From Isoetes taiwanensis (lineage: Eukaryota; Streptophyta; Lycopodiopsida; Isoetales; Isoetaceae), in NCBI GenBank assembly GCA_021234155.1, contig JAJEKV010000013.1, positions 13,927,877 through 13,991,876 on the forward strand: a DNA stretch of 64,000 bases, given 5' to 3'. The position numbers were made by a program, and so were the translations under genes. Below the pieces are notes generated by a model that was given only the letters and a program-made list of their open reading frames with translations, was not told the origin of the DNA and made no database searches. Each line of letters begins with the position of its first letter. Position 1 is the stretch's first letter. This document shows positions 1-64,000 of the stretch, piece after piece.

Positions 1-2376
1 GCTGCCTTACCCGTTTCTTCACAATGTTTCTCGTGAACCCCTCTCGCTCTTGTTCCATATGCGCTCCAGATTCAACCGGCAATCCTGAATTATATAGGTC
101 AACGTATGTTGTTCGTAATATTGAATGTATGTGAAGGCATCAAACTCGTTACCCAGGGGACGCAAGAAGTATCGATCTAACAACGATCTCATATTCAAAT
201 GTGGCAGGTGCAGAGGCAGGCATTTGACAGCAGGCGACTTATTTGTTATGTCATATGACATTGTTCTCCACGCTGCCTCTGTCGCTGATAGATAACGTGC
301 CCTCAAGTAATCCTGTATCTCATTCCTAGGAGGTCGCCTAGCAGTTTCTTCAGATGATATATGCCCTGGTGGTTGACGTGTGCTATTTTCATTTTGATCA
401 TCATTCCTGGACGAGGATTCTACAGTCGCTTCATGTTGACTATTTAAAGCTGATGGTATGGAAGCCGAGTGCCTTTCTTGGGCTACCCGAAAGTTGGCGT
501 TGTCAAATCCCTTGTAAATGTAACCATAAAGATACGAGAATACATGGACTGTTGATGCAATATCCACCATAATGTGACAATCCAACTCATGTAGGAGAAA
601 GGCATTGTAGGGAACCACCCATGCATCATCTATGCTCCTCCTCCTGTATTGCACATAACCCTTCGAATCAAGATGTGTTGTGGGGTTAATGTCTTTTGGA
701 TATTTGTAACAACATGGATTGCCATTTGGGGAGCACCTTTCTGAGTGTCTATGTATCATGAATTTTTGGACCTGTGCTCGAAGGACTGGATCTGTAGGCA
801 ATTCAGCAGAGATGATGTCATCGATACATTCGATTGGTATGTCGGGTTCAGTACGCAAGACGAGGTGGGCATGAGGCAATCCACGTTTTTGAAACTCTAT
901 GACAGTTATCACATACGATATGTACTGGAAGAAATTATGAAGGAGCTCCTTCAACCGTTGTAATCTTCCATGAAAGCATCGAACAACAATCATAGGAACA
1001 TCAGATGCATTTTGTCCAGGTCTGAGTCTAACTCGTATTTCAGGCCAGTCCACATTTGTAGTCATAGTGATGAATAACATTGGACGACCTTTTGATCTAG
1101 ACAGTGCCAGTGCATCTGCGACTTGCACAGAGCACCATCTTTGACATCCCAAAAATGAGGAGGGCAATATAATGTCATTTCGATCATCATTCTCACGTTC
1201 TGAATAATCCTCATCATATTGTACTCTTCGATTACGAAATGTCGGTGTCCTAAAATAATTCAATCGAGCATCTTCAACTCTTGAATACATGTCAACCAAG
1301 TATTCTCCGCATAAACGACCCAATTGGAGAAACCGTTCTTCATGCAACAATCTAGTCCTGTACCATTGTAATTGTGTAAGACCATATTCATTTCTAAGTC
1401 CCCAACCCAAAGTGCCATGTGGGAATAAGAGAGGGTATTGTAATGGTTCATACATAGGATCAAGAATGTTCATGAAGGTTGGCTCACCTTCATTTTGTAC
1501 CCAAAATCCTGCAACTCGTGGCGTAATCTCAGTTGTGTTGTTAACATCTATGATGGCTGCAATTTCATTGCTTGCAACTGCTCCTTCAATTGTTATATAT
1601 GCCGATGGCAAGCCCATACTTCCCATGGTTCGGAGGTTCCGAATAAATGGGTTTACTTGATCGAGAACTAAGCCAATAATTGCCACCCACTGAAATGGCA
1701 CGTTTTGGTTTCATGCCTACGAGTATCGTTCTGATTCATCATAGATATACCAATGCATAGGATGCCCTGATTCTGCAATGGGACGTAACCGATGGTAAGT
1801 TCGACCAGTAATAGTCACCGACGAAGGAAAATCTAAATTTACAAATCTACCGCTCACACCAAGCACACCAAGCACACTAAAGCAGAATAGTTTATTCACT
1901 TTTCTCGATAGCTCGACAAATTCTGGCATGTTGTAAAGATTTTGTAGCGCCATAGGCAAGGGCGGTAAAGGCGATAGTAACCATCTCCCTCTATTACAAC
2001 AAAATCCATCACGCTCAACATTGAGCAATGGGATCTGACAGTATGTACATTGTTTATTCCATGTACACATTATATAACTTTGATGAATTGCCAAATTCAT
2101 TTGTTGTGCTTGAGCTTGCCAATGGACTGAAGCAGATAACATTATTTCTGATACACTGTTCCTTCGTCGTACTTTATCTCTGTCCTCATTGGACAACTTT
2201 GCATATCGTTCTGCTGCTTTCAGTCTTAATCTATCTCTATCCTCATCAAGCAAGTTTGCATAATGCTCTCTCTCTGTCTACCGTATGCTCTCCCTATCAT
2301 TGGCATAACGTTCTCTAGCTCTTTTCCGATCTCTCTCTCTATACCTTTCTAATATGATTCTATCATTATCATCCAT
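1..2376 (-). mobile_element. Helitron Rep/helicase gene, N-terminal part, cut by the window edge
   Basis: This is the amino half of a Helitron RepHel protein, the rolling-circle transposase; the helicase half lies beyond base 1. The probable start is the ATG at 2376-2374, opening an arginine-rich stretch (MDDNDRIILERYRERDRK) typical of plant Helitron leaders. The next block (2253-1717) has a cysteine cluster and the conserved YHRLRP and HPMHWYIYD. The block 1701-19 (560 codons) holds the HUH motif in GLPHAHLVL (residues 274-282 of that frame) and the tyrosine/lysine motif SYLYGYIYKGFD (389-400). Damage is light: one frame change between the leader and the second block, and two in-frame stops around 1705-1719. 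The 5' end should lie right of 2376, but I could not place it. Confidence 0.9.
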
Positions 2377-3355
2377 GTTTTTTTTTTTTTGGCTATATAT
2401 ATATTATTTAACTAACATCCAATAGTAGCCATATTGACACCTTGAGACGCAGCTAAAACAACTATATAAGAGGATAGCTTACCCGGTTTAACTGTATCTT
2501 CCACGTTCCCCTTCGCATTGGTGGAGAGCACCTTTCTCAAGAACTGAACCAAAATACTTTTCCCTTTCTCCTTAAGACGTATTTGCCATGATGTTAAGAA
2601 AATGCGTTGGTATTGCATGTGGAAAATTTTTAGCTGAGCTATTCACTACTATTTGTTTATTGTTCCTTTATGCAAAACTATGATCTTTTTTGTACTGACC
2701 AAAATTTTGAAATGAAAATTACAAAATATTGGGTTTAAAAAAAGGGTAGATATCTTATGCCGTATAACATGTGCAATCATATCCTCAAGTTACATGGCGA
2801 TGCAATTGCAACCCATTTGCCATCAAAATTGGTATATTCTCAAGTTACATGGCAATGGAATTCCAACCCATTTGCCATATGTTCCCATCAAAATTGGTCC
2901 TCTCCCCAAAACGCGGATATAGGCTGGGGGTGATCATAACGCTATCAACATTTGTCCCACGTAAATTTTCCCATGCACATCCATGAATATATGGTTGTGT
3001 GGTTTTTCACGGACTCACTAATACAAAAAGAACGAATGCTTATATGTAGCTATTCACTACTATTTGTTTATTGTCTATTTATGCAAAAATCATGATGATT
3101 TTTTTTTTTTTTTAAATTGAACGAAACTTTTGGAAATTACAGAATATTGGGTTGAAAAAAAAAGGAATAGCATCTTAGCCTATCGATCGAAACTTTTGGA
3201 AATTACATAACATTGCGTTAAAAAAAGGGAATAATATGTTGTGCTATACAATCCCATGCAATCATATTGTCAAGTTACGTGTATATTGTCAAGTTACGTA
3301 TGTTGAACGATGTTTTAGGCAAGCTAGCACTTTTGCCATCAGCTGCCAGAAAAAA
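2377..3355. other. AT-rich spacer, no gene seen
   Basis: No coding signal was recognised. It contains homopolymer T runs, and near-duplicate phrases at 2783-2830 and 2833-2885 (a 'caagttacatggc' start followed by an 'acccatttgcca' phrase). It may include the untranslated 5' part of the Helitron to its left. Confidence 0.5.
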
Positions 3356-3515
3356 ATCCATGCTCTCTCTCCCCAAAACATGGACATAGACTAGCGATGA
3401 ACTTATAATACTACCAACATTATATTAAACCAACAAATCCATACTCTCTCTCCCCAAAACATGGACATAGACTAGCGATGAACTTATAATACTACCAATA
3501 TTATCTTGGACCAAC
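3356..3515. repeat. Two-copy tandem duplication, about 80-bp unit
   Basis: Copy 1 starts at 3356 and copy 2 at 3436. Both contain 'ctctctctccccaaaacatgg' less one base and then 'gaacttataatactacca', with few differences, so the duplication is fairly recent. Confidence 0.85.
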
Positions 3516-5754
3516 ATACTATCAGACTATCGGTGAACATAATACTACCAACCTTATCTCAGACCAACATCATGTATGGCTTCCAAAGCTATGGCCTTTT
3601 CAGAGCACTGGAGGCATGTCATTGGCAACTTAAAATGTCAAATTCATATTCTTTTTTAAGACGTAAAGCATATCAGGAGTTGTTAATAAGAATGAGAATG
3701 AGAATGATTCTTTATCGTCCACTGAGGCCAATCGGCCTATGGGACCATAAGGAGCAGAGATCATTCACACTTCTCCATATAGCATTCCAACTAATTATCT
3801 CTCCACAAATTACAAACTGGCAAGGTTTCTAATTTCACATCCAACACTATTCTATGCTCAAACGTCACTATTCAAGAGCTCATAAAATAAAGCATGGAAA
3901 GCTAATCATTGCTTATTATGATTTTTGCAGATCTGAAAGCAAATAGTGTATGAGAAAAGATTTTATGCCATGTTAAAATCTGGGATTCAGAGCATGAAGA
4001 TTTGCAAGGAACAGCTCGAAGGGCTTAGATTCAGGCCTCATTTGAGCATTTCAAGCTTGTTGTATATCAAATCTCTTCTAAGTTTTGAGAAGTTGAAGGA
4101 ATCTGGTTGATTTGCAAAGATTAATAATTTATTTAATTAGATCCAAATGCAAAACAGGGTAAATCTTGAAGAAAGAGAGCATAACTGGAAGAATTCGAGC
4201 TGTTTTCCACGTTGATGGAGTTTCTTCATAGAATTGGAAATCTGGGTTGAATCTTTTAAATCTGGAATGGATCTGTCTTGATCTGTATAATTTGGACCGA
4301 TTCTCTGCCATTTGGATTGAATATGATATCTTGAATGCAAAGATGGCTTTTAATTTGTTGCGGAGATCTAAAGCAGAAGAGTGATTTGCAGCTGAGGGTG
4401 ATTCGTTTGGCCAATCTTAAGATGGCTTTGGCTAATCTTACTACGGACAGACGACAGATAGTAATTTGTGTACATAATAAATGGCAACAAAAACCTTATT
4501 TCATAAATGCCGTATTATTGCTATCAGCATGAATACAACCCTAAGACCTTTTTCTCAGGCAGTCACTTTGATGCCTTTGGCATCAACTCAGTAGAGCTTT
4601 TCTGGTTGATAATGTCGTGAATTAAAATTGCCTTTGAGATTCCTATCAGTCCTGTGCTTTTCCATCTAGAGCACATGGAAATTAGCGATATCATTATTAC
4701 AGACCAAAATCATTTCACTATGAGAATCTAAGGTTTTACTGTATGGTGGTTGGAAAGTTAGGTGGCAGAACCTCTAAGAGCAATGGTCATGTGGGCTCTG
4801 CTAGAGGATGCAAGACATCCTGCACAACGGTATGAACGTCTCCGCCAAGAAGCAGAAGCTCAAGTATGATCAAACTAATATATCCTCTTTGTGAAGCCCC
4901 AAGATGTAGTAAACAAACAGCAAAAATTAAAAGAAAATGGCCATAGGCAAAACTTAAGCACATTGGATCAAGTCCACAGTCCCATACCAATTTCATCACA
5001 GAGATTGGGTTTCTACCTCTTCAAAGAGCTCCTCCGGAGCATCACATATTATACTTCCAGAAAGTCATAAGCATGGGGAACTCACACATTAAGACTTGGT
5101 TGAAAGGAGAAACGAGGCATCTGGTTCTCCAGATGGAATGTATAGGAATAGAGGTGTATACAGGTGCATAACAATGAAGATCACAACTACCTAAACACTT
5201 TGGACACATGTTTTCAAAGTGAACTTTGAGATAATAATGCTTTGAAGTTGGTAAAACACTTGCAATACAAAAACCAGATTAATCATGTATTTGTCAGGCG
5301 CCCTCGTGATAGCTGTTAACACGCTTACCCATGAAAAAAGCATCGGGCTATTGCCTCCATTCACATGGGAGTACACCGGCTCAAAATTGAGATAGGCAGA
5401 TGGGCCAAGGAAAAGTGTGAATAGAGGATCTGCCAATGCTGACACCTAGGAGTTATTGAAGATGAGGCCCATACTCTTACGCATTGCCCAACATTTGCAT
5501 CTATTCCGACACAATAAGGGGTTAGCTATGCCTGACCAGCTGCTACGTGATGATGAGAACACCTGCAGTAGCAGCACTGGCATGCTACGTCCAAGAAATA
5601 TTGGACATGCAGGGGTCAATTATGCCCCGAATCATCACACAGTCATGCTAAAACATATACCTTCTCAGCAAGCCTATTACTGCTAAGATTTTTCCCCTGA
5701 AAACCACTCGAGGTAGGTTTTTTTAATCTGGAAATCAATAGGCCAGCTGTTTTT
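3516..5754. other. Spacer with one retroposon 3' end, no gene seen
   Basis: No protein family was recognised on either strand. At about 3685-3755, read on the minus strand, is a short sequence (GGTCCCATAGGCCGATTGG, then GTGGACGATAAA) followed by a pentamer/hexamer tail of TTCTCA type. The same 3' end recurs near 5.77 kb and around 50.9/58.2 kb. The rest is AT-rich unique-looking DNA. Confidence 0.5.
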
Positions 5755-5830
5755 GTTTATTTGGGTTGCATAGGCCGATTGGTCTCCGTGGATGATAAAA
5801 TTCAATTAAATTCAATCAAAATATGCATAA
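5755..5830 (+). repeat. Retroposon 3' end with AATTCA-type tail
   Basis: The stretch reads CATAGGCCGATTGGTCTCC, then GTGGATGATAAAA and a simple-repeat tail of ATTCA units. It matches the minus-strand copy near 3.73 kb and, importantly, the joined flanks of the DNA transposon at 50.9-58.2 kb, for which it is an empty-site relative. A short-tandem-repeat tail instead of poly(A) is known for RTE-clade LINEs and the SINEs they mobilise; the 5' part is not recognisable. Confidence 0.6.
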
Positions 5831-5924
5831 ATTAAGAATAACATTTTTTCACTTCAACGGGATTTGATACCTTATTAATTTTGGTTATGTGCTTTATTAA
5901 ACTCACTTTGTATCAATAAGAAGA

Positions 5925-6190
5925 GTAAGTCAGCTGAACTAAAGTGAAAGGATTTATATCATCCACAACAACTAAATGCTCTATCACAACAAAAAAAGTA
6001 AGTCAGCTGAACTGACTATCTATAAGATCTAACACAAGGAACACAGAACCTAATACAAATATTAAAGTAAGCTTATTATTTGTGAACTGAAGTGAAGGGA
6101 TTTGTATTGTCCACAACAAGAAAAGTAAGTCAGCTGAACTGAATATCTATAAGATCTAATACAAGGAATACAGAACCTAATATAAGTAAA
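5925..6190. repeat. Tandem duplication, about 127-bp unit
   Basis: The phrases GTAAGTCAGCTGAACTGA and ATCTATAAGATCTAA occur at about 5997-6060 and 6124-6186. The companion phrase 'gtgaagggatttgtatt' is also repeated in diverged form (5944, 6091). About two imperfect units are present. Confidence 0.8.
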
Positions 6191-6234
6191 TAAGTAAACT
6201 CATTATTATATAAATCTGCTTCCTGTGTATATTT

Positions 6235-6970
6235 TGCTGTTAGTAGGTGTTGCTTCTTGGTCTGAACAGTAGAGGCCCTCCCTGTCCCAGCAAGGGGAGG
6301 ATTATGAGCAGATGATGGCTGCTCCGATCATTCTGGAATAGGCTACAGGTGGTTTGCCATGGGCTGCCTTGGGCGGGAGACTAGGGAGGCCCGGGCATTG
6401 TGGGAATGAAGCCCATATTCTTCGTACGATGGGATGAAGTTCAGCAGGCCTGTCATCTTTTCTTATTGCTTGGAAGAAGGTTATACCTGTAGTACTGCAG
6501 TAATGGAATCAGGCCGAGTTAATGCGTATGAGCCTCGCCTTGGTTGCTGGGATATTTTTCGGAGAATGCTTCAAGTGGCTCCTTCTTACTAAGATCTCTT
6601 ATGGCCATTCTAGAATGGGAAGTAGCAGCCTGAACCCTGCTCTTGATCCTGGGCGGATGAGACAAGATTAACGTATATCTGGTGACCAGGTGCTTAAAAT
6701 ATCTTATCAGGCCTATTGTGGAGCCTTTGTAATAAGGTCTTAGACCGTTTCTTTATAAAATTTAGCCTAGGAACTGAGGCCTTCTCTCCTATAGTATCCT
6801 ATGGAGAAGAAGTTGAGAGAGGCTCCAAGTACTGGGTCTAGAGTCCGGACTGCTTATCATGGATTGGAGAAGTGATAGCAGCTCTGGACTCACTGTATGT
6901 GTAAACACTCTTATCTTTTGAATACAATACAGATCATTCTTGCCTTCAAAAAAAAAAAAAAAAAAAAAAA
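6235..6970 (+). mobile_element. Probable retroposon 3' end with poly(A)
   Basis: A non-coding stretch of distinct, more GC-rich composition ends in an A run of about 23 bases at 6948-6970, preceded by AATACA-type signals around 6918. That is the usual look of a LINE 3' untranslated region or a processed-transcript insertion on the plus strand. No coding remnant was recognised, so the parent family is unknown and the left border is a guess. Confidence 0.45.
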
Positions 6971-7008
6971 ATATTATACAAATCAAATATTCAAATAGCA
7001 AGAATTTG

Positions 7009-7165
7009 GTTTTTTTTTTTTTTTTTTGGGGGGGGGGGGAGGGAGAGGGAGGATATAAACAAGTGTTATCTACAATATAAACAAGTGTGTAAATATTGTA
7101 CTCTTATAAATGATGATAATGATATAAACAAGTGTTGTCTACAATATAAACAAGTGTTACATATG
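7009..7165. repeat. Poly(T)/poly(G) run and ATAAACAAGTGT tandem repeat
   Basis: A T run followed directly by a G run occupies about 7009-7040. From 7055 to 7165 the phrase ATAAACAAGTGT appears four times, spaced irregularly. Confidence 0.8.
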
Positions 7166-7272
7166 AGCCGGAGCCTCAATAAGGTAGCAAGACCCAAGCT
7201 TTCTAGATCCATATAATATAATAAGATAAGAAAATGGATATATGGATGCAACCGATACATATATAAATGATT

Positions 7273-10200
7273 TTACATAAAGGCTAGTGCCTCCACGTTG
7301 ATGGGGTATGCATACTCTCGAGACCCCTTCCAAAACTTGGCCGCAACAATGCGATTGAGAGCCTCAGTCGGGTGAAAGAAGTCCCAGAATGCATAGCGAG
7401 ATGCATCAGCACAAAAAGGCAAGCTGCCTAGATAACATGGTTGATGCACATTTGTAAGCCCAAAAGATGATGGGTTTTCAATAGTTCCAATCATCGCATT
7501 GTAGAGGCTAGCATGAATAAAGTGTGCATCTGTGAGGCGATGCCTTAGCTGATCTAGCTGATTCATAAGTAGCTGGTTGAATGATTTTGCAAGGTCGTTA
7601 AGCTTAGAATCACAAACTCCTATAGTAGCAGCAACAAAAGGCTGACATCCTATAGGCAAAACATCGGTAATGACAATCTTGCGAGCTCCCATACTATATA
7701 GTTCCTCTATATACATAGAAAGGGTGGTGACTAGACGTACAATTTCACCTTGAGTGACGGTGTCATGCGTGAGAGCATCAGCAATATCAATATGTAGCAT
7801 TATAACAGGGGGTTTCTTTTGTATTTTTGTACGTTTTTTCCTAAGGTTTTTATATGATTTCATGGATGTATTTGATGAGGCATACTGATTAGTATATCTA
7901 GAGTGCGCATACGCTTAAACTAATTTTGATGCCTAATTCCAATGGTTTAGACCCATATGTCATATATTTCTTAATATATTATATATTTTCTTGTAGTATC
8001 ATATTCTGCTCGACATGCAAGCCTCGAGACAACCCATTTTAGGGTTATGTGTTGGGAAATTATTGGATTCTTTTTCAAAGATCCGAGCCGGTGTCTCGAG
8101 AAAGAACTGCACCACCAAGACAGGTGCCCGAACACCCTATTTTTCCTTTAGGCGGGCATGCAGCCTTCTTGCAATAATGTTTTAGGGTTACTGCTTCTTA
8201 TGAACAGAATACAACCAAGCCCCGATTTTCAGCTTCTTGTAAGCGGGTTTACACAAGCAATCTTGAGGATTTGATTTGTTTGGAAGATGGAAGAGAAAAA
8301 GTGCAGCCTTGGTTAACCCATTCAAACGATGGTCCTTAGATCCTTGTATTACAAGACCAAATCTGCCGTTTGTTGCTGTGCTTTGAGAGGGTGCAGAATG
8401 GAGCCGCTTGGAGTTCCAACAGCAAAAGGTAATTAATGCATGGCCTTCGATTTCCCTCTTGGAATGTTTCTTGAGCTTTTTTTTTATCCCGAAATTGGTG
8501 CATCCCTCTTCCAATCAGGCATGTTATAGGCTGAAAGGCCAACACCCCTTAAATCCATGGGATCCTCCAAATGGCCTGTTCAAATCTTTAGGTATCGAAT
8601 CCAGCATTGTTCTCTGTTGTTGCTCCCTTAGTTCCCTCCCGTCCTTTGCAAATGCAGACTGTGTCATGGCTGCCCGTCGTAATGACCCATCTGGATTGTT
8701 AACTATCTTCAGAGGTTACATGTCAATGGAATACCTGGTTTGGCGACTAAGGAACAGTACATCTTATTGTGTGAATCCAAAGTGCCCAGTGTGAATTTAT
8801 TGTGTGAATGACATTCTTTGACCTGCATAGGTGAATCAACATGGCCCATTCTAAAGTAGGCTTCATTGGACTTGGCGCAATGGTGCCTAATCCACCTTTG
8901 TTATTGCAAACATTTGTCTTCAATTCTTGGGAGCTTATCTTCAATTCTTGGGAGCGCAGAAAAGTTTGTTTGTTTAAGTGGCGGGACTTGACTTCGCTCT
9001 TACGCTATCATCATCAGTCTTTGTAGCCGTACGATCGCCTATGCTTCTCCTGATCAAATGCACACCATGATTCTCCTAATCAAATGCACAACGCCAGGGA
9101 TTCAAGCTCTTCAAGTGGCAAATCGTCTTCTGCAAATGGCAGTCGGCAACAAACCAGGTTAGGAAGCGGAAGCTTTTGCAGGTTGTGCAACACAAGAGCA
9201 AGCTCTGAAACATATTTGAGGAAATTTAGGTGGTCAAAGTACAGTGGCGGCAAAGCAAAATTTTGTTTTCATATGGCAAGCTATTGCACACAATTACTTT
9301 GCAAGTGCTTTGGTAAAACCTTAAGTTCTCGATTCTTTCATTTGCCCCATTACAGGATGGTGGTATGAAATTGTAGAACATTCAGGGCACCTATGGTGGA
9401 CCTATGGTGGAGACCTAGATCGATGCTATTGTCATGCTGAAGGTAAGATTTGTGTGTTTCACCATTTTTGAGATCTCTTAATATTGTTATTCATTTCTTT
9501 TATTTCATTGTTCACACATTGTTTGGCAGGAATTCAACCAATATTTGCGTGGCTTTTAATTTTTTAACTCTATTAGAATGTGAAAGCTATTGTTGTGTTG
9601 ACAATCAGATAAAACATTGACACATTTATTGCTTTGAAACAAGCTACAAAAGTTTCTCATGAGCAAACAAGTTGGAGAGGTTATTGTACAGGCAGTTGGT
9701 TTATTATTAGACACAATGAAATGGTGTATTCTCAAATTTAATATAATTGTTCAAGTGCATAATTTACAAATATGTTTAGTTTGGAGACTCCACTATTATA
9801 ATAAATTAACATTATTAACATAAACACATAACACATATTGCTACATGTTTTAAATGTCTTTTATATTCTCACGTCTGCTTTTTTTTTATGGCCCGAAGGG
9901 CCAAAAAATTTTTTTAGTATAATAACCAACACATAACTACCATTGACATTAATAAATATAACCATTGGATCCAACACATTTAAATTAAAATCCCCCTTAA
10001 ACCCCCTTTGGTTTGGGTGCATATTCACACGGGGGGTGACTCCGGGCATCGAGAGCTGTCGGATTGGCATATTCGCCCCTTATTCTATAATCTACACCGT
10101 ACGTAAAATTCCTCGTTTGTGGGGTATGCAAGTACAAGATTTGCTATACTGTATAATAAGATTCGCAAAATACTATAAGATTTCAACCGGAATACTATTA

Positions 10201-10679
10201 GTGATATAGAAGATAGAACTGGTTATAAAATCATGGGCTTTACGTGCTCCAAGTGTCTCATAAAGTCTTTCTTGAACTCGTCTAAAGTTGGCAACCTGTT
10301 GAGCCATTGGAATTCTACCAATTTGTGCGATACCAGTGTCATTAAAGACGCCGGATCCAGCAGAACCAAAATTGACTCCAAATTTTAAATTGTAACGGGA
10401 GGCGTTGGCAAAAGCAACGGGAACTGGGAGGCCCATAAAGTCGACAAGTTCATCAACAACAAGCTTGCCATTGGAGAAGGGGCCAGTAGCTACACCATTG
10501 GGAAAGTCTTTGCCATATGGGTAGAAATTTGCATTTCCAGTAGTACCAGGCAGATTATTGTTATTGCCAACATCTACCAAAGAGTCCCCAAATATAAACA
10601 TGGCTGGGGTTGCGGCCAACCCTAACGGAAGGGCGCTCGATATGATGCAGAGGAGGAGCAAAGCACGAACCGGAGACAT
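7273..10679 (-). CDS. GDSL esterase/lipase (SGNH hydrolase), two exon blocks
   Basis: This is a secreted plant GDSL-type lipase/acylhydrolase. Exon 1 (10679 to about 10196) starts with a hydrophobic signal peptide (residues 1-22) and has block I FIFGDSLVDVGNNN with nucleophile Ser33, and block II GVNFGSAGSG (101-110). It ends at FYITN with a usable GT donor after 10196. The last exon (about 7800 to 7273) carries GARKIVITDVLPIGC and the C-terminal Asp-x-x-His in WDFFHPTEA, ending at a stop by 7273. Together they give about 340 residues, near the family's usual 350-380. The oxyanion block III (G-x-N-D) falls at the junction and is not visible, and no clean AG acceptor in the right phase precedes the last block. 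Either a small middle exon is hidden in the roughly 2.4-kb intron or the gene is damaged. Family call is firm; integrity is uncertain. Confidence 0.85.
7870..10195. other. Presumed intron of the GDSL gene
   Basis: No second gene was recognised. It holds small direct duplications (for example TTCAATTCTTGGGAGC at about 8919 and 8939, and ATCAAATGCACA at about 9053 and 9078) and a self-complementary GGCCCGAAGGGCC at about 9890. Several open stretches of 60-130 codons here resemble no known family. Confidence 0.4.
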
Positions 10680-10689
10680 GGCGAATTGC

Positions 10690-13180
10690 TCTGCTGCTTG
10701 TTCTGGTTTGTATTCATACCTCTCTCCGTTATATTACTCTGTAAGTGCAAAGACCAAAGCTTTCAAAAGGTCACATGCTTGAATACCCTAAAGGCTCATC
10801 TTTCCTTTTGTCGCACATATTCTAGGTCCGGTCGATTTCTGATAAATAACGTTTTCTTTCTAGTTTGCTGCTATGCATCTTCCAAATATGTTTTTTCCAT
10901 GCCTACCAAGTCTTCCGGCAATCTCCTGCTTCTATGTATTTCTGATTCAATGCAAGTGTACCAAGTCTTCCGGCAATCTTCTTGCACTTCTTCTCTTGTA
11001 ATAGTTTCGGTTTTTAGCATTTGCAGGTCCTCATTTTGGCAGTTCTCATTTTTACTCGATACGATCTCAAAGGATGCTCATCTCAGTCTAAGGTATCTAA
11101 AGAAGCTAAGACATCCAAAAATAAGAATTCAAGTTTTGCGGACTATCGTCTGTGTTTTTCTCTGATTCTTTTGAAAAGACTGCTAGTGGCTTCGCATTGC
11201 TATCATGGTCCCTCTAGGGTTAACCTGCAAATTATGTAACCAAAGCTAAAACTTTTGCAGATTTGTATAAGCATGGAGTTGTAGGGAACATCCGGTTCTA
11301 AGAAAAACTCCATGTTCCACTGCTTTGCTAAACGGAAAAGCTTTGCCATGTTAATCAGCCAACGCAAACCCTGTAACCGTTCGGCAGATTAAGGGGCAGA
11401 TTAACCGTTCCAATAGGCAGATTAATGAGGTTTTGGATGTGGTGGAATTGTTTAGTTATACATTGTCATGACCATTCTTCCTTGCACATGTCCATTGTTC
11501 CTTATACCATTGTTCTCCAAAAGACCAGGACCATCTACAATAACCAGCTTGGAAGATACCATGGAAGTTACCATGCATTGCTTGGAAGATACTTGCCATA
11601 GAAGTGGATGCATAAATTTCTGCCTGCAACAAAACTACTACGAGTCAAACCTATTATGGTTATATTTTATTGAACAGAACCAGATTACATAGGCCTAGAG
11701 GTGTGCATTGGTGACTGCCTTTGTTAGCTAAAATTCTGCATTTCAAGAGCATACCCACAACCACATCTAAAGTGCAAGTGATGCACAAAAGATAATAATT
11801 GATTGAGTTTACAAAACTTGTAAAACCTTTGTAAGGGATTGAAGGAACAGATTGATTGCAGTTATCCACCGAATTCATAGCAGATGGAGAAAGGTTTTGG
11901 AGCAATGTAAATCAGATTATGTGGAAGTCAGGTCTTGGGGCAAGGAGTGTTAGGTCTAGGGCAAGAATGGTATCTAGGAGCATGGCATGTCATTTAACTA
12001 ACCAATGTATGTAGCTGTTTCGTGTTTTGAAGATGGATGAATGAGATTGCTAGAAATAATTATTTTCTTCTATAATGCATGCCATCTCAACATGTGAAAA
12101 GCTTTGATTAGAAGCAAAATGAAGTGATTAGATGTGGACAATGGGTGGCCTTTCTAAAGGATTACATTGGCAATAAAAGGGATCCCGAATGGCTATAGCC
12201 AAATGAGCTTAGAGCCAAATGAGCTTAGGATCAATATGCTCAAATCACATTATTCTTTTCTCCCAATCGCAATGTATTTTGTTTTTTGACATTTTGTTTT
12301 TCGTCGAAAGGGAACAGGGTTACGTTGGCAAATGTTTTTTACAAGTTTTTTGTTGGAGGAAAAAGAAGTAATTCAAAAAATAGGGGTTATTTTTGCATGT
12401 TGAACCATTGAGAGTTCATATAAATATGGTGGAGGAAAATATGTACCTAAAAATTAAAAGAGAATTAAAGAAGCTTATGTTATTTTTAGGGCTTATTTGG
12501 TTGGTTTATCTTTTTAAGGGTTTGTTATTTTTAAACCTAAGAATCTTTTTATTATCTTTTTAAGGTCTTATTATTTCAAAACCTACAAACGCGAAGGCAG
12601 CTAGGACTTTTTGTTGGACTGCCGCTTGCATATTGGAGGATGCCCATTGGAGGATGCCCAGATGAGCTGTGCGCGCTGTGCGCCCTGCCTGACCCGGTCA
12701 GACTGTTGCAGGGGGAATGTAATTCCTGGACTCAGGGATTTGCTGATTTGCGTGATCCTAATGAGCTTGAGCTTCCCTGTGCTTGAGCTTGAGCTTGTGC
12801 TTGATTCTGGAACACGAATTTTGGTGGTTCACCGGCAGTGTTGAATTGGGCATAAATTGATCTTATCTGGCTTTCCAGGTATATGCATGGTAGACTTTAG
12901 GGTCGCTTTTGGATTCATGCAGCTGAAAAGGAAAGAGGAGATGAACGACAGCGGCTTGGTTACTTTTAGAGCTTAGCCATGGCTGAACAAGCTAGAAGAC
13001 CTACAAAAGATAGCATTGCAGACTATATATGGAAGATCATTGTAGTGCAGTAAGCTTTTACGAAGATATAGGTAGGTTGCTCAGTTTATTTTTTGGGCCT
13101 CTTTTCTTCCCTACCGCAGAAGATGATGTTATGATGGCTGCATGTTATTGGTTCCTTGTGTTGCGGAGTTTCCTTGGAAG
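10690..13180. other. Spacer, no gene seen
   Basis: This is AT-rich DNA upstream of the GDSL gene. A 19-bp phrase TACCAAGTCTTCCGGCAAT occurs at about 10908 and 10960, and 'ggaggatgccca' occurs twice at about 12634-12660. No coding match was recognised. Confidence 0.5.
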
Positions 13181-13195
13181 CACTGCGGAGTTTCC

Positions 13196-14798
13196 TTGGA
13201 AGGTGCTTCCTCATGGGAAGGCTACTAAACTTCTTGGTATTCCTGTGGGCATTCATATTTCTACCTCTGATGCTTGGGATATTATCATAGAAGGGTTGCG
13301 TAAGCATTTATTTTGGTGGAATACTGCTAAGCTCTCTCTACCAGCGCGAATAACGGTTGCTAAGCATATTTTAAGTAATTCCCATGTCTATATGGCCTCT
13401 GCCCTTCTGGCTTCTCAGTCAAAATTTCAGGTGATTGTTACTATTGTCCGCAATTTTATTTGGGGTGGGACTGAGGAGCATGTTGTGGTCAAGGTTGCAT
13501 GGTCCAAATGCACCAAGCCGAAATTTGCAGGTGGTTTTGGTATGACAGACTTCCATTTGCAGAGTAAGATTCTAATTTCTAAATTCATTTGGAGGATCCT
13601 CAAGGATATGGTTGACTCACCTGGAGTGCGGTTGGTGAGACAGTCACTTGCACATTGTGTTTCTTTTGGGAAAGCTTCATTAAAACCGCTTCTTCCTTGG
13701 AGTCTCTTTTATCAGCTATGCCCTTTTCCTAATGCCTCTCCTTTTTTGAAAAGCTTGCTGGAGTCTTAGGAGACAGTACGGACCCTATTTCGTATTGATC
13801 TTGTTGCATGTCATCAGTTGAGTGCCCCTTGTTGGTGGATACCTGTGGAAAATAATCTTCCACTTTGTGCTTCGGTTCATCCATTAACTCAATGGCGCTG
13901 GAGGTTAGCAGGAATCTTGACAGTTGTGGCATGGTATGATTCTAGCCAGTTAGCGACATGGCAAATCTTTCAAACAAAATTCTCATTGTCTCGATGGGAC
14001 AGACCTATTTGGCAAAAGATTGCTAATACTATGCCATTGGTTGCTCCAGAGGATATTGAAGGGTGCATGTGAGTTTCCCACCAGAGTGTTCACGAGCATA
14101 GACTTGTGAACTCTATGTATAGGCTGTTTGTCAATAGTGATATCATGCCGCCATCCACTAGGTGGTCCCTTTAGCTTTCACCTCCTAATTGGAGAAGTAT
14201 GTGGACTCCATCCTAAGGTGGCGGTGCTTTGGTGGCAGATTCTTCACAGATGCCCTCGTGTGAACGTGCTTGTCCACAGATTCGATCCTCGAGTGTCAGC
14301 ACTCTGCCCACTGTGCAAGCAAAGGGACAAGACCATTGAGCATTGTTTCTTTTTATGTGTTCATCTCCAGCCTGTTTGGTCTTGGCTGCTTTCTCTTTTT
14401 TCATGTGACATTGACAAGTCAGCAAGTGCTTCTGGCTATTTATCCGGATGCTTGGAATAAGTTGCGGAGCCAAGCATTTCATTTAGCATCAGGATGGTTG
14501 TTGTGGTCCATCTGGAAGCGCAGAAGACTGTGTATCTTTCAGGGTTTGGATATTCCTCCTGCAGTTGTCCTCCAGGACGCACAAGCTAGAATCGCTAAGG
14601 CATACCATTGTTCTTCGCTTGCTCCTGCCAAGCGACAGTTGATATTTGAGTCCTATTTGAGTGTCCTGTCTTATGCATAGGCTGGTGGTTCTACTCAGTG
14701 GATCATGGTTATCCTCTGAGACTGTATTCCCGCCTCTGCATTTGTATTTTGCTTTTGGCTTGGAGTTTCAATAAAGTTTGTTGTTCTTCAAAAAAAAA
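13196..14798 (+). mobile_element. 5'-truncated LINE: RT C-terminal part and zf-RVT domain
   Basis: The conceptual protein matches the region downstream of the reverse transcriptase core in plant L1-type LINEs: LLGIPVGIHIS, then LFWWNTAKLSLPARITVAKH, then RNFIWGG and GGFGMTDFHLQSKILISKF. Further on (about 14200-14400) is the zf-RVT region with CPLCKQRDKTIEHCFFLC. Reading is interrupted by a stop at about 13767 and by frame changes between 13770 and 14130. An AATAAA at 14770-14775 and an A run at 14790-14798 mark the 3' end; a second A run lies at about 14830-14853. The endonuclease and RT core are missing, as in usual 5' truncation. A 22-bp direct repeat (ctgcggagtttccttgg phrase) sits just before the recognisable part. 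Confidence 0.88.
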
Positions 14799-14859
14799 GT
14801 TATTGGCCACATTTTGTATGCTCAGCCCCCCCAAAAAAAAAAAAAAAAAAAAATCTAAT

Positions 14860-16190
14860 TTTGATGTGTATAGGATTTGTGCTATATTTAAAGTTTTATA
14901 TGTTATTCATGAACTTGCCAATGTTTTTTGAATTTTTATTTTCTTTCCAACCAAAAAAAAAAAACAAGGTGCTGTGCACGGAGGGTTGCCCTCCAGTGGC
15001 TCGATAGTTGAATCTTTTTTGTTTAATGTCGAGCTTTGTTAATGGCATAAACGCACGGATTCATTTTCTTTGCCCAAAAGTTCTTTGGTTCATTTCATAA
15101 ATTGTGGAGGTTAATTCATACAACTGGAGAGGAAGGGGAAAGCACTGATAACTTCACTCGGAACTGGACCTTCACCAATAGGTTCTTGCCTTAAAACTGA
15201 CTATATGAACATAAGGGCACATAAAGATATATGTCATTACTTATGAACTTAAAGGCACATAAACATAAATGTTATTAATTGATTCTAGCTCATGCTCAAA
15301 AAATGCAACAATGGTTATAAGTTTCTTCTCACTTGTTTAGTTGTAAATAATTCCTAGTTAGAATTTAATCAAGTAGGTTTTATTCCTTGTACTTAGTTGG
15401 TTTCATAAATTTAGGCACACAATGGTTTCATATGTCAATATTAAATCCTTTAATAGCTGCTCATCTATTGAAGACTTCTGTGAAATGCAAAACTAATATG
15501 GAAATTTAAATTAAAGCAGACATTAAGACTATTGCATGTTTGCACTGGATGGTTTAATATACCTTCCTCCACAACATAATGCCGTCCATAGTAAATCCCG
15601 CAATGTCATACTAGTCAAGATGGTTGAAATAAGACGTTAGTCTCAGTAGTCAAAAAAGTAAAACCCAATGATCGCTCTGTAAAAGATACACAAGGCTGCA
15701 ACTTTGAGATCTGATAATTAGCAAATGCTTTGATCCAAAAGAGCATGGTCGTAGTGATGGCGAGGCACCAGAGTACACCCTTCAATTTCACATGTGAAAA
15801 TATGGTTGTTACTTTCTAAAACCTTGGGCTATGGTTCTGAATTGGGCCATAATATTGACATTGCCCTGAAGCAACTTCGTCCCTAATGTATTCTTGTATA
15901 CTGTCAGAAATAATAATTGCTAGCTCGTTGAAAGCACGATGTTTTATATACGTTCTTAATAATACACTTGGAACATGCAATGGACTCCAACGTAAAACAG
16001 TGTTCCCTACCCAATAAATATAAGAGGATTCCTTGGGAATTCGAATTCTAGTTGCATTAAATGCTCTTCGGTCGACATTGTTTTTATTGTTTTTATTGTT
16101 TCTTTTCAGCATTCAGCTAGGATTTTAGTTGGTGTACTCCACTAGTATGATTCTGTTACTGTCAATATAAATAGGACAACATTTGAAGAG
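14860..16190. other. Spacer, no gene seen
   Basis: Low-complexity A runs are followed by AT-rich DNA. A 98-codon minus-strand open frame at 15816-16112 matches nothing I recognise and begins in an asparagine/lysine-rich simple repeat, so I do not call it a gene. Confidence 0.45.
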
Positions 16191-16193
16191 CAA

Positions 16194-16223
16194 CTAGTAA
16201 ACGTGTGCCCGGCATTGCCGGGC
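16194..16223 (-). mobile_element. Helitron-type 3' terminus (hairpin plus CTAG)
   Basis: Read on the minus strand, a GC-rich hairpin (GCCCGGCA paired with TGCCGGGC, bases 16223-16207) is followed after 9 nt by CTAG (16197-16194) and then T. This is the canonical plant Helitron 3' end: a short GC-rich hairpin just before CTRR, inserted between A and T. The element would extend to the right. Its 5' TC end was not found, and no Rep sequence was seen nearby, so it would be non-autonomous. Confidence 0.6.
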
Positions 16224-19200
16224 TAATGTCATGGCATGTGTTAATCATGCATGTTGATATAGGCAAGAATATACAATATTTGCTTTTGTAAATATTTTTG
16301 TTATTAAAATTGTCTAATGATAGTATCATCAATGTATTAGCTCTGAGTTCGTCAATTTCAACAGAGAAAACAATGCTTTATAACAAATGTGTTAAATCTA
16401 CTTTTGAAGACGAAAATTTGGAAAGATGAATCCAAAACTTATGCTTAAAATGTCACACTTAGAAGTAGTTAAGTACATTAAATAAGAATAGGTACACAAA
16501 TCCAAAACTACAAAATTTTATCCTGGCTCATTGACGTATTTTAGTTCATGATGGAACTCTAAATATGCGTCTCCACATAGCGCCCATTACCAGGGGTCTA
16601 ATATTGAACTTTGTTGGATGCTCCCATGATATCTTCACTTCTCTGATAGATAACATCTTAGCCGGGATAAAAGTGAAATGCATGGGCGAGTCATTGATTC
16701 GAACTGGCCACGATGTCTCACGACTATCAAGCACGTGAGACAACTCATCCCGAAGGTAGACTCGTATGATAGAATCAAATACCGCCTCATGAAGGAATGA
16801 TTTGTAGACCCTAAAATGGGTTCCATTACATATTCATATTCTAACACATGTGAGTTCCTTTGCTACTAAGATGCCAATTCGCCAATGCACGGTATCATTT
16901 CTCATCTGATAAGAAAGATAAACAATTGCAATAAAAAGAGTAAAATTTAAGTCAATAAAAGGAGAACGAAACATTTTGGCCGCAACTTTAGAAAAGCGGC
17001 GTTAGCTCTGCCGAAAAAAACTGTTAGCGCCGCCGCGAGGGTTGTGAATGTGTGCCCGTCCCATGCATAGTTGGTGGTGTGTGCTTATATGGATATTCAA
17101 TGGAAGATTGGTTCTATGGTGTTTGGAGTTTACGAAGGGTGTGGTGTGTGTTTATATAAATCTTCAATGGAAGATTGGTGTTATGGTGTTTGCAGTTAAG
17201 CAAGGGTGTTCGTGCCTTTAGCTTTCATTATGAATAATGATAATGTCTTTAGCTTTCCTTTATGTTGGGAATACCGTGTTTTTAGTGTGAGTTTACATAA
17301 GTCACCAAATAATATCAATTTAAATCAAATTGCATAGAAATCTAAGAAACCTTGTAACAAATAGAATGTCTAAGTCTGGAGTTGGTCTTTAGAATGCAAC
17401 CTTTAAAAGGCAAATAATTTATTGCAAAGTTGTCGCTAAGAAAGAGTCATGTCTTTCTACCTTTAGAATTTTTAAAATAATAATGCACTCTAGCACTATC
17501 ATTATAATGCAGCCATTGTTTAACATGTTACAAACAAATCCTCTTTAAGTAGGATGAATATTGTTATCTATCATGTTGCAGTTATGGAAAGACATCTAAC
17601 GTCTGCCACAATATGAATGACCTGGAAATGTTAAACAGTAATAGAATTAAGCCACAACAATATAACTTGTTCATAACTTGTTCCTAGAGCCCATCTTCAC
17701 AAATTGGTTGCTCCCAACCTACATTTTACTTAAATGCTTTACACAGTGACATAGTGATAATCAGCAACATAAGGATCAGAGTATTGATTCACCAAAAACT
17801 ACCTTGAGAATGAAAACCAAAACAATATTCATTTACATTTAAGACTGCTCGGTTAGCAGTTCCATACCTTTAAAATATGGAAAAAATGGTACAGATTGCA
17901 AAAACAATGCCACATGGAGTGCCAGACTTGCACCACCGTGGCTTTGCCTCTCAATGGGTTGTGGGATTCAAGAAATGCTATCCTTAAGTGACAAACAATG
18001 AAAATATAAAAGATGCTTCACCTGTTTCACTGGCCAAGGCGCAATAACTTTGCACTAAGCATTTAGGACTGGGCACCAAAGTACCTGGCAAGACTGCATG
18101 AGCTTTGCTATGAGCATCCCAAAATAAGCAAGAAAGAAATTAGTAAACAGATATAAAATATGTCAAGAAAGATGTCCATATGTGGACCCTATGATCTCCC
18201 TATGATCTCTCGAAGAAGAAAACTACTTTGTGGGCTCATCTACAGATGTCCCTTGCTCCAGATCGGTTTTCATACCTTTTTCTAAGAGATAATAATCAGC
18301 TTTGAGAGCCAAGATGCCGGAATTGCCTGAGCCCTGTTCCTGCACATGGAATAAAAATCGCAATTAAACAACTGGACTTTTTTACAAAGCAAATTCCCTG
18401 ATTCAAGCAATTCATGTGTTTCAGGAATCAAATTTGCAGACGTTAAATAAATAAAAAAACTGTTCATTTTAGAGCAAAGTATGGCACTTTTTCGTAGGTC
18501 CTTGCAAAACTTACACACAATCAATCAAGCTCAAATCTAAAACTCTTCAGAACAGAAAAGCTCAATTTCAAGTTTACATAGAGAACCCCTGGTGCATGTC
18601 CTCCTTTTGTAGCTCCTGTAAAACAGGCTCCAGATCTTGCACTTGAGCATCTAAAACAATCTGCAAAACCTGGGTTGGGATGATTGTAAGCACAAACCTG
18701 ATACCGTAAGGTTTCGACCAGCATTTTGCATCTCCAGCAAATGTGTAATTTTTATGATGAGAATGATCCAGAGAATACATGGAAGCTATTGTTAACCCAT
18801 AAATTAAATATCCAATAAGTAATGGGTAAAGCTCATTGAGGAATAACTTAAAGTAAAACAGATGATCGTATAAACCCCACTGCTAGATGCATTGCAACTC
18901 ACGAATTTGACAATGCAACACTGTGATTCTCATTCTGCTGTGTTCAGTAAGAAACAGAGAAGAATCAACCAAGTTGAAATTGCGAAACCCAGTAGTATAA
19001 CTATGACCTCAAGCATCTTTATTTCTGAAATACAGGAGGAGAAAGAGTTCAACAACCTTAAGACTGAGCAAGAACAATATCATTATTTGCTATCCGCTGC
19101 TTTGTGAAGTAGCGTTTACTGTTCATTGTTCTTCTCCAGTAGTCCTATGAACATGAAACAGACATACCTTCAGGGCAGTAGACATACCTCTAAGGCGGCA

Positions 19201-20570
19201 TAAAAACTCCTGTTCAGATATTCTGTTCTGTATAATGCATGAAATATTCTTTTCCACGGTCGTCATTTTTGTATAGCTGTTGTTGCTTCACAGTTAGATG
19301 CAGCAGAAAGAGCCGAGATAAGGAAGGAAATGCCAAGAGCTGAGCAGAGATACTGAGTCGTACATATTTGAAGAGGGTTGAGCAAGATCAAATATGAAAA
19401 ATAGAAACCCTGCATGCTTTTTATCTGTGGAGTGAACATTTCATCCAAAGAGTTCTATTTCCTGCATCTCAAACAATGATTTCAGGCAATTGAATATAGC
19501 TTGCATGAAGACAGTTGGCACATCAGCTACAACAACAGCAGATTTAATGCATCACTGGAAAAACTATCACTAATATGTGAAATAAATATTACAATATGCA
19601 ATAACTATGCCAAAAGTCCTTATGGCAGGGATGCTAATGGCACCAGACCCACAATCTCTGCCCAGATCTGCTACTTAGCATACCAGAATAATGCTTATGG
19701 AGTCTTGTGAAAAGATTATAAACGTTCAAATGGCCATAAACGTGAGTAAGGTTGCTGTCGTATGGAGGCAGTAGGTGCTATATTAGCGCATCATGTAATA
19801 ACTATGACTGGAAAAAAAATACTCAAGGCAGTGATGCTAATGGCACCCGACCCACAATCTCTTCCTAGATCTGCTACTTAGCAAGCTAGAAATTAAATAT
19901 TGATGTAGTCTGGACAATAATTTCAGGACATACGTAGGGGTCCAGGAAGGCTCTGCACCTCTTCAGCTGTAAGAATCAGATAGGAGAGCTTTGCAAGGGC
20001 TAAATAACACAGCAAGAACATGCAACAACAATCGGATGCAAGAGCTTGGCAATGCTTGAAGGACACAGCAAGAAGAATTCATGCAGAGACAAACCTGGTT
20101 TGATCGAGATTTGCAATGATAGCAGGGTTTGCCGGAAATCAGAGTTTGCAGAAAATCACTTTTTGCTGGATTCTTCTGGAAAATCGACTCTAGCAAAAGG
20201 AGTGCCAACGACTTCATTGCGTTAATCGGCTCCAGCAAATGCCTAAACCTTAAATTCATGTTTTCACTTTCTAGTGAAAAACCTGTAAAGAACACTAAGA
20301 AATTAAGTAATGCCAGAAAAATCAGGTTAAAAAAAACTTTCTTCGAACTAATTTTTTGCATTGGAAAAACAGAACATGGAGATACAGAGACGAATGGCAG
20401 CTTCAAAGCGTCAAGTACCTTACCTGAAACTACATTTGAGCAAAAACGAAACTGCAAAAGGAGGAAAAACATCCTGTAAAGTCTGCACCGAAAAGATGTT
20501 AGCAACATTCTTAGACTTGCAAAAGTATCTCAGATTGCAAATCTTGCAAAAGCACCTTATAAAACCCCGG
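16224..20570. other. Spacer, possibly Helitron interior, no gene seen
   Basis: No coding match was recognised on either strand. Two internal duplications are visible: 17086-17143 repeated at 17152-17209 (phrase CAATGGAAGATTGGT), and 19621-19680 repeated about 204 bp later at 19825-19883 (phrases GATGCTAATGGCACC and AGATCTGCTACTTAGCA). Open frames of 60-180 codons in this stretch look random. Confidence 0.45.
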
Positions 20571-20571
20571 A

Positions 20572-20736
20572 TTGAATAATGCCAATGTAGTCCACATTCA
20601 ATCTAGCCAAACTCTCATCCACACTTCTAACAACACATTCAGCAATGAAATCAAAAGCTTCAGCATAACGGCCGCATTTGGTAGACAGAATATACTTCTC
20701 CCATTGCACATCCAACGCCTTCAATGCCTTCAACGC
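20572..20736 (-). pseudogene. L-galactose dehydrogenase exon fragment
   Basis: About 55 codons read LKALKALDVQWEKYILSTK, then CGRYAEAFDF, then SVDESLARLNVDYIGIIQ. From memory of plant L-galactose dehydrogenase (an aldo-keto reductase of the ascorbate pathway), this matches the stretch containing TKCGRYKEGFDF and IDESLERLQLDYVDIL almost residue for residue. The match stops sharply after DYIGIIQ with no continuation and nothing recognisable upstream, so this is a single exon-sized piece. It lies on the same strand as the Helitron 3' end at 16.19 kb, and capture by that element is possible but unproven. Confidence 0.65.
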
Positions 20737-20985
20737 CACCGATCCAAAGGTCTCACAAGCTACCTTCCAGACATGCATCAGAAACTTGATCACAGAGCAA
20801 CCATTTGGCTATCGCATCTAGTTCTTCTCAAACTATGGCCGTGCCGGTTACCCAGTTTCCACACCGCCGCCCAGCGATACTGGCCACGGCCAATTTACAG
20901 GGTCGAGCCAGTTTTTAGCAGTCACCAGCATATGCTAGGCATATGCCGGCATATACCTGAATATGCCCACATACCCACATAAACG

Positions 20986-21490
20986 AGGGTTTGCCCCCCT
21001 AGGGGCAACCCAAAAAATCAATGCCCATAACACACCAAAATGAAAAATGTAGATAATGTAGAACGACTTTATAAGCATAGAAATGTAGAGTTTTCTTGCC
21101 AAAGAATGTGTATAAAATGCTATCTTTGCATTATGAGTCGTATTTTATATTTCATCTGGAGAATGCAACATGAATAGGTGAAAGTACCATATTATATGCC
21201 TCTAATCTATGACGTTCTTGTCTAATATATGCCTTATATAGATACAAGTAATGTATAATACACAACTAAGTCATGAGTACGTCACCATGCCATGGACGTC
21301 TCAATACATTATATGCTATTAAGGAGTATAATGAGGTAGTATGTTACATTAACTTTAGGCATATTAATTAGCAATAAATAATGGGAAACCTAGATGCCAT
21401 GTAGCACCAATCGATTGGGCAGAAAGAAATTGCTATAGTTAGGCTCACCCAAATTGGGGCTTTTTGCCCCAGTTCAATTTGGGGGCAATT
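20986..21490. repeat. Possible MITE with short TTGCCCCC ends
   Basis: The left end reads TTGCCCCC then CTAGGGGCAA, and the right end holds GGGGCTTTTTGCCCC then TTTGGGGGCAA. The interior of about 500 bp is AT-rich and non-coding. Only 8 bp are perfectly inverted at the ends and no target duplication is clear, so this is weak. Confidence 0.3.
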
Positions 21491-21779
21491 AGAGGAGGAG
21501 GAGGATCCTATCCAACTAGCAGAGCATGGAGAACCTGAGAGACCGTGGATCTAACTCAGATACCAGTTAGTAGGCTTAGTTAGCTTGAGATTCTAGTTAA
21601 AGATTAATCCTTGTTTGCTTAGATGAATGATTAATCTTATATTGATGCTCTATTTGAAGTTATGGATAGATTTACGATTTATGGTAGTTCCTTTGTTGCA
21701 CCTTTTGTGCTTGTGGGATAACGGAGGGTAGACCTAAAGACTAGTAGGAATAAAGATATTTCTAGCTAAAATCCCATAA

Positions 21780-24605
21780 ATCCCAATAAATGTGCCCTGT
21801 GCACAAGAGCCCACCTGGTTGTGGATGCTATGTGTGACGGGCCTGGCCAGTTAACCTCTCGGTAACTGGAGATCCCATCGATCTCTACCGTTGGATCTAT
21901 TTAACCTTTGCAACTCAAGAAATTGATACATGCATACTTAGGTAAAGAATTTAATCTTTATACATGCTCTAAGGTCCCAAAAAATATTATACTTGCCATT
22001 GCTCGGTAAAATCCCACACAACAACCAAAGTTTACAAATAATTATAGTTTAAGCCGATCCATAATAATAATAGTTATATTAATCAAATATATTATCTAGC
22101 AATCCACACACTTCTACTCTCGCCTTTCCGAAGCTTGGCTACTTTCTGGAGCATCTCGCACTTCTGCTTACACCATTTAACCACGGGGTTAGTCACACGG
22201 ACTAAGTGGGGATCGGGGATTTAGAATATATCAAGCATCAATTACCACAAGCATTAACTTAGAACAATAACTTAGCCTTACCGTAACCTCGCCCCTGCAA
22301 TCCAAATTACTAGTCCAACCAACATAAACACGATGCATAATTATGCTAAGCACAACCATTGCAACTTGATTCCAGCATTAAAAACCACATATACACTAGC
22401 CAAGCAACCATAGCATCAACATTGCAACCAATATTCCTCTGGGTCTGAGCAAGGTCAACTCGGCTGATCAGGCCAGTGACATAGAGGCGGGGTAACCATG
22501 TGTGTACACACCCTTCCATGCTGCGTCCAGCATTGGAGGACCACTTACTGTGCATGACGTTGCACCATACGGTACCAACGCCCGATGTTCAAATATTACC
22601 ATTTACATAGCACTGTGCAAACCGTGAGTCTAGACCATTGCACCTAGACTCCGGCACCAGAGGTCTATATCAAAGAATTTCACCATAGACAATTACCTAC
22701 AATTCACCATCATGCCCCATGCCTTAACAAGCTTACATCCAGTAATTCCATAATATACACTTCATATAGCAAGAGAAAGCCCAACCATAACTCAGTAATT
22801 ATAATAACCTCAATCATGCAATATGCAGCTATCATCATTAACTAGCACAAGGTTAATGTCTACATTTAAAACTTTAACAATGTTTAACCTATAGCATTTG
22901 AATATCGTTATTATAGATAACTTGCAACCATTAGCATAACCCCTTATTAACTTAGGCCTTAATTTTATGTAATATATCTCGAGCCAAACTCCTTGCTCCA
23001 ACTAACCCTTACTATTGTAATTTTAACTTAAAACCTTAGCTTTTTAAACTTTAACCTTAGCTTTTTAACTTTTTACTTTTTATTGCTACCTTACTAACAA
23101 TTAATCAATTGTTAACATCTTTACTTTTTATTTTAACCTAAACCTAACGTGATAACAGCACGAACTCGGCTTGCAGCTCCAAGTTCCGGGCTCCAGGCCA
23201 TCGATTCCTTGCCAAAACATCCTGGCCACTTCTGATTTTGCTGCCACAGGTGTTTCTTAGCAATTTCGGCCAGTTGTGGCCCTAATCCGGCGGTTTTGGA
23301 TTAATTTGTTGGCACCGAAATCATGATTTTTGCATCCAGATCCTACTCCAATCTTGCTGTTCCTGCATTATTCCTCCATTTCGGCCATTGTAAGGCCCAA
23401 ATCGGCCCATTTCAGGGCGATTCACATGCTTTTACAGCATGCCCAAATCTGCCAGATCATGCCTTTCTTAGATCAATCTGCCATCCGAGGTTCCAAATCG
23501 GCCCCTTTACAGGTGTATTCCTTAACTTTTTCTTTAAGCATTCAGACACCAACAAAAATCTCATGCTTTTCTGCATATTGTCATCTCCTTGGCAGTTCTT
23601 CACTCTTTTAAATTATTCTGCTCAATTCTTATTTCCTATGATGTTTTCGCTCATTTCTATATTGATTGAATCTAATAAATCATATCCAAGTTCAAGAACT
23701 TCCCTAATTCAAAGACATAGAATGGCTTCAATTAAAGAGTTCATAAACATGCAGTCTTACTATCCCAGCTCAAGATAAGACATGAGTAAATTCCAAACTT
23801 ATGTAACAAGAACAACCATCACTCTACTCAAATCACAACTTAATCAAGCACCAAAACCCCAGGTGTAAGTCTTGATCCCCACCTGGAATCCCGCTTGTTG
23901 CTTTTTCTGCGCTCCAACATGCTCCCAGAGCTCTGCACGCGATTCGCTCCTTCAGCAATCCCTCTGCAATCAATCTTTTCCCAATGCTTTTCTCTCTACT
24001 TATATTTATTTTTAACCACAGTATTTCATCCGTATAATCTCTACATATACGACGTATTTCTCTGCATGCGTGATATTTTGATTAATATTCCTTTGCATCT
24101 TTTAAATAAAATAATCCACAATTTACCTCAAAATCCTAGGTCCGTTACACTATGTCAAGATTGAGCACCATATAACGGACACAATGGTGAAGTGGAGGTG
24201 AAGCCTTGCTGAGCATGGTTATTGGGGCTCCTATAGTGTGCTAGGCTTATACTCGGTCACGCGTGGGTTGGGTATAGGTCTAACAACTCCTGTCTAACAA
24301 CTCTTGGGTTGCAGGTATCGCCTGTAGGGCGTCTTGGGGACTCAATAGGTGCAGCTGAAGTCGACCTACGGATTTTGGGGGGTTAAGTCGAGTAAGGAGG
24401 CGTGTGTCACCACGGTCCTCTAGCCACACATGGAACCATTATGCTCCAGAAAGGGATCCGTCCCATTCTTGCCTCATCGGGCATGGGAGATGCAACTTGG
24501 AGTAATCTCAAAGGGTGACTCCATCTCCAGAAGGCTACAATCACGCCATAGCATGTTTCAGCCTATCTGCAAAGTGTGCATAGGAGGGGCGGATGGAGTG
24601 GACTA
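21780..24605. mobile_element. Non-coding LTR-like fossil sequence
   Basis: Two parts resemble the reverse complement of the long LTR at 37126-38698: about 21785-21830 (phrase CACCTGGTTGTGG) and about 24440-24605 (phrase GGGGCGGATGGAGTGG). The intervening DNA contains a block around 22440-22640 (CATGTGTGTACACACCC) that in turn resembles 62140-62340. No gag or pol coding was seen. I read this as old, much-decayed LTR material of one or more Ty3/gypsy families; borders are approximate. Confidence 0.45.
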
Positions 24606-27600
24606 CCTTAGCCATTGTTCGATGCCAGCGAACACCATTGTCATTATTCCGTCTATGTTATCCCCTATCATCTCATATTTGTCACTTCGCATAAAATGGA
24701 TGTTGTGACTGATTGTTCCCTTCAAATATCTCAATACTCGTTTGGCGGCTAAACAATGTTGTACATCTGGATTGTTGTTGTATCTGCATAGCAAATTGAC
24801 TGTATATGTGATATCCGGTCTTGTACAATTCGACGCATAAAGCAGACTTCCTATCAACTCACGATAGGGTTTTCCTCTCATTTCTTTAACTTCTAGTGCA
24901 GATCTCAGATACATTTTACTGTTGATTTTTGTGCCTGGTACAATAGAGGTTTTGGCAGGATTGCGTTCTTGTATTCCAAATTTATCTAACATCTTCTTAA
25001 GATACTGCTCCTGTGTAAAAAACAATACCCCTTTTTGCCCTTTCTTTTCCTTCCATTCCTAAGAACTTTTTGAGTTCTTCTACTTCTATCATCTGAAAGT
25101 GACTCTTCAACAACACCTTGCATTTGCCAATCCATCCTTTGTCATTGCTCACAATGACGCAATTATCCACATAGTGCTATGTCAAGCATTTGTTCCCTTC
25201 TCTCCAAATGTATAAATTTCGCTCAATTTTAAGCTTTATAAAGCCAATGAATGTCAAAAATTTATTCATGCATAAATACCATTGTCTCGATGCTTGTTTC
25301 AAGCCATAAATTGCCTTTTTTAATTTGCAAACCATATTTGCACCTTTCTCATACCCCTCTGGCTATTCCATATATATTTCTTCTTCCAAGTCGCCATTTA
25401 GAAATGCAGTTTTGACATCCATGTGTTCGATGTACATATTCCTTTGAATGGCAGGTGCCAGCAACATCTTTACACTAGTCAGCGTCACAATGGGTGAAAA
25501 TGTATCTTTGTAATCAACTCCAGCTTCCTGAGTGTATCCCTTTGCAACTAATCGAGCTTTGTACCTCTCTACAGATCCATCAGCATTTCTTTTAACCTTA
25601 AACAACCACTTGCTTTCCACTACATTTTTATCCTTCGGTCTAGTTACCAGCTCATACGTCCCAGTTTGCTTGAAAGAGTTCAACTCGCCTTCCATTGCTT
25701 CCTTCCATCTTGTTGCATCAGGTTCCTTTATAGCCTGCTCTACTGTTTTTGGCTCTATTATACAAGATATCACCTTCGGCTTTGATACCCCCTTTGTTCT
25801 GCTATAAAGTTCAGGGCCAAAGAGAAGTTTGGCTTTAAGCCGTTCTACCTCTTTCCATCGTCCTTAGCCTCTGGATCTTGCAGTATCGGCTTCTTCCCTT
25901 TCATGTGTTCCTTCATGCTCACCTTCCATTGTCACTTCTTGCTCTGCTTCATGCGCAATATTCGGTGCACTATTAGCCTCCATAGCCTCATGCACCTCTT
26001 CCTGCATTTCTTCTGGCATATGAAGTGTACTTTTGGTCTTTCTGACCTCATGCACTTCATCCAGTTCCTCCATATCCAAAGATTCCTATTCTCGCTCATT
26101 TGCAAAGCTCTGTGCATTACTAATGTCAATATATTCTATAGGTATCCATTCTTCCTTCTCCAATTTGTCAAGATCCTTCCTATTTTTCTATAATACTGCC
26201 TCGTTGAGCACAACATCTCTTCTTATATCAACCTTTCAAGTGCTCGGGTCATATAACCTATACCCATTGGCTTCTTCTTCATATCCTACCAGAAACGTGC
26301 AGACGCTTTTGTTATCAAGTTTCCTCCTTAATTCTTCTGGAACCAACATATATGCAAGACATCCATATATCTTGAATCTTCGTATTGATTGCCTTTTGTC
26401 TGTCCATATTTCTTTCTGTACTCCTTTTTTTATTATTACTGCAGGAAGTCTATTTTGTATATAATGTTTCTCCAAACATAGTTTGGTGGGACCACATGTT
26501 TGAGCATACACTTAGCTGCATTCATAATGGTCTAATTCTTCGGGTTTGCCACTCTGTTCTGCTGTGGTGTGTACCAGCATGTGTATTGCCTTTTGATTCC
26601 GTGGGATCGACAAAATTCTTCAAATTCATCTGATCTGTATTCCATGCCAAGATCCGTCCTTAAACACTTTACATGCAGTGGCGTTTCTCGTTCTACTTCT
26701 GCAGTGTAGAGTTTGAAGGCACTAAACACTTGGTCTTTTGATTTAATAAAATAGCACTTGGTGCACCTGTTGACATCGTCAATGAATGTGAAAAAATATG
26801 ATTTGCCTCTGAGGCTTCGTACTTGCATGGATCCACATACATCCGAATGGATTAATTTTAATTTTTCAAATGCACCTTCCTTTATTCTCAAAAGGCAACC
26901 TAGTCTGCTTACCAAGCATGCGTGCTTCACATACTCCATGATCTAAATCATTGAATGCCAAACCATCCAACATTTCATATTTTTTGCTATTTGGATGCTG
27001 TTATAATTTACATGCCCTAGCCTCACATGCCAAGAATGCAAGTAATCCACGGGGTCATCCATTACCAAACCTTATTGATGCTTTTTAGATCTAACTAAAA
27101 CAAGTTTCCATTTCTTTGAGCTTCAAATATTTTCAATCCATTCTTTATAAACTTGCATCCGTATTTGTGAAATACCAAGTCAAAACCATTATCAACAATG
27201 CTTGCAACAGATACTAAATTAAAAAGCATTCCCGACGTATGTAAAGTATACTGAGAATCGCCTTCCCTCCAATTTGTAGCTCCAACTCTCTTCGTCCAGA
27301 CATCATTTGCTTAGCATTGTTACCCATTTGCACCGCTCTAGCTCTTCTGCTAGATTCAATATTTTTAAGCAATTCATTGAAGTTCACTATGGAGACTTTA
27401 GCTCGAGAATCTAAAGTTAAGACAATAACCTCTTGCAAATTGGATTTGAAAACATTAACAACATCATTGGAAGCTTTAGGATCAACTTTACTTATTCCTT
27501 GATCTATTATTGCTCCAATGATCGGTTTTTGTTCCATCTTACTGTCAGCTTCTCCGCTCACACTTGCCACCCAGGAAGTTCGTCCTCTCCCTCATGATCT

Positions 27601-28100
27601 GCGTCCGCGTCCTCGACTCCACCTCCCTCCACTAGGTCATTATGCTTTTATATGGCCATATTCTTTGGACCCATAGCATTGTATTCTTTCCCTTCCTTGG
27701 CCTCTTCTACGACTGCACGCCCTTTCTCCTGTGTACAATGCAACAGATCGCTCTTCTCCATGTTGCTGCTCAATTGGCTGCACCTTCTAAATTTGTTTTG
27801 CTATCATATCCTGCTCTAATTTGTTTTTATGGCCTCATCTAGCATCTTGGTTGTGCGCCTGGCTAATCTAGCAACATCCTTAAAAGAATTCTGAAATGCT
27901 CTTGTGACAGCATTTACCTTGGCTCGCTCAGAGTATGCCGCATCAGCTTCTTCCAGGTCATGAAACAGAATTTTAAATTTTCAGAAGATGTTATGCACCT
28001 TGTCTCTTTTCTGATATTGTAAGGTGCTCATCCTCGTCTCTAATACATCAATCTGACCATTTCTTCTAGGCCCAAGCATGTTATCATTATCATGCAGACC
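24606..28100 (-). mobile_element. Ty1/copia fossil, gag to RNase H, broken
   Basis: Parts run right to left in the family's usual order: gag remnants (about 27600-28100), a protease-side region (about 27200-27600), integrase (about 26530-26940, with HSDVCGSMQV and FFTFIDDVNR), reverse transcriptase (about 25360-25800, with WKEAMEGELNSF and DVKTAFLNGDLEEEIYME), and the RNase H side (about 24600-25030, with YRELIGSLLYASNCTRPDI). Integrase before RT identifies Ty1/copia. No matching LTR pair was found. It is clearly broken, with many breaks, and looks old. Confidence 0.9.
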
Positions 28101-28129
28101 AGAACCGCTAAGATGCAGACCAGAATGAC

Positions 28130-29025
28130 TTGGTGATGCTGCTTTCCGTCTGGAGCTTCCGCCATCAGTTCGACTTCACTGAGTCTTCCATGTGTCTTTG
28201 TTGGAACCCCTATATGGCAAATTCATTTCCAGATCGAGTACCTTCACCTCCACCACCAGTCGAGATGGATGATCATGAGGAATTTGAAGTTCGAGAAATT
28301 TTGGACTCCAAGTTTCTACGACGTCGTCTTTATTATTTGGTCGATTGGGAATGTTACTCACTAAGTGATAGAACCTGGGAGCCTTCTACGAATCTGACTA
28401 ATGCTTCCTATAAAGTTGCGGAGTTTCACCGACGTTACCCGGATAAGCCAAGTTTGAGTACTCCAGCTCCAGCTCCAGCTCCGAGGACTCGTCGCCGTCG
28501 TAGGAGGGGGATGGTGTGACGACCATACGGGTATTCGTATCATACGAGCATTATGCTCGTATATGGTCGTCACACGAATGCAAAAAGTTAGTTGCACGAA
28601 GCATGGTTTAAACTCACAACCTTCTAATTGGGATTCAAGCACCTTTGCCAAATGCGCTACTAATACTTATTGAAAATAATCCCTCACGTCTTTCTCATAT
28701 GCAGGGCTGTTCCCAGGAGGTTCTAGAACATACTAGAACCTACATGCATGCACGACACTTGGCGTGATCTCATCCATTGGAGTGGCGCGATCCTGACCGT
28801 CGGCCTAGATATATAAGGAGGCACCTCCTTCTTGTCGAACCATTCCGGTTCAACGCTAGTCTTGAGCCTTCTAGGCATCTGTCCCATGTTCCCGCTTGCC
28901 TTTGAGCCATTGTACTCTTGATTCCTGTTCATATATCAAATTCTTTGTTGATCTTGGCGTATTTCTTCCGTATTTCTTGCGTATTTTCCACCTTTTTTTT
29001 TTTGTTTTCGCGTAGGTTCGTGACA
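28130..29025 (+). mobile_element. Ty3/gypsy chromovirus fossil: chromodomain end plus 3' LTR
   Basis: The 28250-28520 stretch encodes a chromodomain (VREILDSKFLRRRLYYLVDW and DRTWEPSTNL), the C-terminal domain of chromovirus integrase. A purine tract (GGAGGGGGATGG) follows, then an LTR of about 511 bp from TGTGACG at 28515 to TGACA at 29025. The LTR has a TATA-like TATATAA at about 28811 and a nested hairpin in its first 60 bases. Only this 3' end is present, so the element is a broken fossil. Confidence 0.8.
28515..28572 (+). repeat. Nested hairpin at the LTR start
   Basis: The outer stem pairs GACGACCATA (28518-28527) with TATGGTCGTC (28562-28571). The inner stem pairs ATACGAGCA (28542-28550) with TGCTCGTAT (28554-28562) around a TTA loop. 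All pairs are perfect. Confidence 0.85.
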
Positions 29026-29711
29026 ACCCCATCTGCATCTACATCTATTCATGTCTTTGTTTTGTAGTCGACCTCTGCATCAGATCTCTACTTTTTTGTT
29101 TTTCTTGCATTAGGGACCACAAATGTGCCCCCCTTGGTTGCTATTGCAGGCCCTATAGCAAAGGGACTACGACTACTACTTCCTCGGTAGTTGAGGAACG
29201 TTATGAAACTTTTCAATAGGGTTTAAAAGGTTTGCCCGACACGACACTGATCTCTAGGTTGATCAGCAACTGGGTAAAAGATCAAGGCAATAAATGATTT
29301 ACATGTTGCCAGAGAAAAAGACAACCACATGAGAGGGCATTTTTATTAGGGATTGAATTGAATAGTATTTTATTAGGAAAAATGAAGAGCTAAGCCATGG
29401 TGGAGGTAATGATCAGACCGGTAAGTTAAAGGGTATTATTTTTGCAAGAGGTCTTTCTTTACAGCACAAACGAGGTGTTAAGACAGAAATCAAAATATTG
29501 TGTGGCAAGAGGAGTGGCTGTGAATGTTCTAGACCCAAATTCAAAACAAAAAAAAGGGTGAAATACTGAAATGTAAGAGTAAAGAAAACAAACTATGTGA
29601 ATAAATGGCAGGGGCAGAGATAATAAAAACAGGCAGAACAAAAAAGACCTCTGTTTCTGCAGGCATAGAGGTTTTTCGACGATGCTGCGGTGCAGCTGGC
29701 GCATTCAATCC
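29026..29711. other. Upstream region of the GASA gene, no other gene seen
   Basis: No coding match was recognised. It separates the chromovirus LTR from the GASA gene promoter. Confidence 0.5.
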
Positions 29712-29712
29712 T

Positions 29713-29718
29713 TATAAA
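29713..29718 (+). promoter_or_regulatory. Candidate TATA box of the GASA gene
   Basis: TATAAA lies 104 bp before the GASA start codon, a plausible spacing for a plant gene with a leader of about 75 nt. Position and sequence are the only support. Confidence 0.5.
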
Positions 29719-29821
29719 CCGACCTTCGGCATTGGATCCTCGCCAACAGCTCTGCCGGAGCAGATTCCTTCATCTTTTTTCCGCTCCTTTTTCAAGACAT
29801 TCTCGCCTTTTCTTCGGTAAT

Positions 29822-30661
29822 ATGGCTCGATTAGCTGCTTTTGCCGCTTCCCTTTTGTCCTTCTCGATCGTCATATTTGTGCTCCATTGCCAGGTTTTTT
29901 CTTTACTACCTCTGTTTTTGTCTTCCTTCTTGAATATGATACTTATGTAAATAAAAAATTTCTGCTTTCTTGATTTTATTTGGAAAGACTGGCTTGTCTA
30001 TGTAAAAAAAAGGACGATCTTGCCATGGTTTTCTGCCTCTTTTCACTGCAGATGGTTTGTAGGTTATATATTCTCTTTTCTTCTCTCAGTTTCTTACAAT
30101 CTTGTACATTACCTTTTCAGATTGATCTTCGGAATGCAAATGAAATATTTTGCAATATGTTTTTATGTTTTCTATTAGATATGTCATTATAATCTCTTCT
30201 AACATCTTTGTTTGTTCAGGAGATCCAATCTGCAGAGATTCAGGTATGTTCAATGAATTTCATACTTAGCTTCCTTATACTAGATCTTAGTCACTCTCTC
30301 TGTTTAATGAAGTAGTTTGACAATGTTACAGGAATCTGTGGGCAGGGATTTGCTTGCGATGCCAGGCATACCAATAGCACCAGTAGTACCCTTAAGTAAG
30401 CCATACAGATGAAAAACATATTAAGCAAAGTTTTTTCTCAGGCAAATATGTAAGCTTATTTTGTATAATCTTGTTACAGACTGCACCAACGAATGCAATA
30501 GAAGGTGCGAAGTTGCAGGGAGGCAAAAGCTCTGCCTCAGATTTTGTAATCTGTGCTGTAACGAATGCCATTGTGTGCCATCAGGCCATTACGGAAACAG
30601 AGATGAATGTCCATGCTACAGAGATAAAATGAACTCCAAGAATGGCACAAAATGCCCATGA
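29822..30661 (+). CDS. GASA/snakin family cysteine-rich peptide, four exons
   Basis: This is a secreted gibberellin-regulated (GASA/snakin) peptide of 113 residues. Exon 1 (29822-29893) encodes the signal peptide [19 protein letters not shown] and on to HCQ. Exon 2 is a 24-nt microexon (30220-30243, EIQSAEIQ). Exon 3 is 30332-30395, ending in phase 1. Exon 4 (30480-30661) encodes the GASA domain with all 12 cysteines, from CTNECNRRC through [14 protein letters not shown] and DECPCYRD to the terminal KCP and stop. All introns have GT...AG ends (GTTTTT, GTATGT and GTAAGC donors; TTCAG, TACAG and TACAG acceptors) and the phases agree. Short variable region and length are normal for the family, which acts in growth control and antimicrobial defence in the apoplast. 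Nothing looks broken; this is the clearest working host gene here. Confidence 0.93.
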
Positions 30662-30809
30662 TTTTTGTGCATATACATTTGTGTTCTATGTTTTTCATTC
30701 TTTTAGAAGAACGGTATATATGTATTTCAGGCCAATCCAGGTTGGTTGAGTAAATAATATAATATGTGCATTTCTCATTACTCTAGGCGTTTAGCTGGCT
30801 GCTGCAGTG

Positions 30810-30815
30810 AATAAA
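30810..30815 (+). terminator. Candidate polyadenylation signal of the GASA gene
   Basis: AATAAA lies about 150 bp after the GASA stop codon, in an AT-rich 3' flank. Confidence 0.45.
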
Positions 30816-30849
30816 ATAGTAGCGTTTCATTGTTTTTAGGAAGGGACCG

Positions 30850-31495
30850 AGTTGGTCTGTTTTAGTCCCTATTTTTATACCTTTATAATAATAATAAAAA
30901 ACACCCAAGACATAGGCACGTTAAATGGTTAATACCAACAAAGTTCTAACATTACAAACCCATGTGGAATAAACCCATGTGGAATGCTTCTATTGTAACT
31001 CGTGTGGCGGTAGTCATAGTATCATTTATTAATGTTGTAGATCAATATTTATCGCATAAACCGAGAACATGTTACTTCTAATATTGTCTCGTAAACCGCC
31101 GTTTGGGGAAATTCCTCGAATATTCTTTAATTGTTTATTTATAGGTATTTTTGCGTTTACGCTTCTCGGTGGCGCTGCTTACAGCGCCGCCATATTTTAC
31201 AGCGGCCGCCATATCTTACAGCGACCGACAGAACGCCATAGCTTATAGCTTATGTTGGGTTCTTAGTGTGGTAATTTCTTAGTGTGGTTTAATTCTTCAC
31301 GCTAGGTTGCAACATGTATGAACAAAGTTGCTAACGATAGACATATCTAAAACGAAGATTGAAAAGAGATTTTTGCAAAAAATATTTGCTTCAATCTTGC
31401 ATGTTTAGGAGCATATTTTGTATTTGTGGAAAATCATTGCTTCAATCCGCATTTAGGAACATATTTTGTAATGTTTCAAACTGCAAATCCACTAC
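30850..31495. other. Spacer, no gene seen; short GC-rich repeat
   Basis: No coding match was recognised. At about 31178-31228 the phrase TTACAGCGCCGCCATAT recurs in diverged form three times in a locally GC-rich patch. Confidence 0.45.
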
Positions 31496-31498
31496 TAA

Positions 31499-31880
31499 GG
31501 GCGGAATCACATTAAGGAAGTGCCCAAGAAACATATCTGCGACTTTGGGCCTCCGTTGGACGCATGCCTGGGCACGCCATTTCTGTTGTTGTCATATTAC
31601 GGTGCCCAAACAGCGCAAGGAACAGATCCACGCCTCAAGCTGTCCGCAAATCAAGGAGATCAGAGTTTGAAATCAGCGCTTCAAATCAGGGTGCCCAAGT
31701 CTGGGACGATTTTGGTCACCCGATAACCCCCGACCAAAAAACAGAGGGGTGCCCAAGCCAAAATGGTTGTTTGGGCACTCAAGTATGATACAGGGATGTG
31801 CCCAAAATCTCCATGTTTCGAGATCTGATTGGCTTACTGTAAATGCATGATTGGTCGGGCACGCTAATGTGATTCCACCC
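31499..31880. mobile_element. Tourist-like MITE (PIF/Harbinger type)
   Basis: The ends are inverted: GGGCGGAATCACATTA on the left and TAATGTGATTCCACCC on the right, 15 of 16 matching. They are flanked by the direct duplication TAA (31496-31498 and 31881-31883). GGG ends with a 3-bp TWA target duplication are typical of PIF/Harbinger elements and their Tourist MITEs. The 382-bp interior has no transposase and repeats the phrase GTGCCCAA several times. Confidence 0.8.
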
Positions 31881-31883
31881 TAA

Positions 31884-33190
31884 GCAAAGAACTATAATCC
31901 AATGTTGGACATTAATAACAGATCCACTCGCACAGGTTTGAAATCAAAGAAACATTCACAGCGGCCTTGGACATCGAGATAAATTTCTTGTATTTTATAA
32001 TCATTATCGAGGTCTCAATTCTTTTGTTTTTTGAAATCATATTGATAATGGAACAATAATCTTTGAGCCTCTACCAACGGCATAAATATTTTTTGCGTTT
32101 TTCACATAAGAGCATTGAAGGTTTTGAATCTTAAACTTGAAAGTGAATACCCATTCCTTTTTCAATGCAATTATTCATAAGACTCGGCATCTAACTTAGA
32201 AAGTTAAGCATTTGATCCAATTTCTGTAATGTATAGATCTTCAGATAATGAAAGATTGGTTCTGTCTCCTCTATTTTGGCTCTGCATAGCCTTGGGGCTC
32301 CCGAAGATTAAGAATCAAATGATAATAAAGAGCATCCATAGAGGCAAAGCGAAAGATAAATGAGGATGTCTATAAGACGGATGATACATAAAACAAATTA
32401 CAACTTGATCTTTTTCAGTAAGAGCTCCTAAAAAATTGCTAACTTTTGCTATCCTAGCAAGTGAATATTGACGAAGATTGTTTGCTTCATATCTAAGCTC
32501 TAAAGACTAGCTCCATGCAACCTTGAAATTTACAGTCCAAAATAAAGATATACTATCCTTTAAACTTCATAATCATGCAACTGCCTTGCCAAAATGGAGA
32601 GGATAATTTGCTGATTTTTCTGCCCAGAGATAGTGTATTCCTTACAGCAAGGCAATCTGTGACAGAATTAGGGAAATTTTATGCAATATGAAGCCCATCT
32701 TACAGGAAGCGCTTAACTAAGGAAACCATCTATATATTTAGCCTCATTATTGACTAAAGAAGACGCATCTCTGTTACCTATTCTGTCATAGCGAATTATT
32801 GTGCAAGGGTCACATGGTCAAGTGCCATCCATCTCGCAAAATTTATCCTTGCATCATCCAAAGTGCAAGACAATAGTCTGAGGTAGGGAAATTAACCAAT
32901 ATTCTTTGGCCTCTATATCAGGAAGAAGACCCAATGTATCATCTCGACAAAAGTATGTCCCAAAGCTAGCAGGCTTAGGTTGGAAAAGGTAGCCATGGAT
33001 CCTTGAACGGAATAATAAGGCTAGATCCAAGTAGCTCATGTTCCTTATCACATCTTTTCAAAGCTAAGAAAACAACACCTCTGGCACAATTTTTATCCAC
33101 CCAACCAAGCCTAGCAAACAAATGATTTAGTAAAGGCAAGGTAACGAATATGCTTTTAGTTTCAACGCATTATCTCGGGGATTAGTGTGT
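31884..33190. other. Spacer, no gene seen
   Basis: AT-rich DNA with no recognised protein or RNA feature on either strand. Confidence 0.5.
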
Positions 33191-33293
33191 TGTATAGGGG
33201 TAAGCCATCTGGACCTCTTTCTTATTTTGGCAGGGGATCTTCGCGACCAGCTGCCAAAATCGGAAAGGGGGGTCAGATGGTTTATCCTTATAA
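33191..33293. repeat. Long imperfect hairpin, about 43-nt arms
   Basis: The left arm 33191-33233 (including GCCATCTGG and ATTTTGGCAG) pairs with the right arm 33251-33293 (including CTGCCAAAAT and CAGATGG) across a 17-nt loop, with most positions paired and a few mismatches. It could be a small foldback transposon or a microRNA-type precursor; the sequence alone does not decide. Confidence 0.65.
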
Positions 33294-33299
33294 TATCAT

Positions 33300-34480
33300 A
33301 GATAGTTGGAGAGGTTTTTCTTGTTCTTATTGATAGTCACAGCTATGGCTAAGCATGGAGCACTGACCACAACTATGGCAAGCATGAAATACAGATCGGA
33401 CTGACCTTTTTCTAAAGTAACCCAGCTTCTGAATACAGCTTGTGAAATAATCTCACACAACTTCTGAACTTCGACAGCCTACTCAGTATCACGCTTGGCT
33501 GTTTCTCCACCGGTTGAACAGGCAACCAAGGATTTGATGTGCCAATTATCATTCCAGAATTTTGGCGAATGAGATGTGGCAGTATTAGATTACACCATGG
33601 GAAGAAAAAATCAACCCAACTATGATATTGGCCTTACTTAGTTCAGCTTTGACTTGCTAAGGGTTCAGGAGTCAGTTTTGATGTTCTTGGTTAAGGTTAA
33701 TCTTTAAGTTCCTTAGTTAGTGTTAGTCTCCATATATTCGGTTGGAATAGGACAAATTTGGCCTCAAAAATCAGCCTAATCATAGTTCACAGAGTTCTGA
33801 ATGACTAACAAGTGGAACTGAGGTTAACAGTGGCACTAAAAATCACGAACCTTTAACACAAATCAGTTGTTTCTCTTTACTCTCTGTTAGCTAGATGGAA
33901 TGAACAGATGCCAAGGAAGTTCGTAGTTGTGAAAATATGAGTGGCAAGAAGCAGTCTGCCAAAAATAAAAAATCTTACGCCAGATGTGGGAATGCTTGAG
34001 TTGTAGGGTGCACTAGGGTAGGCAAAGTGTGTGGATGGAGCAACCGTATGGTTGTAAAGTTAAAAGGGTTCTGCTAATCCCAACCCAATAAGGCTCAGGA
34101 CACTACTCTTCACTTGGTAAGGAGCTTACTGCTGGAAAATAATTTCTGAATCCAAATGTGGACTTTTGAAATTTTTCGTTTATTTTTGGAACTAGAAAGT
34201 TGAGGCAATAGTTTTATATATAAGAAGATATGTGTTATGGCATCTAAACTTTCCCTACCAGCTAAACAATGTTGTAAACGGTTTCAACCTGTTTTTACCC
34301 CTTGTTTTGTTGTACGATGTTCATCAGCATACACCGTAGAAGATCACTGCCTTTCATCAGATATTCCACTTTGGCATCCTCTCATTGCACACATCGAAAG
34401 AATGCAGCTGTTGAACAAATATCCACTTTGATATCTGATATCCTATTCGAATGTCAGGAACCCACCCCAAAACTCCCACA
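33300..34480. other. Spacer, no gene seen
   Basis: No coding match was recognised on either strand. Confidence 0.5.
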
Positions 34481-36560
34481 CTCTCGAGAGGGAAGGATGT
34501 ACCATGGATCGACCGCTATAATATTGCAGCGTGCCTAACTTCCTAAGACGGGATTTAATCTTGCCTACAAAATGTGCATGTACCACAATGAATGTGTGAC
34601 GAGTTAGTATAGACCTAATGATGTTGCCTAAGATTTGTGCACTTTGGTCAGGTGTTTAAGTGCTACTTTAGATGTCATTTCTTGAAGGGAGTTGCTAGGG
34701 GTTATAATAATGACGAACCCCGAAGTAGTAGAACTTTCTATTGACACATGTCCACTATGGTCCATTCAGCGCAATCCAATAAGGATAATAAGGTGTCTAT
34801 TAGACTTGACTATATCATGGCTTCCTAGATATGGACCTTAAAAAAGCACTAAAAAAAAAAGGGATCATGGATCGACCACTGTAACATTTTAGCACTATGG
34901 TGCCTAACTTTCTAAGGCGGGATTTAATCTTGCCTACAAAGTGAGCATGTACCACAAAAGTTTTACTCAAGGATATGTGGCGCGTTAGTATAGACCTAAT
35001 GATGCCTAAGATTTGTGCACTTTGGTCCGGGGTTCAAACCTTGCCTTAGATGTCATTTCTTGAAGGGAATTACTAGGTTACTGATGAACCTCGACATAGT
35101 GCCACGGTTCTATTGCGATAGCAATAGAACTGTCATTCCTTGGATGGGGACGCCCCATCATCTCGCCCTCCTATTTATAGACCAGTTTTTTCCATTATTG
35201 GCTATTGGCGTTCTCTTGGGCTTTGCTTTGGTCGTTTGCACCTCTACCTATCTCCCCACCCCCCCCCCCCCCTCCCTTTTGTCCTTCACTGTTGATGTGA
35301 GTTCGTTTGCACTTGTTCGGTTGGGTTCCTTAGGTTCGGTGGGGGTCCTTGGGGCATGTGTAGAGATGTTTTTTCTTCTTCTCTCGGCGTGGCCTAGAAA
35401 TGTTTTCCGGTCGGTCGACCGTGGTTTTTTCTCGGCATAGCCCTATGGCTTCTGAGATTGTTTTTTCTCTCTCTCTTCAGGGCGTTGTTCCTCGCCTACT
35501 ATGGAACTTCTAACGACTAATGGGTTCTCTCTTTTCCAGGTTCTCTTCCCCTAATTTGTCTTTTCGGTTACAGGGTCTGTAGTTCACAGAGGCTCCTCAA
35601 CTCAGGAGGTGCGACGTTCACGTCGGCTCCACAACAAGCGGTTCGCACTCGATGGGGATGCATTTTTCTTGGCTTTGGCCAGACTCTTTGTACTCAAATC
35701 AAGTTTGACGGATTAAATGCTCTCGAGGATTGTCTATATTTCGGGGCATATAATATTAAGCATTTTTTCATCCACCCTACGGGGGCTCTTTGTATTCAAA
35801 ATTTTTCCAAAGCTCAATGAGAACACCACTTCACTTGGCCACTTGTGTGTAGATCAGGACCCATCCCAGGAATAGAACTTTTTGTTGTTACGTATCCACT
35901 ATGGAACATTTGGCGCAATCCTTGTTGATGCATGTCCACTATGGTCCATTCGGCAAAAACCGATATGGATAGGCTAATAAGGTGTATACTAGACTTGACT
36001 ATCTGATGAGTTTCGATATGGACTTTAAACAAGCATTAAAAAAAAAAAATGGGACGATGGATCGACTGCTGTAACATTGCCGCACTATGGTGGCTAACTT
36101 CTTAAAGCGAGAGTTGCTAGGGGTTATATTAATGATGATACATATTCCTTGACTTTCTGTTGATACATGTTCATTATGATCCATTCTTCGCAACTCGATA
36201 TGGATAGGATAATAAGGTGTCTACTAGACTTGAATGTCTGGTGACTTCCTTGACTTGAGTGTCTAATGACTTCCTTGATATGATCCTCTCCAAAATGGGG
36301 AGTTGATCTCAGTCACACATCCTCAAAATGGACGGTGATGTCCTATACTATGCTACAATTGTATCAAGCCCCATTCGGCGCAACTCGATATAGATGGGAT
36401 AATAAGGCATCTACTAAACTTGACTGTCTAGTAACTTCTTCGATATGATCCTCTCAAAAGTTGGGAGCTGATTTCAGTCGCCCGTCCCCAAAATGGACGG
36501 TCGTCAAACCAATATGTCAGAAAGAAATGATGTCCTATACTATGCTACAATTATGGCAAG
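34480..36560. repeat. Cluster of diverged repeats of an unknown family
   Basis: One module (GGATCGACCGCTATAA, then GGGATTTAATCTTGCCTAC, then AAGATTTGTGCACTTTGG) occurs at about 34506-34660 and 34868-35030, with a shorter relative near 36057-36115. A second module (CATTCGGCGCAACTCGATAT, then GGATAATAAGG and TACTAGACTTGACT) occurs near 34755-34825, 35885-36005, 36180-36245 and 36370-36440. No reading frame was recognised, and a C run sits near 35259-35272. This looks like several partial copies of one long non-coding repeat. Confidence 0.7.
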
Positions 36561-36969
36561 ACACCTGGTAGTTTCAATCAATCTTTCTTTCTGCTACCCT
36601 TGAGCATGTGATAGGTATTTGCAAAATTATGGAATTGAATCCCTTCAAATAACCATTTTAGCTTCCCTTGAATCCATTTTCATGACTTTCTCTAGGATTC
36701 TTCTTTCAGCATCTCTTCCTTATTAGCCTTCGCTATTGTGGCGGGGCATTGACTTATGGTAGATAACTTCTTTTTAACCATCATCCTGTTTTTCCTCTGA
36801 CTCCTAATGGAGGCGCCCTTAGTTTATAAACGGCAGATTTGCTTCGTTTGAAATCGAGCAGCAATAAAAACTTAAATGAAAGCACCTTCATGTCATTATT
36901 GAACCAGATTCCTCCGTTACAATTGAACCAAAGCTTGTGCATTATCATAAAGAAGAAAGTTCAACCAAC

Positions 36970-37120
36970 CTAGTGTTGCCACAACTTGATGAAAACCTTA
37001 GAGCTTTTACATGTGAAGCAAGCATCAAGACCAGAGGTTTTGTCCAATGTTTTATTCGATGGTGGCTCACCTTTAAACGTGATGCCATACTATATTGAAA
37101 AAATGATGCTTGGAGGTAGA
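36970..37120 (+). mobile_element. Older Ty3/gypsy fossil, protease side (left part)
   Basis: The stretch contains VLFDGGSPLNVMPYYIEK, which resembles the aspartic protease motif DGGS-x-LN-x-(L/M)P of plant Ty3/gypsy Tat-lineage elements. It is interrupted by the chromovirus at 37126, and its right part resumes at 48161. Old and broken. Confidence 0.6.
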
Positions 37121-37125
37121 CAAGC

Positions 37126-38698
37126 TGTGACGTCCCCTACTCGCATACGGTGCACTCACCGTATACAAACAGGAGTTCATCCCCCATACCAGCTCCATGC
37201 CGATACAGGGCCCTCCACGTGACACTGCAACCGTGACGGGTTCCAGTGGGAAGAGTGAAGGGGTCATTTTACCACGTCTCCCTCAGGGCCTACCTAGCTG
37301 CGGAAGCGTAAACATACATGTCAGTATACAACATAATCACATATCCACCTCGAAGGGTGGTGCGTCACATCTGCATAGACAATGATCAGCATCATACATA
37401 GGGGTCCTACCCAAGGCTCAGACTCGAAGGGATGACTGACGGCTTGGGTCTCCAGAGTTCATTGCAGACAGAATTCATGGCAATGGATTTGGCTGGCATA
37501 TGAACATAGCATAGGGTTGTCCACTCCATCCGCCCCTCCTGTGCACACTTTGCAGAGTAGGTTGAAGAGTGTTGAGACCTGACTATAGCCCGCCGGATGC
37601 ATAGCCGAAAGGGCTATTCCTGGGCTGCATCTTCCCAGTTCCGATGGGGCAGGTAGGGATCACTCCCTCCAGAGATCTACATGCTGACTCAAGGTGACTA
37701 GAGGGCCACTGCCCTTATTCGACTGAACCCACTGGAAAGTGTACACCACTTCACGTCGGGTGTCGAGCCCATGCTCTACCCACACTCAGTGGTAAGCCAT
37801 TAGACCTAGTCACAATGATCCCCGGTAGGCCTTACACACCAGGGGGATCGTTCAAGAGTCAGAACATGAACCTCCTTCTTAGCCAGTCTGGCCCCTTCAC
37901 CCACAACCAGGTGTGGTTCTTGTACACAGGCCGAATCTACAGTGTGCTAGAGAGGCTAATCTAGGAGCATCTACTACCAAGCTTGAGATCTCTACCCCCC
38001 TTCCCAATACAAGGAGCTCACAGATATACATCATCCATATACAACACAGAGAGCTAAAGAACTAGATCTAATCTATGTCATAGAATTAGGTTCTTTAGTT
38101 AGAGTCTGGTATCTAGAGGTCTAGATAGCTGCTAAGGGCGAGGTAATAGGCTAAACCTACTGATATAAGGACTGGAAGAAGGTTTAGACTATTAATTCGA
38201 CTACATACCTGATCCTTGAGTTGCTCCTCCTGACCTGAGTTCCACCATCCTGCTGAACTGCTCGAATCAAGGAGAACTAATGGTGCAATTCGCTTGCACA
38301 GCTTCTGGGAGGCGGTTTTGGCTCTTGGGGCAGCCAAAACAGAGCTCTAAAACCCTAAAAATGAAAAATGGGCAAGTTAGGGTTTCCCCTCCTAAATAGA
38401 CAAGGGTGGGGCTAGGGTTTCCAATTATCCCCTTTTGGCATGTGGGATAATTGGGAATGGGCCCACTTGCCTTTAATGGCTAGGTGGCAAAATGTGCCCA
38501 CATGGAAAGGTGTGCCCACATTAATGTGCACATTGGTAAATGTGCACATTAATAATAAATGCACATACCTTGCAAGTTGCCCCCTAGGGCTACTAGCCTG
38601 GCTACGCGTCGGCGTACACGTCAGTCGGGGTGGCGTGTACGCGTGACGGGGCAGTACAGTATACGTCTTGGGACCGTATACTGTGCTGGAACGTCACA
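37126..38698 (-). repeat. Left LTR of the chromovirus (full copy)
   Basis: 1573 bp, with TG...CA ends inside a longer terminal inversion (TGTGACGT / ACGTCACA). A perfect 10-bp hairpin (ACAGTATACG with CGTATACTGT, 38656-38684) lies close to the edge next to the internal region, and a shorter one (ATACGG with CCGTAT) lies near 37146-37165. Confidence 0.9.
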
Positions 38699-39547
38699 TT
38701 CTCCCCACCTTGAAATGATGCTGTCCGCAGCATCGTGGGTCTCCCCACCTTGGGATCTTCCTAACCTGCAATCAACCTGATACATACGATATACTACTAT
38801 AATACTTACACATTTATTGCAATTACCTTAAGGTAATATTTATAGAACATTATTATGCATTATGAAGTAATTTATCAATTCATAACATCATTAAAACAAG
38901 TTACTCGATAATTCACTTATCGCGACAATTTAGTTTATCAAAGTTTTAACATTTCATAATTGTTGTTCGAGGTACTCTTCATTCCTTGCAACACATTCCA
39001 ACAAAATTTGTGTTGCAAGTCTTCGTAGCTCGACCTCCTTGCCCTCCGGAGCGCTCTATTGGCCTGCAGGTCGACACTACGTTAGTACCATTTTAATTAT
39101 TAATAAAATTTTGGTTATATGGTGACCACCCCACCTATCTACATGGATGCATGGCTAATCTCCCGGCGTAGGAAGAGGGTGAATCTTCCATTATGGCCGT
39201 GGAGACAGCGCCTATATGCCTATATGCCGCTCATGCCTACACCTCTAGTTGCCCAGCGTGGAGGATATCCTTCCCGTATATGGGGCGTGAAGGATAGATT
39301 CCTCCTATCAAAGCATATATGGGGCTAAAGGTGCCTTTCCTATTCTCTCGAGGTCGTCTACTTCCGTGGGACAGAAGTAGACTTTCTAATCTACCTTCCA
39401 CTCGTCCAAGCGGAAACGCGGTCATGCCTACATTGACATTACACCACGCCCTAGAGATCACCGTAGTGGTCCCATCATCGGTAACAACGCATGCGACCCA
39501 TACCTAGCATAGGTTGCATGCGTAGATTAATCTTAACTACCATAGAA

Positions 39548-42300
39548 CTAATCTACACAAATCGACATGCCTGAGCCGATTTCTTCGGAGATGACTTTGC
39601 CGTCCCATTGCTCCATAAACTGTGGGTACTGCTTTACTAGATCTTTCTTAAGTACCCATGTGGCGTCTTCCACTGGCAAGTGCTTCCACTTGACCAAGAA
39701 TTGGAGAAACTCTGATCTTCTCGTTTTCTTGAAGGCTTTATCAAGAATCAATTCTGGAACTAAATCCAGCTGCTCCTCCGTCATTTCCAACAACGTTGGA
39801 GTGTCCAAGACTTCGTCTGGATTGGGGGTATGTTTCTTCAATAAACTCACGTGGAAGACCTTATGAATCTTTAGGTGTGCTGGCAAATCTAGCTTGTAGG
39901 ATTGATTACCTACTCTCTTGACTATTCTGAAAGGTCCAGCCCACCTTGGAGCAAGCTTCTTGCAATTACCGATGCGGAGCTTCGCCTGCTTCACCTTGAT
40001 CTTGAGCCATACATCGTCTCCAACTCGGAACTCTCTGACTGTTCGATGCTTGTCGGCGATGCTCTTCTGTCGACTTCTTGCTGCTAGCAGATATCCTCGA
40101 ACTTCTTCCACGAGCTGCTGCATGTCGGACAACATCTGCTGCGAAACCTCTACTTTTGACACGGGATTGTGCCAAGTGTCTGGAGTTAGGCACTGATAGC
40201 CGTAATTAATCATAAACGGCGACATTTGGGATGATTCTTGCTTGGTGCTATTGTAGGCAAACTCCACCAAGTGAATAAATTCTTCCCACATACCTTGCTT
40301 ATTCCAGACATAGTTCCGTAGCATGTCCTCCAAAATCCTGTTGGTCCGCTCCGTTTGGCCATCCGTCTGAGGATGATACGCCGTGCTCATGGATAGCTTC
40401 GTCTGAATGGTCGCAAAGAGGTCTTGCCAGAAGGCACTCATAAACTTCGGATCCCTGTCGGAGATAATCTCCCTTGGCATGCCATGAAGCCTGAAGATCT
40501 CCTTGGTGAAGAGCTTTGCTGTATCCATAGCCGTATCTGTGGTCCTGCAAGGCACAAAATGTGCCATCTTCGACAACTTGTCGACCACCACCATCAAGGC
40601 ATCCTTCCCTCTTACTGTTCTTGGAAGCCCTGTGATGAAATCCATGCTGATCACCTCCCACTTAGCGTTTGGCACCGCTAATGGCTCTAATGCTCCTGGA
40701 ATTCGAAGCTGCTCTGCCTTCGTCTGCTGACATAGCTGACATTCCCTGATGTAGCGAGCTACTTGCTTCTTCATTCCTGGCCAATAATAGCTGCCGCGCA
40801 CTTTGAAATATGTTTTCATGAATCCCGCATGGCCAGCTATTGGGCTGTTGTGCGTGTCATGGAGGATCAATTTCCTTACACCTGATGATTCGGGCATGCA
40901 CAACTTGTTCTTATGGTATAACAGGTTGCCTTCCTTCTTATAATGTTTAAAGGCTTCCCGCTCTTTATCTGTTCTAGCCTCCCTAGAGAGGCTTGCCCAT
41001 ACTTCCCTGAAATCCACGTCCGTTGGCAAGGACTCTTCAATCTTCTTACCAAAGTCGCTGGAGAGCGTCGAAATTGCATTGCAATGCACTCTAGTTGTCA
41101 GGGGATGCCTTGAAAGCGCATCCGCTACCACATTGAGCTTCCCTGGCTTGTAGACTATATCAAAGTCATACTCTTCAAGGAACTCCATCCACCTTCTCTG
41201 CCTCAGGTTGAGGTGTGGTTGCGTGAATACATACTGGAGGCTCAGATGGTCTGTATCCAATTGGAACTTCCTTCCCAAAAGATCGTGCCTCCAAATTCTT
41301 AATACCCTGACAACCGCAAGCAATTCCTGATTGTGCGTCGGGTAGCGCGTTTCGGCGTCGTTCATCTTCCTGGAATTATACGCTACTACACGCTCTTCTT
41401 GCATGAGCACTGCACCTGTAGCTATCTTACTTGCATCCGTGACTACAAGCTTATCTTTCTCTGGGTCTGGCAGGGTTAAGACTGGGGCGGTTGTTAATGC
41501 TTCCTTCAGCAATTCAAATCCCGCTTGTGCTTTCTTGTGCCAATGTTCTGCCCAATCTTTCACCTTTTCCGCCCTCGTCAAGTCTGTCAGCGGGGCCGCT
41601 ATCTTAGCAAAATTCTTCACGAACTTCCTGTAGTACCCTACTAGGCCGAGAAAACTTCTGACCTCATGCACATTCTTTGGTACCGGCCACTGAATGACGG
41701 CTTCAATCTTGGCAGGGTCCGTCGAAATTCCTTCTACTGATATCACATGACCCAGGTATTCCACCTTCTCCGTTGCGAAGTGACGCCCGACAACTTATGC
41801 ATAACCGGTGCCTCTTCAACTTCTCCAAAGACTCTCCTTAAGTGTTTATACGTGTTCTTCAAGGGATCTGCTATACACCAAAATGTCGTCAAAGAATACA
41901 ATTACAAAGGTGTCTAAGAACTCCCTGAAGATGTCGTTCATGAGCCTCATGAACGTCGCGGGGGCGTTTGATAAGCCGAAAGGCATTACCGTGAACTCAT
42001 AATGCCCATACCGCGTTCTGAAGGCGGTTTTATGGATATCTTCTTCCTTTATCCGGATCTGATGATAACCTCGACCTTAAGTCGATTTTGAGAAGACCTT
42101 TGCACCTTGAAGCTGATCCACCAAGTCATCTCGATGCGGGAGCGCATACTTGTTCTTGATGGTGTGCTTGTTCAAGCGCCTATAGTCTATATGCACATCC
42201 TCAAACCGCCATCCTTCTTCTTGACAAAAGAATAGGCGCTCCAAAGCGGCGAGGACGCTAGGTCTAATGAAGCCTAGGTCGAGCAACTCCCGCAATTGCT
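39548..42300 (-). mobile_element. Chromovirus pol region: RT, RNase H, integrase, chromodomain
   Basis: Fossil pol domains, right to left. Reverse transcriptase is at about 41500-42300 ([17 protein letters not shown]; then FLGLVGYYRKFVKNFAKIAA in the connection). RNase H is at about 41080-41480 (VVTDASKIATGAVLMQEE, YPTHNQELLAVV). Integrase covers about 39900-40900, with an HHCC zinc site (HAGFMKTYFKVRGSYYWPGM) and a core containing MDFITGLPRT and YHPQTDGQTERTNR. The chromodomain is at about 39605-39754 (FLVKWKHLPVEDATWVLKKD). The integrase-chromodomain end is well conserved; the region as a whole is broken. Confidence 0.92.
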
Positions 42301-42458
42301 TCTTTAGCTCCGTCGGCTCTCGCGGTCGTCATGCGTATGGAGCCTTACTTGTCGGCTTTGTTCCCGGTTCGAAGTGCTATCTCATACTCGACTCCCACGT
42401 AAGGAGGAGGAAGCCGCTTGATCTCATCCGAAAGAGATCATGGAACTCCGTGATCAAC

Positions 42459-44396
42459 TTAGCTATTTGCCGGCAACTTTTCGAGCACCTTGTCTTCTTT
42501 GCTTTCTTCCAACTCCGGTTCTTCAATCTCAAGCTTGAAGATGTATGCTACCTGCTCGCTCTTGATGCACTTGAACAGCCGCTTAGAAGACATACACTGC
42601 ATGATGGGAACAACTTCTTTACCTGTGATCTCAATGATCTTGCCGTCGGGCGTTGGGAAGGTCACCTTCCGCTTCCCACAATCGATGATGGCCCCTGCTG
42701 GTCCAAGATACTCCATTCCTATGATCAGGTCATACTTGCCAATGCCCATTACTTCTGCCCCCATCTGGATATTAATCCCTGGCAAGTCGATGTCGAAATT
42801 AATTCTCTTGCCTGACGTCTGCCTTACTGCTCCACTCGCTAAGACAACGGGCCTTGGCTTCGACTTTAATGGTTTCAACTTCAACATTTCAACCATTCTG
42901 GGGGATGCAAAGTTATGGCTACTTCCTGAGTCTATCAGGACTATGAATGACTTGGCCTTGGCCTTCCCTACTGTGGAAATTACTTTATACTGGCTCTCCG
43001 CTTGCTCTGTATCTATTGCGGCAAAGATATGGCACTCACCCTGGATGTAGTCGCGGACTGCTTCGCCGTCGTCGTCAGACAGAGTGTCCCAATCTCCCAA
43101 CTCCGCTAGCGCTGCACTCATGACGTAGGGGCAGTTCGCTGTCCTATGGCCTGGCTGGAAGCACCTGAAGCAAAGCTGCTTTTCTATGCACTCTTGCCTC
43201 TTTTCCTTGGGCATAGCCTGCAAAAAGGATCGCACTGCTTTGGAGTAATTTGACCCCTCCTGCTTGTCCTTGAAGGACATCTGTTTCTTCTCCTGCTGCT
43301 TTCCCTGGTTGCCACCATATGGGGCTCTAGCTGGACCTGGACTGGCTGCCCTAGGGCTATAACTCCCTGTTGCCTTGCCTTTATCCTGGTAATACTACTG
43401 CCTCTGCCCGCTATTCTGAGGTCCTGTCCCTTGCAAGCTTATTGCCTTGGATTCTGCTTCTGATACTGTCTTAGGGTTTATTGCCCTTACAAGCTTGCGG
43501 ATCTCCTCGTTCAGCCCCTCAATGTAGCTCTCTACTGCATGCTTTTCACCCCACCTTGGCACATAAAGCCTTAACCTCATGAATTCCTCTGTATATTTCT
43601 GGACTGATTTGTTTCCCTGTTGCAACCTGTAGAACTGTTGCATCATGCTGGACTTGTGCTCTCTTGGGACGTAATGGCGCTTGAAGGCTTTAGCAAACTT
43701 TCTGAACTTACAAGCATCCCTGCTTAAGCCATGTGCCTTTGCATAACCCTTCCACCAAATCCGTGCGGCTCCTTTCAAGTTGGCTGTTGCCACTCTGCCT
43801 TTGTCTTTATCCTTCATGCCATAGGCATTGCCGTACTCACTCATTTCGTCCAGCCATGCCTCTGCTTCTAATCCTGATCTGTTCTCCCCCGAGAACTGTT
43901 CGAGTTTCCGGGCCTTCCATACATTGCCCAGTGCAGAATCTACCTTCTTCTGGTAGTTAGAGGCTCTGGTGTCTTTTTGTCGTCCATATGCGGTATCCCT
44001 CTGCCTTCCATCTGTGGTGACCCTCTGCCTCCCATCTGTACGGTCCTGGGCCTGCTCTTCCTCTTCCTCGGAGTCGGAGTCTGAGTCCGAGCTTGAGTCG
44101 GAGGATTCCGAGCTGGAGGACCTCCTTCTCTTGCTCCTCTTCTTGTCTCTTCCTGTTTTCCGGGCTGATGCTTGCGGCAACTGGGCGTTGCCCACCGAAC
44201 CCGCTCCTGCTTGTGCGACCAGCAAAGCCTTTATCTGCTCCAGGTCCGTCCTCATCTGTGATATTTCCTCTTCTGGGGTCATGGGTCCAAATTCCTCAAA
44301 CAGGTTCCTTGCCGGGGGTGGCCTGGGCGGACTCTGTTCTTCCATATGGTCTCGGCATTGTCGTTCCCCTGAGCCTAGGCCTCTAGCTGCATGCAC
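42459..44396 (-). mobile_element. Chromovirus gag, zinc knuckle and protease region
   Basis: Gag is at about 43395-44396: a proline-rich start, a serine/acidic middle, then the retrotransposon gag fold (EAWLDEMSEYGNAYGM, AARIWWKGYAKAHG, QGNKSVQKYTEEFMRLR). At 42459-43280 a CCHC knuckle (CFRCFQPGHRTANC) is followed by the aspartic protease motif (FIVLIDSGSSHNFASPRM). Order and content are normal for a chromovirus; the fossil is broken. Confidence 0.9.
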
Positions 44397-44549
44397 AAGT
44401 AATTCATGGCTATATGGTTAGTTTTACTTGTTCTCTTGCATTATTTATGTTTGTTGGTATAGTTGGGGAACAAAATACATCAACAAAACATTTAAAGTGC
44501 AAAAGAAATTATATTTATATTATATAAAATCTCCGAGATCAAGAGTCTA

Positions 44550-46115
44550 CTAATCTTGAAATCGCCGGTAAGATGGGTTGTCCTCAAGGAACTTCTTAAC
44601 TTGGGCCGTTCCTATGGAGTGTCCCAAGTTCCTAAGGACATTGGTCGACGTCCCGCCCTGCAAGGCCGTCACCAACTCTTCCACCCTGCGGTCGGAGGTG
44701 TAGGCCGCGGTTACCGCCAATCTTCCCTGCCGTCGGTAGGGCACGGCGAAATCGAAGAGGTCAAGTGCCATTGCTCTCTTCACTAGGACAGCATAGTCGA
44801 CATTTGCCGCTATTCGAGCATGCCTGCCGAAGCCTGAGAGTGCAATAAGCATGAACACTCCTTCTTCTCCTCGTGGGCTGAATTTGCGGAGTACCACCGC
44901 TATTCTCCCATCCAGCAGCAGGGGCAGGTAATACCTCAGCGACCTGTCGTTGTGTGTTGCGGATGATTCCCCACTTGCTTGGCCTCCAGCTCGATGACGT
45001 CCGGCGTACTCGTCGACCTCTACCTCAGTCAGCTCTCGGTAGTCTGCAATTGTGGAGTCGACTCGCCTGATGTCGATTCCGGCTCCTCTTGCTGGAGGTG
45101 GTGTCGAGGGGCTCGGCATCAAGATGCTGGTGGTCTTGTCTCTGATCCCCATCCGTTCCTGAATGGCGAGGAACTCTTCTTCCGATGGCAGGTCTCCGGC
45201 CTCCATAACCTGTCTTATGCTGATGTAGGCCTGGATGTCGGAAGTCGACTCCCCTGTGTAGGTGTCGGCTTCTCGCACTTGAAGCGGGAAGTCTGAGGCT
45301 CCCCGGACGATGAAGTCGTCCAAATCTGGTTGCTGCCGTAGTTGGTGCAGCAACTCATCAAGCCGGAGCTCCCTCTCCCTGCATTCGGGAAGATTCTGTA
45401 TGTCACTGAGGAGTAGATACTCCTCTCCGTTGATGATGATGGGGGCTAGGCTTGTGATGCCTAGCCCAAGTGGTGGAGCGACTCTGAGGGTCTGTCGGCT
45501 CCGCTCGATGTTGGCCAGCTCCTCCTCTGCTTGCCGCCGTTCTTCCTCTGAGTCGAGCTCCGTGTACTCTTCGTCGTCCGACTCCTCTTCTTCTTCGCTT
45601 CCTTCTTGCTCCTGCTGGTACTGCAAAAGCATCCGCTCTTCTGCTTGGGCTGCTATGGGGTCCACCTCCATGGGACGAATAGAGGTTGCCCCCATTGGGT
45701 TTTCGGCACGGTGGGATAGGAAAATAGCTAGGGCGGCGGTATAGGAGAAATACTTGGTCCTGTCAACTGTCAGGACCATGTAGTCAGGACCATGTAGTTT
45801 GGGACATCACCCAAGGCTGCTTGAAGGGATGGACGGGGCACAAAATAGCCTATGCAAGGGGGGAGCTGGACGAGGGAGGGTCCTACCCTAGCTTGGAACT
45901 CTGCTAAAACTTATCTATATGCTGGGGTTGCATTCAGAGTGGCTTGGAAATCTATTTCTTTCCCAAAGACTCGGAAGATGTCATTGACATCCGCCTCGGC
46001 AGCATGGGCACTGGCGCTGTACCATCGCCTGAAGTCAGCAGTGGCCATTGATCTAGCGAAGAAGAGACTATCAAACAGATGCAGAAGCGCCTCAGGGAGC
46101 TGGAAGATCGCCTAA
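44550..46115 (-). mobile_element. Extra frame upstream of gag, unrecognised protein
   Basis: A long coding-like stretch precedes gag on the same strand. Its first part (about 45790-46115) reads on the same strand with similar character (for example FRRWYSASAHAAEADVNDIF). The main part (44550-45779) has an acidic region (EEEEESDDEEYTELDSEEE), a leucine-rich middle, and a structured-looking C-terminal third (SLRYYLPLLLDGRIAVVLRK, VDYAVLVKRAMALDLFDFAV). I recognise no family: it is neither gag nor a histone. Extra frames before gag are known in Ogre elements of the Tat lineage but are unusual in chromoviruses. Fossil, broken. Confidence 0.7.
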
Positions 46116-46311
46116 GCAGTGGAGAGCAAACTTGTAGGGTGCTAAATGGGGAAATGGGGGACCTATTTATAGAAAAGGGGGGAAAACCCTAATTTTTGGA
46201 TGACCTAGAATTTACTAGGATTGGGCGATTCTGATCTATTAATAGGTGCAATTGAGAGTTTGAAGACTACTTTTATCATTTGGGTATGGCATGGTGACAA
46301 AATGCTGAGAG

Positions 46312-46378
46312 GTCTCACACGTTGCGCCCAGACCGATAATGAAAAGTTCATTTTCTGCCCTGGCGCGACGTGTGAGAC
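46312..46378. repeat. Nested hairpin, copy 1
   Basis: GTCTCACACGT (46312-46322) pairs perfectly with ACGTGTGAGAC (46368-46378). An inner palindrome AATGAA / TTCATT sits in the middle, and GCGCC-like bases extend the outer stem. It lies between the two extra frames of the chromovirus. Confidence 0.9.
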
Positions 46379-46507
46379 ATGGGTTCTAAATGGGCTAAAC
46401 TGAGACATGGGTGATCTAAGGGTCTAATCTTACTGAACTCGTCGAGTTAGGCAGAATTGACCCCTTATTTGGTCGATTTGGAGCTGTTTTGGGCATTTTT
46501 GGGCATG

Positions 46508-46574
46508 GTCTCACACGTTGCGCCCAGCCCGAAAATGAAAAGTTCATTTTCTGTCCTGGCGCGACGTGTGAGAC
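46508..46574. repeat. Nested hairpin, copy 2
   Basis: This has the same 67-nt structure as 46312-46378, with only a few differences confined to the loop-proximal parts. It starts 196 nt further right, with perfect outer arms at 46508-46518 and 46564-46574. Confidence 0.9.
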
Positions 46575-46717
46575 ATCGTCTCAATTTTGCTCAAAAAGTC
46601 CAATTTTACTAAAACAAAAACCAGAATTCAATATCTTAACCTAATTAAGCAAGATTAACATATTATTTACTCAAAAATTCTTTATATTAACAAAAATTTC
46701 CATTATTTACAAGAAGT

Positions 46718-47728
46718 TCAAGGGCGTTCTCCCTTGATGTGTCTAGCCAGATGCATATCCTGTCTCATGAGTGTGACCCTCTTCGCGTGAACTGTGCAGG
46801 CCGTCGAATCTTCAAAGTGCTGCACCAGTTTTTGCTCTGCTGCCTCCTGTAGGCACAACAACATTTCGTCGGTCACCCGCATGTCTGTGTTATACTCTTG
46901 CATAACCTCTCGGACCAAGCGTTGAAACGGTGCCCGGGGGATCAAGAGTCCGTAACTTCGCTGGAAGTGCCGGATTTCCTTGAGGGCTCTCTGCTCCTTC
47001 TGCTTGCTGTTGGTCCGCTTCTTTCCTGGTGCTTTGGGAGGCTTGGGCCTGGGTGGCGGCGGCTTCAGGGTCTGGCTTTTTGTCGGGTGTCCGCCTTCAA
47101 TTGTTCTCACCCTGTGCTCCTGGTAGTAAGCGTTGTACGCCTCCCACTTCACCATGTAGGCATTGTGCTCCTTGATCTTCTTCTGATAGACCTTGACGGG
47201 GTCTATCACATACGCCTCCCGTTGTGGCCGCGGGGCTTTAACCCTATCCCACGTCGGGAAAGGTGGGGGTTTCGCCAGCTGCCCGGGCTGCTCCTGTTCT
47301 GGTGCCACCTGCTCAGGTACTTCCTTCTCCACGACCGGGGGTTTTGAAGAACTTGCTCCCTCAGTGTTGGGGATGTAATCTTCGTCCAAGTCGTCGGTAG
47401 AAGGCGGGGTCTGCTCGCCTGATGGCCCATTGATGATGGGGCCCTTTGCTCGCTTACCAACCTTCACAACTGTTCTCTTGCCCGCCTTAATGCCTTTGGC
47501 CCTCTTCCTCTTCGGCTCGCCGGCTGTGGTTGGTTCGTCCTCCCGTCTTTTTGTCCTCCTCTCTCGGCGGCGCTCTTTGGCTTCATACTTGCTGATGAAC
47601 GCCGCGAGGTCTTCTTCTTCAGTAGGGCTAAGCTTCGGCTGCCGCTGCTCCTCTCTCTCCTCAGCCTCCTGCAGATGGGCCCAAGCTTCGAGTTGTTCCT
47701 CGACAGTCGGCTGAACTGCTCGAATCAA
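46718..47728 (-). mobile_element. Retrotransposon frame ending in a histone H3-like domain
   Basis: 336 codons on the element's coding strand. Residues 1-245 form a charged, lysine- and proline-rich tail with a basic nuclear-signal-like patch (KRKRAKGIKAGKRTVVKVGK) and PPPPRPKPPKAPGKKR just before the fold. Residues 246-336 (46993-46721) are a complete H3 histone fold: ALKEIRHFQ (alpha-N), LLIPRAPFQRLVREV (alpha-1), NTDMR (loop 1), LQEAAEQKLVQHFED (alpha-2), HAKRVTLMRQD (loop 2), LARHIKGERP. Against remembered canonical H3 residues 45-135 it aligns with no gap, about 48 of 91 identical, and ends at the same residue. ALKEIRHFQ and RVTLMR recall plant CENH3, but loop 1 has the H3 length. The canonical ARTKQTARKS tail is absent. 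The frame opens against the right LTR copy, so its true amino end is uncertain. Confidence 0.9.
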
Positions 47729-48155
47729 GGAGAACTAATGGTGCAATTCGCTTGCACAGCTTCTGGGATGCGGTTTTGGCTCTTGGGGCAGCCAAAACAG
47801 AGCTCTAAAACCCTAAAAACGAAAAATGGGCAAGTTAGGGTTCCCCTCCTAAATAGACAAGGGTGGGGCTAGGGTTTCCAATTATCCCATTTTGGCATGT
47901 GGGATAATTGGGAATGGGCCCACTTGCCTTTAATGGCTAGGTGGCAAAATGTGCCCACATGGAAAGGTGTGCCCACATTAATGTGCACATTGGTAAATGT
48001 GCACATTAATAATAAATGCACATACCTTGCAAGTTGCCCCCTAGGGCTACTAGCCTGGCTACGCGTCGGCGTACACGTCAGTCGGGGTGGCGTGTACGCA
48101 TGACGGGGCAGTACAGTATACGTCTTGGGACCGTATACTGTGCTGGAACGTCACA
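47710..48155 (-). repeat. Right LTR copy of the chromovirus (partial)
   Basis: 446 bp nearly identical to 38252-38698, with four substitutions and one single-base length difference by my reading. It is followed by the target duplication CAAGC and lies directly against the H3-like frame. Confidence 0.92.
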
Positions 48156-48160
48156 CAAGC

Positions 48161-48830
48161 ACTTCCATATCGTTCTTGAATTTTTTTCAAGTGCTAAAAT
48201 ACATCATATTGGTATTCTGAAGGCATTATAGTTGCAGCAACTCTTGTGGTTATGGCTTTTGAAGATGAGACTAATAACTCTGAATTTTTATGACCTACTG
48301 GTTGGAAGAAAATAAATTTCTACAGTAGATGCACATCTTGTCTCAAGGCATCTCAACCATTTTAGATAGAGTCAAAAGTACAATGATCTACAATAAAGAA
48401 GGCACTTCCAATCATAAGATGCATTTTCTTAGAGAAGAATTGTTAGTTTCACAAGATCTTGACTTGTATAATCTAGACATTTTTTCCCACTAGTCAATAA
48501 GCCATTATACCTTTGATTCTTGAAGCTCCAATGGAGTGTGAAAAGATGAATTATGTTTTTGAATGGTTTGATGGCAGGGCATCCAGGAAATTACAAGTTA
48601 ATTCTGTTGCTATTGTGCTCAAAGATTCTAACTGTAAAGTTATAGCAGAGATTGGAAGATATCATGGTCAAATACAACAGAGTATAAAGGTTTTTATGTT
48701 GGAGTTATGGAAGCTAGATCCATGGGTGTCACTAACCTTATCATCTTTAGAGACTCTCAATTCATTTGCAGGCAAATCACAGGGGAATACCAATCGAAGA
48801 GAAGCTATAAGATAATGCATGGTCTCTGAT
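48161..48830 (+). mobile_element. Older Ty3/gypsy fossil, right part with RNase H-like sequence
   Basis: This resumes the element split by the chromovirus. Around 48555-48815 the plus strand shows RNase H-like residues (WFDGRASRK, AIVLKDSNCKVIAEIG, and further on a DSQFICRQITGEY phrase) like the archaeal-type RNase H found in plant Tat-lineage Ty3/gypsy elements. Old and much broken. Confidence 0.6.
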
Positions 48831-48899
48831 TTGCATATATTGCATGGCCTAGGTATAAGTATAACATGAAGGCCAAACTGTGAGCAAATTTTTTTTGAG

Positions 48900-50870
48900 C
48901 GTATCTAATTACATTTGAAGATTGTTTAATGAGTGGGCTGCTAATAAGAGATCATTAGCATATAGTAGCAGTATTATTAGCTCACAGTGAAGTTGCAAAA
49001 AGTCACATTTCGTTGCCTTGAGAAAATCTTTAAGCTGGTCTATGTACAACCCAAATAGAGTTGGCGAGCGGGGAGCCTTGTTTAACTCCGATATCACTGT
49101 GATTATAATCTCTGGTAGTCTTGTTGGTGTGCTAAATTTGCTCCTTACTCTTTGATATAATCTACCTATGCATAAATCGATATCTTTGGTACTCCAGTCC
49201 ATTTGAGTCTATTAATTAGCAGTTGGCATGGGACAGTATCAAATACTTTTGCAAACCTATGAAGCAGCGACAAAGCTTCCTACCATGTGCTTTAGAATCC
49301 TCTATCAATTCTTGAAGAGTGAGAAAGTGATCTAAAGTGGAGTATTTGGAGCGAAATCCAGCTTGCCCATGTGCTCTAGCATCATGTGCTTCTGCCCATG
49401 TGGAGAGTTTTACATCATAGATTTTGCCAAACAATTTTGCTAAGATGAGACTGATCATTAAAGTTTGATAGTTACCTGGTTCATACGCATCTCCTTTTTT
49501 GTGGATGACATGTATCAGACTCATATTCCAAACATTTGGAAAGCCCTCAACAATGCATTGATTAAACAAGTTGGTAATGACTATTGCAAATTCTTTTCTC
49601 CCAGGTTTGATGTATTCTGCAATCAAGCCATCAATGGCGCATTCTTTTCCTCGAAAAGTGCTCTAATCCCTTTTTGTACTTCATCCAATTCTATGCAAAA
49701 ATGCGTAGCATTAGTTTATTGCAAGTCTCGCTTGTTATCTCCTTTAAAATACAGATGCATCACATAAGATTTTCAAACATGGAGGTCAGTTAGACATAAT
49801 TGTTGTGTGGGCAGAGATAAGCAATGCCAAAATCTTTTAGGTTACAATAGTAGTTCTTTATCAAGTTCAGCTTGTTTATTTTGCTTCCAAGTCTATTTTT
49901 CAGATCTGACCAAGCGTCTATATGGTTTTAGACCAGCTGGTATATTTGTTCTTTTCCTGGCTTCTTTAAGCTCCCTATCATACTAACCATTCCTATGTTG
50001 TGTAGAGGTAACGGAGCACCTCAGGCCATAAACATTGTATGCACATTTCGTAAGCAGTCTATTAAGAGTTAATGCTCTTGCATTTATGCTGCAGAATGGT
50101 GGGTAGCTCTTCTTTAATAGCTTCATAGAAAATATCATCTTTGAGAGCATTGTATCTGGGCTTCTTAAAAAGATTACTTTGCTTAACTTCTCTGTAAGCA
50201 TCGATTTCAAATCTGGGTATTGTATGCTCTGATTCTGGCTGAAAAATTTTCAACTTTTGAAATCTTTTTGATGTGCTTGCTAAGTAATCTATACTTGAGT
50301 ATGTAGAATGAGCCTCAATTTCACCTCTAAAAGTATAGCCAGCTGACTGTCATGGCTTTATCCCATTATAAATTATCATATAAACTGAGGAAAGAAAGTT
50401 TAAAGCCTGTTGTTCAGCTTTATTGACTTCTTGTATGCTTGTTCGTGCATATTTCTCCTCCCGTTGTTCTGTTAATAGGTTACTTGGTTCGTTGTCTACA
50501 AAAACTTGTACTGATTGGAAACTTTCTGACCGCCCATTTAAATCTCCTATGATCAAAACATCACAATCCTTTTTCCATCTATGAATGCACATCCCATGCT
50601 GGACAAGTGTTCCAGTTTGCAGGTGGTAATCCGAGGCCTGAATACAGTAGTCCATAATGATCAAATTTATTTTTGCATTAATTAGATATGCTTTTCTTTT
50701 AACTATTGCATATAGTTTGTCTTCCTCATCTAGGTATTCAAATTGCAACTCCTTTCCAAATTTGTTTGTGATGGAAGATGCTACTCCCTTATGTGGCCTA
50801 CCTCTTTTGGGTTCTGGATGCCATAATAAACATGACTGATACATTCTAAAACTTTCCTAGCAAGTGTTCC
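48900..50870 (-). mobile_element. LINE fragment: endonuclease and reverse transcriptase
   Basis: Read on the minus strand, 50844-50350 carries AP-endonuclease-like sequence (DVLIIGDLNGRSESF). 49626-49216 carries RT core motifs (VIHKKGDAYEPGNYQTLM, GQAGFRSKYSTLDHFLTL), and 49202-48909 the YADD-like box (LLLYANDLLLAAHS, with Asn replacing the first Asp). Between the blocks (about 49630-50350) the frame is lost, with only short pieces readable, so this is a decayed copy. A second, shorter copy of the endonuclease part lies at 58245-58480. Confidence 0.85.
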
Positions 50871-50915
50871 TAGCAAGTGTACTAGCCCATTGTATGGGTC
50901 CCATGGCCTATTGGT

Positions 50916-50942
50916 GGGTCTAAGCACAATATTGGGGGGCAA
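50916..50942 (+). repeat. Left terminal inverted repeat of the DNA transposon
   Basis: 27 bp starting GGGTCTAAGC and ending GGGGGGCAA, the perfect reverse complement of 58173-58199. TGGT precedes it. Confidence 0.93.
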
Positions 50943-51160
50943 TTTTTTTGTCGCCGACATAGGGTGCTGGGGGGGTGCTTTATGCCTTTTTTCCTAATTT
51001 TAGGGTCCATTAACGAAGAACAGCATCGAGCGCGAAAAAACTCGAGCAAATTAAGGAGAGATCGGTAGCCCGCCAAGAATCTCTTCCCAAAATGTGGCTA
51101 TCCCTCAAATTCCAGTTTGCATTTGCTGTATTATCTTTCCTTCTTTTTTTTCAAGAACAG

Positions 51161-54100
51161 ATGGATTTGGTTGAGCGGTATGCTGCCGAATTTCAAGCAA
51201 AGTTTGGGGATTCAGATCCGGAACTTATAGCAAAAGAGCTGGGATTCGATCTTGAAGCTGATGTACCAGAAATCTTGTTACAAGAATTTGGGGCATCGAG
51301 TGTTGTGGTTGGAAAAGAATTTTCAATTTTAGGAGAGCAGCCTTCAGTTCTTCCTTGTGATCATGTAGTTTCCCCTGTAATTGCAAAAGAAAGTCCTGCT
51401 GGCCATGCAAAAGAAAGTCCTGCTGGCCATAACTGTTGTCCATGTATTCAAGTGAAATGCAAATGTATCTCACCAAATACGACTTTGCGGGGGAAAATAA
51501 TGTCCGCAAAAAAGAAGGATGCAGAGGAGAAGAGCAGAAAGATTAGCACTTGAATCTGCATCCAGTCCTCACAGATTGGCCACTCGAACCAAACAAAAGT
51601 TGGCAAAAGGTATTCTGGATAATATTCATAGTGTATGCAAGAATTTATTTCAAGATGATAGGGATGAAATATTGGCAAGAACAGGTCAGGGATTGCCTGA
51701 AATTGGCATAATGGGACACAAGGAATTGTTTGCAGTTAGGCAAGTTGTTGATAATGTGAAGAGCAGTCTTCAAACTAACAAGCTAAGAAGGAACCAGGAT
51801 ATGACACAAGCGAGGTCATCTACTCTTGTAATGGCTGTTAATAATGCTAGCAATAAGTCTGGAGTTGCAAAGACTTTAAACATAAAGAGAAGGACTGTGT
51901 ATGCTGCTTTGGACAAGAGGAAAGCAGCTGCAATTGGTGGGCCCTGGTCCATGTTTAAGAGAAAGGATAGAAGTGACAAGCTCTCTTTTAAAGATCGAGA
52001 GAAAATATATAGTTACTGGGTTTGTAACACAAGAGTATCTCCCAACAAGAAACAAGTTGTGAAGCTTAGGAGAACCTCTGAAGGAGTCAAGAATTTCAAG
52101 CCATATAGGTTGCATCCCATCCACTTTTTGGAAGAATCTCAGGTTAGTGAACTTTGATATTAGTTTAGAAGTTCCTAGAATTGTCAATTTACTGCCACAT
52201 TTGAAGATCAGACATATTTGTTGAAGTGTAAATGTTATAAAAGTTTTTTTGTGTTGGCTTGACGTGCAGGTTGTCTTCTACAAAAAGTTTCAGAAACAGA
52301 ATCCTGACATCAAAGTAGGTTTGAGAAGGTTTGAGTGCTTGAAACCTTTGTTTGTTAGGAGACTAAAAGATCGTGAAACATGCATGTGCATTTATCACAT
52401 GAAGATGGAATTTGTGAGACAGGCATTGAATAGAATTAGAAGAGACATGAACACACATGGAACAAATTGTAAGTGCAAGTGTTCAATTTGTGGTGCTGGA
52501 GATCTTTGTGAAGCAAAGGAGAAGACTTTCAATAGTGTTAGTGAATTATGGAGGTCAACGGTATGTTCTAAGGCAGATGAGGATCTTTGGCACAAAGCAA
52601 ATTGTCTACAACTGTGGAATAAGAAAATTCAAAAGATGTCCAAGGGAGAAGAGCGCTATTCGGACAATCGATTGGAAGAACTTTGAGAAGGTATGTACAT
52701 TGTTTTTGCACTTGTATTCAATATTTGTAATGACATGTAACTTATTTAAACTAAATCTGAAACTATGAATCTGAGACTGCTGCAGGTTAAAGAGACAATA
52801 AAAAGGAATGTGGGAAAGGATGGCTCCATCAAAGAGAAGACCAAGGATATCATGAGGCTAGTCTACAAAACAACAACATTGAAAGAATTCATGTCTCATG
52901 CTGAATCTGTCATGAAGCAGTTCATTCCACATAATTACGGCCTAGGTGGCAAGCGAGAACAATTTAAAAATTGTCTTCAAACATTTCAAAAGGTAATTTG
53001 TGGTTTTATTTATAGATTTTGCCGGAGAATTTCTCCTTCAAAGTTCAACAGGAAATCCAAAGTATGCATTGGCATAATGACCAATGTTCCATCCTAGTTC
53101 ATATCACTTACAGACATGCCCAAGAATCTGAAATCCCACACATCAAGATTGGTGACAGAAAAATAGTGAAAGAGACACATTTCTATATATCGGACGATAA
53201 GAAAAACATGCCAGTTTATTTGTCCAGCATTGTTTGCAAAACCATCACGAGTTTTTGTTGGCTTGGGGAGTTAATTTGGCAAAACATGTGTTCTGGTCTG
53301 ACGGATGTGCCGCACAGTTCAAATCTTCTAGAGCTTTCTACTTCTTGGGAAGATTCTACAAGCTCAAGGGGATTAAGTTGCAGTGGAACTTCTTTGCCAC
53401 ATCACATGGTAAAGGGGAGCATGACGGGGCTGGAGCTGTCATCAAAAGAATATTGACGAGTGAAATGCTTAAAAGGGGCAGCACACCCTTAAGGAATTCT
53501 GAAGATGTTGTCAACTTTCTCAATTCCTATTTCAGCTGCAAACAAACTTCAAAGGACTGCAAACAAACTTCAAAGGACTGCAACATACAAAGGTATTAGT
53601 TTTATTCCATAGTGTTGAGTCATTTAATATTGAAATTATTTCTTACACCCACAACCGTTTATTTTAGGTTCTTCTGGCTTGTTAAGTTGGGTGATGTGAA
53701 CAGAGATTTGCCATATGAATGTGATACTTTAGCCGGTACAAAAAAGATTCACACAATTAGGCCTTACTGCCAAGACAGGCCAACTGAAATGGCACATAGG
53801 CATCTATCATGCTTTTGCAGATTTTGTTGGAGAGAATTATGGTCTAAATGTAGACATGCATCTCGGCTTGGAGATTATTCATTGTCAACCCTGATTCCTA
53901 TGGTTTTTGAGCAGGAATCACCCGTCCACCATGTACAGTATGAGGGGGACAATCAATGGAAAGCAGAAATGGTTGAAGTAGGTGATAACTTTGTTGTGAA
54001 TGCAGAGGAAGGAAATGATGAGAATGTGGATTTTGGATAATCAAGTGCTTTGAACCTAAACACATTGTCCGCATGCATTTAAGGACTATTGGGGCTCTAA

Positions 54101-54357
54101 GTTCAACAAAGAGGAGGTTGTCTTATCGGTAAATATTACAAGTTCATCGGAGATGGTAAGTATGAGTTGTTAGACAATATGCCCGATGTAACTTGCTATA
54201 CACACCTTGTAGTTTGTGCAAAGGTTGAATTGCGGTGCACATGGTGAGAAGGGTGTGTTACGCCTCTCGGGGCGATGTACATGAGCAGATTATTGAGTAT
54301 TTGCCTCCTCCCTCATCCGAGGCACTCGCTGCCAGCCCCAGTACAGAGGAGGATTGA
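51161..54357 (+). CDS. Transposase of the DNA transposon, multi-exon, mildly damaged
   Basis: Likely start is the ATG at 51161 (MDLVERYAAEFQAKFG). Blocks: 51161 to about 51540; about 51520-52142 with a helix-turn-helix (SGVAKTLNIKRRTVYAALDK, about 51861-51920); 52270 to about 52690 with FYKKFQKQNPDIKVGLRRF and cysteine clusters (TCMCIYH, CKCKCSICGAGDLC); 52786-52992; 53016-53592 with WSDGCAAQFKSSRAF and SHGKGEHDGAGAVIKR; 53668 onward with LSCFCRFCWRELWSKC. Introns at 52143-52269, 52993-53015 and 53593-53667 show GT...AG ends. A further coding-like piece ends at a stop at 54355-54357. The reading frame changes near 51530, near 52610 and near 53225, and again beyond 54040, so this copy is probably inactive. 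The Asp of SDGC may be catalytic (inference). Two short in-frame duplications (AKESPAGH, CKQTSKD) are present. Confidence 0.8.
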
Positions 54358-54385
54358 TGCAGTGAAGTGAATCCATGCATAAATG

Positions 54386-54510
54386 TTAATATAACATTGT
54401 AAACTTGGGCATGTAACAGCCTTGTAAACTTGGGCATGTATGACCTTGGTCACTTGGGCATGTAATGACCTTAATATAACATTGTAAACTTGGGCATGTA
54501 ACAGCCTTGT
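54386..54510. repeat. Tandem ACTTGGGCATGTA repeats after the transposase
   Basis: Four ACTTGGGCATGTA units lie in a larger two-copy duplication (TTAATATAACATTGTAAAC phrase at about 54387 and 54472), just downstream of the transposase stop. Confidence 0.85.
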
Positions 54511-54714
54511 TTTAATATCAAGTGAATCACGGTTGATCAAGTGTCTTTTTCTATTGTTTTTCTTGTTGGGTGCCCGGATTGTCAAGCGCCTTTGTATGGA
54601 GCAATTTGTATGAATTGAACAAGTGTTTAAGTAATGAAATTTTACAAGTGTTGGTAGTTAATGTTTAAGTGTCTTCATCATTTCATGAAGTGAAATAACT
54701 TCTGTTTTTCTATT

Positions 54715-54958
54715 GAGTTCAATAACTTGTGTTTTTGACTTGTGTTCAATAACTTGTGTTCAATAACTTGTATTATTTCGAGTTCAATAACTTGTATTAT
54801 TTCGAGTTCAATAACTTGTTTTTGAGTTCAATAACTTGTATTATTTCGAGTTCAATAACTTGTTTTTGAGTTCAATAACCAGTATTATTTCGAGTTCAAT
54901 AACTTGTTTTTGAGTTCAATAACTTGTATTATTTCGAGTTCAATAACTTGTGTTTTTG
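54715..54958. repeat. TTCAATAACTTGT minisatellite
   Basis: About eleven TTCAATAACTTGT units are separated by two alternating spacers (ATTATTTCGAG and TTTTGAG), giving 20- and 24-bp periods. It lies between the 3' ends of the two convergent transposon genes. Confidence 0.9.
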
Positions 54959-55401
54959 TATTGAAGACAATAAGTTGTCTGTTTCTATTGTCTTCTTTGT
55001 GTTTGTGTTTGTGTAAAGTTTTAATTGCATTTTCAAATATTCCATATTCAAGTATTGCTAGCTCTCAAAGCTTCAGTACAATTAACCTGTTGCAAACCAT
55101 ATTTTCATAAAGAAGACTGCAAACCACATATTCATGCAAAAAATGCTCACAAGTTTGACAACCATAAATATTTCATTCATTTGAAAGGCATTTACATTGT
55201 GAGAGGTTCAAATTTGCTGCCTTTACAAAATAGGCAGTGCAAAAACATTGACATCGTGTCAATGGTTTGACATTCATCCTGTACAAAATAAACATTGTAG
55301 TTCAAGTCATTTGAAAAGGGATCTTCACTCTGCATAATAGTAACATGAAACTGAATTAACATACAAAGTTACAAACCTGGCAAGTTGCAAATATCAATAA
55401 G

Positions 55402-57684
55402 TTACAAACCTGGCAAGTGTAAAGAGATCTTCTTATGTTTAACAAACTGTTCCAGTGTCATGGCTTCTTCATCACTGTCATCATCACGAGCATCAGCATC
55501 TTTGGCAGCAGCAGATGGAATTGAAGATACTGCAACTTGGACAGGAACAGGTAGAGATGGAATTGGAGGTGCTTGAGCTGAAGGGGCTTCAACTAATGGT
55601 ATTACAACTTCGAGAGGAACATGAGGAGATTCAAATGAAGGAGCCTGCACTATAGGAACATTGGCTTCCACTGTCTTTGAAATAAAAGGTCTTTGGAACT
55701 AGAGGTGCTGCGATTCTGGGGGCTTGAAGGTGCTGCAGATTCATGGGGGCTTCAAAAGGTCTTTGGAACTAGAGGTGCCGATTCTGAGGGGGCTTCAAAA
55801 GTCTTTGCAGCTTAAAGGGGCATCAGCAATTGAAGGTTGTATAGCAGCAATTGTAGATCTTCCTGGTTCAAACCACAAATTTGCAATCTGGCTAGAGTTG
55901 AAGGACTCAGCTTGGTTGCTTAAAGTATCATCTAACAACAGAAAATGATAATTAGTAGCTGCAATTTAGTAACACATCATTCTTTGAAATGAAATATAGC
56001 ACATGTATACCTGAGGGAACATCCTGTTGTAGGTTCTTCAAAGAATCCTTTGGTGTATTCTCCCCACATTTTTTCTTGGTAACCTCTTGCTGCTTACCTT
56101 TTGGTCCAGCCTTCTTTGTACTCTTTGGCTTATCTGTAAGGTAAGTAAGTTAAAAATACAAACATGAATGACATTATTTTATAACTAGTATATGCACTCA
56201 CTAGAAACTGCAGGTATATGCTCACGTGCATTCCATTTCCTAGGTCTACCTTTACGAACATTAGGGAGTTTCTTTTGTCCACCTTCTTCTGCAATTGGTA
56301 AGGATTCTATTACTATTGGTGCAGGTTCAGCCTCAGAAATCCCTGGACCTGTTTGATCCTTAGCAGGTCCAATATTAGCATGTTCTTCTCCCTTCCTTTT
56401 CCTCTTGGCATCAACTGCAAAAAACACAAGGCTGTAAGATTTATAAACTGCAATTAATAAAGACATTTATCTACATACTAACCTTTCTTGGGTGATGTCA
56501 TAGACCTTGTTACACGTCTCTTCACCTTCACAGGTTCAGGTTCAGAGACTTGATCTTCCTCCATGTCTTCATCATCTTCTTCATGAGCAACAAGTTCTTC
56601 CTTACACTTGTTGGTAGGTAAGGAATCCAGGTAACCAAGCTCAACATATAATTCTGTAGGCACTTCACTCTTGCAAACTATGCAAAGAAGGTTCTCCATA
56701 CAAACTTGGAAACAAAACAAGTGATACTTGTGTCCACATTTTAATTCAACACTAAATGTATAATCTGGATTGAATTCAAACCCACATACTTGACAACCAG
56801 AAACAAGATTAATCACTGTCAACTTACCAGAACTCGGTCTAATAATGCTTCTGCTAGCATAGTGCTCACGTAGGTGCTGCAAATGTTTAGCCTTCTCTTT
56901 GTATTCAGAAAAATCCAACATTCTGGCATGCAAGACATTGTTCAAACCTGATAACTTCTCCTCCATTGCTTTACTGTTGTCAGTTTTTCCTTTTCAAAAT
57001 TGTGAGCAAAGACAAACCAAGCTTAGATTCATCATCACAAAGCTTAGCAATACCAATTTCCTCATCTGGAAAGTCTTCAACCATAAGCTGAATATCACGT
57101 TTAACAATTTTAATACTCTTGGAAACAGAGGTTGCAGCCTCATCAAAACCTGCAAGCAAGCCCTCATTTCTAATTTTCTCAATTTCAACCTCTTTGATTT
57201 GCTGCTGCAGAGACTTGATGGAATCTTCAAAAGCTAAATATTCAGCTTCTAAATAAGAGACACCCATATTAATATTCTCCAAAGTAGTGTCTACTTGATC
57301 TGTTTTATGCCTTTTGTTCCTATTTGAAATCTCAATTCTTTCAAAAGCAAAGGTAGCCCAATCCAACAAATACTTACTTGGGTTCGATTCAGCTCTTCTA
57401 GTGTCCGCCAAGTTTAATGCGGAATGCGGGCAAAAATAGTTACGGCCTCATTGTTTTTCAAACCATCTTGATAAGACCCTGTTAATTAAATCCTTGAGAC
57501 GATGTTCAAACTCTGGCCTAATTGCTGATACTTTTATCTTGTTGTCTTTCTTCACTTCCGTGGTCCAAACTGTCAAGAAATCACCCCTGGTGCAATCTGC
57601 CCAAGTTATAGTGCTTGGATCCTTGCCCTCATTGCACAAGCCACGATATTCTACAAACTGCTGGACTGTGTAAGCTTTCCTCAT
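55402..57684 (-). CDS. Second transposon gene: coiled coil, RING-H2 finger, AT-hook
   Basis: Start at 57684 (MRKAYTVQQFVEYRG), just after an AG acceptor, so a non-coding or lost first exon may lie upstream. The block 57684-56980 contains a coiled coil (LEAEYLAFEDSIKSLQQQIK) and one in-frame stop near 57448. A one-base frame change near 56975 leads to 56966-56483 with a complete RING-H2 finger (56795-56673: C-x2-C-x15-C-x-H-x2-H-x2-C-x9-C-x2-C). Then come exons 56414-56202 (AT-hook GRPRKW, basic RKRK), 56133-56011 (lysine-rich) and 55931 onward. A proline/alanine-rich, acidic C-terminal part ends at 55402. Introns have GT...AG ends with agreeing phases. RING-H2 proteins are usually ubiquitin E3 ligases; AT-hooks bind AT-rich DNA. 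Its role in transposition is inference. Confidence 0.75.
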
Positions 57685-58172
57685 CTGCAAAGCAAGCATC
57701 AGAAAAGTTAGGCGATTCAAATTAAAAAAAGAACAAAACAAATAAGTCTTGAATCTTCAATCTTTCTTAACTTCAAAAACAAACAGAAAAATCAGGAAGG
57801 ATGACACAGAGACATGGATTTTTACCTCTTGTATGGTAGGCGGCTTGTTTGGTTCTTTGCCGAGCGCGCCGATCTTCAAATAAAACCTCTACGAGGGTTT
57901 GTACCCAGTGGCAACAACATCGAAAGCGAGCATGGCAATTATGATAAAGTACCAGTGATTCATTGGCAGCAAAAGATCATAGCTCTGGCCTCAAATCATA
58001 GCATGAAATCATAGGTCCGGCTTCACGCAGAAAATGTGCGCCAAAAGGATTTTAGGGTAAAGCAAGAACACAATTGAAAAAAAAAAACGGGCGGGGGGAG
58101 GGGAGGGAAAAAAAAAAGAGGGAAAAAAACTTCTTTAGGGGGGTGCTGAAGGGGTGCTTGCCATGCGCATTT

Positions 58173-58199
58173 TTGCCCCCCAATATTGTGCTTAGACCC
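58173..58199 (-). repeat. Right terminal inverted repeat of the DNA transposon
   Basis: The perfect inverse of the left repeat, ending GCTTAGACCC, followed by TGGT. Confidence 0.93.
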
Positions 58200-58203
58200 T
58201 GGT

Positions 58204-58244
58204 CTCCGTGGACGTTAAAAAAACTATTCTATTCTATTCTAATT
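58204..58244 (+). repeat. Retroposon 3' end, right part, with TTCTA tail
   Basis: CTCCGTGGACGTTAAAA followed by ATTCT units continues the repeat whose left part (CCCATGGCCTATTGGT) ends at 50915. The DNA transposon split it. Confidence 0.7.
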
Positions 58245-58485
58245 TGCAAATGGTAATCCGAGGGCTGAATATAGCAATCTACAATGATCGAATCTCAGAT
58301 ATGCTTTTAACTTAACTAGTGCATACCATTTGTCTTCCTCATCTAGAATTGAAATTGCAACTCCTTTCCAAATTTTGTTATGATGGAATATGCTACTCCG
58401 CCATGTGGTCTACCTCTTTTGGGTTTTGGGTGCCATACTGAACCTGACTATACATTCCAAAACTTGTCATCATGGCGCATTGATG
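58245..58485 (-). mobile_element. Second partial copy of the LINE endonuclease region
   Basis: The sequence matches about 50610-50855 with scattered differences (phrases ATTGCAACTCCTTTCCAAA and GGTAATCCGAGG). It is therefore a second insertion or an old duplication rather than the other half of the copy at 48.9-50.9 kb. Confidence 0.75.
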
Positions 58486-58489
58486 TTCC

Positions 58490-59185
58490 CAAGTTTTAAG
58501 TAAAAATAAAATATATACGTCCTTGTTCTTTAACCATTCTATACTATGTTGCATTCCTTTTGATCCTTTTGTGTACTCGCAACACAGAGACACTATGGCA
58601 GGCCAATGATGTTGCTCAAGCATGCCCTAGATTTCCTATGTAGATGTATCTCTGATTATGACTTGGCCATTCCTGTATATTGCCCATTTTCCATCCATTC
58701 TATCTTTTTTCACCTTATAGAGAGCTTTGGGTCCATCACAGAACTATTGCCAAGTTACACTGCTTTGCCAATTCAAACCATAGTTTGGAATCCAATAACA
58801 AGCCGCCCAAGAACAAATCGTTGGAATCGACTGAAGCAAAAACCTGAAATGTGCTCTGTCCAACATGATCAGACAGCAAAAAATGCTCTGCTCCAAAACA
58901 GCACGGAACTGATCTGTGCAAGGAGCACAGAACTGGTCTGAAATATCAAATATTGCTTCTCCGTTCCTCTGTGACTACAAAACACAAAAGCTGAAGAAGC
59001 TGACATAACAGATGTTGGGTGGGTGGGTGGGTGGGTGGGTGCTATAGAAGGACGTTCTACGGCAAAAAACCAAGGGAGATGCAGATGAGCTGATGAAAAA
59101 GGAGGAGAGAAAGAAAGGTATAAATAGACGTCAGAAGGGCTGTAACTGCCAAAACTAACTCATGGGAATGGTTTTGACAATTACA
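58490..59185. other. Spacer with a GGGT microsatellite
   Basis: No gene was recognised. Six GGGT units at 59017-59040 could form a G-quadruplex on the plus strand. Confidence 0.6.
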
Positions 59186-59189
59186 TTAG

Positions 59190-60330
59190 GTGCAATTCGA
59201 TACAATATGGCCAATAATATTTGGTATAAGGATGCTTTGAGCAAGGCGGGAAGAGTTGGAGTTGGATATATAACCCCTTATTATACTCGTTTGAAAGGTA
59301 CGCTTTTTATGAATGAATAGAAAATTGTAAATAATAGGCTAGATTCTCTCTTAAGCATTATTTGTGATGATGGCTGATCAGATTACAAGAAAAAGACACT
59401 TACAAATTCCGCGGCATCTTCTGTTCAAGATTCATGTTTTTTGAAAAGTGTAGATGCTAATGGGCAATTCAAGGATGCTGATTATCATTTTAAAGATATG
59501 AGAGATGTTATTGTTGAGGTCAGAGCAGAGAGCATAGTGCAGGTAATAACTGATAATGCATCTAATTGTGTTAAAATGGGTGGGATAATTAAAAAATAAT
59601 TCCCTTCCATATTTTATACCCATTGTTCTTGTCATTGTTTTGATTAATTTGTTTGAAGATATTGACAAACTTGATTGGATGCAACCTGTTCTGATTTATT
59701 TATATGCTGAGAAGCTCGTTATATATTACAGGCGGCATTGATTACTAGATTTTGTAAAAGAGCTTTGGTTAAGCCTGCAACAACTAGATTTGCATATTCA
59801 TACATTATGCTTCATCAATTAGCACGAGAGGATGTGGAGAAAGACCTTGTAAGATTGATCACTGAAAACAGCTGAACAAATTAGAAGCATTCACATTCAT
59901 CTCAGGATCAATTGGATGTTTGAATTGACAAGGAATATTTTCACTATTCTTGATCCATTACTGATATTAGTTCGAGTTATTAGTTCGAGTTTGTGACAGT
60001 GAAGGGGCAAGAGGAGGTATTATATATGGGCTTATAAAATCTATGAGAGCCTCTCTTGATGCACTTGCAGATTAGGTCAATGATGTTAAAATTACAATTA
60101 TTTAGAACTTGATCTTCCGTGACCAAGATAATTATTTTGGTAGATGGAAGATGATAAAATCTTTTATTTATGATGTTGCTTCTTTATTGCATCCACTACT
60201 TTACGGATCTCCAAATCAGATGGAAGACTTGAAATTGTTGAATGGGTAATATTCTAATCTCATGAGAATTACTGATGGGAATTTGTCATTGGCACCACGA
60301 ATAAAGGAACAATATTCTTTAATATGTGGA
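59190..60330 (+). pseudogene. Decayed hAT transposase (DUF659-type)
   Basis: The plus strand reads in pieces: NIWYKDALSKAGRVGVGYI; then CDDG, a stop in place of the expected Trp, and SDYKKKTLTNSAASS; then CFLKSVDANGQFKDADYHF and VQVITDNASNCVKMGG (the Asp of DNASN is the usual second catalytic residue). Further on are LVKPATTRFAYSYIMLHQLA and GRWKMIKSFIYDVASLLHPL. This is the order of plant hAT transposases with a DUF659 domain. Many stops and frame changes break it, and the C-terminal dimerisation domain and terminal repeats were not found. Confidence 0.8.
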
Positions 60331-60339
60331 GGTAATATG

Positions 60340-61900
60340 TAAAGGTGTAGAGGGGGATTCACGTGGGTGCCATATAATGTGCCTGAGTGACTTGTTCCCT
60401 ACCATATCCTTTAAAGGCTTCAAATGCTTCATCTTTGATTTTTATGCAATAGCATCTTGTCATTATGCTAAAGTCATCTATAAAAGTTATGAAATACCTT
60501 TTCCATTAATGTTGATCACATTCGAAGTACCACAAAAATATGTATCCAAATCCAGATCATCATAAGAACACAAATGCACTAAGCTAGAAGACAAAAATGT
60601 GCTGGGTAGAAACAAAGTCAGACAGTGAAGCGTCTGAAATTATAAATGATGTTGATGCCATCTAAGCAAAACTCTGACGGATTAAACGGATTGAGAACGA
60701 TGAGTTTTGTCGATAGTGTGATGTGCCTGTCGGATTCACCCTCTAATGTAACCCGAGATCCCATCAAGACTTGCCTGAACACTAACAAGTTGGTCTACAT
60801 GAGTTGAATAATGCAATGCAAAAGCATTCTTAAGCCAAAATTCACAGTAAAAAATTGAATCTTTAATCCCAACCATATCCAATAACACGTATGAGCTCAA
60901 AAAGATATAAAAAAAATCAAGCTATATATAATGACAATGCTTTATGCTCGAAGAATCCACATGTTAAGTTTATGAAACAATAACAAGACCTTGCTAAAGG
61001 CTAAAGGCTCACAAAGATCTTCCAGGCTTCTAACTCAGTTGAGGCCTTGAATTGCGTGCGATCATTCAAGGCTCATGTCTATCTACTTACACCATGAACA
61101 ATCCACAGAATCGTGCGCAATGTGGGAGATCGCCCTAGCTGACGTTAAGCTCGTCTCGGCAGTGCGGAATGAGAGGGCCAGCGTTGTCGAATTTTGGGAT
61201 TAAAATGACAAAGATAAAGAGATATCTTCCATCTCCTTTTGTTCGTAGTCTCTATGGGATGCAAGCACTTCCCTCGAGATCGCTCAAATGTTTTCTCGGA
61301 ATGGCTGGATGCACACTATGATATCGCGATTAAAGGGGATATCTAGTTTGAGTGGATCCATCTAATCATGTTTGCTCCCCATGCTTTCGCACCTCAGCGT
61401 CAGTAGAGACCTAAAGATCTGCCTTCGCTTTTGCCGTTCCTTCGTACGTTCCCGGATTTTATCCCTGCACACGAAATTCCACTCTTCTCTATCTTACTCC
61501 ATTGAATTCGTATCGAAACAGCAGTGCACATAAATGAACTGCACATAAATGATGTTCGAAACAGCAGTGCTCCCAATAGAAATCGAAGGACCGTGGTGGC
61601 TGGAAGTGCTTTTCTAATCACTGGTGAGAGACTAATTTTCCCCGAAGAATACGCATAAGATTTCTTCATTCATGGCCAATTAGTATTGATATTTAAGCTT
61701 TCTAACATGAAATGACACTGCTTGGGCGTTGTTCCGAGTATTGAGTACGTATAATATTTGGGGTTGGTTATGAAGACTCAGAGAGGGTTTGAGGCATTTA
61801 AAAAATGCTAGCATAATGAACAAGAACATACAATGTACCAATCACAAAAATTATTCTTAGATTTAGATGCCTCGCCTGAGAATCCCTCTATGCTAGAAAC
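60340..61900. other. Spacer, no gene seen
   Basis: A minus-strand 89-codon frame at 61400-61669 has a short hydrophobic segment and could be a first exon, but no family is recognisable, so it is not called. Confidence 0.4.
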
Positions 61901-64000
61901 AGGCAATGCAATGTTAGAACATAACATGAATAGTGATAATAAAAACCACATTATGAGAAATACCAAAACATCATCAAGTCATTCAAATAAGTTGTAAATG
62001 CATATGTTATAACCTTACAATAACCATGAGATAACCACAAGACCATAAGAAACCATGATATAAAATATCCATGAGATAACCACGAGACCATGAGAAACCA
62101 TGATATATCTATAAGTATGTAGTACCTACTTCGGTTCTATGAATGCCAATCGGGCTAATCAGGACCCGCATCCAGTACGGACTGGCTAAGGCTCATGTGT
62201 ACACACCCTCCTAGGAAACCACTTCCAAGCCATGTAGCGTGACAATGCACCCTTGCAAGTTGATAACACCTGATGTCAAGACGAAGAACAACCCCACGAG
62301 TCCAAACCACCACAGATGGACTCTAGCCCCAAAGGATATGCACTTATCCACCAGCTAAGAACTCAACACGTGTTCCACATGTCAGATAAACCATTTTTTA
62401 CCATTGTACGATCCAAGAATCCAAAGTGAAAATTCGCATGCATTTCCCATGCATATATATCAAGAACAACATAGAACAATGTCAAGAATCACAATGACAT
62501 CATAGAGAACATATCAAATTCATGTGCTATCACATCATGATATCCAAAACTATTCATCAACATGGTGATATGATGCTATCATGGCTACATAGCCATATTA
62601 GCTATGCATCTAACATGTCTAGATGTATTATACAAGAGGACATAAAAAGTTTAGCATTCTCCCCATAAGGAAAGCTTATTCTAGAATACCATAATGGTCA
62701 TTGCATTAGTTTTCAGGAATAATCACAAAGAGCGATGCAAAACAAGGAAGATCATGCTAAGACATGTGGTTTCTATGTGGTACCATAACATAATGTTAGA
62801 TTTCCAAGGAAGAACATGAAAGAACTTGATATCCATGCATACGAAATAGATATAGCAGCCATAGCATTTTCTAATGGACAAGACTTCCCAAGGTTTTCCC
62901 ATAAGGAATGCAACATTCAGAAAACACGGAATACATTAGAATCGTTCCTCTCATGAGGAATGTAGCATCTCATCTTAGTTTCTCAATTGATTTCACAAGT
63001 TAGGTCAATGTGTTACCCTTGCTAATTAATCTATTCCATACTTTATGCATCTTATTATTCCCATAATGGTTTCATATAGCCACATAGCTCCTACAAGCTT
63101 ATGAAAGCCCTTCTCCTGTAAGAGAAATAGTATTACATATTAATTTCCTTACCTTTGGCTTGTTTTATCAATTACATATTATAATTTCCTTACCTTTGGC
63201 TTGTTTTATCAATTCGATGTGCCAAGCCACATCCATTCTATCTACTAACATCCAACATGAATAATTTCTTTATGCATCACCTATGTAAATTGCAATTCTT
63301 CAATCCAACAGTACCATTGTCAAATGCTACTTAATCCAAACGCCTTGCAATACCATCTAAGAACATCACCCATAAAATTCACGAGCAACCACTAGTGTAA
63401 GACTTAACTATCCACTTGAAAATTGCTTCAAGGATGGCCTGATGGCACCTTCTAGCTGTTTCTTTTCCAAAATATCCCCTCCTTCCTGCTCCTAACTCTA
63501 GGAGTCAAACTAAACAGAAGATACAAGTGCAATCAATTTTAAAATTAGCTTCACTCTTTCTGTCATAACTCCCTCATACGGATGAATTTTGGCCTCATCA
63601 CCCGAAAAGGATCATAGATCACCCGAAAAGGATCTATGGTCGCCAAGTTATGATGTTCCAAAGTTCGACTAGTAAAACTGCCCAAAATTTGCTCCCTTTG
63701 CCTCCTTCCAGAAAACCTCGTAGAATTCTATGTCTTTTGCTTTTAAGATGAGTTTTGTATAAGTTTTACACGCGTTTGATCACATCCGGCATGCTACGCT
63801 GAGCTCGTCAAGCCCAACCAGCCCCTGCATGTGATGTTTAGCACGGGCATCATATCTTCAAGCGATAATGAATACGCGTATTCAACTACTACGCGTACCA
63901 CAATATCTCATGTTGTATCTTTATACAGTTGATAACATTCTTATTATTGCCAAAGTTTTTCCCTCAAAAACCCTTTTGAGGCAGTCCCATAGTTGACTGG
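61900..64000. mobile_element. Probable non-coding LTR-like fossil sequence
   Basis: The block at 62150-62340 (CATGTGTACACACCCTCC and nearby phrases) resembles 22440-22640. Local tandem duplications occur at 62019-62106 (CCATGAGATAACCAC) and 63131-63214 (TTCCTTACCTTTGGCTTG, unit about 42 bp). No coding was seen. Interpretation as LTR remains rests on this resemblance and on the absence of genes. Confidence 0.35.

Follow-up and report, generated by a model that had tools for sequence, protein, structure and literature searches.

A high-copy lineage of chromodomain Ty3/gypsy LTR retrotransposons in Isoetes taiwanensis encodes a protein that is, with near certainty from its sequence, an H3 histone. 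Judged from the copies compared, the gene is present family-wide and lies between the primer-binding site and gag, in a two-gene cassette with a second extra gene, ORF2; both the H3 gene and ORF2 are under purifying selection. Among the possible functions, we favour that of an anti-silencing histone variant, with a probability of roughly one half, over targeting of integration, a decoy, packaging and a functionless passenger. The gene was met in a 64,000-nucleotide stretch of contig JAJEKV010000013.1 (assembly GCA_021234155.1, positions 13,927,877 to 13,991,876), here called the window, whose H3-bearing element is, by its sequence, a degraded copy of this lineage.

The H3-like frame of the window runs on the minus strand from 47728 to 46718 and has 336 residues without a stop (338 from stop to stop). 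An earlier note, made from the letters of the window, had described a 336-codon frame in coding orientation within an LTR element, and the translation together with the gag, protease, RNase H, integrase and chromodomain of the same element bears this out. In agreement with the histone read by eye in that note, the Pfam Histone family matches the frame with an E value of 4.1e-28, and the best PDB sequence matches are H3 (H3.3, E 1.3e-27). Over canonical H3 residues 47-134 the fold aligns without gaps and with 49 of 88 residues identical (55.7%), where the note had counted about 48, and it stops at the terminal position of canonical H3, with P for A. Moreover, the Pfam family was found in all 12 aligned copies, and for 50 of the 89 positions in the fold the majority residue across 35 copies agrees with canonical H3. 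Relatives of the fold among the 120 matches listed show 41-60% identity; a search of the window frame against 5.8 billion proteins gave 21 matches, one of which (P0010) covers 54% of the frame and the others at most 37%.

An AlphaFold2 model of the window frame, built on an alignment that includes 32 further H3-like proteins, shows the helices of H3 in their order (residues 241-258, 265-278, 287-317 and 322-331) at modest confidence (mean pLDDT 67.9, pTM 0.30), and the best 50 of its 126 Foldseek matches are all nucleosome, octamer or tetrasome entries, superposed loosely (rmsd 11.7-19.1 Å). The parts of a histone fold, i.e. the alpha-N helix and helices 1-3, are accounted for by the Pfam match and the predicted helices. 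Of the residues that we take to contact DNA, 8 of 14 are kept and R49K, R63P, K64R, F84V, Q85T and S86D are changed; of those that presumably form the H3-H3 interface, 7 of 10 are kept. Because several of the presumed DNA contacts are changed, stable nucleosomes are not assured. The same changes weigh against a role in packaging, in which the protein would compact the cDNA or RNA of the element inside virus-like particles. H3 does compact DNA and is encoded here upstream of gag in the same element, but packaging would not need the canonical tail tip, and the element frames scanned yielded no further recognisable core histone; we consider this role very unlikely.

The element motifs EIRHFQ, LLIP and VTLMR resemble those of plant CENH3, and the earlier note had brought in CENH3 and the centromeric CRM elements. 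In the gapless alignment, however, loop 1 has the length of H3 and contains no insertion of the kind that lengthens loop 1 in CENH3; in this respect CENH3 does not fit, and the proposed link is not supported. A tree of 47 rows unites the element H3s in a single clade (94/82, narrowly under the tool's star) on a long stem; 24 of the 43 inner branches of this tree are open, long branches meet in it, CENH3 is represented by one plant sequence and a few matches named as CENH3 or resembling it, and the clade may descend from either H3 or CENH3.

The element of the window is bounded as an LTR retrotransposon: its LTR ends are TG and CA within inverted termini (TGTGACG/CGTCACA), and the 5-bp duplication GCTTG is present on both sides. 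Downstream of H3 and on the same strand follow ORF2, gag, protease, a broken reverse transcriptase stretch, RNase H, integrase and chromodomain (Table 1). The order protease, RNase H, integrase and chromodomain, as found by Pfam, is that of chromodomain Ty3/gypsy elements, and the reverse transcriptase between them is named by its position and by eye. In the window copy this stretch (42458-41795) has 6 to 13 stops per frame in all three frames; the adjoining 748-aa frame and gag are open, and the break may be very local decay or an assembly error.

A self-comparison of the window showed just a 447-column repeat and left the remaining ~1127 bp of the LTR unmatched inside the element. An LTR of 447 bp was rejected since the 3' copy continues to CGTCACA and then GCTTG, giving a true LTR of 1573 bp. 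Gone from the window copy are ~2.0 kb, a size estimated from the coordinates of another copy (L009), comprising the remainder of the 5' LTR, the primer-binding site and the first ~86 H3 codons. Because the H3 frame starts exactly at the break in the 5' LTR, the quoted frame opens with residues that stem from the LTR, and it has no start codon because the missing ~2 kb include those ~86 codons; no in-frame ATG precedes the M in NAYMVKW. Across 447 columns, four substitutions and one indel separate the two LTR pieces, and this similarity suggests that the window copy is a young insertion. In other copies the primer-binding site TGGTATCAGAGC directly follows the LTR and is exact in 13 of 18 loci (the 18 of 20 with a readable LTR end). 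A putative LTR-borne exon of gag (MVELRSGGATQGSG/GTATGT) would be spliced in frame to gag at GGCTCAG/GG; when the window and 20 loci were compared, the exact donor pattern was present in the window and in just one of the loci, L009, and this exon is for that reason proposed with caution.

Elsewhere in the window, positions 61276-61572 hold a bacterial-type SSU rRNA fragment (Rfam RF00177, 59.5 bits), perhaps organelle-derived. The long minus-strand frames at 19-2277 presumably resemble a Helitron helicase-like protein, and those at 7273-7914 and 10173-10733 presumably resemble a pair of exons from a host gene for a GDSL esterase/lipase.

Table 1. Features of the H3-bearing element, in window coordinates.
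Feature	Position	Strand	Basis or remark
Target-site duplication GCTTG, 5' side	48156..48160	-	same 5 bases after 3' LTR
5' LTR, only first 446 bp (TGTGACG...TTCAGC)	47710..48155	-	98.9% identity to 3' LTR, 447 columns
H3-like frame, 5'-truncated, 336 aa, first codons LTR sequence	46718..47728	-	translation, Pfam, PDB matches
Histone H3 fold (residues 246-336)	46721..46993	-	Pfam, PDB matches, model, Foldseek
Palindromic repeat 1 before ORF2	46507..46576	-	sequence comparison
Palindromic repeat 2 before ORF2, 96% identical to repeat 1	46311..46380	-	sequence comparison
TATA-like site CTATAAATAG before ORF2	46163..46172	-	sequence
ORF2, second extra gene, without Pfam family	44550..46048	-	disrupted near start; main open part 45806-44550
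gag, putative second exon	43395..44368	-	3' splice site after GGCTCAG (44375-44369); splicing predicted from sequence
CCHC and aspartic protease part	42459..43394	-	Pfam
Reverse transcriptase stretch, broken in all three frames	41795..42458	-	place between protease and RNase H, reading by eye
RNase H, integrase (H2C2, rve), chromodomain	39548..41794	-	Pfam
Chromodomain, group II type by eye (2 of 3 aromatic-cage residues gone)	39602..39757	-	Pfam; criterion from accessible part of PMC3350952
Polypurine tract AGGTGGGGAGAA	38699..38710	-	sequence
Complete 3' LTR, TGTGACG...CGTCACA, 1573 bp	37126..38698	-	self-comparison and other copies
Putative first coding exon of gag within LTR (MVELRSGGATQGSG, then GTATGT)	38209..38248	-	in frame with gag across predicted junction
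Target-site duplication GCTTG, 3' side	37121..37125	-	sequence

The same assembly was searched for further copies (1,658,258,908 bases, 1110 contigs). With the window H3 frame (P0001) as query, at least 121 matches were found (best 120 of 14,493 first-look candidates), and with the H3 of a second subfamily, L027, at least 111 (best 107 of 34,044 candidates); both counts are lower bounds, and a few copies count in them as two pieces. Eighteen H3-selected stretches, picked across the match list for stop-free frames and ending at 10 kb, have an LTR upstream of H3 in 17 cases, ORF2 downstream in 17 and both in 16; they contain gag in 17 cases, protease in 16 and pol in 15. Elements were also ranked independently of H3, by ORF2 alone (query P0023, at least 86 matches, best 86 of 12,500 candidates), and the H3 frame lies just upstream in 21 of the 22 top-ranked elements: in 14 by the coordinates of H3 matches (same strand, adjacency by eye) and in 7 of the 8 others within 451 upstream bases, some of these 7 frames carrying frame breaks. 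No H3 was found in the 451 bases upstream of the remaining element, C1031:16253835. A host gene next to an LTR, a one-off capture and a misassembly were rejected because the gene recurs in a constant position in many copies; in particular, a misassembly would not recur at as many places as the 121 and 111 matches represent. The element-borne H3 of the earlier note is thus a property of the family, and none of the three grounds that the note had named for giving it up (family members lacking the frame, no significant histone match, a misassembly) applies.

In one copy, L010, positions 2241-3230 and 3501-4493 appear to be a tandem duplication of the H3 region. The pol matches (best 60 of 47,029 candidates) are all at least 92% identical to the window pol and the H3 matches 75 to 95% identical to their query, in match lists that differ in depth (60 of 47,029 vs 120 of 14,493 candidates), and in ten neighbouring pol-H3 pairs the table starts are separated by 6.0-7.5 kb. 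The 5' cassette may thus predate pol, possibly as a result of copies recombining with each other.

Open copies elsewhere in the genome are 411-450 aa long, most often 417 aa, and consist, in order, of MARTKQTARKP, a variable insert of ~300 aa and the fold; they carry ~86 further N-terminal residues in comparison with the window frame. The "245-residue tail" of the earlier note therefore holds as a long N-terminal region, but not in its extent, as it is cut short by those residues and its first 5 are LTR; other genome matches start at query residue 3 or later, mostly at 4-6. The N terminus is that of canonical H3 except that P replaces S10, and position 10 is P in 34 of the 35 open copies. Using a tolerant motif pattern, 51 of 64 loci (62 chosen by H3 matches and two, L027 and L028, by ORF2) show the N-terminal motif, and 35 are open from the motif to the end of the fold. 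Since a count by motif pattern selects for the motif, the N terminus was reread without it in the 59 of 64 loci that could be anchored by residues 12-75. The 11 letters of MARTKQTARKP are all kept in 42 of these loci, 10 are kept in 6, 9 in one, 7 in one and five or fewer in 9, which by our reading are frame breaks or rearrangements. At 1180 random places in the same loci, five or fewer letters were found at 1166 and 10 or 11 at 14, the latter probably near the H3 gene because many loci are short. In total, the ARTKQTARK N terminus of H3 is found across the family and is absent from the truncated window copy. The continuous canonical tail, from K14 to K36 and joined to alpha-N, is not found, and the ~300-aa insert stands in its place; because of this replacement and P10, we regard the protein as an H3-like variant and not as canonical H3.

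The purifying selection between copies that the earlier note had proposed as a check is clearly present. In pairwise Nei-Gojobori comparisons pooled over 35 open copies, dN/dS is 0.157 for the H3 frame overall, 0.056 for the fold, and 0.25, 0.195 and 0.16 along the length of the insert. The value of 0.012 for residues 1-10 in these copies is lowered by choosing copies by motif; codons 2-11 give 0.045 once the 9 of 59 loci that keep fewer than 7 of the 11 letters are left out, over the remaining 50. The open-frame filter lowers dN/dS somewhat, and without it the window-length frame gives 0.18 (18 loci), compared with 0.18 for ORF2 (8 loci), 0.21 for gag (8 loci) and 0.22 for protease (11 loci), each with one match per locus, at least 70% identity and more than 60% coverage. 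Compared with the diverged copy L027, dN/dS for residues 11-70 is 1.24 on ~25 synonymous sites, the other parts being saturated. Nonsynonymous differences per site from L027 are low in the tail tip (0.07) and the fold (0.19) and high in the insert (0.43-0.63), which supports that tip and fold are constrained and that the insert is fast-evolving.

These values bear on two further explanations. As a decoy, the protein would be a soluble mimic of the H3 tail that titrates readers and writers of H3K4 or H3K9 outside nucleosomes; ARTKQTARK is the best conserved stretch, the long insert parts the tail tip from the fold, and some of the presumed DNA-contact residues are lost. A peptide decoy would have no need of the fold, however, which is also under strong constraint, and we hold this explanation to be quite unlikely. 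The second explanation is a passenger, i.e. a host H3 that the element picked up by chance and multiplied although it serves no function, or else a product of misassembly. Gene capture by LTR elements is common. An H3-like gene of a fungal hAT transposon has also been described as possibly drifting (accessible part of PMC3538342). For a passenger, however, a pooled dN/dS near 1 would be expected, and the values found, overall and without the open-frame filter, contradict this; moreover, frame and position are conserved across diverged subfamilies, the gene has its own regulatory modules, and it recurs at many places, so that we give the passenger explanation almost no credence.

The regulatory modules are alike for the two genes of the cassette. 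In most of the copies compared, two palindromes of ~65 nt, ~200 bp apart, lie before both H3 and ORF2, followed by CTATAAATAG and, ~110-120 nt further, by the ATG. Of 18 copies, 12 have all four palindromes recognisable with both halves, and 14 have the exact TATA string in front of H3. In the second subfamily, L027 has three and two palindromic repeats of other sequence at the same places, and both L027 and L028 carry TATA-like strings. That the architecture is kept and the sequence has diverged is as expected if a subfamily-specific protein binds the palindromes. ORF2 might be this palindrome-binding protein, a link that is positional. It is a protein of ~500 aa, for which no Pfam family, no PDB relative and nothing significant in structure-side searches was found, and its predicted model is without recognisable fold (pLDDT 33). 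A relative of 501 aa (P0023), 47% identical, is encoded on a short contig of a public data set (among the best 8000 candidates); ORF2 would on this evidence exist beyond the window's family, perhaps in another species.

The chromodomain of the element is relevant to where the H3 might act. Of the aromatic cage Y24, W45 and Y48 only the W of VKWKHL is left (by eye; numbering as in the accessible part of PMC3350952), and the domain is not of the H3K9me-binding group I. According to the same source, again as accessible, no partner was found for group II chromodomains. In place of such a cage-less domain, the H3-like protein, on H4 or on histone chaperones, could tether the integration complex to nascent or special chromatin, and the strong conservation of the H3 fold would suit such targeting. 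Yet the H3 gene stands apart from pol, without fusion to it and behind a promoter-like module of its own, and group II chromodomain fusions are reported to reach heterochromatin by themselves (accessible part of PMC12786077); we therefore regard targeting as unlikely.

For the anti-silencing histone variant, the effect itself being inferred, we count the H3 fold, its family-wide presence and fixed place, the selection on it, its N terminus, the palindromes and the cage-less chromodomain; against it we count the changed DNA contacts, the modest model, the dN/dS above 1 for residues 11-70 relative to L027 and the positional nature of the ORF2 link. In this mechanism, the element H3 would pair with host H4 through the conserved fold and would enter nucleosomes or chaperone complexes, preferentially on the element. 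The tail would keep the K4 and K9 sites, with S10, K14-K27 and K36 lost or replaced, and the long insert would alter the reading or writing of H3 marks by silencing factors. ORF2 or a host factor could bind the palindromes and thereby focus or regulate the action of the element H3, and the net effect would be anti-silencing. VANDAL elements, which are DNA transposons, offer a parallel. Their VANC anti-silencing proteins target repeats that diverge between related VANDAL elements (accessible part of PMC5735166), much as the palindromes differ between the subfamilies here. As here, an extra element protein occurs there together with repeats that differ between related elements; by contrast, no histone is involved there, and the repeats are the targets of VANC, whereas the link in our element is positional.

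The same genome contains other classes of H3 fold. Canonical H3 as query gave at least 150 matches (best 150 of 9064 candidates), and these 150 comprise 15 host-like H3 genes (96-98%) and 135 matches at 71-86%. L077 (C1034:26617480-26618900) contains a 441-aa frame with an unrelated N-terminal region, without the ART tip, followed by an H3 fold (Pfam E 3.8e-41) ~84% identical to canonical H3; its class has at least 101 matches, mostly full length (best 101 of 12,557 candidates). In a 501-base piece downstream of it (L078), a frame is weakly similar to ORF2 (27% over 93 aa; E 7e-5, a value from a one-sequence database), and the H3-ORF2 pairing may, as an ORF2-like frame follows L077, be older and wider than the window's family. 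We put forward only tentatively, as somewhat less than an even chance, that this is a selfish histone system, in which an ancient mobile cassette of element H3 and ORF2 sets the chromatin of the element apart from that of the host and occurs within a single genome in two or more very dissimilar forms, namely the ART-tailed class of the window and the L077-type class. At L014:9670-9948 (minus strand), just upstream of the LTR of an H3 element, lies yet another, third kind of fold, which shares 62.5% identity with canonical H3.

Histones are host proteins through which transposons get silenced, and the anti-silencing variant, if true, would be a direct case of a parasite turning a core histone against, or around, chromatin silencing. 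The element H3 is moreover a testable handle on how elements with cage-less group II chromodomains cope with chromatin, and nucleosome biochemistry would gain a natural H3 whose tail tip and fold are separated by a 300-residue insert. Finally, element-encoded H3 may distort histone counts and the results of H3 antibodies in genomes of this kind.

In the open-licence PMC literature we found no retrotransposon-borne histone, in line with the earlier note, which knew of no such H3; the Isoetes taiwanensis genome paper (PMC8566536) never uses the word "histone" in its main text, as accessible, nor does "retro" appear in the accessible part of a review of viral histones (PMC9145170). That note had not reckoned with the H3-like gene (H3L) in a hAT DNA transposon of the fungus Pyrenophora tritici-repentis (Manning et al. 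2013, PMC3538342), which, in the accessible part of that paper, is reported in 26 very similar copies and whose authors say that the genes may have drifted. The hAT element resembles the one described here in bearing an H3-like gene whose N-terminal tail is altered and, in its long form, an extra ORF without known function; in contrast, the fungal element is a cut-and-paste DNA transposon, and the LTR retrotransposon has diverged subfamilies, strong purifying selection and a kept ARTKQTARK. The review lists, in its accessible part, single viral H3s and the bracovirus H4, which has a 38-aa N-terminal extension and joins host nucleosomes (PMC9145170; accessible part of PMC5423620). This, too, is a parasite-encoded core histone with an extended N terminus that keeps modification sites, but it belongs to a DNA virus, and its extension lies ahead of the tail, whereas the ~300-aa insert lies between tip and fold; nucleosome entry has been shown for the bracovirus H4 and is proposed for the element H3.

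The plant chromoviruses comprise Tekay, Reina, CRM and Galadriel, with Tcn1-like elements in non-seed plants (PMC2864245, PMC3350952, both as accessible). The element described here shares with them the LTR, gag, protease, reverse transcriptase, RNase H, integrase and chromodomain, the last group II-like in our case; it differs in the two-gene cassette upstream of gag, no histone gene being mentioned in the accessible parts of these two papers. A 2025 review states, in its accessible part, that extra ORFs occur in most LTR lineages and that the mode of action of group II chromodomains has still to be worked out (PMC12786077). Altogether, a mobile element with an H3-like gene has one precedent in the papers searched, the fungal hAT element, and an LTR lineage that keeps an H3 with the canonical tail tip under selection is, as far as our searches go, new.
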